From: a virus
Reading direction: 5' to 3' (one strand)
Length of the DNA: 45,600 nt
IMG/VR virus record: IMGVR_UViG_3300045977_000226
Coordinates: 1-45,600 of that record
Shown piece by piece: positions 1 through 45,600 of this stretch (the stretch's first letter is position 1; each line of letters opens with the position of its first letter). The position numbers and the translations under genes are program-made. The notes below the pieces were generated by a model. The model saw only the letters and a list, made by a program, of their open reading frames with translations. It made no database searches and was not told the origin of the DNA.

Positions 1-148
1 CGAAATTGTGGAGCGGCAAAAGTACTGAAGAGCTGGCGGATCTCATAGAGCTTCGAGCCAAAGGGCATCTATCCGAGGATGAATTCACAAAGGCCAAGGC
101 TCGAGTGCTCGATGAGCGCGCGACCGTGGGTCCTTCCCAGCCTCCTCC
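1..148. repeat. Terminal overlap of a circular contig, left copy
   Basis: Bases 1-148 match 45448-45600 except for a 5-bp gap: the right copy carries CGATT after GCAAAAGT (45471-45475) and the left copy lacks it. The natural reading is an assembly overlap of a circular or circularly permuted genome of about 45,452 bp. The left copy is probably faulty, because the gap destroys the reading frame of the gene that crosses the junction. Confidence 0.9.
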
Positions 149-650
149 TTTAATTTCCAAAATGCCGCAGGCCAGTTCCGGCAGCCGGGCGTTTCTTGTT
201 TGGGCGATTATCTTCGCAGTGTGCGCGCCGCTCGGAACATATGCATGGTTCAAGCTCGCTCGTGGGGCTCAACTAACAAAGTCTCAACAGAAAGCGGCCG
301 CGGCGCTAGCTTCTCAAGCCGGATCGAACCTTTCGGAACCTGAAAAAATCGCGATCGCGAATCTCAGGACGATAAACACAGCGTCAGTCGTTTTTCTTTC
401 GGACCATGGAGGTCGCTATCCTGACAATCTGGCTGAGCTCGCTTCGTCGGACCGTTCCTATCAAGTGTTCCTCACTGCTCGGAATGGCTATGTGTTATCG
501 CTAAGGGGGACCGGCGCCGATTACACGGTCACTGCAGAACCGCTCGACGACAACAACAGGCATTTCTTCACAACCACGGATGGAGTTGTCCGGTGGGCGA
601 TTGGAAAGGCTGCGGGTCCTCAGAGTCCTGATCTGTCAGGCCTATATTAA
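6..650 (+). CDS. SHOCT-domain membrane protein with pseudopilin-like C-terminal domain (5' end damaged here)
   Basis: This is the body of a gene whose true start lies at the other contig end (GTG 45455); the rejoined protein is about 215 residues. Residues 10-35 resemble a SHOCT helix pair (LADLIELRAKGHLSEDEF), often found at the ends of membrane or oligomerising proteins. A single membrane segment follows near residues 63-83. The C-terminal half (IANLRTINTASVVF ... RHFFTTTDGVVRW) resembles the globular domain of pseudopilin-like proteins that I associate with Acidobacteriota. It is on the plus strand, downstream of the repressor and opposite to the lytic genes, as expected for a gene expressed in lysogens. 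The TTG at position 6 is only open because of the 5-bp gap. Function is unknown; a host-derived envelope protein is the likeliest reading. Confidence 0.75.
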   Translation: MWSGKSTEELADLIELRAKGHLSEDEFTKAKARVLDERATVGPSQPPPLISKMPQASSGSRAFLVWAIIFAVCAPLGTYAWFKLARGAQLTKSQQKAAAALASQAGSNLSEPEKIAIANLRTINTASVVFLSDHGGRYPDNLAELASSDRSYQVFLTARNGYVLSLRGTGADYTVTAEPLDDNNRHFFTTTDGVVRWAIGKAAGPQSPDLSGLY

Positions 651-658
651 GCACGCGC

Positions 659-781
659 ATGTCTGAAGCCATCTGCAGCACCTGCCGAAAGCATGTCGTC
701 GCACGCTGGTCCTTCTGCGGCACAGATCGCCACGAGTGGCGCATTGCCGGCGGCTGCCGCTACTCTGGATGGGCACTGTAG
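659..781 (+). CDS. Small Cys-rich protein (40 residues)
   Basis: An ATG at 659 opens a 40-codon frame ending in TAG at 779-781, beginning 8 bases after the preceding stop and ending 19 bases before the next start. The product has a CxxC pair near its start (CSTCRKHVV) and two more cysteines (SFC, GGC), a pattern like a small zinc knuckle. No good ribosome binding site is visible. It fills the gap between two co-directional genes. It may be real or a chance frame; no function can be assigned. Confidence 0.4.
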   Translation: MSEAICSTCRKHVVARWSFCGTDRHEWRIAGGCRYSGWAL

Positions 782-800
782 CCTTCAATGGAGGACGGAA

Positions 801-1667
801 ATGCTCAAATTCATTTCAAAACTGGTCCTGCTGTTGCTCCTGCTGGAGGGCGCCTATCGCTGCTCGCGATACATCAACACCTTCACGGCGCATCTCCCGA
901 TCGGCCGCTACGCCGGAGCCATCACGGTCTTCCTTTGCATCACTGCCGTGATTGCGTTTCTTGAACGGATGTGGCCCGCGTCGGGACAGCGAAATTATTC
1001 CAATTTCCGCTTTGCGTTGATCTCGATCCTGATGGCTACCTTTTGCAGCCCGTTAGTATCTGCTCTAGCGAGCGCGCTTCCAAGCACTTCGCTGACTCCA
1101 CTGAACGTGTTCCTGAAAGACGGACCGCCAGTAGCGCGCGCCATTATGGGAACACTGCTGTTTGTGGGATACATCGCGTTTGCCGACTTCTTCATGTACT
1201 GGAGCCACCGCGCCTCGCACAAGTTTTCCATTCTCTGGCGACTGCACCGTCTGCATCATGCAATCAGGCCGATGAACTGCCTCGGCTTCTATGTTCACCC
1301 GCTGGACCACCTTATTTTCATTCCGGTAGTGGCATTGCCCGCCGCCCTTCTTCGAATTGACGCGCCGGAGATGTTCATCCTGTCGGCCTTCCTGGTGGGC
1401 TGGAATCAATTTGCCCATTCCGACACGAGGATAACGCTGGGCCCGCTGCGGGCGATATTCACTGACAATGCGGTACACCGCCTGCACCACAGCGCCCGGC
1501 CGGAGCATTTCAACTGCAACTTCTCGCAGATGTTTTCAGTTTGGGATCGTGTCTTTGGAACCTACGTTGATCCGAGCGAAGAGTGGCCGGAAGCTGGACT
1601 GGCGGAACTGGCACCAGCAGGATCCGTGAAGGAGTACCTCTCGATTCCATTTAGGCGAATGTCATGA
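801..1667 (+). CDS. Fatty-acid hydroxylase / sterol desaturase family membrane enzyme
   Basis: Integral membrane di-iron enzyme of the fatty-acid hydroxylase superfamily (ERG3/sterol desaturase type), which oxidises C-H bonds in lipids. With the start at 801 the protein has 288 residues: hydrophobic segments near 8-18, 38-54, 72-92 and 115-133, then histidine clusters HRASH (136-140), HRLHH (149-153) and HRLHH (226-230) that fit the metal-binding pattern. ATG 801 follows a GGAGG at 790-794; the frame is open from 693 but the extra residues look non-coding. It lies in the plus-strand group presumed to be expressed in the prophage. The substrate is unknown; modification of host membrane lipids or hopanoid-like molecules is an inference. 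Such a gene is unusual in a phage. Confidence 0.85.
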   Translation: MLKFISKLVLLLLLLEGAYRCSRYINTFTAHLPIGRYAGAITVFLCITAVIAFLERMWPASGQRNYSNFRFALISILMATFCSPLVSALASALPSTSLTPLNVFLKDGPPVARAIMGTLLFVGYIAFADFFMYWSHRASHKFSILWRLHRLHHAIRPMNCLGFYVHPLDHLIFIPVVALPAALLRIDAPEMFILSAFLVGWNQFAHSDTRITLGPLRAIFTDNAVHRLHHSARPEHFNCNFSQMFSVWDRVFGTYVDPSEEWPEAGLAELAPAGSVKEYLSIPFRRMS

Positions 1668-1864
1668 ATCAACTCGCCCATTACCTCGCAGCCAGCTCGA
1701 AAGCCAACTTCATGGTCTGGATGGCCGGCGAAGTGGAGCAGCTCCGCGCGCGCTACGGCTGGACAGACCGGGAAACGGAAGACGTCGCCCACCTGTTGAT
1801 GGCCGCGCGGGACACGGCGATCGAGGAGATGGGGGAGGCGATGGAGGATTTGGGAAGCTTATGA
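1664..1864 (+). CDS. Small hypothetical protein (66 residues)
   Basis: The ATG overlaps the stop of the hydroxylase gene (ATGA), so translation is probably coupled. The product is mainly helical and acidic at its C-terminus (EEMGEAMEDLG), with no membrane segment and no recognised domain. It overlaps the next gene in the same manner. It belongs to the plus-strand group downstream of the repressor. Function unknown. Confidence 0.6.
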   Translation: MNQLAHYLAASSKANFMVWMAGEVEQLRARYGWTDRETEDVAHLLMAARDTAIEEMGEAMEDLGSL

Positions 1865-2094
1865 AATGTCCCCACTGCTCGCTTTTGGTTGCGGAACACT
1901 GGCAACCCCTCAGCACAACGACGACTTATAAGGGAATCAACGACCCCCCGAATAAGGTAGTTCTCTCGGAATTGCCAAAGGGAAAGTATGTACGAGAAAG
2001 ACCCCCTTCGCTGCTCATGCGCTCATGCGGAAATGAGATCATCTACGCCCCGGACCGCGCTGGCGCCGTCACGCGGCTACGTTTGACAGTCTGA
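1861..2094 (+). CDS. Small zinc-ribbon-like hypothetical protein (77 residues)
   Basis: It starts in an ATGA overlap with the preceding gene. A CPHC motif at residues 3-6 and a later Cys (SCGNEIIYAP) suggest half of a zinc ribbon, though only three cysteines are present. It is the last gene of the plus-strand group and its 3' end overlaps the convergent tail gene by 26 bp; I see no hairpin terminator between them. Function unknown. Confidence 0.55.
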   Translation: MKCPHCSLLVAEHWQPLSTTTTYKGINDPPNKVVLSELPKGKYVRERPPSLLMRSCGNEIIYAPDRAGAVTRLRLTV

Positions 2095-2464
2095 ACGAGA
2101 ACGCTTCTGCGGGAATCCTCAGCGTGTCACCCTCGAGGACGGGGACAGTCGTGACCTCCGGCGGCGATCCCGCGATGTATGGGGTGGACCGTTTGAAGTT
2201 CCCATCTTCCAAAGCATCCCAGACGGAGAAGTGATTCACGTTGCAGGGCGGCATATTCTCGAACTCGATGTTTTCGGTGTTGTGGATTTCCTTGTCGGCC
2301 GGCACGCTCCAATCCGAACAGAACACCCGAGGAGCTCCCTCAATGACGTTGTCGAGGCCCAGCTCACCGGGATCGCCGGAATGCGGCTGCAGGTAAACAC
2401 CATTCTCAAACTCGGTAGCGATCAGCTGGTTCGCGTTGTTGGCGCTGATTCGTTTCGTTGCCAT
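2069..2464 (-). CDS. Putative tail-fibre or virion-associated protein, Gp80-like
   Basis: A 131-residue protein at the end of the tail module. A central segment (HFSVWDALEDGNFKRS) followed by a short beta-rich tail (GDTLRIPAEAFSFRL) is reminiscent of small phage tail-fibre-associated proteins of the Gp80 type. The start is supported by GGGAG seven bases upstream of the ATG. It is the last gene of the late transcription unit. Assignment rests on position and a weak motif. Confidence 0.55.
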   Translation of the reverse strand: MATKRISANNANQLIATEFENGVYLQPHSGDPGELGLDNVIEGAPRVFCSDWSVPADKEIHNTENIEFENMPPCNVNHFSVWDALEDGNFKRSTPYIAGSPPEVTTVPVLEGDTLRIPAEAFSFRLSNVAA

Positions 2465-2475
2465 TCAAAACTCCC

Positions 2476-5274
2476 TTATGCAAATGGGTCAGTTACAAAA
2501 TGCAGGACCGCCCAGATTTCCGAGACGTCCAAATGCGGATATGGCGCGGCGAAGTCGCCAACCTCCATTAGTTGACCGACCCTGACTATCAGGTTGTCTT
2601 TGACCTCGTTGAAACGTTCGGCCGAGATTGGGTCGGAAACAACTTCGATGAAAGTCTCCTGGTCAATCCCGTCCCCGGGATTCTGATAAACGCTGGCAAT
2701 GCCGTCGATCGGGTCTGAGCTCGGAACGAGCACGGGATTCGTTTTAATGACGTGCCACGCTTCAATGTAGAAGTATGGGTTCGTCGTGTTCGGGGATTCC
2801 TCTGGCCCGCGCTTTGCCCAGCGAATGCGCGCTCGGAACGTGACCCCAAGCAATCCAGTCAGGTCTTCGGGAATGGTTTCCCATGTTTTGTAGTGATCAA
2901 TTGCGAAAGTTGAGAGCCCGCTGCCACCACTGATTTCGCATCGCAGAAAACTGCCGTCACCGGCAGTTAGAGCGTCTTCTGGGTCCGTGAATGTTCCGCG
3001 AACGGACAGACCGGGCGCTGGATTGAATTCAAAATCGGTTGGACGAATGATCAGGTCCCGTATGTCCGTCTCTACCGCGGCTATGTCGCTATCCGCTCCG
3101 GCGTCGAACGTCCCGGCCATTTCCACCACCTGACCAAACCGCTGCGGCGCGCGGACAATCGAATCGATCGTCACCTTGAATCCGTCCAGGTCGATCGAGG
3201 TGCCGATGACCTTGACCTCGCGGTTGTGATAGCCACTGATCTGCATGCCGTGGCGGTGCATGATACCGAACAGCCGCGCGAGCTCGAGCCAGTGCGAAAC
3301 CTTCTTCAACGGAACTTCCAGCCGCTGCAGGTAGCTTCCGAGGCTCGTGTAGCGGAGGCGGTCGCTGATCGCTGCCTGCGCCGTGATTGGATCCCGCACG
3401 AAATGGAGATCGATCGTCTGCTCCTCGAGCTTCCCGCGGTTGGTTTGATCTTCGACGTTGTCCGCGAGAGCCAGATCGAACCACGTGTTGCCGGCGTGGT
3501 TGCGCGTGTAGTTGGCCCGAAACCGGTTAACCGTGGGATTCGGCGATCGCTCTTCGAACGAGTCTTTGAGGATCACGCTTTCCGTCAGTACTGGACGGTT
3601 GTCGTTTGTGTCATCGATGCGGACCATTTTCAGGAGGCCGCGGTTGCTTTCGAACAGATCCGTCTGGAAGCTGGCGTTGAATCGGCCGAGCAGCTCGCGC
3701 GGCGTCATGCTTTCAATGATGGCCTCATTGCAGGAGAGTGGCGGAATGGTCGCTCCGCCGATCTCCAGCTTGGCGCGCAGCGTCATCAGCGCATCGATAT
3801 CGAACCCGCTTGCAGCTGGCGCCTTTGCGAACAGGAGATCCCGCAGGATCAGGAAACCATCTACGGGGTTGTCCAGTGGCAGGCGGCTGTCGTCGGCTCC
3901 GTACCCTGCCGCCGGCATCGCTCCAAACTCGCCGCGGTAGAAGGCGCCGTCCGCGTCCAGCCGGATCTCCGTGCCTTCCGGTTGCTGGTCGTGAAAGTCG
4001 ATGAATGTGCAATCGAACGTGCGGCCGGGATACTCACCAAATTCCCGCGTCTGAACCGTGACCTCGAATTCGTCTGAGATCACCGGTGTGAAGATGCTTT
4101 CGTCTGGCCTCTTGCGATGAACGATCAGGGGATTCCAGAGCGCGTGGATGGCGCCGCCCCAGCGGTCGCCGATGCCTTCTACCCAGCCGATGTATGGAAG
4201 CGGAATGGCTCCCTGCGTTGCGACGAGCTCCTCCGGAGGACTCCCGCCGAGCGCAGCGATCTGCGCATCCTTCTTGGTCAGCATCGTCTCCCAGTTCTCG
4301 CCGAAGAAGGACGTCACCCCCGAGCGGAAAGCGGAAATGATCGAAGCGCGGCCAACACTGCCGGCCGCGAACTCAGTCGCCTTGGCGTCGGTCGCATCGA
4401 GAAGTTCCTGAAGCTTGTCGCGGGCATACTCCGCATCCGCCAGCTCCAGAACGCCAGCGTCGTACTCCAGATCGAACTCGTTAATGATGAGCGCGAGCGC
4501 CTGCGCGTACTTCGACTCGATCTTATTGATCCATTCTTGACCGTCCTGAAACGCGCTGAATACGCCTGGCGTCGTGAACGTTGCTGCTGCGATCTCCGCA
4601 GTCAGCGCAGCGGCGGCGTTGGCAGCGTCGTTCATCGCGCCAGCTGGCGGATCTTCAGGGGGGCCAGGCGTATAGCCAGTTGGTACCGCTCCAGCGACGA
4701 CATGCCCGAGGATGACCGGAAGGAACGATTGCTTGACGTTTGGGAACTCCGGGAAATTCGCCGGCGTGATGACCTCGGGGATCGGCTCGTCGATCCACGC
4801 CAGCATGTCACTGACCGCGGAGAGCTCCAGATAGCCGGGGCCTTTCCTGAACTCCTCGATTATCCCCGTGAAAATGATGTCCGCGGCGGCCTCGCTAGTT
4901 CCCGCCTGCAGGAACTTCACCTGGATGCGCCGCCCCTGCGGCGTCTGACTGCCCATCTTGTTGCGCCAAGCGAGATCTGTATCGCCCAGCCGGAGTCGAG
5001 CGCGCGCGGCTTCGGGCATCCCGCTCGGTACCGGAATGGAGCGCTCGATCGATCCCCAGGCGAGTACTCGAGCTTCATAGGTTCGCGATGGGTGATTGAC
5101 CTTTCCGGCGGCAACATTCTCGGTCCCGTCATCCAGGAAGATCCGCGCGATAGCCGTCCATCTGGCTCCGCGCCGGCGGGAGATGTAGGCCGCAACCGAC
5201 GAGTCTGCGCCGGCGTCGAATACCTGGAGGTCGTCCAGGGTTTGCTCTGCGGCGTGAAGAAGTAGCAGACCCAC
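2476..5274 (-). CDS. Tail tip / central hub-like protein
   Basis: A 932-residue protein downstream of the tape measure and the receptor-binding candidates, where siphophages carry the tail-tip hub or tail-associated host-contact protein. The N-terminal third (about 60-200) is beta-rich and includes FTGIIEEFRKGPGYLELSAV, like the first domains of baseplate hub proteins. A helical linker (about 230-340, rich in Ala, Glu and Asp) and beta-rich middle and C-terminal domains follow. No lytic enzyme motif is seen. It begins with GTG six bases after the preceding stop, with a weak binding site. The role in the tail tip is inferred from size, order and the N-terminal domain. Confidence 0.65.
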   Translation of the reverse strand: MGLLLLHAAEQTLDDLQVFDAGADSSVAAYISRRRGARWTAIARIFLDDGTENVAAGKVNHPSRTYEARVLAWGSIERSIPVPSGMPEAARARLRLGDTDLAWRNKMGSQTPQGRRIQVKFLQAGTSEAAADIIFTGIIEEFRKGPGYLELSAVSDMLAWIDEPIPEVITPANFPEFPNVKQSFLPVILGHVVAGAVPTGYTPGPPEDPPAGAMNDAANAAAALTAEIAAATFTTPGVFSAFQDGQEWINKIESKYAQALALIINEFDLEYDAGVLELADAEYARDKLQELLDATDAKATEFAAGSVGRASIISAFRSGVTSFFGENWETMLTKKDAQIAALGGSPPEELVATQGAIPLPYIGWVEGIGDRWGGAIHALWNPLIVHRKRPDESIFTPVISDEFEVTVQTREFGEYPGRTFDCTFIDFHDQQPEGTEIRLDADGAFYRGEFGAMPAAGYGADDSRLPLDNPVDGFLILRDLLFAKAPAASGFDIDALMTLRAKLEIGGATIPPLSCNEAIIESMTPRELLGRFNASFQTDLFESNRGLLKMVRIDDTNDNRPVLTESVILKDSFEERSPNPTVNRFRANYTRNHAGNTWFDLALADNVEDQTNRGKLEEQTIDLHFVRDPITAQAAISDRLRYTSLGSYLQRLEVPLKKVSHWLELARLFGIMHRHGMQISGYHNREVKVIGTSIDLDGFKVTIDSIVRAPQRFGQVVEMAGTFDAGADSDIAAVETDIRDLIIRPTDFEFNPAPGLSVRGTFTDPEDALTAGDGSFLRCEISGGSGLSTFAIDHYKTWETIPEDLTGLLGVTFRARIRWAKRGPEESPNTTNPYFYIEAWHVIKTNPVLVPSSDPIDGIASVYQNPGDGIDQETFIEVVSDPISAERFNEVKDNLIVRVGQLMEVGDFAAPYPHLDVSEIWAVLHFVTDPFA

Positions 5275-5280
5275 GATGTT

Positions 5281-6195
5281 CTACTTGTTGATGATGTCGA
5301 ACGTGTCACCGGCCGATGGTTCGGCCGAGAACCCGGACGTCGTAGCAAACCCTGTTCCGACGTCGACGCTGGAGATCCGGGCCGTCTCGCCGTTCAAGGC
5401 GCCCGATGTGAATGTCAAAAACGCATGTTTATATTGAGCCGCCAGGTTGGTCTTAAACACACTTGCGGTATTTGCGGCATCATCGACAACCGCGCCAGAG
5501 ACCAGAGCGACGTTCGGAAGCTTGTCGGTTTTCGCCTTGATGGCGGCAATCTCGGTATCGACCGCTGCAAGAATCGCAGCAACCTCCGTGTCGATGTATC
5601 CCGCAATGGTTGCCAGCGTTGAAGCGGTGTCGGCCGGGAGACTGTCAGTCTTCGCCTTGATGGCGGCCACTTCGGTGTCAATGTAGCCGGCGATGGTGTC
5701 GAGGATGGTTTTAAGAGCGGAGAGGCCATACGTGCCGCTTGAAACGATTGCGGCGATGTCCACGCTTCCCGTTTGTGACTGACCGGCAATCTTTCCTGCG
5801 TCCACCCGCCCACTTCCATCGATTGAAAGCGACGCGAAGTTGGACGGCTTTGCAATCGAGCGATCCTCCACGAAGTGAGCGGAGGCGTTGCCGTAAGTAA
5901 GAATGATTATCGACTGATCTTCGACGGCTTTCGTTGCGCTGTCCACGATCTGAATCACGACGCGAGCTGCTTGCATCTCCGTCGAGGTGAGCGTGAGCGT
6001 CCAGAGTATGGATCCGGTCCCGCCAACTGCCGATGGGTTGTTCGAGGTATTGGCGACGTTCCCGCCGTCCTTACTGATCTTCGTGTCGCCAGTGGCCGGA
6101 CTCCAATCGCCTGACGCTGCGAAGTCGACAACACCGCGCTTGATCACAGGAAACTCAAACGTAAAGGCAGTGTTGTATTTGGCCTCGAAAATCAT
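5281..6195 (-). CDS. Tail fibre-like protein with helical repeats
   Basis: A 304-residue protein. The N-terminal domain (about 1-105) is beta-rich, as in baseplate-attachment domains. Residues 165-235 hold an imperfect repeat (IAGYIDTEVAAIKAKTDSLP, then IAGYIDTEVAAILAAVDTE, then IAAIKAKTDKLP). This IDTEVAAIKAKTD signature is typical of trimeric coiled segments in phage fibres and neck or tail appendages. The C-terminal 70 residues form a small beta domain. ATG 6195 overlaps the preceding stop (ATGA) and has AGGAG seven bases upstream. Probable structural fibre or fibre-anchor. Confidence 0.7.
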   Translation of the reverse strand: MIFEAKYNTAFTFEFPVIKRGVVDFAASGDWSPATGDTKISKDGGNVANTSNNPSAVGGTGSILWTLTLTSTEMQAARVVIQIVDSATKAVEDQSIIILTYGNASAHFVEDRSIAKPSNFASLSIDGSGRVDAGKIAGQSQTGSVDIAAIVSSGTYGLSALKTILDTIAGYIDTEVAAIKAKTDSLPADTASTLATIAGYIDTEVAAILAAVDTEIAAIKAKTDKLPNVALVSGAVVDDAANTASVFKTNLAAQYKHAFLTFTSGALNGETARISSVDVGTGFATTSGFSAEPSAGDTFDIINK

Positions 6196-7268
6196 AGTGA
6201 AGCTCCTCTCAAAACTCCGCGCGGAATCCCGCGATCAAGGTATCCGGAAGGGACTGCCTGTTCGCTCCCTGTCGACCAAAAAGCGCCGAGCGAAAACAGA
6301 TTGTTGCGTTCAGCTGAAATGTAATTGGCGCTGCGTTCCACCATGGAAACGCGAACTTCGTCGACCACGCCATTAAAGTACCGGGTCGGTTGGTTGGATT
6401 GCGCTCCAACCTCGAGCCTGCTCGACGCAGTGATCAGGTTTCCATTGCCAGCGGCGCTGTCTATAACCGTTCCGCCATCGTGGTAATGCTTGATCCCGTT
6501 CGTGGAGGAGTAAGTCATGCCCTGATGAACGAACGAACCGGTACCGAATCCCTGAGCTGGATCTTTTCCAACGAAGAACGGCGAATTGACCACGCCGCAA
6601 TAGACTGCGGTGGCCAAAAACGCCTGGTAGAGAATGAAAAACGCTCCGCTGGAGCCGGTGTCGTAGGAGGACACGATTCCGCGATAGTTTCCAAAGCCAG
6701 GATCGTTTGTGGCTTTGGCCCAGCATGTAATACTCATCGCGATCGCCGTGGTTGCGTATCCGTCCTTATACGCATATTGGCTGCTGGCGCTCGCGACTGC
6801 GATTCCGCCGCCATATTGTCCAGCGCCGGATGTCGGCGTGTTCACGCCGGTGAGATTGTTTCCGTTTGGCGAGGAGTCATTTAGCGAGAGAGATCCGTTC
6901 GAACCGAAGTGATACACCGCAGCGAAGTTGTCCGACCACACGCTAGTGGAGCTGCCCGCGCTCAGACTTGAATCTCCATATGCCAGAGCAACCGTCGCGC
7001 TGGTGGCAAGGGACGAGATCTTGGAATAGATTTCTTTAGCTCCCGTCGATGCATCGAAATTGGCAACCTCCAGCGGAGTGGATGTCACCAGAGATCCGGA
7101 GGAGAAAGTCCGGAAGTCATCGCCAGCAGCGCTATAAACATGACCACCGTTGGCGATCGTTCGAAGATCGTTATCGGCAGCCGCCGGAAGGAGACCAGGG
7201 AAATCCGGATGGCTCCCGGTAACCTGCGCCGAGTTGACGGTGTAGACCTTGTAATTCGTCTGCGGCAT
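6192..7268 (-). CDS. LamG/concanavalin-like lectin domain protein, receptor-binding candidate
   Basis: A 358-residue protein. The first 100 residues resemble the DUF2341 type of beta domain (ANFDASTGAKEIYSKI, VALAYGD), often found next to lectin domains. Residues about 115-330 look like a LamG/concanavalin A jelly roll: AVYHFGSNGSLSLNDSSPNG, ITCWAKA, and near the end RYFNGVVDEVRVS, the usual closing strand of this fold. It probably binds surface sugars of the host. It lies in the tail module and overlaps the next fibre gene by ATGA. Confidence 0.7.
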   Translation of the reverse strand: MPQTNYKVYTVNSAQVTGSHPDFPGLLPAAADNDLRTIANGGHVYSAAGDDFRTFSSGSLVTSTPLEVANFDASTGAKEIYSKISSLATSATVALAYGDSSLSAGSSTSVWSDNFAAVYHFGSNGSLSLNDSSPNGNNLTGVNTPTSGAGQYGGGIAVASASSQYAYKDGYATTAIAMSITCWAKATNDPGFGNYRGIVSSYDTGSSGAFFILYQAFLATAVYCGVVNSPFFVGKDPAQGFGTGSFVHQGMTYSSTNGIKHYHDGGTVIDSAAGNGNLITASSRLEVGAQSNQPTRYFNGVVDEVRVSMVERSANYISAERNNLFSLGAFWSTGSEQAVPSGYLDRGIPRGVLRGASL

Positions 7269-7277
7269 CCCTGCGAT

Positions 7278-7760
7278 CTAGCCCCCCTGCTTCGCTGCAA
7301 CGGCCTTACGGTGGTCTGCAATTAGTTGGCGCACTTCCCTCCGCTTCGCCGCCATGGAAGCCTCGGCGTTGTCCAGCAGCCCAAGATCTGAATCGATCTT
7401 CATCATCATGAGTTCGTTCCGGCCGGCGTTCGCGCGATCGCGCAGCGCACCGATTTCATCGGCCGGCGGATCCGGGGAGATTTCCATCTTCCCCAGATCG
7501 TGCTTTTCGGGAAGGTTCATGGCGTGGTGCCAAACCCTTAGATGATTCGAAATGTGGCGCTGGACATGCGCTGCAATATCCCCATCTGCCGGAAAGCCAA
7601 TCGATGGCTCGTTGTATTCGTGATGCTTTTCACCGTCGACATGGATGTCGCTGAAAAGAGCCAGATCCACGGCCTTATTCCCTGGCGGTACACGAGGATC
7701 CAGGACGTCCTTAATCCGGCGTTCGGTTCGCACATTGTGCGCTGTCAGCTTCTTCCCCAT
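7278..7760 (-). CDS. Hypothetical tail-module protein (160 residues)
   Basis: I do not recognise the family. The protein is soluble, rich in charged residues and His (DIHVDGEKHHEYNEPS, HVQRHISNHLRVWHHAMN), with a long C-terminal helix (LLDNAEASMAAKRREVRQL). ATG 7760 is preceded by GGAG seven bases upstream; a GTG seven codons earlier is open but less likely. Its place between the minor tail protein and the LamG protein suggests a tail-associated or assembly role. Confidence 0.6.
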   Translation of the reverse strand: MGKKLTAHNVRTERRIKDVLDPRVPPGNKAVDLALFSDIHVDGEKHHEYNEPSIGFPADGDIAAHVQRHISNHLRVWHHAMNLPEKHDLGKMEISPDPPADEIGALRDRANAGRNELMMMKIDSDLGLLDNAEASMAAKRREVRQLIADHRKAVAAKQGG

Positions 7761-7799
7761 GTGTTTCTCCTTTTCAGTCACGGTCTAACACCGTGCGGT

Positions 7800-8228
7800 T
7801 CAAACTCCTATTTCAAGTTCGGAGTCGACGTCTTCGGTCAGGGTCATGACGTACAGATAGCGGCGCACGTAAACGCCGCCCACTCTCGCCGGTTCGATTG
7901 GCTCCGGCAGGAACTCTGGTTCTTTCCGGACCAGCAAAGACTCGAGCGGCGATCCGTTCGGATCGAACACGAAGTAGAACGGCGTGGCGTCGCCACTCAG
8001 CAGCTTGTGAAGATCACGAAAGAAGACGAGCTCAGTTTCCGTGACCCGGAAACGCAGGACGATCTCACGCGCGGAAAACTGCGGCTCGTTGAACTTCCTG
8101 CCGCGCTGCGCCTGAAGGCGGACCGCGGTCTCACGGATCCGCTCGGGATTGGAGTCCCACGTCTCGGTGACCGGGAACGTCACCATGCTTTCCGGATTCG
8201 TCAGGTAGTACGCGCGCCGCCGGCTCAT
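7800..8228 (-). CDS. Minor tail protein (distal-tail position)
   Basis: A 142-residue beta-rich protein immediately after the tape measure, in TGATG overlap with it. This is the usual position of the distal tail protein or a small adaptor to the tip. Segments FSAREIVLRFRVTETELVFF and ATPFYFVFDPNGSPLESLLV suggest a compact beta domain like those in DUF2460-type or similar minor tail proteins, but no specific family is certain. Confidence 0.6.
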   Translation of the reverse strand: MSRRRAYYLTNPESMVTFPVTETWDSNPERIRETAVRLQAQRGRKFNEPQFSAREIVLRFRVTETELVFFRDLHKLLSGDATPFYFVFDPNGSPLESLLVRKEPEFLPEPIEPARVGGVYVRRYLYVMTLTEDVDSELEIGV

Positions 8229-11200
8229 CAGTTCACCACCACGCCTTTGTTCTGGCTAAAGATCCGCGTCCACCCCGCGCGAAACCCGCCATTGCCAGAC
8301 TTCAATTCCGCGTCGATCTCCTCCATCAGTTCACGAGTGCTCTTCCCAGAGCCCTCAATCGTGATGTTCACCGTCTGCTCGTAGTGATTCTCCTGGACGG
8401 CTTGCGGTTCCTTGGCGGCATTTGCCTGCAGAAACTTGTCCGCCGCCTGGAGAAACTTATCCGCCGCGGCGTCGATCTTGCTGCTGGCTGACAATGCAAG
8501 CCCGGTCTGCGGGATCCCGCCAACGGTCTGGCCCTTCGCCAGCGACGCGATCGTCGTGTTGACGTCGTCCAGGATGCGTGACAGGTTCGGCCCAAAGTTG
8601 GCGTTGTGGCCGGCAATGGCCTGTTCCACCACCTTGCGCTGCGCGTCGCCCTGGGCGGCAAATTCAGCGGACTGTGAAATGAACTGGCGCTGAAGCGCGA
8701 CCAGCTCATCGCGGGTCGTTTTCGCTTCCGCCAAGCTGAGTGATCCGGCGCCCTTCGCGGAGTTGAACTCGTCGACGATCAATCCCAGCTGCTGACCGAA
8801 TGGCCGTTCAACGGCGCCGCCGAAATCGTCCGCCGCGCGGCGACCGCGGCCAACGAAATGCTTCACCAGCAGGCCTGCGCCGATAGCGGCGCCGACGCCG
8901 ATCGTGAACGGATTCGAGAAGAACGCGCCGAGCTGGGCGCCGGAAAGCCCGAAGAACCCATGCGCTCCCGCTGCCGCCCCAGCTCCGCCGCCGCCACCCA
9001 TTAGGCCGGTATAGGTTCCAGCGACCGCCGGGTCGATCGGGAGCTGCGCCGCCGTCTTTGTGGCTGCCCCAGCAACTTTCGGAAGGAGCGATCCCAGACC
9101 AATCGCGCCGGCAATACGCGGCATTACAGACGTCTGCAGTTGCGTCGCGAGCGCACGGCCCCACCCCGCTAGCAGATTCGTCAGCGGATTGAATAGCTCT
9201 GCAAAGAACGCCTCAATAAACGTACGACCTACCCTCGACCCAATGTCTCTGCCCCTCAGGATCAGGGACGAGAGTCCGCTGACAAATTCCGTTGTGATGT
9301 TCGCCAGGACCTGCGACCAGGTTCGCTCCCAGCGCTTGGCTTCCTCCTCGGCTTTCTTCGTCGCGTCAATCTGGTTGATCAGGTGAATCGTTTGCTCGTC
9401 GAGCTTGATCCCGAGCAGCTCCGCATTTTTTGCAGCGGTTTCCAGGTTGCCGCCGAGAAGACCAATGATCTGCGCATCTTTGAGTCCGGTACCGGCAAGG
9501 TCATCGTTCTGAAGTTCGCGGATGGCCACGCCAAGGGCGGTCGCTGACCTCTCCGCCTCGGAAAGCTCCGTCCGTGCTTTCCTGGCGAGCTCGCTCTCCG
9601 TAAAGACCGGCGGGAGCTCCGGCATCTTCGGCATGCTCGAAGTGGTCGCCGCGACCTGCTTTAGCGTCGAGTTCAGGTTCTGAAGTTTCAGCGCCGCATA
9701 GCCCGCCTGCAACTCCATCGATGAGAGGAACTCGATCTCCTCCTTGTCATTCGCTATGCGTGGGATAGGAAGATTTAATGGCTGGATCACATCCTTTCGC
9801 GGCGAGAGCTTGTCGAGCAGCGACTGCAAACCGCTGGCGGCTTCCTTCTCGAGGTCAGCAAATCCAGATTTGAGTGCTTCCGCGGATTTCATCCGAAGGT
9901 ACAGCGTGTCGAGCACCCGGATCGTTTCCGAAATCTTCCCGTTGAACCCGACTTGAATCCTGGCAGCGTCGTCGATTTTCTGGCCATAGACGGCGATCAC
10001 GTCATTGACCATGTACTTCTTGAGCAGGATGTCCAACTCGCGCGCCAGTTCATCCGCTGGTCGGAACGCCTGTTGAAAGCTCTCCGTCACTCGTTTTACT
10101 TCAGCAGCGTGAGCTTTCGCGGCCTCAGCTGCCGCCATCTCCCGTTCTTTGATTCGGCGCAGCGCCTCGTCGAGATCCCGTAGGTGCTTCTCCCATTGCT
10201 GCTGGATAATCAACCAATCCGGATTTAGCCACTTGGCCTGGCCTGCTTTCTGGAGGGCGATCGCGTATTCCTCCAGGCTCATCTTTCCGCGGTCGATCAC
10301 TACCCCTTCAGATCGCAGCCGTTCCTCAAGTGTTTTGACGCTTGCCTCGAATTCGGAGCTGGCTCGAGCTGCGTCGCGCTTGGCCTCGACCAGATCCGCG
10401 ATCGCGTTGCCCAGTTGGTAGATTTCATAAGCCAACGCAAGGTATGCCGCTGCGACTGCAGCGGTGGCGACCCAGGCTCCGTGGATTGCCCATACGGACT
10501 CCGCGTAGAGTCCCAGTGCGATCCGTGCTTCCGCGAGCGAGCTAACGGCGCCGACCCCACTAATCACTGAGATGGTGGCAAACAGGCCGGCGCGGAGAAG
10601 AATGATCCCCTCGATGGTTTGTTTGATCGCAAATAACCCGCCGGACACGATCAGCAGAGCAGGCCCGATGGAGGCGAGACCTACACCGAAGATTGCAATC
10701 CACGCTTTGGTGTCGTCGGAGAGCCCGTTGATCGTCGACCGCATCCTCTCGAGAGTTTCGACAGCGGTTTTTAGCGGGCCTTTGACGACGTTGAACAGGC
10801 CTGTCGTGAGATCTCCCGCAATGAAGCGCGCCTCGTCCTTAATGGTGGACAACAGTCCGGAGAACGTCTCCGCCTGTTTTGCCATCTGGCCGCCGAAGGC
10901 TTTGTTCATGCCCTCCTGGAGTATCTGGATCGACTTGTCGGCAGGAACCAGCCCCTTCTCCACCATGTCCCGCAGTTTTTGTTCGGAGACTCCCATACCC
11001 TCGGCCAGTAAACGCCAGGCTGGAATCCCAACCTCGGTCAGCTGATTCATCTCCTGCGTGGCTACGCGACCGCGGCCGGCCATCTGACCGAGCGCCAGTG
11101 TGATTCGATCGATCGTGTCGGCGCTGCCTCCAAGCCCCGCTGCGGCGTCGCCAACGCTCGTCAACAACGGTTTGATCTGGTTGGCCGCAAAGCCCATCGC

Positions 11201-11578
11201 CAGGAGCCGCTGGCTTGCGCGCACGAGATCGGGAAATTCAAACGGAGTTTTGGCCGCAAACTCCTTCATCTCCTCCAGGAACCGCCGCGCTTTCTCTCCG
11301 GATCCCAACAGCGTGGTGAAGGCAATTTGTGCCTGCTCCTGCATCGCGTTGAACTGGATGCCGAGGCCTGCGACTGCAGCGATTGGAGCGGTGACTGCGG
11401 CCGTCATGGCGACGCCGGCCGTCTTCATAGTCCGGCTCAGATCGTCGACGAGCTTCATCGTCGGTCTGATCGTCTTTTCGAGCTCGCGTGTTTCGCGCTG
11501 CGCCTGGCGGAGCGCGTTGTTGTAAGAGTCCGCCTGCAGCTTCAGGGTGACGTAGAGCTGACGGATCGCGCTAGTCAT
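8228..11578 (-). CDS. Tail tape measure protein
   Basis: At 1116 residues this sets tail length and is injected with the DNA. Residues about 70-235 form a typical tape-measure N-terminal domain (FTTLLGSGEKARRFLEEMK, FAAKTPFEFPDLVRASQRL, RVATQEMNQLTEVGIPAWRL). Hydrophobic segments lie around 290-400 and 880-900, with long helical and coiled-coil stretches between. A Gly/Ala-rich membrane-like stretch (GLMGGGGGAGAAAGAHGFFG) occurs near 855-875. By the usual rule of about 0.15 nm per residue the tail would be near 165 nm. ATG 11578 overlaps the end of the preceding gene by 8 bp. Confidence 0.95.
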   Translation of the reverse strand: MTSAIRQLYVTLKLQADSYNNALRQAQRETRELEKTIRPTMKLVDDLSRTMKTAGVAMTAAVTAPIAAVAGLGIQFNAMQEQAQIAFTTLLGSGEKARRFLEEMKEFAAKTPFEFPDLVRASQRLLAMGFAANQIKPLLTSVGDAAAGLGGSADTIDRITLALGQMAGRGRVATQEMNQLTEVGIPAWRLLAEGMGVSEQKLRDMVEKGLVPADKSIQILQEGMNKAFGGQMAKQAETFSGLLSTIKDEARFIAGDLTTGLFNVVKGPLKTAVETLERMRSTINGLSDDTKAWIAIFGVGLASIGPALLIVSGGLFAIKQTIEGIILLRAGLFATISVISGVGAVSSLAEARIALGLYAESVWAIHGAWVATAAVAAAYLALAYEIYQLGNAIADLVEAKRDAARASSEFEASVKTLEERLRSEGVVIDRGKMSLEEYAIALQKAGQAKWLNPDWLIIQQQWEKHLRDLDEALRRIKEREMAAAEAAKAHAAEVKRVTESFQQAFRPADELARELDILLKKYMVNDVIAVYGQKIDDAARIQVGFNGKISETIRVLDTLYLRMKSAEALKSGFADLEKEAASGLQSLLDKLSPRKDVIQPLNLPIPRIANDKEEIEFLSSMELQAGYAALKLQNLNSTLKQVAATTSSMPKMPELPPVFTESELARKARTELSEAERSATALGVAIRELQNDDLAGTGLKDAQIIGLLGGNLETAAKNAELLGIKLDEQTIHLINQIDATKKAEEEAKRWERTWSQVLANITTEFVSGLSSLILRGRDIGSRVGRTFIEAFFAELFNPLTNLLAGWGRALATQLQTSVMPRIAGAIGLGSLLPKVAGAATKTAAQLPIDPAVAGTYTGLMGGGGGAGAAAGAHGFFGLSGAQLGAFFSNPFTIGVGAAIGAGLLVKHFVGRGRRAADDFGGAVERPFGQQLGLIVDEFNSAKGAGSLSLAEAKTTRDELVALQRQFISQSAEFAAQGDAQRKVVEQAIAGHNANFGPNLSRILDDVNTTIASLAKGQTVGGIPQTGLALSASSKIDAAADKFLQAADKFLQANAAKEPQAVQENHYEQTVNITIEGSGKSTRELMEEIDAELKSGNGGFRAGWTRIFSQNKGVVVN

Positions 11579-11969
11579 TGCCGAAGCCCTCTACGATTCC
11601 GTCGCCAAGGGTGTCGCCGACGTGATTCACGGCTGCTTCCAGCTTTTCGTCGTAGGACGGACCGAGCCATGGGGTCTTGCGCTGATGCCGCGTTCCCAGC
11701 TCGGCGAATTTTCCGGGGAATCCCGCGTCCGTGATACCGATCCGCGCTTCAGCCCCTTCCGAAGTTTGATCGACAACGGAAACACGAATGTTCTTTTCTC
11801 GGAGGCGGCCGCTGCGCGATGGGGCGAGTTCTTTCGCGCGCTCCTGGATAATCGTGCCGCCTTCACGGAGGGATTTGACAACCAGCTTCCGCCGGTCGAC
11901 ATAGGAAAGGTTGCTGCGGTCGAGGGCGCCCATCAATTCGCTGAATCCCTGCAGGTACTCGTCAGCCAT
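11571..11969 (-). CDS. HK97 gp10-like tail completion / neck protein
   Basis: A 132-residue protein with the signature of the HK97 gp10 family: an N-terminal helix ending in ERAKELAPSRSGRLREKNIR and a C-terminal FAELGTRHQRKTPWLGPSYDEK (the E-x-G-T-x4-P-x-P-like block). Members join the head or tail terminator complex. It is odd that it lies between the tail chaperone and the tape measure rather than among the head-tail joining genes. The end overlaps the tape measure start. Confidence 0.75.
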   Translation of the reverse strand: MADEYLQGFSELMGALDRSNLSYVDRRKLVVKSLREGGTIIQERAKELAPSRSGRLREKNIRVSVVDQTSEGAEARIGITDAGFPGKFAELGTRHQRKTPWLGPSYDEKLEAAVNHVGDTLGDGIVEGFGND

Positions 11970-11975
11970 GATTAA

Positions 11976-12559
11976 TCAGCCCTCAAGAATCGCCAGCAAT
12001 TGCTCTGGGGTTTGTTCCGGCTCCTTCGGCGGCGCCGTAGCTTTCTTTGCCGCCTGGCGTTCCGATCGTCCCTTTAATGTGTAGAACGCCACGAGTTCCG
12101 ATATTTCCAGCGATGTCCAGCGCCGGAGCAGCTCGTGGACCGGAATCCCGTATTTGTCAGCCAGCCCGACACAGAACCGCCGGATGTGCCGGGCCTCTAG
12201 TTTTTTACCTGCTCCTCGATCTCTCCATCGGTGAGGCCGGAGAGGCGCGACGCCACTTCATGAACGCGGGCCAGCGCCGCGGCGCTCTTCGCGCTGAGCC
12301 ATTCAGCGTCGGCGTCCGTAAAGATCTGGTTGCCCTGCTCGTCGCGGCACGCCATGATAACCAGCCGCACGCGGGCCTGCTGGATGCGCACATCGAGCCG
12401 GCCGCGTTTGCCTCGAGTCAGATTGCTCTCGTCGAAAGCGTCGCGCTCCGTGCCCGTCAGCCCCCACACCAGGACGTTGCCGCCCCACTCCGGAACCTTC
12501 ACCAGCTCCTTCTTGATGTCACTGGCGTTCTTGATCTGCTCCCTTGTGAGGAGTTCCAT
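11976..12559 (-). CDS. Tail assembly chaperone, frameshifted long form (gpGT-like)
   Basis: Made when ribosomes slip back one base on A AAA AAC at 12200-12206 in the short chaperone gene. After the shift translation runs 74 more residues (KLEARHIRRFC ... RWTSLEISELVAFYTLKG ... LLAILEG) to a TGA at 11976-11978, giving about 194 residues. The added domain resembles lambda T-type segments that recruit tail tube subunits, whereas the shared N-terminal part binds the tape measure. I derived the fused product by reading across the site; the second frame lacks its own start. Confidence 0.85.
12197..12559 (-). CDS. Tail assembly chaperone, short form (gpG-like)
   Basis: A 120-residue zero-frame product ending QVKN just before TAG at 12197-12199. 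It is mostly polar and helical (LTREQIKNASDIKKELVKV; RDAFDESNL). Position between the major tail protein and the tape measure, together with the slippery heptamer at its end, identifies it as the G-like chaperone that coats the tape measure during tail assembly. ATG 12557-12559 has GGAGG six bases upstream; the longer frame from 12661 has no such signal. Confidence 0.85.
   Translation of the reverse strand: MELLTREQIKNASDIKKELVKVPEWGGNVLVWGLTGTERDAFDESNLTRGKRGRLDVRIQQARVRLVIMACRDEQGNQIFTDADAEWLSAKSAAALARVHEVASRLSGLTDGEIEEQVKN
12200..12206 (-). promoter_or_regulatory. Programmed -1 ribosomal frameshift site, A AAA AAC
   Basis: On the coding (minus) strand the heptamer is in frame as gtA AAA AAC TAG, an ideal X XXY YYZ slippery site directly before the zero-frame stop. 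The -1 frame is open through the following 220 bases and encodes a T-like domain. This layout is conserved across siphovirus tail chaperones. Confidence 0.9.
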
Positions 12560-12697
12560 TCTGTACCTCCAAACTACAAACCTGTTGATGTCCCGGCGTC
12601 GCGGCAGCCGCCCGCAATGTCTGCGCAAACTGCCCCAGCGAACCGCCGACAATGCCCTCACGCGCCAAGGACGGTCATGCGCTATCTCGCGCCAAAA
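12560..12697. other. Intergenic region between major tail protein and chaperone genes
   Basis: No supported gene. On the minus strand a 6-bp inverted repeat GCGCCA/TGGCGC with a 6-base loop lies just after the tail protein stop, but no run of T follows, so it is a weak candidate for an mRNA-stability or attenuation element. The chaperone's GGAGG lies at the low-coordinate end of the gap. Confidence 0.35.
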
Positions 12698-13144
12698 CTA
12701 TGGCGCAGCGTGCGGATCCGTGGCGCTCGGCGGCGATGACGTCATGCGGCCGGTCATCGTGATTTCCAGCAATCCACCAGGCGTGATTTCCCCGAGCTCA
12801 TAGCCGAGGCATTGCAAAGGGAAATAACGCGTGAGACTCATCGGAGCTGGCCACTCGATCTTCATGTCGAGAAGCGCGCCCTCCTGGAAGTACGTCTCAG
12901 CGATGGCCCGGTTGGCTGCGTTATCGGGCATAACGATCGTCACGGTCTTGCCGCGCTTCAAGCCCGGTATAAAAGCTTCCGCCTCGTCGTCCCACGTACT
13001 CGACTCCACTTCGGGCAGTTCGACGCCGATGCCGCTCGCGCGCCGGACCTTCCCAATATCCGTGTACGCCGGCGGGCTCGCCGTAGGTTTCCAAAAGGAA
13101 GCCTTGGTTTTAGACCCAATCTGCGCTTTGGTCTTGTCGGCCAT
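12698..13144 (-). CDS. Major tail tube protein
   Basis: A 148-residue protein in the classical place upstream of the chaperone pair and downstream of the tail terminator. The sequence is beta-rich with a plausible tube fold: AYTDIGKVRRASGIGVELP, WDDEAEAFIPGLKRGKTVTIV, and a C-terminal LGYELGEITPGGLLEITMTG. ATG 13144 is preceded by GGAG eight bases upstream. It should be the most abundant tail protein. Family assigned from order and fold-like features. Confidence 0.8.
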   Translation of the reverse strand: MADKTKAQIGSKTKASFWKPTASPPAYTDIGKVRRASGIGVELPEVESSTWDDEAEAFIPGLKRGKTVTIVMPDNAANRAIAETYFQEGALLDMKIEWPAPMSLTRYFPLQCLGYELGEITPGGLLEITMTGRMTSSPPSATDPHAAP

Positions 13145-13170
13145 CGTTCTTCTCCTTCGTCAAAAATGAA

Positions 13171-13629
13171 TTAGTCGTCGTCGCCTAACTTGCGCGGGTC
13201 TAAGAACCACACGCGGAACTCGGATACGTACCCGTACATGCGGGCGGTCTCATTGTAGGAATATCGGTGGGCGCGAACGTTCTCGATCAGCTGAACGAAT
13301 AGCATCTCCGGAGGCGAACCGTCTGCGATTTCGCCATGGATCTCATCGTTCAGCGCTGCGATCACTGCATAGTCGAGGTCGCTCGCAAGATCGTTGTCGG
13401 TTCCAGGCTGGCCTTTGGCCGCAGAGAACGTATAGATCGTGCACTGCGTGAGCGCGCAACCACCCTCCAATGTGTCGACGGGCCGGAGCTCGCCCGAAAT
13501 GCCGATTTCAACGGCAGGCCCTTCAGTTCCCGCAGGAATTTCGCCGTTGTAGATTCGGTCGGAGGCAACTGCTAGTACGCCAGCATCGCCCGCGAGAATC
13601 GCGCCGATCGCGCGTTCCACTGTCATCAT
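13171..13629 (-). CDS. Tail terminator-like protein (DUF3168 type)
   Basis: A 152-residue protein. The opening (VERAIGAILAGDAGVLAVAS, RIYNGEIPAGTEGPAVEIG) and the later beta strands match the general pattern of tail terminator proteins of the DUF3168/gpU type, which cap the tail tube and dock it to the neck. ATG 13629 lies in a TGATG overlap with the preceding stop; a GTG one codon earlier is also open. It sits directly upstream of the major tail protein. Confidence 0.75.
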   Translation of the reverse strand: MMTVERAIGAILAGDAGVLAVASDRIYNGEIPAGTEGPAVEIGISGELRPVDTLEGGCALTQCTIYTFSAAKGQPGTDNDLASDLDYAVIAALNDEIHGEIADGSPPEMLFVQLIENVRAHRYSYNETARMYGYVSEFRVWFLDPRKLGDDD

Positions 13630-13988
13630 CACTGCACCCGCTCAGCTTCGATAATGGTCCAGCCCTCTTTGGGGAAGTGCATCGGCGCAACGATGTTCCA
13701 TGTGGAACTCCCAACCTTTTCCGCCATAACGATTCGGTTCTTATGCGGATCGATTCCAGTTCGATAATCGATTGCGAAGCGAGCCTTCTCTTCCGAGATG
13801 CGCGTGACGTCCGTGTCCACGGTGAGCTGGACCGGATTTTCCGAGGCGCCAAGGGGCTCAAATGAGCCCCAGACGGTGAAAGAATCGGCCCACTGCTCCC
13901 TGGCGGATTTGCTCTCCGTTGTGGCAATGGTGCGCGCCTGGAACGTCAGCTTGCGGTCGAGGTCTCCGGATCCGGATGGGAGCTTCAT
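13629..13988 (-). CDS. Head-tail joining protein / adaptor
   Basis: A 119-residue protein: LPSGSGDLDRKLTFQARTI at the start and WGSFEPLGASE, DYRTGIDPHKNRIVM further on match the small beta-barrel head-tail adaptors (PF05521 type, HK97 gp8/SPP1 gp16 kind). ATG 13988 overlaps the preceding stop (ATGA); the longer frame from 14165 lies inside another gene. It works with the terminator to join the head connector and the tail. Confidence 0.8.
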   Translation of the reverse strand: MKLPSGSGDLDRKLTFQARTIATTESKSAREQWADSFTVWGSFEPLGASENPVQLTVDTDVTRISEEKARFAIDYRTGIDPHKNRIVMAEKVGSSTWNIVAPMHFPKEGWTIIEAERVQ

Positions 13989-14713
13989 TGCATCAGCTTT
14001 TGAACGAACGGCGTCAGCCCGCGATGCTCTGGAGGCATCTCTCGCCATTTGACTGCGTTGTCGGAGAACACCTTGAACGTGACTGAAAAGTTCAGCTTCT
14101 TGCTCGTTTTGTTCTTCACCACGATTTCGACGTCGACCGTAGGCGATGCAGTAACGTTGACCCACGCGTCCGAGAATGCGCCGTGCAGGTCATCTTCCGC
14201 GGGATGCCAGCCTACGGTGTGATGCGCGAGCACGGCGACAAGCGCCTGAGCATTACCGAAGGTTGGATCGCCGTACAGCACCGCTGGCGTGTCCCTCGGC
14301 ACGTTGTTCGACTTCAACCACGGGATCGCATCGTAGTTTTTAATGTGGAACGAGAGATCGACGGCGTCAGCCTTGAGCCCTTTGCCTGGCGGAATTAGAG
14401 CCTTCACGGTAGCGTTCAATGGTCCGAGACAGTTACCAGACGCCCACCGGAAATAATTCACTTCGCGTACGCCGAGGGTGCCGAGTTCACGGATCGGGAC
14501 GACCTTGGTCTCATTACCATCCAGCGAGAGCTCCGTGCTGACCCACATTTGAGCGTCTTCGGAGAACGAGTTTTCCATCGTGGCGCACTGGTACGCGTTG
14601 CCGACTGCGCCATAGGTGATGATGATCGGCAGCGGGGCAAGATTGCCTTTCGCCAGGAGAGCGCCGGCCAGCGACAGAACGGTCGCGACAATGATGAGTG
14701 TCCTTGCTTTCAT
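13985..14713 (-). CDS. Putative secreted protein of unknown function
   Basis: A 242-residue protein with a clear signal peptide: basic start (MKARTL), hydrophobic core (IIVATVLSLAGALLA) and a likely cleavage near residue 21. The mature part is beta-rich and has NVTASPTVDVEIVVKN-like strands; no enzyme motif is recognised. It is placed between lysis genes and head-tail joining genes with ATGA/TGATG overlaps, so it is made late. A role outside the cytoplasm, in lysis or in shielding the released virion, is possible but unproven. Confidence 0.65.
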   Translation of the reverse strand: MKARTLIIVATVLSLAGALLAKGNLAPLPIIITYGAVGNAYQCATMENSFSEDAQMWVSTELSLDGNETKVVPIRELGTLGVREVNYFRWASGNCLGPLNATVKALIPPGKGLKADAVDLSFHIKNYDAIPWLKSNNVPRDTPAVLYGDPTFGNAQALVAVLAHHTVGWHPAEDDLHGAFSDAWVNVTASPTVDVEIVVKNKTSKKLNFSVTFKVFSDNAVKWREMPPEHRGLTPFVQKLMQ

Positions 14714-15144
14714 CACCCCTCCACCTTGATCGACTTCAGGAAATTCAGCCTGGCTTCGACCGCAAGAGACGCGGCCTGTGCCGCCTGATCCATGGCGAGT
14801 TTCAACGCCGCTTCGTCGCCAACTTTCCGGCCGGCCAGCGCGAACGATTCAGTAAACACGGTGAAGGCATGCGTCACCGCCACTGCCTTCTTCTGCTCCG
14901 GCGTCATTGTTCCGCCTGCGTCTTTCAGGTCCTTTGCGAAACCTTCGACGCCAGCGACGATCGCGTCAATGCGCGCGAAAACATCCGGACCATCCGCCGG
15001 CAGCGGAGTCGCGGGAATGTTGACGTTCTTTTCTAGAGCGGCCTTTCCAATCCCCGCCGCGATCGACACGCCCGGAGGACCAGCAATCGCGAGAGTCGTC
15101 AGCCCGCCTTCTGCCAGTTGTGTTAGGAGTGATTTCCAACCCAT
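14713..15144 (-). CDS. Hypothetical lysis-module protein (143 residues)
   Basis: The start overlaps the stop of the holin candidate (TGATG). The N-terminal 35 residues are hydrophobic and Gly/Ala-rich (LAIAGPPGVSIAAGIGKAAL) and could insert in or lie on a membrane. The rest is helical with a possible coiled coil (DQAAQAASLAVEARLNFL). It may act with the lysozyme and holin, but I do not recognise the family. Confidence 0.55.
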   Translation of the reverse strand: MGWKSLLTQLAEGGLTTLAIAGPPGVSIAAGIGKAALEKNVNIPATPLPADGPDVFARIDAIVAGVEGFAKDLKDAGGTMTPEQKKAVAVTHAFTVFTESFALAGRKVGDEAALKLAMDQAAQAASLAVEARLNFLKSIKVEG

Positions 15145-15395
15145 CAGTCACCGTCCTTTGGCGCGGGAGCGCCGATGTTTTTGTCTGCGTTGTTGTTGAG
15201 CCGTGAGATCCCGAGCGCCGTCAACAGTGAAGTGAAGGCCTCATGCGCGAGCTGGTCACTGGTGATCCAGTTCAGCCAGCGGCAAACGATCCCAGCGAAA
15301 ATCAGAACCGTGAGAATCAGGATCGCGCCGCCCTTCGTGGCCAGCGAATCCAGGAAGTGTTGCCACGCCGACATGTATTTGCCTGTGGGATTCAT
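15144..15395 (-). CDS. Putative holin (single membrane segment)
   Basis: An 83-residue protein with one membrane helix at about 23-40 (AILILTVLIFAGIVCRWL), a short charged N-terminus and a polar C-terminal tail. It begins in TGATG overlap with the lysozyme stop. Size, membrane segment and position directly after the endolysin gene are typical of a class III-like holin or a membrane regulator of lysis. No sequence family is certain. Confidence 0.6.
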   Translation of the reverse strand: MNPTGKYMSAWQHFLDSLATKGGAILILTVLIFAGIVCRWLNWITSDQLAHEAFTSLLTALGISRLNNNADKNIGAPAPKDGD

Positions 15396-15973
15396 CAGCT
15401 CTGCCTCGCGAGTTCAAGGGCGAGCGTGTGGCAGCGCATGAGACGCGCCCACCAGCCGGGATTCTTTTCGGCCATGCGCTCGCCAGTTTTTGGGTCTTTG
15501 GCTTCGTGATACATCTCGGCGCGCTTGGCCGCCACCATGTCGGCGAATTCGACGATCCGATCGGGAGAAACCATCTTGACCGCGGCGAGCGTTTTCGGAC
15601 CGATCGCGCCGTCCACAACGAGCCCAATCCCCAGCGCCATCGAGTTCAGCGCACGCTGCAGACATCGGCCACCGCCCTGGTTGACTGCAGAGTCGAACAC
15701 CAGAGCGGCGATCGCCGGCGGGAGCTCCCCGCAATGACAGAGATCGAAGTAGCCTTCGCGGTAGATCTTCACCGTGAGATCCATCGGCAGCAGCTGCATT
15801 GGGCCAGTCCAGCCCCACTTGCGTGCAACCGCTTCAGTGATGCCGCGCATCGTCTTTCCGCCGGGATCGCCGGGCCGATCCGAGTATTCGCCCTCGTGGT
15901 CGGGACGCAGAACGAACGAGAGCAAGCGCTGGAACAGTTGGTCTGTGGTCAGCTTGGTTGCGCGCTCAGCCAT
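15395..15973 (-). CDS. Endolysin: GH108 lysozyme (N-acetylmuramidase)
   Basis: A 192-residue peptidoglycan hydrolase. Residues about 12-100 carry the GH108 signature: a catalytic Glu in DHEGEYSDRPGDPGGKTMRG, followed by TEAVARKWG and the segment FDSAVNQG (about 107-114). The C-terminal part (VVDGAIGPKTLAAV) is the peptidoglycan-binding domain 3 (PG_binding_3) that pairs with GH108. ATG 15973 is chosen because the frame further upstream runs into the glycosyltransferase gene. There is no signal peptide, so release needs the holin. Confidence 0.9.
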   Translation of the reverse strand: MAERATKLTTDQLFQRLLSFVLRPDHEGEYSDRPGDPGGKTMRGITEAVARKWGWTGPMQLLPMDLTVKIYREGYFDLCHCGELPPAIAALVFDSAVNQGGGRCLQRALNSMALGIGLVVDGAIGPKTLAAVKMVSPDRIVEFADMVAAKRAEMYHEAKDPKTGERMAEKNPGWWARLMRCHTLALELARQS

Positions 15974-16008
15974 GACCGAAAGACTACGGCGCGGGAGAGG
16001 GGGCTTCC

Positions 16009-16683
16009 TTACCTCGGAAATTCCTTTGGAAGAACTTCGAGCGGTTTCTTTCGGTATTGCTCGCAATCGACGTCCTTGGGATAGGAATTCCCCGGATGGA
16101 TTCTCGCCACCATCAGTGCGCCGCATTCTAGGTTCAGGAGTTGATCCTGGCTGTGCGCTTTCCGCGAGAACACGCCGTCCTCTCCGTACCAGGCGCCGGT
16201 CTTTGAATGCTTGCCCAGGCCGGTTTCCGGAAATGGATGGGTGGCCCACCAGGAACGACGAAAACATAGCGAGGTTCCGAGGCTGTAGTCCGCCGCGTTG
16301 CACCGCCAAAGATACGGCGCGGATCCATCCCAAAAAAGCATCGATCGATATCCAGTCACAGCCTTGCCAGACTCCTCGAGCGCTTTCATCTGCGCGGAGA
16401 TCCGCCCGGGCGCGCTCCAATCATCCGAATCCCATCGCACGATGATCGCGGCCGCCGATTCCTGGCACATGCGATTCAATTTCGTTGAGATCGGCCGGCG
16501 CGTGGGGAGTGTGTCGATCCGAACGCGCTCTGGCGGAATGAAGCCAGCATGGAAAGAGGGATCATCGGCGTCCTGGATGACGCGGAGCTCTTTGTCTGGA
16601 TAGTCCTGCGCGAGAAAACATTCGATCGCGAGCTGGGCGAGCCGTTGTCTCCCGCGCACGGGCATGATCGCCGTAACGTTCAT
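16009..16683 (-). CDS. Glycosyltransferase family 2-like
   Basis: A 224-residue GT-A fold enzyme. N-terminal nucleotide-sugar binding start (VTAIMPVRGRQRLAQLAIEC), QDYPDKELRVIQDADD, and a metal-binding DxD in VRWDSDDW at about 82-89. It is the last gene of a five-gene sugar-modification set and overlaps the kinase-like gene (ATGA). No membrane segment. Donor and acceptor unknown. Confidence 0.85.
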   Translation of the reverse strand: MNVTAIMPVRGRQRLAQLAIECFLAQDYPDKELRVIQDADDPSFHAGFIPPERVRIDTLPTRRPISTKLNRMCQESAAAIIVRWDSDDWSAPGRISAQMKALEESGKAVTGYRSMLFWDGSAPYLWRCNAADYSLGTSLCFRRSWWATHPFPETGLGKHSKTGAWYGEDGVFSRKAHSQDQLLNLECGALMVARIHPGNSYPKDVDCEQYRKKPLEVLPKEFPR

Positions 16684-17150
16684 TGGAGACGCAAACTCCG
16701 TTCGAAACTCGCGCGATCGTCAAACTTCCACGCTGGCCAGCCCGCTCGATATCGGCCGCCAAGGCCGGCTGGCCAGGTCGCCGGCGGATCCTCGTCAATG
16801 GTGGCCCATTGCCAATCGATCAGATAAAGGCGTCCGTTCTGGACCGTCACATTTTCCGGACGGATATCGTTGTGACGGATCATGCGCCTGGCCAAATCAG
16901 AAAGAATCGCATCCATTTGTGCTCTCATGTCGCGTGGGCGCACAGCCGACGCCACGTTGGATCCCACGTATTCCATGGTGATTTCGTTGGCAGCAGGGTT
17001 CGCTTCGATTAATCGCGGCGTGTACCCGGATCCGTGGAGCAACGCCAGGAACGTGAGTTCGCGCTCCACGATCCCGTACTCGAGATAGCGGTCAACGCGC
17101 TTGATGATCGTGTTGCCAAGGTGGACTACGGACGATGTTTGAGGCGCCAT
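16680..17150 (-). CDS. Protein-kinase-fold small-molecule / sugar kinase-like protein
   Basis: A 156-residue protein with the core of the kinase fold (aminoglycoside/lipopolysaccharide kinase type): catalytic loop MIRHNDIRPENV (HxDxxxxN) and metal-binding LIDWQWA. The N-lobe is short but has a Lys-containing strand (GNTIIKRVD) and an ERELTFLALL helix. ATG 17150 is preferred over the longer frame. In a glycosyltransferase cluster it could phosphorylate a sugar, as Kdo/heptose kinases do, but the target is unknown. Confidence 0.75.
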   Translation of the reverse strand: MAPQTSSVVHLGNTIIKRVDRYLEYGIVERELTFLALLHGSGYTPRLIEANPAANEITMEYVGSNVASAVRPRDMRAQMDAILSDLARRMIRHNDIRPENVTVQNGRLYLIDWQWATIDEDPPATWPAGLGGRYRAGWPAWKFDDRASFERSLRLQ

Positions 17151-17764
17151 AGACGGCGGGCCCCTCCGTGCAGGGCGGTCGTGTCGATCAACTCCCGATG
17201 CGCAAACCACCAGGATAGATATCGATCCTCATCTGCAGCGCTGCGCAGGAAATCCACGGTAAACATGCCCCGCGAATCTGCGCCGGCCGTCTGGAAGAAA
17301 CAGCGATCGGCAACGTTAGCGATGCGGTTCATCATGTCGCTCGCGACGCCCTGCTTCACCCACCACATGTGGACGTTCAGCGCGAGCACGGTGACCGGGC
17401 GTGGAAACTCCGCTGGCGTGAGACCGAACAGTTCCTCCGAACAGACGTTGAGGCCGCACGCCCGCGCGATCGCCAGCGCGGCGGGATCCCGCTCGTATCC
17501 CTGCGCGAGCGAATAGCCGGAGAGGCCTGCCAGGTAATATCCGGTGGAACATCCGACGTCGATCAACGTGCCCTCGTGACCACCAGCGTCGCGGATAACG
17601 CCAAACGTGTGGCGCACTGCGTCAGGCCAGTGACAGGGAACATTCTGCAGTTCCGGAACGAAGTCGCCCATTGGTTGGTAGAGCCATCCCGCGCGCGTGG
17701 ATGAGCCATCACGGTATGGGCCGGAGCCGAGTTGGGCAATGGCTTCAGCGAGCACGCTCGTCAT
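17126..17764 (-). CDS. SAM-dependent methyltransferase
   Basis: A 212-residue class I methyltransferase. Motif I is LIDVGCSTGYYLAGL (about 68-82), followed by an acidic residue ending strand 2 (YERDPAAL), and VLALNVHMWWVKQG as the motif IV area. Within a sugar-transfer set it may methylate a sugar or the acceptor. It overlaps the kinase gene by 25 bp and starts in ATGA overlap with the preceding glycosyltransferase. Confidence 0.85.
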   Translation of the reverse strand: MTSVLAEAIAQLGSGPYRDGSSTRAGWLYQPMGDFVPELQNVPCHWPDAVRHTFGVIRDAGGHEGTLIDVGCSTGYYLAGLSGYSLAQGYERDPAALAIARACGLNVCSEELFGLTPAEFPRPVTVLALNVHMWWVKQGVASDMMNRIANVADRCFFQTAGADSRGMFTVDFLRSAADEDRYLSWWFAHRELIDTTALHGGARRLWRLKHRP

Positions 17765-18561
17765 GCCCGACAGCTTATTCGCGACGGCGCCGGGTCGAAG
17801 ATGAGACTGGTTGGATCGCTCGCAAAAAATCGTTCTTCAAAGATCTTTCGAAGCGCTTCTTCTCCCTGCTTTTCCAGAACGGTCCAGAGATTCCGCCAGT
17901 GTGCGGACATCGTGGGCGGCCGCTTGCCGGCTATTATCGCTTCCATGCCGTTGCGGATTTTGGTGACGAGCTGGCCCGGTGAGCGATAAGGGAAGTGGCG
18001 CAGACCGATGAACTCTTCGTGATGCCCGACGGGCTCGCCGGCAATCCGGATCCCGTGATTGCCGTCAATGATCGAGGCCTGCGGATGCCAGCGGAACGCA
18101 CATTTGAAATTGCCGATCGGCGATTTCTGGCGGTAACGCATCCGCGTGAACGGATTTGAATCAGCAGGATCGTCAGCCGCGGTTGCCATGTGATTCCACC
18201 GGCGGGCGAGGACGCACGGCGCGGCCGCCGGAACCTTGCGCAAATATGACGCGAGCGGCAGGCCTGGCGCGTACCACAGTTCATCCGCGTCGAATGGAAT
18301 GATCCAGGTCGCCCCGCGGTCTGCAGCCCGCCTGGCGAGCGCGGTCATCTTCCGTCCTTGGAAATACGCTGGATCGGGATCGTCGACGATTTCAACGGGG
18401 ATCCGCACGGCCGCGGCCGCTAGCTGGATTTCGCGGCGGGTGGCGTCTTTCGAGAGGTTGTCCGCAATGGTGATCCCGTTGACGCCTTCGGCCGCGAGAT
18501 GACGGATGGTGTAGCCGATGATGTCCGCCTCGTCGCGGACCATGGTGACGGCCCAGATCAA
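17761..18561 (-). CDS. Glycosyltransferase family 2 / 92-like
   Basis: A 266-residue GT-A enzyme: MIWAVTMVRDEADIIGYTIRH at the start is typical of the GT2/GT92 group, and the metal-binding DxD is in IIPFDADELWY (about 87-97). A later HHEEFIGLRHFPYRSPGQ fits the catalytic region of related enzymes. It is co-transcribed with four other modification genes through ATGA overlaps. The acceptor could be virion protein or cell-surface glycan; the sequence does not decide. Confidence 0.85.
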   Translation of the reverse strand: MIWAVTMVRDEADIIGYTIRHLAAEGVNGITIADNLSKDATRREIQLAAAAVRIPVEIVDDPDPAYFQGRKMTALARRAADRGATWIIPFDADELWYAPGLPLASYLRKVPAAAPCVLARRWNHMATAADDPADSNPFTRMRYRQKSPIGNFKCAFRWHPQASIIDGNHGIRIAGEPVGHHEEFIGLRHFPYRSPGQLVTKIRNGMEAIIAGKRPPTMSAHWRNLWTVLEKQGEEALRKIFEERFFASDPTSLIFDPAPSRISCRA

Positions 18562-20084
18562 CTGAGGGATCCCCAGAACCCCCTGTTCGCTGTCGTGAGT
18601 GCGCTCGCGATATTCATGATCCGCCGCATTCCCGTGTGGCGCGCCTGCGACAGGCGCCAGCCGCGCTTGCGGATCCGCTCACACTCGTCCGGCTTCGCGG
18701 AGTACTCCTCAATGAGCGCGCGCGCCTCATCGATCTTTGTCCAGAAGAGAACGTGCTTTCGGTGCTCGAACAGATCATCGCAACCGGGAAATCGCTTCAC
18801 GAGCGCGAGACCGCCAAAGGCGAGGATGTCGTATGTCCGCTGCGACGTGTAGCCGTTGGCGCCGGGTGACATCGACAGAATGAATTCATATTGCCGGTAG
18901 ATCTCCCGGGTCTTTCGGTAAATGTCATCGCGGGCCGACGTACCTTCTTTGAAGTTGATGTGCGTCGCTCCCAGAGCGGCGACTACTTCACGGCGTCCGG
19001 AATGGAACCGTTGGTTCTCGAGATCTCCGATGAACAGCGTCTTGCCGCGCAGCTCGAGCGGCGCGAGCTCCGGATGAATGCGGCAGCCCTGCGGCATGTA
19101 CGTGACGCCGGCGCTGCCGAGAAGCTGCGACCAGGCATCCCAAGAATACTCGTCAGTGTGTTTGAAGCAGAGAAACGCCCGGTTGATGCGGTATGGAGCG
19201 AGACGCCCGGCTTGATACTCCGCGGCGGTCCGCAGGTCATTGAACCAGAATCCCCGCGGGCAGGTGACTCCCTTGAGCGCTTCAACGCCCCGCATCATCT
19301 GCGGCATGCCGCTGCAGACAATCACCGCGCCGGGCTTCCAGTCCTTAAGCTCGTCGGCCGTGACGGTCGCCAGTGAAAAATGCTTCACTGTGCATCGCTC
19401 ACGCGCGAACTCCTTCACCGCGTCATCGATGCCCGCCCAGAGGGGACCGGGCATGCCGGGCCCGTATCCCAGGATCGCAATGCGAAGGTTCCAGTTGAAA
19501 CTCAGCTGACGCGGCCAGAATTCATTGCGCAGCCAAACCTCTTCCTGCTGGCGCTGGACCGCGCGCACCGACGCGCCGGACGCGTGCAGAACCCACACCG
19601 GATTGGCCACGAACTTTCGCCGCAGCCGCAGCATGAGATTCGATTCCTGCCCGTAGAACGTGAAATCCTCTCGAAAACCGCCGGCCGCGATGACGGACGA
19701 TCGCCGCAGCAACAAACAGAATCCGGACAGCTGGTCCGTTGGTGTGACGCCCGGGCCGGTGGGGCCTTTTTGTGACATCGCTCCCGCGCGATCGGATTTA
19801 GGCCCGACGGCGTCGGCGGCCTCATCACCAGCCACCTGGAGCATGCGCTCGAGCCATTGAGCTTCCACCACCGCGTCCGAATTCAAGAGACACACGAATT
19901 CGCGATCGCTCCGAGCAATAGCCTGGTTCCACACGTGGGAGAGATTCGCGTCGCGTTGCCAGTTGTCGATGACGGTCAGCTTGTGGCGAGTGAGGTCAGT
20001 GTGCGCGGCGACGGCCTCAAGACAGCGCCGCTCCAGCTCCGGCTGGCCATACAGGAGGACGATGATTTCAGCGGAGGGAGTCAA
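18558..20084 (-). CDS. Two-domain glycosyltransferase (GT2-like plus GT-B/CgeB-like)
   Basis: A 508-residue fusion. Residues 1-200 form a GT2 domain (EIIVLLYGQPELERRCLEAV; FVCLLNSDAVVEAQWLERM with the DxD-like NSDAVV; GGFREDFTFYGQESNLMLRL). Residues about 205-500 resemble a GT-B C-terminal domain of the CgeB/group 1 type (YEFILSMSPGANGYTSQRTYDILAFGGLALVKR, where an SQRTYDILAFGG block marks the donor site). It is the first gene of the cassette and overlaps the preceding membrane protein by 17 bp. Two transferase activities on one chain suggest sequential sugar addition. Confidence 0.85.
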   Translation of the reverse strand: MTPSAEIIVLLYGQPELERRCLEAVAAHTDLTRHKLTVIDNWQRDANLSHVWNQAIARSDREFVCLLNSDAVVEAQWLERMLQVAGDEAADAVGPKSDRAGAMSQKGPTGPGVTPTDQLSGFCLLLRRSSVIAAGGFREDFTFYGQESNLMLRLRRKFVANPVWVLHASGASVRAVQRQQEEVWLRNEFWPRQLSFNWNLRIAILGYGPGMPGPLWAGIDDAVKEFARERCTVKHFSLATVTADELKDWKPGAVIVCSGMPQMMRGVEALKGVTCPRGFWFNDLRTAAEYQAGRLAPYRINRAFLCFKHTDEYSWDAWSQLLGSAGVTYMPQGCRIHPELAPLELRGKTLFIGDLENQRFHSGRREVVAALGATHINFKEGTSARDDIYRKTREIYRQYEFILSMSPGANGYTSQRTYDILAFGGLALVKRFPGCDDLFEHRKHVLFWTKIDEARALIEEYSAKPDECERIRKRGWRLSQARHTGMRRIMNIASALTTANRGFWGSLS

Positions 20085-20301
20085 TCCGGCCTTCCACGCG
20101 CCCCAGGCGCCACTCGATATTTTTCAACCGCTCCTCAATGACGTCGCGGTTGGCGCCGAGGTCCCTCGAGATGCTCGTTTCCATGCTTTGGATCCGCTGC
20201 CAGATCATGCCCAGCGCGAATACGAGCGCGATCAGCTTGACTACCAGGTCAGGAGTCAGCGGGAGACCCAACAGTGTTTTGCCGTTGCCGTTCTCAGCCA
20301 A
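20068..20301 (-). CDS. Small membrane protein with coiled coil
   Basis: A 77-residue protein with one membrane segment (LVVKLIALVFALGMIW) followed by a coiled coil (SRDLGANRDVIEERLKNIEWRLGRVEGRIDSLR). I choose TTG 20299-20301 because GGAGG lies nine bases upstream; a TTG at 20334 is open but has no signal. It overlaps the connector gene and the first glycosyltransferase. Similar architecture occurs in lysis-associated or anchor proteins, but the direction of the domains differs from XhlA. Function unknown. Confidence 0.6.
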   Translation of the reverse strand: MAENGNGKTLLGLPLTPDLVVKLIALVFALGMIWQRIQSMETSISRDLGANRDVIEERLKNIEWRLGRVEGRIDSLR

Positions 20302-20923
20302 TTTTGGCGCCCTCCAGCAGCGCTTTGATGCCAATGGGAATCTGCTTCAAGTCGAGCGCGGAGGTTTCCTCTCGGTACCGGTAGAAGTGCCCACACAACA
20401 GGAGCACGCCATGAATAAAACGGGCGGGGACATCTGAGGTGAATCCATAGCCGCAGCTCGCGCGGACTACTACCGCGTTGAGTGCATCCGCGGTGGCCGG
20501 CCATGAATAACCTGGGTTGAGCCCGATGAACGGTCGCACGGGATCTCGCTGCAGGAAGTACTCGAGAACCGACGGGGGAGAACCGTCATCGTACGAACCG
20601 AATGACTGGCTGGCTCCGGACTCGTCGCGATAGATGATCGACTCGATCGACTGGACTGGCTTCGGCCACAGTTCAATTTCACCGCGGCCTTCCGGGAAAC
20701 GGCTCAACGTGATGTCCCAGGCCTGCGTCAGCAGTACTTCGTTGCTCAGCTTTTGGGCGTGATCGATCGCGGTAGGAATCCAGACGTTTGAGATGATCGC
20801 GTCATGATCGTCATTCTGAATTTTGCAGTGGAGCTTGACAGTAGCGAGATCGACGATGAGCCCCGAAGGAGGCGAGACCAGACGCGGAAGCGGTCTCCTG
20901 CCGTCTGGTCTGAATTGCCGCAT
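20294..20923 (-). CDS. Head-tail connector, HK97 gp6-like
   Basis: A 209-residue protein with the pattern of the gp6-like connector family: VDLATVKLHCKIQNDDHDAI near the start (the usual 'LaevK.hLRid.d.eD' block), IDHAQKLSNEVLLTQAWDITL, then beta strands (IELWPKPVQSIESIIYRDE) and a helical end (VPARFIHGVLLLCGHFY). Such proteins form the dodecameric ring below the portal. It follows the capsid genes. ATG 20923 has AGGAAGG-type sequence upstream. Confidence 0.85.
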   Translation of the reverse strand: MRQFRPDGRRPLPRLVSPPSGLIVDLATVKLHCKIQNDDHDAIISNVWIPTAIDHAQKLSNEVLLTQAWDITLSRFPEGRGEIELWPKPVQSIESIIYRDESGASQSFGSYDDGSPPSVLEYFLQRDPVRPFIGLNPGYSWPATADALNAVVVRASCGYGFTSDVPARFIHGVLLLCGHFYRYREETSALDLKQIPIGIKALLEGAKIG

Positions 20924-20944
20924 TGAAACGCCGCCTTCCTTTCG

Positions 20945-21436
20945 TTAGGCGACGACTGCGCTTGGCGGATCCGCGGCCGCGTAGCCGGCATCGTACCCGA
21001 TGTATGTGATGCTCGCCGGAGTGGAAACACTGCCGGGGTCGCTCACATTCGCGCGCACGCAATCGAATCCGTTCGCCACGTCGAGGGAATCGCTGTCCAC
21101 ATCGATCGTGTACAGCTCCTCCGCCGCGGCCGCGGACGTCGTGATCGAGTTGTTCGACACGGAAATGATCTCGTTGTCATCCGATGTCCCCGGACGTTGA
21201 CGCCGCGCCTTCGTGAAGGGAAGCGTCTTTTCGCTGGTCGGGGATTCGTCCGTCGATTTCCGCTGCGTGAGCGTGATGGCGGCAGGGTCCGTCCCGGAAG
21301 CAGGCTTCAGATAAACCTGAATCTGCACGCGTCGGAACCGGGCCATCGAAACGAGCCGGCCGGTCAAGCCACCGCTGTTCAGGAGCCCTGCGCCGCCGGC
21401 GACGATCTTCGCAACTTCTGCGAGTTCGTGGTTCAT
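20945..21436 (-). CDS. Hypothetical head-module protein (163 residues)
   Basis: Not a recognised family. The region after residue 35 is beta-rich (RFRRVQIQVYLKPASGTDPA; NEIISVSNNSITTSAAAAEELYTIDVDSDS), consistent with a decoration or minor head protein. It is placed between the major capsid gene and the gp6-like connector. ATG 21436 is inferred from the end of the capsid gene; a longer frame reaches into that gene. Confidence 0.65.
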   Translation of the reverse strand: MNHELAEVAKIVAGGAGLLNSGGLTGRLVSMARFRRVQIQVYLKPASGTDPAAITLTQRKSTDESPTSEKTLPFTKARRQRPGTSDDNEIISVSNNSITTSAAAAEELYTIDVDSDSLDVANGFDCVRANVSDPGSVSTPASITYIGYDAGYAAADPPSAVVA

Positions 21437-21476
21437 GGGAATCAAAGTCCTTTCACAAAAAAGTTGTTGAGAACAT

Positions 21477-21498
21477 TCGCGGGGCCTGAGCCCCGCGA
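21477..21498 (-). terminator. Strong hairpin after the major capsid gene
   Basis: TCGCGGGGC and GCCCCGCGA form a perfect 9-bp stem with a 4-base loop, 11 bases past the capsid stop on the coding strand. A T run (TTTTTT) occurs only about 20 bases further, so it is not a canonical intrinsic terminator. Partial termination or protection of the abundant capsid mRNA is plausible. Confidence 0.5.
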
Positions 21499-21509
21499 GC
21501 CGGCAATGA

Positions 21510-23138
21510 TTACGACCGGGTCTGGAGCGTGACGGTGCAAGAACGCGTGTTCGAACCGTTCTTCGGCGTGATGGGGTTGTTCCACCACGGCTTGCCACCA
21601 CAGCGCAGAATGAAGCGGAACGCCGTGACGTCATAGTCGAAGAACAGGTGGATCGACACGTCCTGGCGCAGGCCCTGCGTCTTCATCAGAGACAGGTACT
21701 GGTTGAGATCCGTCAGGATGATGTCGCCCTCTGTCCCCAGCTCCTTGGCCGATTCGTGCGAAATGATCGGCTTACCGAAGAGCGTCGCATACGGGCTGCC
21801 CGACAAACCGCCCGGAGGCAGAAAGACCGGTACCGCCGTTCCCGTCCCGGGGAACTGCATGCCGTACAGCTGAGGCTCCACGTCCTGATTGATGATCCAG
21901 ATCGCATTTTTCCGGCAGCCCTTATAGAGCCGGGAATACATGTTCACGATGTTCTTGAACAGGATCGGATCCGCAGACGTCTGCGACATCTCCTTGTCGA
22001 CAGTGATCTTCGGAGCGCCCGCCAGGATGCCCAGCGGCATACCGGCGCCCGTGCCACAGAGAATCGCGTCGGAAACCTTGAACCCGATCTTCTCCGGGGC
22101 TTTCTTGTTGATATACCCCGTCAGCGTTCCCGCGTCCTCGAGCAACTCGTCCGTGACCGGAACCATCGCGGTCAGCTTATGGAGCTCAAGCGTGCGGCTT
22201 TCCAGCGCAACCTTCGACTGCGCGATCAGCTTCTGCTCGCCGGTCCAGTAAGCCTGGATCCCGCCGGTCTGCTGCCATGGCGTGGTTTCGTCGATCGGGA
22301 TGGTCACATTGTTCGAGCTCGTGGTCAAACGGTCAGTCCGCCCAGCGAGATCGTCCTCCGCGTCGACCTTCTGCATGATGGTGTTCCGGAAATCTGGAGG
22401 AACCAGAAACCCGCCATCCGCTCCCGTGCCCTCGCTCGAGGACGTCGACGGCGCCGCATTCGCGATCAGGCGCGGATCGATGTTCTGAGCGCCCTTTGCA
22501 GACGCATGCAAAACGGCCTTGCCGAATTCGCCGACCGACACGAATCCAAACTTGCGGTCGTCATTCTCGGAAGAGTGACGAGTTCTTGCAGCCTCGCCAT
22601 ACGCGGGCTGTTCGCCCACGGTCTTTCGGCCAGCCGGCTGGCTCAGCTTTTCGCTGGCCGCGGCAATTCGCGTCCGGCGATCGATGTCTTCAACCGTCGA
22701 GTTGAAACGCGCCTCGAGGTTGTCGATCATCGTTTTCTCGTCCGCCGTCAACCCGCGCTTCTCGGTGTCCGCCTTGTCCTGGATCCGCTTCATCTGATTC
22801 GACAGATCGAGCGCCAGCTCGCGCAGGCTGTCGATCGTCGGCGTGTCATTGCGGAATCGCACGTGTGGACTCGCCGTCCGCCGGAGAAATTCCTCGAGCT
22901 CCGTCATGCTCATTGGGCGCGCCGAGGGTACGGCCAGCGGCATCACCGCCAGGCTGTAGCCGGCCGCGGCCGCGGAGGGTTCCGCCATCGCCGTGGCGGC
23001 GATCATGCAGACGATCATCACGGTCAACGCCGCGATACCGATGGGACCGAGAATATCAAATCGATTGGGTTGGGCCGGCGTCACCGACGTGCAGAACTGA
23101 ATGGCCCACCACCGCTTTTTGTCTTTGATGTGATTCAT
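21510..23138 (-). CDS. Major capsid protein precursor, HK97 fold, with N-terminal membrane-like segment
   Basis: A 542-residue capsid precursor. From about residue 76 it follows the HK97 plan: helical delta/scaffold domain (MTELEEFLRRTAS ... LDLSNQMKRIQDKADTEKRG ... RFNSTVEDIDRRTR), linker, then the capsid fold (GGFLVPPDFRNTIMQKV; LESRTLELHKLTAMVPVTDELLEDA; GAGMPLGIL; FDYDVTAFRFILRCGG). Residues 1-75 are unexpected: a basic start (HIKDKKRWW), a hydrophobic helix at 29-52 and an AMA-E site. ATG 23138 has GGGGAG eight bases upstream, whereas M76 lacks a good site. Probably processed by the neighbouring ClpP-like protease. Confidence 0.93.
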   Translation of the reverse strand: MNHIKDKKRWWAIQFCTSVTPAQPNRFDILGPIGIAALTVMIVCMIAATAMAEPSAAAAGYSLAVMPLAVPSARPMSMTELEEFLRRTASPHVRFRNDTPTIDSLRELALDLSNQMKRIQDKADTEKRGLTADEKTMIDNLEARFNSTVEDIDRRTRIAAASEKLSQPAGRKTVGEQPAYGEAARTRHSSENDDRKFGFVSVGEFGKAVLHASAKGAQNIDPRLIANAAPSTSSSEGTGADGGFLVPPDFRNTIMQKVDAEDDLAGRTDRLTTSSNNVTIPIDETTPWQQTGGIQAYWTGEQKLIAQSKVALESRTLELHKLTAMVPVTDELLEDAGTLTGYINKKAPEKIGFKVSDAILCGTGAGMPLGILAGAPKITVDKEMSQTSADPILFKNIVNMYSRLYKGCRKNAIWIINQDVEPQLYGMQFPGTGTAVPVFLPPGGLSGSPYATLFGKPIISHESAKELGTEGDIILTDLNQYLSLMKTQGLRQDVSIHLFFDYDVTAFRFILRCGGKPWWNNPITPKNGSNTRSCTVTLQTRS

Positions 23139-23178
23139 GGATTCAACTCCCCAAAAAGTGTTTGTTTGCGATCTCGAA

Positions 23179-23979
23179 CTAGGTGGTGGGCTGGCCCAGC
23201 CATTGGCGATTTGACAACACGCTCGCCACGCGCGCGAGTGCGGGATGCGGCGCTGGCGCCGTTCCCTCCGTCTCCACAGTGGAGACAGTTTCTTTTTCCG
23301 GCGGCGGCGCAGCCGCGCGTCCGATCGCCGACTTCAGCGATGCCGGAACATTTCTGAAATTCTTGATGTCGTGACCCGCCATGGCCGCAACTCCGACTTC
23401 CACGTCAGAGACGGAATCGGCAAACCCGTTTTCTACGGCTTCGTCCGCCGTGAACCAGGTCTCGGCGGTCATCCACGCGGTGACGTCGGATTGTTTCTGG
23501 CCCGTCCTCGCGACGTACGTGTCGACGATCGTGGTTTTCATTTTGTCGAGAGCATCGGCCGCCTTGCGCATCTCTTCGGCTGTTCCCACGGCAAAGCCCC
23601 ACGGATCGTGGATCATCATCAGCGCGTTCTTGGACATCACAATCGAGTCGCCGGCCATCGCAATCACGGAGGCGATCGACGCGGCCAGGCCGTCGACCTG
23701 AACGCGGATCTCGGCGCGATGGCGCTTCAGCTGGTTGTAGATCGCCACGCCGTCCATCACCGAGCCGCCCACTGAGTTGATGAAGACGTTCAGGACCTTC
23801 ACGTCGCCCAGCGCTTTCAGGTCGGCGGCGAACTGTTTGGCAGTGACGCCATCCCAGGAGTCGCCGACAATGTCGTAGATGTAGATATCGGCGCTGTCCG
23901 CCTTCTTCTCCATCCGAAACGGCTTGCGCTCGCCACCAGAACCCGGCCCGTTTAAAAACGCCCAGCGTCTCCGATTCAT
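23179..23979 (-). CDS. Prohead protease, ClpP-like (S14/SppA-type)
   Basis: A 266-residue serine protease that matures the head. The ClpP fold is clear: YDIVGDSWDGVTAKQFAADL, INSVGGSVMDGVAIYNQLKR (oxyanion Gly-Gly), the nucleophile Ser in VDGLAASIASVIAMAG, the catalytic His in ALMMIHDPWG, and a third residue near KMKTTIVDTYVARTG. The last 60 residues are a Pro/Glu-rich tail. ATG 23979 overlaps the portal stop (ATGA). It should cut the capsid delta domain. Confidence 0.92.
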   Translation of the reverse strand: MNRRRWAFLNGPGSGGERKPFRMEKKADSADIYIYDIVGDSWDGVTAKQFAADLKALGDVKVLNVFINSVGGSVMDGVAIYNQLKRHRAEIRVQVDGLAASIASVIAMAGDSIVMSKNALMMIHDPWGFAVGTAEEMRKAADALDKMKTTIVDTYVARTGQKQSDVTAWMTAETWFTADEAVENGFADSVSDVEVGVAAMAGHDIKNFRNVPASLKSAIGRAAAPPPEKETVSTVETEGTAPAPHPALARVASVLSNRQWLGQPTT

Positions 23980-25634
23980 TGAATGGCCCCCTTTACGATT
24001 CCGGCGAATTCCTCGCCGAGCTCATCCGCGCGCGCGTCAATGTCACGCCATGCGCGCAACCGGGTTCCATCGTAAGCCGCCACGAGCTCTCGATAATCCT
24101 CACGTGTCCGTTCTTCAGCTGCTGCGATCACGAACGATTGAGCGTTTCGAATTTTCGATTCGTAGCGATCGCCGGCAACGCTGACCAAAATCTCGATGGT
24201 CTCCGCAATCTGACTGGCCACGTATTGGAGCTGTCCGGTCTTCTCCGGATCCATCAGATCGCGGAATTCCTGGGCGGTCTTGCTGCGGATGGACTCCGCA
24301 CGATGAAGGTGACGGCGCATACAGCGGCGCATCGACGCGGCAAACAATGCCCGGGCCGCTTCCGTCAGGCGTGGCGCCGGATCCGCTGACGCCGGCTGCT
24401 TCGCTGCAGGAGCAGTTTCACCATTGGCCACGGCCTCGAGTGTAGTCAGCTGACTTTCCACCGTGAGCACGTCGCCTTCGGAGCCGACGGAATTGAATCC
24501 ACGCCGCCGGCGGACTTCGTTTCTACGGAGCAGGCCATTGCGGACGAGAATCGCATCCGTCTCCGCCTTCGATTTCGCGTCGCCCTCGGCCGCCCATTCC
24601 AGGTCGCAGCGCACGGTGATAGGCCCAGCCGGCAGGACTTTGAAATCGATCTCTTGCTCGCAGCGCTTCGCCCACGGTCGTAGCGCGTCGCGCTGAAACT
24701 CAATGCCCTGGTGTTCGATGTTGCCGAACGTCGCGCGATCCAGCTGGGCAATCTTGTGCGGTGGCACACCACACCAGCGGCAGACCTCGTTCACCATGAA
24801 GTCGCGGAGCTCGCGGTTTTGGCCTTCATTGAGAGTCGATGTAATGGGCGTCCATTTCATGCCGCTCCCGAGCACCAGGAACCTGAAGGCGTTTTCAGGA
24901 CCGGACACGCGCTTCTCCACCTGAGCCCGGATATCGTCGAGTTCCTTCTGATCGAGTGTGCTGTCGGTCGACAACACGCCGCCCATCGCGGTACCGTGCT
25001 GGAAATATTTCAGACCGAACGTGTCTGCAGCGGCCGCCTGCAACAGTCCACGCGCCGCAGTGGACACGAGATCAAGTCCGCAGGTTCCATCGAGACCGAC
25101 GCCGTGAATGTGGTACACGTCGGCGTATGGAAGGAGCGTGGGCGGCTTGCCGAAGTTCGTCACTCGCAGCTGCAGCGCGCCGGATTCCCCGCGCTCGAGC
25201 GTGCAGCGGTTCGGATAGATCGGCCAAATGGCCGCAGGCCTGCCGACGCGATCGCGTTCGATTTCTCCGTATGAATTTCCCCACAAAAGCGCCACGGCGA
25301 CGGTCGCCTGGTGGAATGAAATCGGCGACATTTCAAGGTTCGGCCGAACATTGAGGATCCGGTATGCCGTAGATCCCGGCATGTAATCCCGGTCGCCATT
25401 GGGCTGTTCCAGGAAGATCTCCCACGTGGATGAGCCGATCGCTTCGGAGATCACCCGCATGCAGGCCCAGAGCGCGGAGATCTTGATCGCGTCCTCGTGG
25501 GTGATGAATGCGGCGCCGACGCCGGGAAGCACCGCCAGCACGCGGTTCGAGTAACCGCCGGACCAGTCTGGCTGCGTCAGCCGCGCCAGCGCTCCCGGCC
25601 GTTTCTGATCGAGCAGGTCCGCGAGAAGGCCCAC
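23976..25634 (-). CDS. Portal protein, HK97 family
   Basis: A 552-residue portal. Characteristic segments: ALWACMRVISEAIGSSTWEIF (clip/wing start), AYRILNVRPNLEMSPISFHQ, VALLWGNSYGEIERDRVGRP, MVNEVCRWCGVPPHKIAQLDRATFGNIEHQ (nearly the family consensus 'evarafgvPp.llg....ty.nieq'). It forms the dodecameric vertex for DNA entry. The C-terminal 120 residues are helical. The start is GTG; a purine-rich stretch lies upstream. Confidence 0.95.
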   Translation of the reverse strand: MGLLADLLDQKRPGALARLTQPDWSGGYSNRVLAVLPGVGAAFITHEDAIKISALWACMRVISEAIGSSTWEIFLEQPNGDRDYMPGSTAYRILNVRPNLEMSPISFHQATVAVALLWGNSYGEIERDRVGRPAAIWPIYPNRCTLERGESGALQLRVTNFGKPPTLLPYADVYHIHGVGLDGTCGLDLVSTAARGLLQAAAADTFGLKYFQHGTAMGGVLSTDSTLDQKELDDIRAQVEKRVSGPENAFRFLVLGSGMKWTPITSTLNEGQNRELRDFMVNEVCRWCGVPPHKIAQLDRATFGNIEHQGIEFQRDALRPWAKRCEQEIDFKVLPAGPITVRCDLEWAAEGDAKSKAETDAILVRNGLLRRNEVRRRRGFNSVGSEGDVLTVESQLTTLEAVANGETAPAAKQPASADPAPRLTEAARALFAASMRRCMRRHLHRAESIRSKTAQEFRDLMDPEKTGQLQYVASQIAETIEILVSVAGDRYESKIRNAQSFVIAAAEERTREDYRELVAAYDGTRLRAWRDIDARADELGEEFAGIVKGAIQ

Positions 25635-25636
25635 GG

Positions 25637-25924
25637 TTATTCGTGCCTCTTGAATCGGATTTCCTGGATCGGCGGATGCGGATGCTGAATCGGCGCGAAT
25701 GAGGGATGCTCAAACATCCCGCAAACCATTGCACGCTCCTCGTCAATCCAGACACGGAGGAGCTTCGCGTCCGGCGGGATCCCATCGCAGGAAAGCGTTT
25801 CCGGACCGCGCGTGCGGAATACCTGCCACCATAGGCCGGCGTCAACCTGGACGATGCGGACCCGGGTTGGCGTGAATGGACTCGCTTCGGCCGCGGCCGC
25901 GGAAGGTTTTTGTTGCTTGCTCAT
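25637..25924 (-). CDS. Small hypothetical head-module protein (95 residues)
   Basis: It begins in ATGA overlap with the preceding membrane protein gene and ends just before the portal start. Segments VRIVQVDAGLWWQVFRTRG and LLRVWIDEERAMVCGMFEH suggest a small beta domain. No known family. It could assist the portal, but nothing shows this directly. Confidence 0.55.
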   Translation of the reverse strand: MSKQQKPSAAAAEASPFTPTRVRIVQVDAGLWWQVFRTRGPETLSCDGIPPDAKLLRVWIDEERAMVCGMFEHPSFAPIQHPHPPIQEIRFKRHE

Positions 25925-26127
25925 TTGATCCATTTCCAAAGAGGTTTGAGGGACAACAGCAGAATCGCGCCGGCGGCGATCGCGCCAGCGCGCGGGTCAT
26001 AACAGGCAACGCCGATCGTGAGCAGGATCCAGCCCGCCAGGAACGACAGCCCATCCACGCCGAGCTTGATCACACCGTCATAGACCGCGCCTACACCGTT
26101 GCTGACGATCTTCCTAACGCGTTTCAT
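25921..26127 (-). CDS. Small membrane protein (68 residues)
   Basis: One or two hydrophobic segments: LSFLAGWILLTIGVACY and AGAIAAGAILLLSL, with basic residues at both ends (MKRVRK, KPLWKWIK). It starts in TGATG overlap with the large terminase stop. A membrane protein between terminase and portal is uncommon; together with the hydrophobic capsid N-terminus it hints at membrane-linked head assembly, but this is speculation. Confidence 0.55.
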   Translation of the reverse strand: MKRVRKIVSNGVGAVYDGVIKLGVDGLSFLAGWILLTIGVACYDPRAGAIAAGAILLLSLKPLWKWIK

Positions 26128-27701
26128 CACATCCACACCGCAATCGGCTTTCCGAGCTTGGGCATGTGCGCTATCACGCTCGCGTGCCCGGTGATCATCG
26201 CGGACATGCCGTCTATGCGTTTATTCGTCTTCAACCGGTTCACCTTCACGGGCTTGATGTTTCCTGCCGCGTCTGCATCGACCGAACAACAATCGGCCAT
26301 CCAGGAGAGCACCGGATTGTTCCCGTGGCGCAGCGACCGATTCATCATCAACCGCTCGATGTCTTTCGCTGGCGCCGACAGCGACGCGAACCCCTGCCCT
26401 GTGGGCTTGATCGTAAATCCGTCGGACTGCAGCTGTGTGGTGATCTGGGTAGCGTTCCACCGATCATTCGCAATTTCTTTGATGTTGTAGATTTCTCCCA
26501 GTTCATTGATTCGCTTTCGAACGAAGTCAAAGTCGATGATGTTGCCATCCGTCAGCTCGATCAGTCCCTGCTTCGCCCAGCGGTCATAGGGCACGTTGTC
26601 CTTCTTGGCCCGGCGGATGATGTCGTGCTTCGGCAGCCAGAAAAACGGAAGAACGAAGAGCTCGTTCCCGATTGGGAACAGCAGAACAAACGCGGTGATG
26701 TCTTGAGTCGTCGACAGATCCATTCCGGCAAAGCAGCTCTTCCCGGCCAGGTCATGGACGTTGAAAGGCGCGCCGCACGCGTTCCACTCATGCATCGGCA
26801 GCCAGCGCATCTCCTGGCCGAGCCATTCATTGCCGCGCAGCCGGCGGAAATTGTTTTGTTCGGATGGCAGGAGCTTCGCCTTCGCCGCGGCCGCGCGCAC
26901 CTTGTCGATCCGGAGGAAGTCGCCGAGCGCTGGATTGGAGGCGTACCACCCGGTGGCTGGCTTCCCCTCCTTTGCGGGTTCGCCCTCGAAGTCCCACTCA
27001 TCCTCATCGCGTTTGGCGTAGATGACTGGGTAAAAGTTCGGATCGTTGATCACTCCCTGCAGGATCTGCCGCGCATATTCATGCTGATCCCAACAGATTG
27101 GAGATTCCCCGGAGATCCCCGCCGTCGTGATCGCCACAAGCAGGGGTTGCGATCGCGTGTCCGATCCCAGGCTGAGAACGTCCCAGAGATCGCGGTTCTT
27201 TTGCCGGTGCAGCTCGTCGTACACCACCATGTGAGGGTTGATGCCGTCCTGGGCGCCGACGTCGGCGGAGATCGCGCGATAGAACGAATTGCGATCGCTC
27301 TTCAGGTAGATCGTCTTCGTTGAATCCACGATCCGGCACATGGCGTTCAGCTCCGGATCATTGCGCACCATCTGCGCCGCCACCCGGAACACGAGCCCCG
27401 CCTGGTCGCGCGTCGACGCCGCCGAATAGATTTCGGCGCCCGGCTCGTCGTCGATCAGGAGACCGCCCAGCGCCAGGCCGGCCGCGAGCTCGGTTTTCCC
27501 GTTTTTCTTTGGAACCTCAATGTAGGCGGTGGAGTACTGCCGATACCCGGTCTTCTCGTTAACCGTGCCCATCAGGTCGGTCACTATCTTTTTCTGCCAT
27601 TGCGGGAGAAGGAACGGCTGTCGCGCGAAGAGGCCCTTCGTGTGGGTCAGGCACTTCTCGAAGAAGTTGGTCCAGATCCGCGCTCGAACTTCATCGTACA
27701 C
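26127..27701 (-). CDS. terL: Terminase large subunit
   Basis: A 524-residue DNA-packaging motor of the HK97/Terminase_1 type. ATPase: Walker A-like IEVPKKNGKTELAAG (about 62-76), Walker B MVVYDELHR (about 158-166) and a coupling segment ITTAG. Nuclease: FAGMDLSTTQDITAF with the first metal-binding Asp (about 335-350) and later acidic residues (NIIDFDF). The start is GTG with GAGG upstream. It works with the P27-like small subunit and probably the HNH nuclease. Confidence 0.96.
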   Translation of the reverse strand: MYDEVRARIWTNFFEKCLTHTKGLFARQPFLLPQWQKKIVTDLMGTVNEKTGYRQYSTAYIEVPKKNGKTELAAGLALGGLLIDDEPGAEIYSAASTRDQAGLVFRVAAQMVRNDPELNAMCRIVDSTKTIYLKSDRNSFYRAISADVGAQDGINPHMVVYDELHRQKNRDLWDVLSLGSDTRSQPLLVAITTAGISGESPICWDQHEYARQILQGVINDPNFYPVIYAKRDEDEWDFEGEPAKEGKPATGWYASNPALGDFLRIDKVRAAAAKAKLLPSEQNNFRRLRGNEWLGQEMRWLPMHEWNACGAPFNVHDLAGKSCFAGMDLSTTQDITAFVLLFPIGNELFVLPFFWLPKHDIIRRAKKDNVPYDRWAKQGLIELTDGNIIDFDFVRKRINELGEIYNIKEIANDRWNATQITTQLQSDGFTIKPTGQGFASLSAPAKDIERLMMNRSLRHGNNPVLSWMADCCSVDADAAGNIKPVKVNRLKTNKRIDGMSAMITGHASVIAHMPKLGKPIAVWM

Positions 27702-27710
27702 GGTGAGACC

Positions 27711-28208
27711 TCAGCTCGAGGCCAACCTCTCCCGCAGCTGTTTCTGCGGAACCTCCATGATGATGTTCGCGCGCACGCGGCCGATCGCCGTCAGGCACAT
27801 ATCATTGCCCAGCTGGCGCATCATCTCCCGCTCGCGTTTGGACACCCAGCTCCAGGGATTCTCATGCTGTGCGCCGGCATCCGTTTTGAGGATGCTGCCC
27901 TCTTTATCGAGGTGGCCCTCGGCTTCAATGAACCGGGCAAACGAGGCGCAGTAGGCCGCCAGGTGTCCGCGATCTGTCCGGCCGAGCAGCCCCAGTTCCT
28001 CCAGAATCGGAACCAGCCGCCGCCATTCCTTTTTGGCTTCCTTCGACAGCTCCTTCGGGCAGGTTGGCCGGACCGTATCGGCGCGGAGTTTTTTGCCGCC
28101 TCCATCACCGCCATCAGTGGATGACGGTCCGGATCCGGGTATCGGGCGGTGGCCCGGATTACCCTCGACGGCCCTCAAGTGTGGTGGCCTGGGGGGGCGC
28201 CCTCTCAT
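27711..28208 (-). CDS. terS: Terminase small subunit, P27 family
   Basis: A 165-residue DNA-recognition subunit. Diagnostic segments are the opening RPPRPPHLRAVEGNPGHRP, CPKELSKEAKKEWRRLVPILEELGLL, DRGHLAAYCASFARFIEAE and a C-terminal ENPWSWVSKREREMMRQLG. The P27 family is usually paired with HK97-type large subunits, as here. It begins in ATGA overlap with the preceding small gene. Confidence 0.93.
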   Translation of the reverse strand: MRGRPPRPPHLRAVEGNPGHRPIPGSGPSSTDGGDGGGKKLRADTVRPTCPKELSKEAKKEWRRLVPILEELGLLGRTDRGHLAAYCASFARFIEAEGHLDKEGSILKTDAGAQHENPWSWVSKREREMMRQLGNDMCLTAIGRVRANIIMEVPQKQLRERLASS

Positions 28209-28447
28209 CGTTGACCCTCCCCCCCTTCAATTTCGCGGGCGCTTTCAGCCGGGGCGCGAGCGGTCGCCAGCGTCGGAGCCGTAGAGACTGGACCCCCGTC
28301 GGGGTGCTCCATCGTCAACGCGATCCCGTGCATGTCGATCTCGCCATCAGTTCCGAAGGCGTGCTGATAGCCAGCAGCTTCGAGCTTGTTGCGGATCTCT
28401 TTGTAAGTCTCCCAGGAGACATCCAGTAAAGCGTATGTATGGCTCAT
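28205..28447 (-). CDS. Small hypothetical protein (80 residues)
   Basis: It lies between the HNH nuclease and the small terminase with ATGA overlaps at both ends, which fixes the start at 28447. The N-terminal part (YALLDVSWETYKEIRNKLEAAGY, GEIDMHGIALTME) resembles a small alpha/beta domain seen in phage hypothetical proteins; the tail is Ala/Glu-rich. Function unknown. Confidence 0.6.
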   Translation of the reverse strand: MSHTYALLDVSWETYKEIRNKLEAAGYQHAFGTDGEIDMHGIALTMEHPDGGPVSTAPTLATARAPAESAREIEGGEGQR

Positions 28448-28812
28448 CGATCCAGTACCTCCGTTCCTGATTTGCGATTGTGGCAGTCCGTGCACAGCCC
28501 CTGATGATTGGAGTGCAACCAAAACAAAGAGCGATCCCTGCGATGGGGCTTCTTATGGTCGACAACGTCGGTCAAACGAATGATTCCTTGCTTGGCGCAT
28601 TCCTCGCACTCGACATGGTTTCTGCCGCAGAGCGAACAGTTGCGTTGCCGCTTGAACCATGCGGTGTAGTCCTTCCAGCGCCGTGTGTAGCCGCGCTCGT
28701 CAGTCGTTCCGCGCACGTCCTGATAAGGGCTGCGCCTCCCATGATCTGGACATGGTTGCGAGTGCGGACACCGAGGGTAGTAACGGCAGCGTGGAGCGAT
28801 TGCATTCGGCAT
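28444..28812 (-). CDS. HNH endonuclease
   Basis: A 122-residue nuclease beside the terminase genes. Cys pairs NCSLCGRNH and ECEECAKQG bind zinc; the HNH core is VVDHKKPHRRDRSLFWLHSNHQGLCTDCHNRK, with His in VDHKKP, N in HSN and the final CHNRK. In HK97-like phages a neighbouring HNH protein stimulates terminase cutting at cos, so a similar role is likely. It starts in TGATG overlap with the zinc-finger gene. Confidence 0.9.
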   Translation of the reverse strand: MPNAIAPRCRYYPRCPHSQPCPDHGRRSPYQDVRGTTDERGYTRRWKDYTAWFKRQRNCSLCGRNHVECEECAKQGIIRLTDVVDHKKPHRRDRSLFWLHSNHQGLCTDCHNRKSGTEVLDR

Positions 28813-29231
28813 CAGGCGGAACCGGCTTTCCTCGTGGCCTGACCTCCACGCCTCTCGGTGTGATCTTCCCTCTTGTGAATGCTGAGGGCGTGAGCGTCAG
28901 CGAAATCCTTCCGGCAGAAGTTACACGTCAGTGAATGCTCATTGGCCTTGTGGATCTCGAGCGCGCGAGCGTCAGGAAAACCTTTCGCGCAATAACTACA
29001 CTTTTCCGTTTTCGGGAAAGACGCTCCTTCGCACGCAATCCGATGCCGCCCTTTCCCGGACCCAGCCATGACGCGGCCGCAGTCAGGACACGTCCATGGA
29101 GCACTGGGCGCACGCTTCCTGGTAGAGCCGTCAGATGAGACTTTGCCGGCGGATCCTTCCAGCGCATTGATTGCCGTTTCGATGCGGGCGCGCTCCTGGC
29201 GAAGCTGTTCGATGATTGAATTCACACTCAT
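28812..29231 (-). CDS. C2H2 zinc-finger protein
   Basis: A 139-residue protein. The N-terminus is a helical or coiled segment (SIIEQLRQERARIETAINAL), then a CPDCGR Cys pair with a distant H/C set, then two tandem C2H2 fingers: CSYCAKGFPDARALEIHKANEH and CNFCRKDFADAHALSIHKREDH-type units of the C-x2-C-x12-H-x4-H pattern (each 22 residues long). Tandem classical fingers are rare in bacteria and phages. The place before HNH and terminase suggests DNA binding near the packaging site or in late regulation. Confidence 0.8.
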   Translation of the reverse strand: MSVNSIIEQLRQERARIETAINALEGSAGKVSSDGSTRKRAPSAPWTCPDCGRVMAGSGKGRHRIACEGASFPKTEKCSYCAKGFPDARALEIHKANEHSLTCNFCRKDFADAHALSIHKREDHTERRGGQATRKAGSA

Positions 29232-29254
29232 TTGTCGTTACCGCTCCCTGATCC

Positions 29255-29743
29255 TCAAACAGAAGAATCCGCAAATAGGGTTTTAACCTTCGACGTCAGA
29301 CCGTCACAGAATTCGAGGATCCTTGCCTCGCTCCGATGCTCTCCGCACCATTCGCCGGCATAGTCCGGCCCGGGCATCCGCGTCGGTGAATGAAAGCTGA
29401 CCTGTCCGTTGGGAAGATCGACATACATGACCCATGACGCGCCGCCATCAAAGACCACGTTTTGATCCTGCTTCCATCCCCATGTGACGCCGAGCGATCG
29501 CCCGTGTGCACTCAGGACGCTGGCGAGGAGTCCCATTGACCAGCTTTTACGCTCATACGCCATACTGCGATAGGAGCCGCGGCCGCGAACGCCGCCTCGA
29601 TACACCTTCGCCCGGGCCGAGCACTTTTGCGCTCGAAACAGATTCATGGCCAGAATGCCGACCGGGCCGAGCTGCTCCAGCTGTTGGTAGTAGCGTTTGG
29701 TGAGCTCGCCGTCTGAACCGGAATAGACCTCGATCGCCTTCAT
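29255..29743 (-). CDS. Conserved phage hypothetical protein
   Basis: A 162-residue protein. The start ATG 29743 overlaps the preceding stop (ATGA). The C-terminal half (SWVMYVDLPNGQVSFHSPTR ... GPDYAGEWCG ... ARILEFCDGL) resembles a domain that recurs in phage genomes without known function, and the N-terminal half contains a Lys/Arg-rich linker. It lies in the replication-to-packaging interval. Confidence 0.65.
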   Translation of the reverse strand: MKAIEVYSGSDGELTKRYYQQLEQLGPVGILAMNLFRAQKCSARAKVYRGGVRGRGSYRSMAYERKSWSMGLLASVLSAHGRSLGVTWGWKQDQNVVFDGGASWVMYVDLPNGQVSFHSPTRMPGPDYAGEWCGEHRSEARILEFCDGLTSKVKTLFADSSV

Positions 29744-30606
29744 ATCTCTTCGATCCTCAGAGGCGCGTACTGGATTTCGAACCACTTCTTTTTCACTCTG
29801 TACATGGCGGTCTTGTATCCCTTGGCGTCGACAATGTGGATCTGGCCGGCGCGATCGCGATAAACGAAATCGGCGACGTAGCTGGACACGTGCGCAGGAG
29901 ATCCGTCTCCATCTCTGGCGACCGTGTCGAGAGAGAACCGTTTCTGCAGCTGCAGCTCCGTGATTTCTCTACGGCTTTCCAGCGTCTTGAGAAGGAGATA
30001 GCAATCCCGTTCATGGACGGAATCGAACACGATGCCGTCTTCGGTGCGATCGGCCTTGCTGCCGATGTTGTACTTCGATGCGCGGCGACCATAGAGCGCC
30101 TTGTCGATTTCCGACTTGCTCAATGAGCCTCCTGCGCGGCCGCCGAAAAGTTTTCCCTTCAGGACCAGAATCGTTTTCTCGACTTCGCTCAGTTTTTCGA
30201 TGAGGGCGGGAGCGTCATGGCCCGAACGAATTCCTTTCAGCGCTTCGGTGGTGAGCCGGTCCGTGAGATAGCAAACCTGCGCGTGCGATCGCCTCGCAAA
30301 GTTCAACAGCGTCCGATAGTGATCACCAGGCTTGAGCCGGCTGGTGTGTTTCGGACTCCCGGGATCCGCTCCAGCGGCGCCGCCTCCTGAGCCTTTGGCG
30401 AGATGCCTCCGGATCGAACTCACTGCGCCGCCGGAGGTCATTCCCTCCTTAATGGCCATGTCGAGCACCGCCGGCTGCTCGGACATCGGCACAAGCGCGA
30501 GCTCGAAGGCCACAGTCAGTGCAATGCGCTTGGAGTCCGGCGCGTTGGGTTCGACAAGTTTCTGGAATTCTGGAGATAACTTGATGAGCCGCGCGTAGAG
30601 ATAACA
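29740..30606 (-). CDS. ParB-like/DUF1064 fusion, 3' part after a frameshift
   Basis: This frame continues the ParB-like gene at 30449-31336 after a single-base shift. From 30603 it reads YLYARLIKLSPEFQKLVEPN, the expected continuation of the ParB helix-turn-helix, a linker, and a C-terminal domain of about 100 residues of the DUF1064 / PD-(D/E)XK kind (FDSVHERDCYLLLKTLESRR; YVADFVYRDRAG; IHIVDAKGYKTAMYRVKKKW). The frame has no convincing start of its own. The joined protein would be about 531 residues. DUF1064 nucleases are common beside phage replication genes. Confidence 0.75.
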   Translation of the reverse strand, partial: CYLYARLIKLSPEFQKLVEPNAPDSKRIALTVAFELALVPMSEQPAVLDMAIKEGMTSGGAVSSIRRHLAKGSGGGAAGADPGSPKHTSRLKPGDHYRTLLNFARRSHAQVCYLTDRLTTEALKGIRSGHDAPALIEKLSEVEKTILVLKGKLFGGRAGGSLSKSEIDKALYGRRASKYNIGSKADRTEDGIVFDSVHERDCYLLLKTLESRREITELQLQKRFSLDTVARDGDGSPAHVSSYVADFVYRDRAGQIHIVDAKGYKTAMYRVKKKWFEIQYAPLRIEEI

Positions 30607-31336
30607 CCCAGTAGCTTGATTTGCCGAAGAGCACGGCAATTTCATCCATGGTGCGCCCGCCTCGCTTCGATAGACGGTCAATGGCGGCGGAAACCTCCAT
30701 TGGCGTGTGCTCCGCGCGCTGGAAGTTTGACGCGATCGACATCTCGAACTGGTCTTCATCGTCAGTCGGCTGCACCACGATCGCGCGATAGGGCACGCCA
30801 ACCTTCGTGCACGCATGCCAGCGGCGCTGACCATCAATCAACTCGAATTCGTGCTTTGGGTCGCCCTTGATCTTTCGGACGAGGCCTGGCTGCAGCTGGC
30901 CGCGTTTCATGATGCTGCGCTCCAGCGCCGCCAGTTCCTCTTTGTCGAAGTAACGCCGCGGCTGATCAGCGAGTGGCCGGATCCGCGCAGTTGGAATCGT
31001 GAGAACCTGTCCCGCTACCGGCTCGGCCGACTCTCGGCGGTTCGGCATTTTCAACGTCGACGGAGTATTGCGATTGGCGGCGCCGCCGTGCTCGAGATGG
31101 AATTCGCACGCGCCATGGATGTGATCGGTAACGATCGAGTCCGGTCCGCGATACCCCTGCAACAAGCAGTGAAGACAAAACCGCCACGGTGAGGCGCATG
31201 CCCGGGCGTCACACGTCCGCTCATTGGTCCGGATGATGCTGCACTGCTCCTGGCATTGCGTCTTACCGATCGCCTCATGGAAAAGCGGACACTGGACGGT
31301 GAGGACCGGCGCGGCCGGCTTCTTGCGTTTGCTCAT
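30449..31336 (-). CDS. ParB-like/DUF1064 fusion, 5' part (frame breaks near 30604)
   Basis: An N-terminal Cys-rich region (CPLFHEAIGKTQCQEQC, CDARACASPWRFCLHC) of about 80 residues is followed by a ParB/Sulfiredoxin-like domain: RIRPLADQPRRYFDKEELAAL, GQLQPGLVRKI, LIDGQRRWHACTKVG and SNFQRAEHTPMEVSAAIDRL. The conserved sequence continues to FGKSSYWV at about residue 244 and then turns to unrelated residues, whereas the other frame continues the fold. The region after 30604 in this frame is therefore probably not native. It starts in ATGA overlap with the DnaC-like gene. Confidence 0.75.
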   Translation of the reverse strand: MSKRKKPAAPVLTVQCPLFHEAIGKTQCQEQCSIIRTNERTCDARACASPWRFCLHCLLQGYRGPDSIVTDHIHGACEFHLEHGGAANRNTPSTLKMPNRRESAEPVAGQVLTIPTARIRPLADQPRRYFDKEELAALERSIMKRGQLQPGLVRKIKGDPKHEFELIDGQRRWHACTKVGVPYRAIVVQPTDDEDQFEMSIASNFQRAEHTPMEVSAAIDRLSKRGGRTMDEIAVLFGKSSYWVLSLRAAHQVISRIPETCRTQRAGLQAHCTDCGLRARACADVRAAGGARHGH

Positions 31337-32064
31337 TGGTGTTTCCCATAGCGCCGGTCAGCGCCCTGCATCTGAAAGAAATTCAGCTGGCCGGTGTCGT
31401 TGTTCCAGCACAGACCCTTCACCCTCGAGTGTGTGCGTTCACTGAGATATTCCTGGAGCTGCGCCGGGCCCGACGTCTCCGAAACCAGTTTGTTCGTTGT
31501 GAAGATCAGCGGCCTTTTTGCTGCGCTTCGTTGCTCGATGATCAGGTAGAGGGTTTCCTCGGCGTAGCCGTTGGAGCGTTCGGCGCCGATATCGTCCAGG
31601 ACGAGCAATGGCACACGGACCAACTCGTCGATGATGTCCGTCTCGGATCTTCCACTGGCGTTGAACGTATCGCGCAGCGCGCGCATCAGCATCGGAACGC
31701 CAACGAAGTGCGCCTCGACGTTCACCGCCTGCAGGATGGCTGCCGCCAGATGACTCTTTCCGGTACCGGGAGCGCCGGCAAACAGGATCCCTCTGCTCGG
31801 ACGTTCGGCATATCGCTGCGCGGCATTGAACGCAAAACGGACGCTGGTGGAAACACCACTCAGCAGGAATGACTTCAACGTGGCCTGGCGCAGATTCTCT
31901 GGCAGGGGCCATGCGCCTTCGCCCGCGTGGAACTGTCTCTTGCGCGCGATGCGGTCCGTCACGCAGTGGCAGCTCTTCACGCCAACGGCGCCGCCCTGCT
32001 GGACGTGAATGAATCCGGTGTATTTGCAATCCGGGCAGCCGCGTTCTTCCACAACTGTGCTCAT
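31333..32064 (-). CDS. DnaC/IstB-like helicase loader ATPase
   Basis: A 243-residue AAA+ protein. Zinc-binding N-terminus (CPDCKYTGF ... CHC), then Walker A FAGAPGTGKSHLAAA (about 96-110), Walker B VPLLVLDDIGAERS (about 151-164), sensor-like LIFTTNK and a C-terminal ERTHSRVKGLC arginine region. Such proteins load the replicative helicase at the phage origin. It follows the initiator gene with 3 bases between them. Confidence 0.88.
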   Translation of the reverse strand: MSTVVEERGCPDCKYTGFIHVQQGGAVGVKSCHCVTDRIARKRQFHAGEGAWPLPENLRQATLKSFLLSGVSTSVRFAFNAAQRYAERPSRGILFAGAPGTGKSHLAAAILQAVNVEAHFVGVPMLMRALRDTFNASGRSETDIIDELVRVPLLVLDDIGAERSNGYAEETLYLIIEQRSAAKRPLIFTTNKLVSETSGPAQLQEYLSERTHSRVKGLCWNNDTGQLNFFQMQGADRRYGKHQ

Positions 32065-32067
32065 GGG

Positions 32068-32871
32068 TTATTCGTCCTCCGGAACTGGGATGTATTGAAG
32101 TTCGCGTTCCCGCTCGCTCTGGTTGTGTTTCCCGTTTCGTCCGGCGAACGCGTTGATGTTTTGGCAGAACCAGCGCAGCGGGTGTCCCTGCTTCTGGTGA
32201 AACTGGTCGGTACTCTCGAGGAATTGCAAGGCGCGAGCCTGGAGCCGCTCCAGGGTGAAGCCAGGATCGTCGACGGTTTTCTTCAGCAGCGCGTCCAGTG
32301 CAACGAAATCGGACTTGTCTGTGACGAGCCGGGATCCACGGATTTGCTCAAACCTGGCAATGAAGAAATCCGAGAATGGCCGCCGGCGGTTTTCAGCCGG
32401 CGGGGCCGCAGGCCCTTTCCCTTCTGTCTCTTCTCTACTCTGTCTCTTCTCTGTCTCTCGCGAGCGCGCGGACGCGCGCGATGGTAGCGGCTTGCTAGCA
32501 AGATGCTCCGGTTTTGCTGGCGCGTTTGATAGCGTCGCGTCAGCATCAGCGCTAGCAACACGCTCCGGTTTTGCTGGCGCGCCGCCTGCGGATTGCTCCA
32601 CTCGTTCAATCCAGCCGGCTTCAATGAGGCGCGCGATCGGGATGGGCTTTGTAGTCGCCATCTCCTTCTTCAGCCAGGCGGGATTCTCCGGAATGCGGTT
32701 ATCCGTTTGCGAGGCAACAATGTAGAAACTGATAAGGAAATACCGCTCAGTCTCATTCAGATCGAAGAACCGCGGATCACTCCACAGGTCGCGATAGAGC
32801 TTGATCCATGGCGGCTTCCGATCTCGGTAGTGCTGGAGCTTTTCGAAGTCGATGACGCGGAGGAATGTCAC
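32068..32871 (-). CDS. Replication initiator-like winged-helix protein
   Basis: A 267-residue protein. The N-terminus (KPPWIKLYRDLWSDPRFFDL, ETERYFLISFYIVAS, WIERVEQ) has the winged-helix pattern of phage replication-initiation proteins. A low-complexity linker (about 95-160) holds a repeated PAKPE(R/H)(V/L)AS unit, and the C-terminal region (LRWFCQNINAFAGRN) may contact the loader. The GTG at 32871 follows GGAGG seven bases upstream. With the next gene (DnaC-like) it forms an initiator/loader pair like lambda O and P. Confidence 0.8.
   Translation of the reverse strand: MTFLRVIDFEKLQHYRDRKPPWIKLYRDLWSDPRFFDLNETERYFLISFYIVASQTDNRIPENPAWLKKEMATTKPIPIARLIEAGWIERVEQSAGGAPAKPERVASADADATLSNAPAKPEHLASKPLPSRASARSRETEKRQSREETEGKGPAAPPAENRRRPFSDFFIARFEQIRGSRLVTDKSDFVALDALLKKTVDDPGFTLERLQARALQFLESTDQFHQKQGHPLRWFCQNINAFAGRNGKHNQSERERELQYIPVPEDE
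32494..32581. repeat. Two 31-bp direct repeats inside the initiator gene; candidate origin iterons
   Basis: Copies at 32494-32524 and 32551-32581 share 27-28 of 31 bases (gctagcaa..., then gctccggttttgctggcgcg), 57 bp apart. The first overlaps a perfect 12-bp palindrome CTTGCTAGCAAG (32491-32502). Lambda-like phages place the origin as repeats inside the initiator gene, which supports the idea. The repeats could also just encode the protein repeat of the linker. Confidence 0.55.
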
Positions 32872-32974
32872 GCGGACACCTCCGCTCGCTCAATTGATTC
32901 AAAGACAGTCAAACAACGCGTCCTTGGGTAACAGGTGAACAACAGCCGCCGGTGGAGCTGGCGGACGCTTCAGA

Positions 32975-33211
32975 TCAGAAGCCGAGCACCTGCCCGAGGC
33001 CCCAAAAGAAGCCAACGGCGCCGATGACGGCAAAGAAGCCGATCGTTACCTTGAACGCGAGAACAGCTTTGCGATTGCGCCAGATCCGCCGGCCGCAATC
33101 GGGACAGTGTCCAGTAAGATGGGAGCCGAAGGACCGCACGTCCTCCGGCTTATTGAAGTCGTAATTGCGAAGTTGTCTGCTCACGAGAAGCACCCCACCA
33201 GGCCGCCGCAC
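32975..33211 (-). CDS. Small zinc-binding membrane protein (69-78 residues)
   Basis: A CPDCGRRIWRNRK motif precedes a C-terminal membrane helix (VTIGFFAVIGAVGFFWGLG). The start is uncertain: the frame is open from 33211 and a GTG at 33184 (VSRQLRNYDF) may be better. It lies between attP and the initiator gene, at one prophage end, where small transferred genes are common. Function unknown. Between its stop and the initiator there is a short CCGCC/GGCGG inverted repeat but no T run. Confidence 0.5.
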   Translation of the reverse strand: MRRPGGVLLVSRQLRNYDFNKPEDVRSFGSHLTGHCPDCGRRIWRNRKAVLAFKVTIGFFAVIGAVGFFWGLGQVLGF

Positions 33212-33232
33212 GGTCGCCTATAAATCGCCTGT
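33211..33232. repeat. Arm-type-like repeat left of attP core
   Basis: CGGTCGCCTATAAATCGCCT plus GT is 22 bp and matches 33407-33428 at 20 of 22 positions. Each copy holds two TCGCCT units 11 bp apart. The location on one side of the attP core, with the partner on the other side, is what arm-type integrase sites look like. Confidence 0.55.
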
Positions 33233-33340
33233 GCAATGTGCGTGGCTTTGATCCGGCGTGGATCTCAGTTTTGGCGAAAACCCTTGCCGGAATTGGTTAA
33301 TGAATGCTTTTGAGATAGTCTGATTGAGGCTTGGGAAATA

Positions 33341-33381
33341 CTCTGGATCTGCTTATCGGGGTTCGAATCCCTGCCTCCCAG
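33341..33381 (+). other. attP: attP core: 3' half of a tRNA-Gln(CUG) gene
   Basis: From 33341 the plus strand reads as a tRNA 3' half: anticodon loop CTCTGGA (anticodon CTG), 3' side of the anticodon stem TCTGC, variable TTATC, T arm CGGGG-TTCGAAT-CCCTG, acceptor CCTCCCA and discriminator G. A U1-A72 pair and G73 would be expected for tRNA-Gln. The 5' half is absent: the five bases before the loop (AAATA) cannot pair with TCTGC. A tRNA 3' end directly downstream of an integrase gene is the standard attP arrangement, and integration would rebuild the host tRNA gene. Confidence 0.85.
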
Positions 33382-33387
33382 TTAGAC

Positions 33388-34506
33388 TTACACAAAAGCC
33401 GATTTTCGGTCGCCTACAGATCGCCTGTCCGTTCCGGATCCGGCGATCTCCAATAATTCACGTTTCTGAGCTTCAGCAAACTGCTGCGCCGCCCGGTCTT
33501 CGACGAAGTGTAGATAGATCATCGTCGTGTTGATGTCCTTGTGGCCCAGCCACTGCTGAACCACCCGGATATCCACCCCGTTTCGCAGCCATTGAGTTGC
33601 CCGGTAATGTCTGAAGTCGTGAAAGCCCGGCCAGGTGATCTTGGCCGCCTTCTTCCCCAACTCAAACTCCTTCCGCGGCGCGCGCAGGCGCGTTCCCGTG
33701 CTCTCACGAATGAACACGAACGGCTCGCCAACGATCCGCGTCAGACCGCCGAGCAGCTGCGCGGCGTACTCGGACATGGGAACGTAACGGGACTTCCCGC
33801 TCTTTGCGGTTGCAGCTTCCACGGTGATGCGACGGCGTGGAACGTCGACAAACTGCCAACGCAGATGCAGACCCTCTTCCATTCGAAGACCGGTCTCCGC
33901 AATCACTCCCAGATAGGCGCCCACAACTGGATCCACCTCGAGAGTCTTCTCCACGATCAGTCGGGCCTCGGCGGCTTCCAACACGCGCCGCGTTTTCTCA
34001 TCCACCTTTATCTTCTGATATCGCTCCATCGGATTCTGGCGGAGGATTCCCTTCTTCACCGCGAACGTGAACATGTTCTTCAGGACGGCCAGACCACCGT
34101 TGATGGTCGCCGCTGAAACTTTCTCCGCCCGCTTCGTCTCAAAGCGCAGCGCGTCGGCCGGGGTGAACTTGCTCAACCGGACCGAGCCGACGATTTCGTT
34201 GATCGTTTTGAAGGTCTCCCGCTTGAAGTCCGGACGCGTGTTCCGGATCTCACAGTATTCCTTCAGGTACACGGCCGAGAACTGCTCCACCGTGTAGTTG
34301 TCCTCGCGCTCCTTCTTTTCCCCACCGGTTAGCTGCGCCTTCAGCGCCCGCCAATTCCCTGTCGCAATCGCACCGGCGATCCGGTCCTGGACCACCTTGG
34401 CAAGCGTCTTATTGGGATAGCGGCGCCGAAAACGGGATCCGTCCGGCCAGTACTTGGAACAGACCACGCGGACATTGCCCTGCTTGTCGGTCTCTTCAAA
34501 GATCAT
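33388..34506 (-). CDS. int: Tyrosine recombinase (phage integrase)
   Basis: A 372-residue integrase. An N-terminal arm-binding region ([35 protein letters not shown]), a SAM-like core-binding domain ([20 protein letters not shown]) and a catalytic domain: first Arg in [15 protein letters not shown], Lys in [26 protein letters not shown] and the nucleophile Tyr in TTMIYLHF. All catalytic residues are present. ATG 34506 overlaps the preceding stop (ATGA), excluding the longer frame. It lies next to attP, so it is presumably active on the tRNA-Gln site. Confidence 0.95.
33407..33428. repeat. Arm-type-like repeat right of attP core
   Basis: This 22-bp copy (CGGTCGCCTACAGATCGCCT plus GT) lies within the last codons of the integrase gene, 26 bp beyond the core, and matches the copy at 33211-33232 with two differences. 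Confidence 0.55.
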
Positions 34507-34760
34507 GAATGCGTTTCCTCGAGAGACCGGCCCGGGTTTTCGCCGGCGCCATGTTCCCACGCCGGCCGTGTGTCAATCAAACGGTCGAGGTCCTCGAGCT
34601 TGTACCCTCGCCGCCCAATGAAGTTGATCGGCTGGATCAGACCGAGCGCTTCTACCTTCGCCAGCGTGTTCTTGGAGATTCCCAGATAACGTGCGGCGTG
34701 CCCGGAGGTGAAAAGGCGCTGATTCGGTACCTGGATGAGGGCGATTGGTTTCCCGATCAC
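34503..34760 (-). CDS. Excisionase-like / helix-turn-helix DNA-binding protein
   Basis: An 85-residue protein starting at GTG 34760 in GTGA overlap with the preceding stop. Residues about 16-55 are a MerR/excisionase-type winged helix ([41 protein letters not shown]). The tight coupling to the integrase makes an Xis role most likely; a recombination directionality factor of this small HTH type is common. Confidence 0.8.
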
Positions 34761-35206
34761 GCAGTCACCGCCTTCCGGTCCTTTCGACCGATCCGCCGGA
34801 TCAGCGCAACCGTGCTCTTCATTTCCTTGAAAGCCCAATCCTTCACCGAGCGCTTCTTTGATCCGAGGAAATCGTCAAGCCGCTCCATGGCGTACTGGCC
34901 GAGCGCATGGAGGATCGATTTCCGTTTATTGAAATGGCCGCGCTTCGCCAACTGGCGGACCTTGGACTTCCAGCCGGCGCAGATCCGGTAGTCGCGCCGG
35001 CCGTCCATGGATTTGAGGAATTCGACAGGGCCGCCCCGCCAGTTCAGTTCCCTGCCATCCGGCGCATGGTGACACCTGAATGGAACCCCACCGAGAGCGG
35101 CGATCGTTCCACGTAGCACGTTGTCGGGCTCGTGGGCGGTCACGGAGCTGCGCTGGGGACCGAAGGCGCAGGATTGGCAACGGATGTTTGGCGAGAGCGC
35201 GCTCAT
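34757..35206 (-). CDS. Hypothetical protein with N-terminal Cys cluster (149 residues)
   Basis: A Cys-rich start (RCQSCAFGPQRSS, later FRCHHA and RICAGWK) followed by a basic helical C-terminal half (KRGHFNKRKSILHALGQY, KKRSVKDWAFKEMKS). It could bind nucleic acid or metal, but no family is recognised. It lies upstream of the excisionase in the same operon with stop/start overlaps. Confidence 0.55.
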   Translation of the reverse strand: MSALSPNIRCQSCAFGPQRSSVTAHEPDNVLRGTIAALGGVPFRCHHAPDGRELNWRGGPVEFLKSMDGRRDYRICAGWKSKVRQLAKRGHFNKRKSILHALGQYAMERLDDFLGSKKRSVKDWAFKEMKSTVALIRRIGRKDRKAVTA

Positions 35207-36129
35207 GCCGTCACCGCCGCGGGGAACTCACGAACGCGCAGATCAGCCGGCCACTCTTCCGGATCCCCTCCCTTGCGGTCCTTTAGCCCGATCGATGTAT
35301 CGATCTCCACCGATTGAATGCTGAGCTTGAACCCGGGCCTTTCCTCCCGGTAACTACTTGAGGACTGCAGGAAAGGCGCTGCGCCCAGTTGCTTCACGAA
35401 GACCGGAACATGCTGCGTCTTGCATTGACTGACAATCGAGCGCGCCCATTGAATGTTGAACGGCCGCGCGCCCGGTCCGCTTTCGCCTCCAATGATCGCC
35501 CAGTGGATGCCATCAAGAATCAGCGCCCCGAGGTTCTCCAGCAACGGCTCAAATGAAACGAACCTAACGACCGCCGGGATGTCTTTGAGAACGTCGATCC
35601 GATCTAGCATCTCCTGATTCTCGACGCTGACACCCAGCCAGATATTTCTGGGCGGAAACGCGCTGCGATTCATTCGTGGGCCGTTCCAGACATCACGGGC
35701 CCGGTCCCGCATATAGGCAAGCATCCGCTCCGGGCGCTTCGTCAGGATTTGAAATTCATGGCCGAGATCTCGATCGTCGCACGTGCCCGCGATGCTGAAC
35801 ACGTGATCCCTCATCTCGTCCGTGACGAAATCGGCGAACAAATCGGTCTGACTACAAACGAAAACCTTGCGCGGCCTTTTCCAATGCAGCGGCTGTGTCA
35901 GGATGTCGAAGTCGACGAATATCTCCACGAGATCGCGCGACGATCGAACAAAATCGAGGCCGGTTCCTTGGTTTGGAAGGTTCCGCCGGTTGAAGGTCGC
36001 GCTGTAGCAGTTGGCGCAGCCGGGCGAGACGCGCTCGCAATGAACGCCCACCTTTCCGGTGTCCTTCCGGCGCGCGCGGATCGGTGTCCAGGTGGCGTCG
36101 GTCCACTCGATTTTGGATGTGACGCTCAT
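35203..36129 (-). CDS. DUF5131 / phage Gp37-Gp68 family protein
   Basis: A 308-residue protein with strong family signatures: SKIEWTDATWTPI at the start, HCERVSPGCANCYSATF (Cys-x6-Cys-x2-Cys cluster), FVCSQTDLFADFV, FQILTKRPERM, IWLGVSVENQEM, RFVSFEPLLENLG, WAIIGGESGPGARP and VPVFVKQLG. The Cys cluster and repeated alpha/beta pattern suggest a metal- or iron-sulfur-containing TIM-like enzyme, but its reaction is unknown to me. It is widespread in phages. ATG 36129 overlaps the preceding stop. Confidence 0.9.
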   Translation of the reverse strand: MSVTSKIEWTDATWTPIRARRKDTGKVGVHCERVSPGCANCYSATFNRRNLPNQGTGLDFVRSSRDLVEIFVDFDILTQPLHWKRPRKVFVCSQTDLFADFVTDEMRDHVFSIAGTCDDRDLGHEFQILTKRPERMLAYMRDRARDVWNGPRMNRSAFPPRNIWLGVSVENQEMLDRIDVLKDIPAVVRFVSFEPLLENLGALILDGIHWAIIGGESGPGARPFNIQWARSIVSQCKTQHVPVFVKQLGAAPFLQSSSSYREERPGFKLSIQSVEIDTSIGLKDRKGGDPEEWPADLRVREFPAAVTA

Positions 36130-36338
36130 GCCAAAACCTTCGAACATTCGACAATGAATTCAGCAACGACGGCGCTGTCGAGATTTCTGTCGAGCAGCAT
36201 GTTGGTCGCTTTGCGCAGCTTCCCCTCCAGCTCCTCCGCATGAACGATCGCCTCGCTTGCAATCGAGATCCCCGGGTTCTCCCGGCACTCGGTTGAGTTT
36301 CGCAGGCGATGTTTCAAGGCGTTGAGAGTGGCGCTCAT
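36126..36338 (-). CDS. Small helical hypothetical protein (70 residues)
   Basis: Helical and without membrane segments (IVHAEELEGKLRKATNMLLD). Overlaps the genes on both sides by ATGA, so it is almost certainly translated in the operon. Function unknown. Confidence 0.6.
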   Translation of the reverse strand: MSATLNALKHRLRNSTECRENPGISIASEAIVHAEELEGKLRKATNMLLDRNLDSAVVAEFIVECSKVLA

Positions 36339-36967
36339 TCTGGCTTCTCCCCGGCCGCAGCGCTCTTGCCGGATCCGCGGCGGCCGCGCCTGGCTGCCTT
36401 ACCTTCTTCTGCCGGCGGATCGGATGTGGCCGCAGCCGCATTGAGCGACTCTTCCAGCTCGCGTTGCTCCGGAGTCACAGTGACGGTGACCTTGACACCT
36501 TCAAGCTGAGGTTGGACCGGGACCATCGTCAGGAAGCACATCGACTTGTAGTACTGCTCCACCAGCCGCATGGTGTGGAAGTTCATCGGGATCACCATGT
36601 CGAACTCGAGGAAGAAGTCGATCGATTGCGCGGTCACCTTCGCGGCGCGGAGATTGGAGATGAATGCGCCCAGGACGAGGGCCTCGTCTTCCTGGATGAG
36701 CTGCTTCTCCGGCAGGGAGTAGAACGTGACGTTCTGGTTCTCCACCTGGATGTTGGAGAACGCCGATTTGGTCATCTCCTCAACTGGGAACCATGCGCCC
36801 TCCGTTTCCCGGAAAAGGCGATCGGCCAGCTTAGGCGAGATCTCCGCAGCCAGCGGTTGCTTGATCCCATAAACCCGAAAGACCAGCTTCAGTTCCTTGT
36901 TCTCGGTATCGTCTCCATGACCGGCGAACGTATAAAGCAGGCAGCCAACGCGTTCCGTTTTGAACAT
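36335..36967 (-). CDS. Hypothetical early protein (210 residues)
   Basis: Not recognised. Residues 1-150 form an alpha/beta domain (LVFRVYGIKQPLAAEISPKL; FHTMRLVEQYYKSMCFLTMV); the last 55 residues are acidic then basic and probably disordered (EEGKAARRGRRGSGKSAAAG). It sits between the helicase and DUF5131 genes with TGATG and ATGA overlaps, so a part in DNA metabolism is possible. Confidence 0.6.
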   Translation of the reverse strand: MFKTERVGCLLYTFAGHGDDTENKELKLVFRVYGIKQPLAAEISPKLADRLFRETEGAWFPVEEMTKSAFSNIQVENQNVTFYSLPEKQLIQEDEALVLGAFISNLRAAKVTAQSIDFFLEFDMVIPMNFHTMRLVEQYYKSMCFLTMVPVQPQLEGVKVTVTVTPEQRELEESLNAAAATSDPPAEEGKAARRGRRGSGKSAAAGEKPE

Positions 36968-38136
36968 CAGAATTTCCCTCTGCGTGGTGAACCGAAAAAA
37001 ATGTTTGTGAGTTGCCGGCCGCCGCTGGTGATGACGAACTTGCCATCACGCTTATCGATTCGCAGGTCCTCGACCTTGCCGAACTGATCCATGAGACCGA
37101 CCATGTCGACCACCATGCCGTGGTCCTTCAGTGGGTGCGGCCGGATGCAGCGGCCAACCATCTGGTAGTAGAGCTGCAGCGACATCGTCGGTCGCGCGAG
37201 GATGACGGTGTCCAGCTCGGGATAGTCGAAGCCCGTCGTGAGTACTCCGACATTGGCAACGACCTGGATTTGTCCTTCCTTGAATTCCTTCAGGATCCGA
37301 TCACGCTCTGCTGCCGGTGTCTCTGCCGAGACCGTCACCGCTCCCGGGATCCGGCTGGCCAGGTGTTCGGCCTCATGGAGGAACCGCGTGAACACCAGCA
37401 CGCCCTTCCGACCGATCTCAAGCGTCCTCTCCACCACGCGCTGCAACTTTCCCGCGAAATCGAGATCACGGAAATGCGCCTTGATGGATTCGTCGGTGTA
37501 ATCGGCGCCGGTGGAATTCGAGCGCAGCTTGGATCGATCGAAGCCTTTGATCTGGTAATACTGCAGCTTCGCCAGGTGGCCTTCATTGAAGAGCCTGGCG
37601 TTCTGGACGTAGTAGACGACGTCGGAGAAGATCCGCGGCTTGGTGCGGGTCAGGAACTTCAGGATCGGGCCCTGCATCGTCGACGCCAGCCGGTATGGTG
37701 TTGCGGTGAGCCCGAGGATCCGCGGCTCGCTGAGCTGCCCAAAAAACGATTTGTACATGCCCTCCGCCGGCGAGACCAGGTGGCACTCGTCGACGAGCAC
37801 GTGTTTGACGTGATCGAAATGCTCCGCCTTCCGGACGACGCTGCCGATCGTGGCCAGCGTCACGCCGCCGCTCACTTGTTTCTTTCCCAGCGACGCGGAA
37901 TACACCGCCGGACGGAACCCATACGCCATCAGCTTCGAAAAGTTCTGGCGAAGGATTTCCTTTGACGGTTGGAACACCAGCGACGGTTCCTTGAGCTCGT
38001 TGACGATGCTCGCGATCACGAGACTCTTCCCGGATCCCGTGGGAAGAATCAGGAGGCCGTTCTTATCCGTCCCGTTCCGGAGGAACCGGACGGAGCTGTC
38101 GACGGCCTCTCGCTGGTATTGGCGCAGGGTGAACAT
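36967..38136 (-). CDS. SF2 DNA/RNA helicase
   Basis: A 389-residue superfamily 2 helicase. Motifs in order: Q-like FTLRQYQREAV, motif I LPTGSGKSLVIA (about 31-42), Ia LVFQPSKEILRQN, II VLVDECHLV (DECH box), III LGLTATPYRL, then in domain 2 VLVFTRFLHEAEHLA (IV), VLTTGFDYPELDTVIL (V) and YYQMVGRCIRP (VI). All motifs are intact. Similar proteins occur in phages with a ParB-like or exonuclease partner. It begins in TGATG overlap with the ParB-like gene. Confidence 0.93.
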   Translation of the reverse strand: MFTLRQYQREAVDSSVRFLRNGTDKNGLLILPTGSGKSLVIASIVNELKEPSLVFQPSKEILRQNFSKLMAYGFRPAVYSASLGKKQVSGGVTLATIGSVVRKAEHFDHVKHVLVDECHLVSPAEGMYKSFFGQLSEPRILGLTATPYRLASTMQGPILKFLTRTKPRIFSDVVYYVQNARLFNEGHLAKLQYYQIKGFDRSKLRSNSTGADYTDESIKAHFRDLDFAGKLQRVVERTLEIGRKGVLVFTRFLHEAEHLASRIPGAVTVSAETPAAERDRILKEFKEGQIQVVANVGVLTTGFDYPELDTVILARPTMSLQLYYQMVGRCIRPHPLKDHGMVVDMVGLMDQFGKVEDLRIDKRDGKFVITSGGRQLTNIFFGSPRRGKF

Positions 38137-39797
38137 CAGTTGCTGGAGGCCTTCGCCTTCTTCCCCTTTGCAGCCTTCTTGGCTGGTTTCGTTTTCTCAG
38201 CGGCGGTCGCCTTCTTTTGGACCTTCTCCTTCATCTCCGCAGCGACCTCCGTGCGGATCTTCTCGTAACCCACACCCAGCGCGCCGGCGACGGTGAGGAG
38301 ATCCTCTGAGCCGTCCGTGAAATCTGTCGCCCACTCCGAAACGTGAAGGCAGTCGGCCGAGATCATGCGCAGCGTGAGCCGAATGAGAGCGTCAATGGAC
38401 AGCCCCTCGAACTTCTTCCGGGCTGCGCGATCGGCGTCGCCATAACGTTCCTTGATCCCCAGGTCGTTGCAGACGTCTGTACGGACCTTGGAATCGACAC
38501 GGGCAAAGACACGGCCCGCGATCACAGAGAGAACCGCCTGCTTCGAGAAGTGAACGAACAGAGCGTCGGATGTTCCATCCTTCAGCTTGGCGCATACCTT
38601 GGCATGCACGGCCTGGCGGAACTTGCGTTCGGTATCGCCCTTCAGCCGCTTTGCGCGATCACCGGCCAGCTCCTTTGGAGTCTTTTTTGTACGCGGGCTG
38701 GGCGCGAAGTGTTCCCGGCATTGCCGGTTGCGGCAGATAGTGGCCTGTTCACCCTTGCGGTGGCCATCGACGTGAATTGCGGCCTCGGCGTACTTGCAGT
38801 TATCCGATTTGTCGCGAATATTCCGGTAACCACCGCTGTCGTATTCATAGAGCGCGCCCTTGGGCCGCTTCTTCTGGTCATATTCGTGGGAGATGGGCAC
38901 GAGCTCGCCGGACGCGGTTCCCGTCTTGATGCGCGCGCTGACCTTCCGGTCATAACAGGCGCGATCGGTGCAAACGTCCTTTTTGCCGAGTTCCGGAAAC
39001 AAAACTGGATTGCAGCCGGATCGCTTTGGGCACGTGATGCAAGCGCCGGCGGCCGGCAGGAGCGTCGCATCTTTCGGATCGAATGGAGCCTTGGCGAGTT
39101 CCATTTGAATGTTCGTCGCGATCCACGATCCCAATTCACGAACGCTGACAAGGCTCTTGACCTGCTTGCCGGCGTCACGGTCGTAGTCGCTATCAAACAG
39201 GCCTTCTTTGGCGGTCTGAATCTGTGACGACTCCGATAGACGGGCAAGCAGAATTGCGTGGCCGGCCGTGAGTTCGTCCTTATAGAACCGCGCCTGCAGC
39301 TCCGGCAGCAGATCGTTCAGCTTCAGTCGGCCATAGATGTAGGCGATCGACTTGCCAACCTTTTCCGCCAGGACCTCCACGGTGTAACCGTGGTCTTCCA
39401 TAAGCTTTCGATAGCCACCGGCTTCGTCCAGTTCATGGACGTCCGCGCGTTGGAGGTTCTCGATTACCTGCAGCTCGAGCGTGGACCTGTCGTCCAGGTT
39501 GCGCGCGATCGCCGCGATCGTGTCGAGTCCTGCGAGTTTCGACGCGCGCCAGCGGCGCTCGCCGGCGACGATCTCCCACTGTTCATTGGACTTTTTCTTG
39601 CCGGCAGCCGGGCGAATAACGATCGGCTGAATAAGTCCCTTCTCTTTGATGCTGGCTGCGAGCTCCTGGAGCTCAGTCTCATCGAACCGTTTCCGCGGGT
39701 TCGTAGGAGACGGTTTGATCGTGTCGATCGGGATCTGCGGATAGAAGACACCGGGATCGACGACGCCGGCGGCCGCGGTTTCAATTGATGTGCTCAA
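38136..39797 (-). CDS. ParB/RepB-like protein with Cys-rich middle domain
   Basis: A 553-residue protein. The N-terminal ParB domain (about 20-125) is well conserved: IKPSPTNPRKRFDETELQEL, IVAGERRWRASKLAGLD (GERRxRA) and VIENLQRADVHELDEA. The HTH follows (GYTVEVLAEKVGKSIAYIY). A Cys-rich segment (CITCPKRSGCNPVL, CTDRACYDRK, CRNRQCREHF) near 255-380 and a Lys-rich end follow. There is no ParA nearby, so partitioning is unlikely; such proteins in phages are often linked to recombination. The start is TTG in TTGA overlap with the exonuclease stop. Confidence 0.88.
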   Translation of the reverse strand: MSTSIETAAAGVVDPGVFYPQIPIDTIKPSPTNPRKRFDETELQELAASIKEKGLIQPIVIRPAAGKKKSNEQWEIVAGERRWRASKLAGLDTIAAIARNLDDRSTLELQVIENLQRADVHELDEAGGYRKLMEDHGYTVEVLAEKVGKSIAYIYGRLKLNDLLPELQARFYKDELTAGHAILLARLSESSQIQTAKEGLFDSDYDRDAGKQVKSLVSVRELGSWIATNIQMELAKAPFDPKDATLLPAAGACITCPKRSGCNPVLFPELGKKDVCTDRACYDRKVSARIKTGTASGELVPISHEYDQKKRPKGALYEYDSGGYRNIRDKSDNCKYAEAAIHVDGHRKGEQATICRNRQCREHFAPSPRTKKTPKELAGDRAKRLKGDTERKFRQAVHAKVCAKLKDGTSDALFVHFSKQAVLSVIAGRVFARVDSKVRTDVCNDLGIKERYGDADRAARKKFEGLSIDALIRLTLRMISADCLHVSEWATDFTDGSEDLLTVAGALGVGYEKIRTEVAAEMKEKVQKKATAAEKTKPAKKAAKGKKAKASSN

Positions 39798-40471
39798 AGT
39801 GTCCTCGCAAATTGGAGTGCTTTCTGTTCACGTTCAGCCAGGAGCGGTTCCAGATTCCTCGCCCTGACGTAGTCGCAGAACTCCCCGACCAGCGCAGCGC
39901 AATCGCGCTCCATTTCTGAATAGGGGAAAAGATTGAATTGCTCGACGCCGGCGATCTCGATATCGCCACGCTCGTCATAAAGCCGGAACACGTTGTAGGT
40001 GAATTGCTGGGCTCCAAATGCGTCGAGATAGAACCGCCACTGATAGGAGTGGGCGTACTTGTCGAAATCGAACGTCTTGAACGTGGTCTTGTTGTCGCTG
40101 ACGATCCGGCCGATGACATGGTCGGCCTTCATCACCACCGTGACGCCGTTGTACACCTTCTCGGTGCGGACTTCGAAGACGCCGTTCCGGTCGAGAACGT
40201 TCAGCCCGGGCCTGACCGTTCTTTCCGGAATGAAGAACCGGCGCCAGTCCGGCCCAACCTTCACGGGAACCTCATAGCCCTCGTGGGGAACCTGAACCCG
40301 GTATTTATCGGGTTTTTCGAGCGCGCGCCCATAGGCCAAGCCAATCAAGATTTCATAGGTGGGCTCGAATTCCCCGCGCAGCTCCGCGAGGAACTTTGCC
40401 TCGTCGTACCACTCGTTCTCCGGATCCATGAATAGCCGGAAGCTCTCCAATTGAGTGCAGCCGATCCTCAT
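39794..40471 (-). CDS. PD-(D/E)XK exonuclease-like protein (RecB/Cas4 type)
   Basis: A 225-residue nuclease. The core is VVMKADHVIGRIVSDNKTTFKTFDFDKYAHSYQ: D in KADHVIG, D-x-K in SDNKTT, and a following Tyr/Gln (AHSYQ) as in RecB-like motif. The N-terminus holds LIGLAYGRALEKP, a common opening helix. It pairs with the Sak4-like annealing protein two genes up. ATG 40471 has TGGAGG upstream. Confidence 0.83.
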   Translation of the reverse strand: MRIGCTQLESFRLFMDPENEWYDEAKFLAELRGEFEPTYEILIGLAYGRALEKPDKYRVQVPHEGYEVPVKVGPDWRRFFIPERTVRPGLNVLDRNGVFEVRTEKVYNGVTVVMKADHVIGRIVSDNKTTFKTFDFDKYAHSYQWRFYLDAFGAQQFTYNVFRLYDERGDIEIAGVEQFNLFPYSEMERDCAALVGEFCDYVRARNLEPLLAEREQKALQFARTL

Positions 40472-41067
40472 GCTGCCCTCCAGGTCTTTCCGCTCACGAT
40501 GTCGTAAACAGTTTCGACCGACGACACCGAAACGCCACTGGCCACCAGCGAGCGAATCCGCTCGGCAACATCAAGAGTCAGCTTTACCGAACGCCGGTTT
40601 CTGCCCTGAACAGTTGCCGTTGCCCAAACGCAATTCGTTGGCTCGTAATTGCCATTGGTGTCTCGCCGCTCAATACTGTGCGAGTTAGAGGGCCGCGGCC
40701 CCATGTCGGCCAAGAAATTGGAGTACTCGCGCCATCGATCACAAACGAGAATCCCCCGGCCGCCATATTGTGGGTACTTCGGATTGGCGGGGTTGGTGCA
40801 CCGCTGAATCATCCCCTGCCAGCTGTAGTACGTCTTCCGGTCGGCTCCCTTGCGCCGCGCGCCGTGCATTACCGTACCAGCGGTCTCCAGCATCAGGCAG
40901 CCACATGAGCGAGTGTGGCCGTTCTTCAGATTGCCAACCGCTACATGGCTCTCTCGCCCACAGTCGCACCGAACGAGCCACCTACCACCGCCTATATGGC
41001 TCACGGCTACCAAGCGCGAGAAACGGATTCCAGTGATGTCTTCAAACGATCCAGGGAATCCTCTCAA
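40468..41067 (-). CDS. HNH/AP2-like DNA-binding endonuclease-type protein
   Basis: A 199-residue protein of a kind common in phages. The first 60 residues hold a zinc or AP2-like segment (LVRCDCGRESHVAVGNLKNGHTRSCGCL). The middle is the conserved block YYSWQGMIQRCTNPANPKYPQYGGRGILVC, then WREYSNFLADMG, SIERRDTNGNYEPTNCVWAT. Usually annotated as HNH or homing-type endonuclease. Both ends overlap their neighbours, and the TTG start follows GGAGA. Its C-terminus (TLDVAERIRSLVASGVSV) adds a possible DNA-binding helix pair. Confidence 0.75.
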   Translation of the reverse strand: MRGFPGSFEDITGIRFSRLVAVSHIGGGRWLVRCDCGRESHVAVGNLKNGHTRSCGCLMLETAGTVMHGARRKGADRKTYYSWQGMIQRCTNPANPKYPQYGGRGILVCDRWREYSNFLADMGPRPSNSHSIERRDTNGNYEPTNCVWATATVQGRNRRSVKLTLDVAERIRSLVASGVSVSSVETVYDIVSGKTWRAA

Positions 41068-42008
41068 AGCAGTCTCCCCGCGGTGACCGGCGGCTCCTGC
41101 TTGGTCTGGACAGGATCAGAGAAAACCTTCTTTTCCTGGTCGAAGGTGATCTTCTTTGCGTCTGCAGCGTCGAACAGCAGCTTGATCACCTGGTCCTGGA
41201 TGATCTTGCTGGCGATGTCCTTCACCTTCGGAATCGTGGCATTGAAATCGGCCGCGGTTTTGAAGTCGCCGATCATCGTGCGCCAGTCGATTACCGAATT
41301 GGCGGCAACGGCGGAGGCCTCGCTGATCTTTCCCAGCACCGAGCGGCCGCGGTCGACCAGCTCCGCCATAAAGTCCGTCGCCTTGCCGGCTGGCGGAATC
41401 TTGAACGGCTCCCACGCGCCCGGGTTCTTTCCGACCCAGCGATCGGTGGGATTGAAATCGAGGAACCGGTCCTTGCCGATCATGTAGACGCGGCCTATGA
41501 AGTCGGCGGATTTCATCACCTCGCCGTAGCTGCCGCCGGCGATGTCTGGCCGCATGATCCGGAGTTCGCCGTCCTTGTCCTCCTTCTCGTGAGAGATGAA
41601 CAACAGGTCTTTGCCGTAGGAACGGATGCTGGAGGTCCAACTGGCAAAACGCGTCTTCAGAACGCCCCAGCCCTGCATGGTGAGGGTTCCGCCTGGCGCT
41701 TTTTTCGCGTCGGTTCTTGCGATATCCGCGGTGATGAACTCGAGACACCGGCCAACCGTGTCGACGACGATCGACCCGTATGGCTCCAGCGCCTCATCAT
41801 TCAACTCGACGACGTCGGGCCAGCCATTGATCAGGAGCGTGTCCCGTCGATTGACTGCCCGGTGGGCGCCGTGGTCGAAGTCGAGCGTGAGCGGATCCTT
41901 CATCGAATAGCCGAGGCTGGATTTGCAGATCCCCGGCTCTCCAAAGATCATGAAAATGGGATGGTCGACGGGAATGGTTTCCGTTCCCTTGATGATTTTT
42001 AAGGCCAT
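41064..42008 (-). CDS. Sak4-like RecA-fold ATPase (single-strand annealing protein)
   Basis: A 314-residue AAA/RecA-like protein. Walker A region is MIFGEPGICKSSLGY (about 20-34), with Cys where the family has Gly. Walker B is YGSIVVDTVGRCLEF (about 77-91), and LLFISHEKEDKDGE is a sensor-like segment. A C-terminal helical tail follows. Sak4 proteins act in phage recombination, normally beside an exonuclease or helicase, as here. ATG 42008. Confidence 0.82.
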   Translation of the reverse strand: MALKIIKGTETIPVDHPIFMIFGEPGICKSSLGYSMKDPLTLDFDHGAHRAVNRRDTLLINGWPDVVELNDEALEPYGSIVVDTVGRCLEFITADIARTDAKKAPGGTLTMQGWGVLKTRFASWTSSIRSYGKDLLFISHEKEDKDGELRIMRPDIAGGSYGEVMKSADFIGRVYMIGKDRFLDFNPTDRWVGKNPGAWEPFKIPPAGKATDFMAELVDRGRSVLGKISEASAVAANSVIDWRTMIGDFKTAADFNATIPKVKDIASKIIQDQVIKLLFDAADAKKITFDQEKKVFSDPVQTKQEPPVTAGRLL

Positions 42009-42043
42009 GCTATATTTGCCCCACGTAACTTTCGATTTTTTCG

Positions 42044-42075
42044 GGCCGGGGTTCTTTGCCCCGGCCTTTTTGTTT
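42044..42075 (+). terminator. Intrinsic terminator reading the plus strand
   Basis: GGCCGGGG (42044-42051), loop TTCTTTG, CCCCGGCC (42059-42066), then TTTTTGTTT: a perfect 8-bp G/C stem with a T tail on the plus strand. On the minus strand the bases after the stem are CGAAAAAATC, without T. It lies between two minus-strand genes (Sak4-like and repeat protein), so it stops antisense transcription. Confidence 0.75.
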
Positions 42076-42122
42076 CGACGGCGCCGTGGAGTGCTAATCC
42101 GGTTGTGCGCCGTCTTTCCTGA

Positions 42123-42986
42123 CTACAGGTTCTCGAACAACGGCATTGCCTGCGTGCCATCGGCTTGCGCCGAATCTGTTGAACTAATCGGCCTGATTGG
42201 CGGATTCGACGAACTCTCCCTTGCTGTTGAGCTCGTACCAAACCTCTCACCGGTGGCGGCAGCTGAGCCCCTCCATCCGGTGGCGGCAGCTGAGCCCCTC
42301 CATCCGGTGGCGGCAGCTGAGCCCCTCTCACCGGTGGCGGCAGCTGAGCCCCTCTCACCGGTGGCGGCAGCTGAGCCCCTCCATCCGGTGGCGGCAGCTG
42401 AGCCCCTCCATCCGGTGGCGGCAGCTGAGCCCCTCTCACCGGTGGCGGCAGCTGAGCCCCTCTCACCGGTGGCGGCAGCTGAGCCCCTCCATCCGGTGGC
42501 GGCAGCTGAGCCCCTCGCGGCGTGCTCGCTCCAGGCACGGCGTCCATCGAGGGTCATCACTATCGCTCCGACCCAATTGCCGGAATAGACGAGCTCGCCT
42601 GTTTGGAATTTGCATTTGCCGGAGATGTCGATGATCAGCGCGGGATCGACTGCATACACGAGCCAGAGCGCGTCGCGGTATTCAGGCTCCATCCCTTCGC
42701 CCAGCTCGAAGCCCCATGCCCAACCGTGGATCCCGTTGCCGCATTCTGGTTTTGGATCCCAGTCCGGCGCTGTGACATGGTCCCCGACCTTGGTCGGATG
42801 TTTGAATCCACCGTATGCGGATCCGTCGGTACCGACGCATTTCACGACAAGGACGCGGTTGCCATTGTTCGTCCATTGAAAGCGTGGTGTGATCGGCGCT
42901 GGCTGCTCTGCGTTTTTTTCCGCAACGTTCGTTGCTGGTTTGTTCTCAGCCTTCTTCTTAACAGTCTTCACAGCTGCAGTCCTCAA
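42123..42986 (-). CDS. DUF7666-like protein with a 9-residue C-terminal repeat
   Basis: A 287-residue protein. After a basic, disordered 35 residues, residues 40-150 form a domain like DUF7666 (VLVVKCVGTDGSAYGGFKHP, WDPKPECGNGIHGWAWG, LWLVYAVDPALIIDISGKCK). Residues 159-248 are ten copies of GSAAATG(W/E)R, followed by a short unique tail. Similar Ala/Thr/Gly repeats after this domain occur in phages and may form a beta-solenoid. The annotated start is TTG 42986; a GTG at 42971 with GAGG upstream is equally possible. Confidence 0.75.
   Translation of the reverse strand: MRTAAVKTVKKKAENKPATNVAEKNAEQPAPITPRFQWTNNGNRVLVVKCVGTDGSAYGGFKHPTKVGDHVTAPDWDPKPECGNGIHGWAWGFELGEGMEPEYRDALWLVYAVDPALIIDISGKCKFQTGELVYSGNWVGAIVMTLDGRRAWSEHAARGSAAATGWRGSAAATGERGSAAATGERGSAAATGWRGSAAATGWRGSAAATGERGSAAATGERGSAAATGWRGSAAATGWRGSAAATGERFGTSSTARESSSNPPIRPISSTDSAQADGTQAMPLFENL
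42243..42512. repeat. 27-bp tandem repeat, ten copies, with a higher-order pattern
   Basis: Ten 27-bp units encode GSAAATG(W/E)R on the minus strand. Two unit types, differing in the last codons (CCTCCA versus CCTCTC on the plus strand), follow the order W-E-E-W-W-E-E-W-W-E from the start of the gene. That gives a 4-unit (108-bp) super-repeat and suggests expansion by whole blocks. Recombination or misassembly could alter the copy number. Confidence 0.92.
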
Positions 42987-43016
42987 TGTGTGTATCGCGC
43001 CGAATGTTTTAAGGGG

Positions 43017-43112
43017 CTACAGCGCGGACGACAGAACCCTCAGGTGAAAGGCGGTCCCGCGCTGCCGGTAAATCCGGGCCCCTTGTCTGACGCACCGCGG
43101 TTTTTTTTCCAT
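43017..43112 (-). CDS. Possible small protein (31 residues)
   Basis: ATG 43110-43112 opens a 31-codon frame ending in TAG; GGAGGAG lies six bases before it, a strong ribosome binding site for such a gap. The product is basic (MEKKPRCVRQGARIYRQRG). An A8 run follows the second codon. Transcription would come from the Cro side. The signal may be genuine but the frame is short. Confidence 0.35.
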   Translation of the reverse strand: MEKKPRCVRQGARIYRQRGTAFHLRVLSSAL

Positions 43113-43319
43113 TTCACACTCCTCCGTTTGGGAGAGGGTTCAATAGCCCCGCGAGACGTCAGAGAGGTTTGATCGTGCCGGCCGGATCAGCTTTTAAAGG
43201 CCTACTCCGGCTCCCGTCTTGCAAGACCCGGGTTTACTTGCTCCCCGGAGGTATCCACGGGCAGTCACCCTTGCTGTGTTGGTTATGGCGCGCCACTTTC
43301 CGCGCTGCAGCACGATCAA
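43113..43319. other. Region without a confident gene next to the tRNA
   Basis: The sequence between the tRNA 3' end and the small frame at 43112 holds short open frames on both strands without good start signals. I see no terminator or large repeat. It may be untranslated leader or hold regulatory signals. Confidence 0.4.
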
Positions 43320-43392
43320 TTGCGGGGGAGGGATTCGAACCCATCGACCTGCAGGTTATGAGCCTGCCGAGCTACCGCTGCTCTACCCCGCT
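43320..43392 (-). tRNA. tRNA-Met(CAT), initiator-like, with a bulged T stem
   Basis: On the minus strand the cloverleaf is: acceptor AGCGGGG/CCCCGCA with a 1:72 A-A mismatch and six good pairs, D arm GAGC-AGCGGTA-GCTC, anticodon arm GCAGG-CTCATAA-CCTGC (anticodon CAT), variable AGGTC, T arm GATGGG-TTCGAAT-CCCTC. The 1:72 mismatch and A11-T24 pair are initiator features; the three G-C pairs expected in the initiator anticodon stem are not all present (A29-T41). The T stem pairs only if one T is bulged. CCA is not encoded. It may be functional or degenerate. Confidence 0.82.
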
Positions 43393-43399
43393 GCACAAC

Positions 43400-43624
43400 T
43401 TATTTGCTTCGTTTCTTGTCTGGCGCCTGGGTCAACGCCGACGCGGCAAGAGATTTAAGCTCGGCCGCGGAGCACGCCTCGGTGTAGACGAATATGGGGC
43501 GGCCTTTCGGCGACTCACCACTGGCGCCTACGTAGATGACGCCGCTGGCGCCGATGTCCTTCATGCTGGCTAAAATCTTTCCGGCAATCTTCGAGACGCG
43601 CTTGCTGGTCTTTTCGTTTTTCAT
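43400..43624 (-). CDS. Small hypothetical protein (74 residues)
   Basis: A basic N-terminal helix (MKNEKTSKRVSKIAGKILASM) followed by a small beta segment (GVIYVGASGESPKGRPIFVYTE) and a basic end. It begins 3 bases after the preceding stop and lies next to the tRNA gene. Function unknown; early expression is expected from the Cro side. Confidence 0.6.
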   Translation of the reverse strand: MKNEKTSKRVSKIAGKILASMKDIGASGVIYVGASGESPKGRPIFVYTEACSAAELKSLAASALTQAPDKKRSK

Positions 43625-43627
43625 AAG

Positions 43628-43804
43628 TCACTTCGCTCCAAATTCGACCGTCAGTGTTTTTGCCGGCGATCCCTCGCCGTTCGTTACCCGCGCGCTCACC
43701 GGCTGCTTGTCCCCGATGATCTGCAGGAGTCCGCTGTCCTCGGGCGTTTCCGCCCTCAGTACGATCGACGGTTTGCCATCGACGTAACTGAACTCGACCT
43801 TCAT
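43628..43804 (-). CDS. Small hypothetical protein (58 residues)
   Basis: ATG 43804 overlaps the preceding stop (ATGA), excluding the longer frame. The protein is mainly beta strands (MKVEFSYVDGKPSIVLRAE; AKTLTVEFG), possibly a small barrel. No family recognised. Confidence 0.6.
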   Translation of the reverse strand: MKVEFSYVDGKPSIVLRAETPEDSGLLQIIGDKQPVSARVTNGEGSPAKTLTVEFGAK

Positions 43805-44025
43805 TCGCGCTCCGTCCCCAGGTGGCCGCCTACCATCTCGCACTGGCGCTTTACTTCTTCCTCGACCGTGTTACCTAACATGAAGATCTGGAACCGCCGG
43901 AGGTTTTCCCGGCTCATCAGGATCACGTCCGTATCGCGTCCATCAACCGATCGCGCAAGCTTCACCAGGTGAGCTCCGATTTTCGTCGCGCGAATGCCGT
44001 TGCCGAGATCGACGGTTTCAGTCAT
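43801..44025 (-). CDS. Small hypothetical protein (74 residues)
   Basis: ATG 44025 overlaps the stop of the 30-residue gene at 44022 (ATGA). The protein has an alpha/beta look (IRATKIGAHLVKLARSVDGRD; TDVILMSRENLRRFQIFML) and an acidic C-terminus. The longer frame from 44142 lies in other genes. Function unknown. Confidence 0.6.
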   Translation of the reverse strand: MTETVDLGNGIRATKIGAHLVKLARSVDGRDTDVILMSRENLRRFQIFMLGNTVEEEVKRQCEMVGGHLGTERE

Positions 44026-44114
44026 TCGGGAAGCCTCAGAACAACGAACTCGATGAACAGCATCACTGCCCAGATGTACCCGTAGGCGATCAGGAATGTC
44101 TTCAGCGCTTTCAT
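44022..44114 (-). CDS. Very small membrane protein (30 residues)
   Basis: ATG 44112-44114 overlaps the preceding stop and its own TGA overlaps the next ATG, so both ends show translational coupling. The product is a single hydrophobic helix with a basic start (MKALKTFLIAYGYIWAVMLF, then IEFVVLRLPE). Such tiny membrane proteins in early phage regions can affect host membranes or other phages, but this is only a possibility. Confidence 0.6.
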   Translation of the reverse strand: MKALKTFLIAYGYIWAVMLFIEFVVLRLPE

Positions 44115-44299
44115 CGGATGAACCCTCTTTTCCGGAGTTCATGAACCCTGCACGCTTCCTCTCGTCTCAGAGTGCGCCGGGCTTCCTCCAGCAGGCCACG
44201 ACGCTTCCTAGCAGCTTGAACGTCACGGATTGTTGCAATGATCAAGAACGCCACGATTGCCGCGCACCCGATCACGATTGCCCATTGAGTCCAAGTCAT
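44111..44299 (-). CDS. Small membrane-anchored protein (62 residues)
   Basis: ATG 44299 overlaps the preceding stop. An N-terminal membrane helix (WAIVIGCAAIVAFLIIATI) is followed by a very basic helix (RKRRGLLEEARRTLRREEACRVHELRKRG). The topology puts the basic tail in the cytoplasm. Function unknown; it is next to another membrane peptide. Confidence 0.6.
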   Translation of the reverse strand: MTWTQWAIVIGCAAIVAFLIIATIRDVQAARKRRGLLEEARRTLRREEACRVHELRKRGFIR

Positions 44300-44517
44300 G
44301 CGCTCACCTTTCCAAGGAACCATTCCTTCGCGGTTCGGCGCGGCTCTGCGATCTTTCCCTCGCGCCTCAATTGATCCCACGTGGTCTTGTTGTTTCTGAC
44401 GAGGTCATAGGCCGCCCAGTAGTCCGATCCGCACAGTCCGCGCGTTGTGGCGGCACGGTTGCACCCTGGGCGACGGCAGCGCTCCGGAAGAGGCATAGCG
44501 ACAGTGCGCTCTCTCAT
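44296..44517 (-). CDS. Small zinc-finger-like protein (73 residues)
   Basis: Cys residues in RCRRPGCNRAATTRGLCGSDYW fit a C-x4-C-x8-C zinc-knuckle pattern seen in small phage proteins ('C..pgC..p...rGlC..Hy'). The rest is polar (AYDLVRNNKTTWDQLRREGK). It starts in ATGA overlap with the Cro-like gene and is the second gene of the lytic operon. A nucleic-acid role is possible. Confidence 0.65.
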   Translation of the reverse strand: MRERTVAMPLPERCRRPGCNRAATTRGLCGSDYWAAYDLVRNNKTTWDQLRREGKIAEPRRTAKEWFLGKVSA

Positions 44518-44723
44518 GCGGCTCTCCGGCGCTTGCCTTTCATTAGTTCCTTCATCGGAACGCCGAGCGCATCCGCCAACTTCTTAACATTTCCAGGTCT
44601 TCCGCTGCCTCTGTTGAGCATGTCGCGCACACCAGACCTCTTCAGTCCCGCCTTCTCAGCAATGGTTCGCGGGGTGAATCCCTGCTCTGCCATTGCGGTC
44701 TTGAGTGGTCTTAAGTCGTACAT
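44514..44723 (-). CDS. Cro-like XRE-family regulator
   Basis: A 69-residue helix-turn-helix protein: FTPRTIAEKAGLKRSGVRDMLN is the HTH and GNVKKLADALGVPMKEL the following helices of the XRE fold. It is the first gene of the leftward (minus) unit and diverges from the repressor gene, the standard Cro position. A TTGACA at 44756-44761 (minus strand) and a weak CAACAT 17 bp later lie immediately upstream; with this start the mRNA would be nearly leaderless. Confidence 0.85.
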   Translation of the reverse strand: MYDLRPLKTAMAEQGFTPRTIAEKAGLKRSGVRDMLNRGSGRPGNVKKLADALGVPMKELMKGKRRRAA

Positions 44724-44724
44724 T

Positions 44725-44759
44725 GCAGCGTTATGTTGCCCATGCAGCTTTATGTTGTC
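44725..44759. promoter_or_regulatory. Direct-repeat operator and promoter between the divergent regulators
   Basis: Two copies of GCAGCNTTATGTTGNC (44725-44740 and 44744-44759; 14 of 16 identical) lie 19 bp apart, so roughly two helical turns. On the minus strand a perfect -35 TTGACA (44756-44761) overlaps the second copy and a -10-like CAACAT (44733-44738) lies inside the first. Repressor or Cro bound there would block the lytic promoter. Confidence 0.7.
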
Positions 44760-44788
44760 AAGCGTTTCTTGGCGAATATTGGCGTTTT

Positions 44789-45247
44789 ATGTCGGAAACT
44801 TTGCCCCCAATGGCGCGCAAAACGCTTACGCCGCGGGAGCGGTCTTACCTTGAAGAGATCGGGGACAGAATTCGAACCTCTAGGGAAGCGAAGGACTGGA
44901 CCCAAGATCAACTCGTCGAAAAGGCAAAGCGGCAGGGCATTGGGATGAGCCGAAGGACTCTGGGCGCGATCGAAAAAGGTATCCACAATGTTTCCGCCGT
45001 GTCACTGATCGGAATCTTTCATGCGCTGCGGATGGATAGAGCCGAGTTGGAGAGAGTTGATCAACTTGCGGCCGAGGAAGAAGAGGCGATTCTATCTATT
45101 GTGAGAAACCTCACGCCGGGTCAGCGCGCCGCAACGATATCGATGATGAAGGAGTTTTTCAGGTCAGCTTCGCGGCCAGACCCTGTCAAGGTCATCGACG
45201 TCGCGATTCGCGATGGAACCGACGAATCGAAAGCCTCGGGAGAATAG
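44789..45247 (+). CDS. CI-like repressor, XRE family, without autoprotease domain
   Basis: A 152-residue protein. The HTH is at about residues 24-65 (IRTSREAKDWTQDQLVEKA; MSRRTLGAIEKGIHNVSAVSL). The C-terminus (AILSIVRNLTPGQRAATISM) is a short helical dimerisation-type segment. There is no LexA/S24 peptidase domain, so induction by RecA-stimulated self-cleavage is unlikely. Two ATG codons are possible (44789 and 44810), neither with a good binding site. It is the only regulator on the plus strand and is followed by the likely lysogeny-expressed genes. Confidence 0.82.
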   Translation: MSETLPPMARKTLTPRERSYLEEIGDRIRTSREAKDWTQDQLVEKAKRQGIGMSRRTLGAIEKGIHNVSAVSLIGIFHALRMDRAELERVDQLAAEEEEAILSIVRNLTPGQRAATISMMKEFFRSASRPDPVKVIDVAIRDGTDESKASGE

Positions 45248-45250
45248 GGC

Positions 45251-45309
45251 CAGCGCGCGTGTACGATCTCACGCACCTTTTCATTGAACGCGACACCTGA
45301 CGCGCGCTG
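45251..45309. repeat. Inverted repeat downstream of the repressor gene
   Basis: CAGCGCGCGT (45251-45260) and ACGCGCGCTG (45300-45309) are perfect 10-bp inverted repeats with a 39-base loop, just after the repressor stop. No T run follows. It could be a protein-binding site or a weak terminator. The rest of the gap to 45454 holds no gene; I see no convincing promoter in it. Confidence 0.5.
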
Positions 45310-45447
45310 ACCCCTAAGGGAGGGGACAGTTGCTAATTTATTTTCGGGTCACGCACGGCACTAGTACAAATACTGTCAGGCTCTTGCTCGATTGCTAAAA
45401 AGTTGTCCCGGAGAAACCTTGGTTCATGTTCTGTCGTCAACGGAGGA

Positions 45448-45600
45448 CGAAATTGTGGAGCGGCAAAAGTCGATTACTGAAGAGCTGGCGGATCTCATAG
45501 AGCTTCGAGCCAAAGGGCATCTATCCGAGGATGAATTCACAAAGGCCAAGGCTCGAGTGCTCGATGAGCGCGCGACCGTGGGTCCTTCCCAGCCTCCTCC
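45448..45600. repeat. Terminal overlap of a circular contig, right copy
   Basis: This 153-bp segment repeats bases 1-148 with five more bases (CGATT at 45471-45475). The right copy keeps the reading frame of the SHOCT gene and is the more reliable version. Confidence 0.9.
45455..45600 (+). CDS. SHOCT-domain membrane protein, true 5' end (continues at base 24)
   Basis: The GTG at 45455-45457 has GGAGG eight bases upstream (45442-45446). The frame reads MERQKSITEELADLIELR, the SHOCT helices, and runs off the contig end; in the circle it continues at base 24 to the stop at 648-650. This is the correct start for the gene described at 6-650. Confidence 0.8.
   Translation, partial: MERQKSITEELADLIELRAKGHLSEDEFTKAKARVLDERATVGPSQPP

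Follow-up and report, generated by a model that had tools for sequence, protein, structure and literature searches.

The DNA analysed here, called the window below, is the entire 45,600-base IMG/VR record IMGVR_UViG_3300045977_000226. Annotation with Pfam, PHROGs and HMMs identified a temperate siphovirus prophage on its minus strand. The genes follow the order integrase (33388-34560), replication genes, terminase, portal, protease, capsid, connector, a cassette of predicted glycan enzymes, endolysin and holin, head closure, tail tube, tape measure and tail tip. The left end (about 1-1667) carries plus-strand genes (6-1667) for an FA_hydroxylase/OlsE-like protein (PF04116, 1.1e-25) and an anti-sigma-like protein, and judging from these genes it is likely to be host DNA flanking the integrated prophage end. 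A metagenome contig of 7,974 bases (L016) is 100% identical to positions 22097-30070; thus, this part of the structural region has been assembled twice. The contig stops short of the cassette, which lies outside the duplicated part.

The cassette occupies 20084-16009 on the minus strand. It consists of five intact, translationally coupled open reading frames between the connector and the endolysin, as an earlier note on this sequence had described, and successive frames overlap by 4, 4, 25-85 and 4 nt. The first gene (18558..20084) encodes a glycosyltransferase fusion of 508 aa, in which an N-terminal GT-A domain (GT2, PF00535, 3.2e-9) is followed by a C-terminal GT-B-like domain (PF13524, 1.8e-15). 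The second (17761..18561) encodes a soluble GT-A glycosyltransferase of 266 aa with a match to PF13704 (Glyco_tranf_2_4, 1.8e-10). The earlier label for this protein, GT92-like, has to be replaced because the Pfam GT92 model gave no match and PF13704 alone was reported at E up to 1. The third gene (17126..17764) encodes a SAM-dependent methyltransferase of 212 aa with the motif IDVGCSTGYY. Its Pfam match (Methyltransf_23, 0.039) is below the cut-off, and the assignment is based on an alignment at 35% identity with a clear methyltransferase (L025:8027-8575; PF13649, 8.2e-10) found at the same site in a related phage.

The fourth gene (16680..17150) encodes a small kinase of the APH/RIO/Bud32 type, carrying an HNDIRPEN loop and the metal-site DW. 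In Pfam/NCBIfam it matched APH (5.9e-6) and RIO1 (4.3e-5), both above the gathering score, and Bud32 (5e-9), below the cut-off of that model. The product has 156 aa if translation starts at the ATG at 17150, which is better spaced and has GGAGGGG upstream, or 176 aa from the alternative GTG at 17210. The fifth gene (16009..16683) encodes a GT2 glycosyltransferase of 224 aa (PF00535, 3.5e-8) with a WDSDDW motif. Apart from the second protein, the enzyme classes proposed before (GT2/GT-B fusion, methyltransferase, kinase-fold protein and GT2) were all upheld. By hydropathy analysis, all five proteins lack transmembrane segments. Single-sequence AlphaFold2 models were of low confidence (pLDDT 33 for the methyltransferase and 42 for the kinase).

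The neighbours of the cassette described here are likewise on the minus strand, and the late-operon position suggested in the earlier note is upheld. The upstream border is the gp6-like head-tail connector (20294..20923; PF05135, 1.4e-6; phrog_442), and the downstream border is the head-closure (Hc1) or head completion protein (13629..14165; phrog_25, 2.6e-7; also placed by our HMM map). We refer to the interval between them as the slot. It also contains a GH108 endolysin (15395..15973; PF05838, 2.3e-21), whose start, from inspection of start codons, is probably 15973, 35 nt past the GT2 stop. A probable holin (15144..15395) was assigned from its single transmembrane segment in the hydropathy plot and its position after the endolysin. 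Between connector and cassette lies an 88-aa open reading frame (20068..20334) with one transmembrane segment (hydropathy) and a coiled coil; a short transmembrane frame of 78 aa occurs at the matching place in two other contigs (L034:823-1059 and L035:8543-8779). A scan for promoters and terminators gave signals at or below chance.

The slot is empty in three relatives, namely the Bradyrhizobium prophage ppBdUSDA122-1, the Tritonibacter plasmid p5 and a Paraburkholderia phymatum prophage. Their capsid proteins are 35-38% identical to that of the window. In each of them the connector gene and the head gene after it adjoin or overlap by a few bases, and no glycan genes are present. Therefore, the cassette is accessory and is located at the connector junction. 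The three hosts, together with the GH108 endolysin, suggest that the host of the window phage is proteobacterial.

We then considered what other phages carry at this site. A direct search with the slot GT2 found one relative (L015/L022), immediately upstream of a head-closure gene, after which come relatives of the next head and tail genes of the window. A profile built from these two sequences retrieved 50 viral loci, and comparison with PHROGs gave weak matches at most. The GT2 loci were mapped with local HMMs for connector, head closure, tail tube, capsid, portal, terminase and tape measure. The GT2 genes closest to that of the window lie in the head-tail block. Such a gene immediately precedes head closure in L022, L024/L039, L026, L028/L029, L030 and L032, and it follows the connector directly or at a short distance in L027, L033, L034/L035 and L050-L052. 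In L025, whose sequence is continued by L026, it is in the post-connector interval. A possible exception is L037, where, judged by eye, head-closure-like genes seem to precede the GT2.

The partners of this enzyme are exchanged around it. When the slot proteins of 13 contigs were clustered, only the GT2 was general; its presence in the window, L050 and L051, where a greedy ORF caller had skipped it, was taken from the HMM map. Depending on the phage, it either closes the cassette or opens it. L030, L032 and L039 have in common an extended gene order with several glycosyltransferases and methyltransferases, and L030 additionally has a GDP-mannose dehydratase (GDP_Man_Dehyd, 8e-130) and a dTDP-4-dehydrorhamnose 3,5-epimerase (dTDP_sugar_isom, 4.5e-52). 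L022 has a sugar aminotransferase (DegT, 2.3e-37). The L025 slot contains a weak radical-SAM match, glycosyltransferases and three methyltransferases, and the one related to that of the window directly precedes a gene whose product contains the P-loop-like sequence GGTAVGKK. Among the 59 slot proteins surveyed, 20 had PF00535, about 10 were methyltransferases, four had PF13524 and four were GT47. The dehydratase, the epimerase and the aminotransferase are single cases, and the APH-type kinase was found in the window only. Partner genes are thus swapped around a conserved GT2 at a conserved site. The search for the same gene order proposed in the earlier note therefore had a divided outcome: the site and one GT2 are conserved, but the five-gene set is not, and no other contig searched contained all of it.

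No homologue of the fusion glycosyltransferase was found by an exact-peptide scan of viral and genome contigs or by tblastn of phage records, and none of the methyltransferase or the kinase by the same scan of viral contigs or by tblastn of phage records. The PF13704 enzyme has 13 viral relatives at 34-47% identity, and relatives on two Parafrankia contigs. Several of the 13 lie among glycosyltransferase genes close to head or tail genes. The other four cassette genes were unrecognisable on these 13 contigs, except for a weak local match to the fusion protein in L002. Phage GX15bay (L017:7684-12807) has seven adjacent glycan genes (glycosyltransferases and a methyltransferase) just upstream of the terminase, and these include a 36% relative of the PF13704 enzyme. 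In a related phage (L012:4845-8398), the capsid and connector genes are separated by GT-B, GT2 and PF13704 genes, at a place one gene ahead of the slot.

Phylogenetic analysis grouped the slot GT2s. The 13 slot sequences and two others formed one 15-row set with 100/99 support, and 25 other viral GT2s fell outside it. The slot label required three changes on the tree, against a mean of 11.3 after shuffling, and none of 500 shuffles was as low; near-identical pairs such as L050/L051 are included in these counts. The clade has members on ten or more viral contigs that are distantly related to each other, and these lie, in nearly all cases, between connector and head-closure genes. The DSDD motif, a Glu-Asp pair, a His and an Asn are invariant in 12 of 12 slot sequences at 27-55% identity, so the gene is not decaying, and the decay in relatives that had been named as a possible refutation is not seen. 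The enzyme has the features of the GT2 family (GT-A fold, DXD, catalytic acid and PF00535 match), and the slot-GT2 profile matched solved GT-A enzymes in the PDB, namely heparosan synthase (6e-15) and chondroitin synthase (2e-12). Because of these matches and the invariant catalytic residues, the slot GT2 is very probably an active glycosyltransferase. Its divergence correlates with that of Hc1 (rho 0.39, Mantel p 0.005) but with neither that of the connector nor that of the portal, so strict vertical inheritance is unsupported.

Glycosyltransferase genes in virion operons have been described in mycobacteriophages. Phages of cluster O have an O-methyltransferase and three glycosyltransferase genes in the virion operon (Corndog gp35-gp38), and the enzymes were detected in infected cells but not in purified virions (PMC4351075). 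Later papers, citing earlier work, state that these enzymes modify capsid and tail tube (PMC11600133; PMC12363180). The cluster O operon (Corndog gp35-gp38; Catdawg 33-36) resembles the cassette in having overlapping methyltransferase and glycosyltransferase genes within the virion operon. However, it is located between portal and protease and has no kinase, whereas the cassette lies between connector and Hc1 and has one. Che8 gp108-gp110 is also a glycosyltransferase trio for virion glycosylation, in which gp108 has a GT2 domain joined to a methyltransferase-like half, but these genes lie outside the virion block of Che8, at the right end of its genome. Soluble, mutually coupled glycosyltransferase genes, the trait of the Corndog and Che8 types, are present in the window within the virion operon. 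Homology to the essential glycosyltransferase (Che8 gp110 / Corndog gp38) or to the other cluster O glycosyltransferases was not found when blastp and the slot-GT2 profile were run against Che8 gp108-110 and Catdawg 33-36, which are close relatives of the Corndog proteins, and the profile score for Che8 gp108 (3.4e-8) is no better than generic, since an E. coli GT2 scores 1e-6. Therefore, the comparison with Corndog means that the cassette would work in a similar way, not that it is a member of that group. The statement in the earlier note that no system of this exact composition was described was too strong, given the Corndog operon (PMC4351075). No description of a glycan slot between connector and Hc1 was found in open-access papers, the coverage of which is incomplete. 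What is new here is that the site is fixed and its GT2 conserved, that pathways are swapped around this gene, and that relatives with an empty site serve as a control.

Two other arrangements were tried and rejected. The order methyltransferase then kinase, and the HxD[IV]RPxN loop common to both kinases, suggested a methyl-phosphate cap like that of the O-antigen chain terminator WbdD. WbdD is one fused protein, whereas the window has two separate genes, and no specific similarity was found: the alignment of the kinase with WbdD covered no more than 52 aa, at 36% (E 0.005 in a blastp against four sequences), and WbdD structures were absent among the PDB phmmer matches. Serotype conversion of the Gtr type uses a flippase (GtrA), a membrane-bound GtrB and a multi-transmembrane GtrC. 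The cassette has no transmembrane segments and no such Pfam families.

On this evidence we consider it probable that the cassette is an accessory module whose cytoplasmic enzymes attach glycans to virion proteins while the particle is assembled, like the Corndog-type operon. The five soluble enzymes would be made together with head and tail proteins, and the glycosyltransferases would use nucleotide sugars to assemble a short glycan on a structural protein of the capsid, the head decoration or the tail tube. The chemistry of this glycan would then be adjusted by the methyltransferase and the kinase, for example through O-methyl or phosphate groups. The slot GT2 may perform a step common to related phages, possibly the addition of a protein-linked sugar or a core sugar, and the swapped partner genes would vary the remaining glycan. 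The likely benefit would be an altered particle surface, which would affect stability, conceal the particle from binding or grazing, or control adsorption. The absence of transmembrane segments suits cytoplasmic protein acceptors, and because the enzymes are soluble, made with head and tail genes and unaccompanied by a flippase or lipid-linked steps, structural proteins would be the simplest ones. A Ser/Thr-rich tail that tracks the cassette was not found on the capsid or the tail tube, which counts against a virion acceptor.

The idea of a glycan for either the virion or the cell surface had been put forward in the earlier note; it stands, and the sequence is compatible with both acceptors. 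The main rival, possible at a lower probability, is that the target of the enzymes is a polysaccharide of the host surface, or the cytoplasmic precursor of one. Such a modification, made in the lysogen or at a late stage of infection, would keep released particles from sticking to debris or would exclude rival phages. Several slot enzymes come from families common in surface-polysaccharide pathways, and comparable loci have been read by their authors in this way. Pelagimyophages have a variable, glycosyltransferase-rich host-recognition island at a fixed site by a neck gene, interpreted as O-chain modification (PMC7029224), although these are T4-like myophages and the island is 45 kb long and includes tail fibres. 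Gratiaviridae have a HipA kinase and a glycosyltransferase between portal and capsid genes, interpreted as modifying the host envelope (PMC8008677), but that set has two or three genes, another kinase family and no methyltransferase. However, neither the cassette nor the slots examined contain a flippase, a polyprenyl-phosphate transferase or a multi-transmembrane enzyme. The position between connector and Hc1 would imply late expression, which is late for protecting a cell, and no promoter-like site for separate expression in the lysogen was found on the coding strand, although this is a weak test.

The slot may also just take late cargo, as it holds lysis genes too, and this counts against a virion glycan. 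It is unlikely that the junction is a general cargo site in which glycan genes ride as passengers (morons) without a joint function. The interval in the window does contain the endolysin, the holin and two unknown genes, partner genes vary freely, and the whole set is unique to this contig. However, the five genes are all intact, with coupled translation, the contents of the slots are overwhelmingly glycan enzymes, and the catalytic residues of the GT2 are kept over deep divergence. A passenger role is thus unlikely for the GT2, while the kinase, the methyltransferase and the fusion enzyme, which have little or no comparative sign of selection, may be passengers. Phage glycosyltransferases can also glycosylate DNA (PMC12619734), but action on modified bases of the phage DNA is very improbable here because no enzymes for hydroxymethylated or hypermodified bases were recognised among the annotated replication genes, where several proteins are unassigned. 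The cassette is also in the virion block, away from the replication genes.

Returning to glycosylation of the virion, we tentatively suggest that, in a broad group of temperate siphophages, the connector/head-closure junction might serve as a "virion serotype locus". The GT2 would start or anchor a glycan on particles under assembly, and entire pathways for making and transferring sugars would be swapped at its flanks, as in the O-antigen loci of bacteria; in the window the glycan would bear methyl and/or phosphate groups from the methyltransferase and the kinase. If this is true, particle glycosylation extends beyond the mycobacteriophages and is a modular trait that environmental temperate phages have as well, apparently those of Proteobacteria. 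There would be a defined genomic site with an empty-site control and interchangeable pathways, and the purpose of virion glycans could be tested by swapping or deleting the cassette within one phage. The slot is also a source of small, co-transcribed and unstudied glycosyltransferases.

Several other genes of the prophage are worth recording. A protein from the tail-tip region (6192-7268) has a concanavalin A-like lectin domain (PF13385, 9.2e-9) and is a candidate sugar-binding adhesin. Two separate ParB-like genes (30449-31336 and 38136-39797) are present in this one integrase-carrying phage, and a DUF5131 gene (35203-36147; PF07505, 3.7e-65) adjoins the replication genes. Near its early end the phage has a minus-strand gene for tRNA-Met (CAT; 43320-43392). 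A small protein (28812-29231) with C2H2 zinc-finger matches (PF13894, 1e-8), unusual for a phage, is encoded next to an HNH endonuclease.
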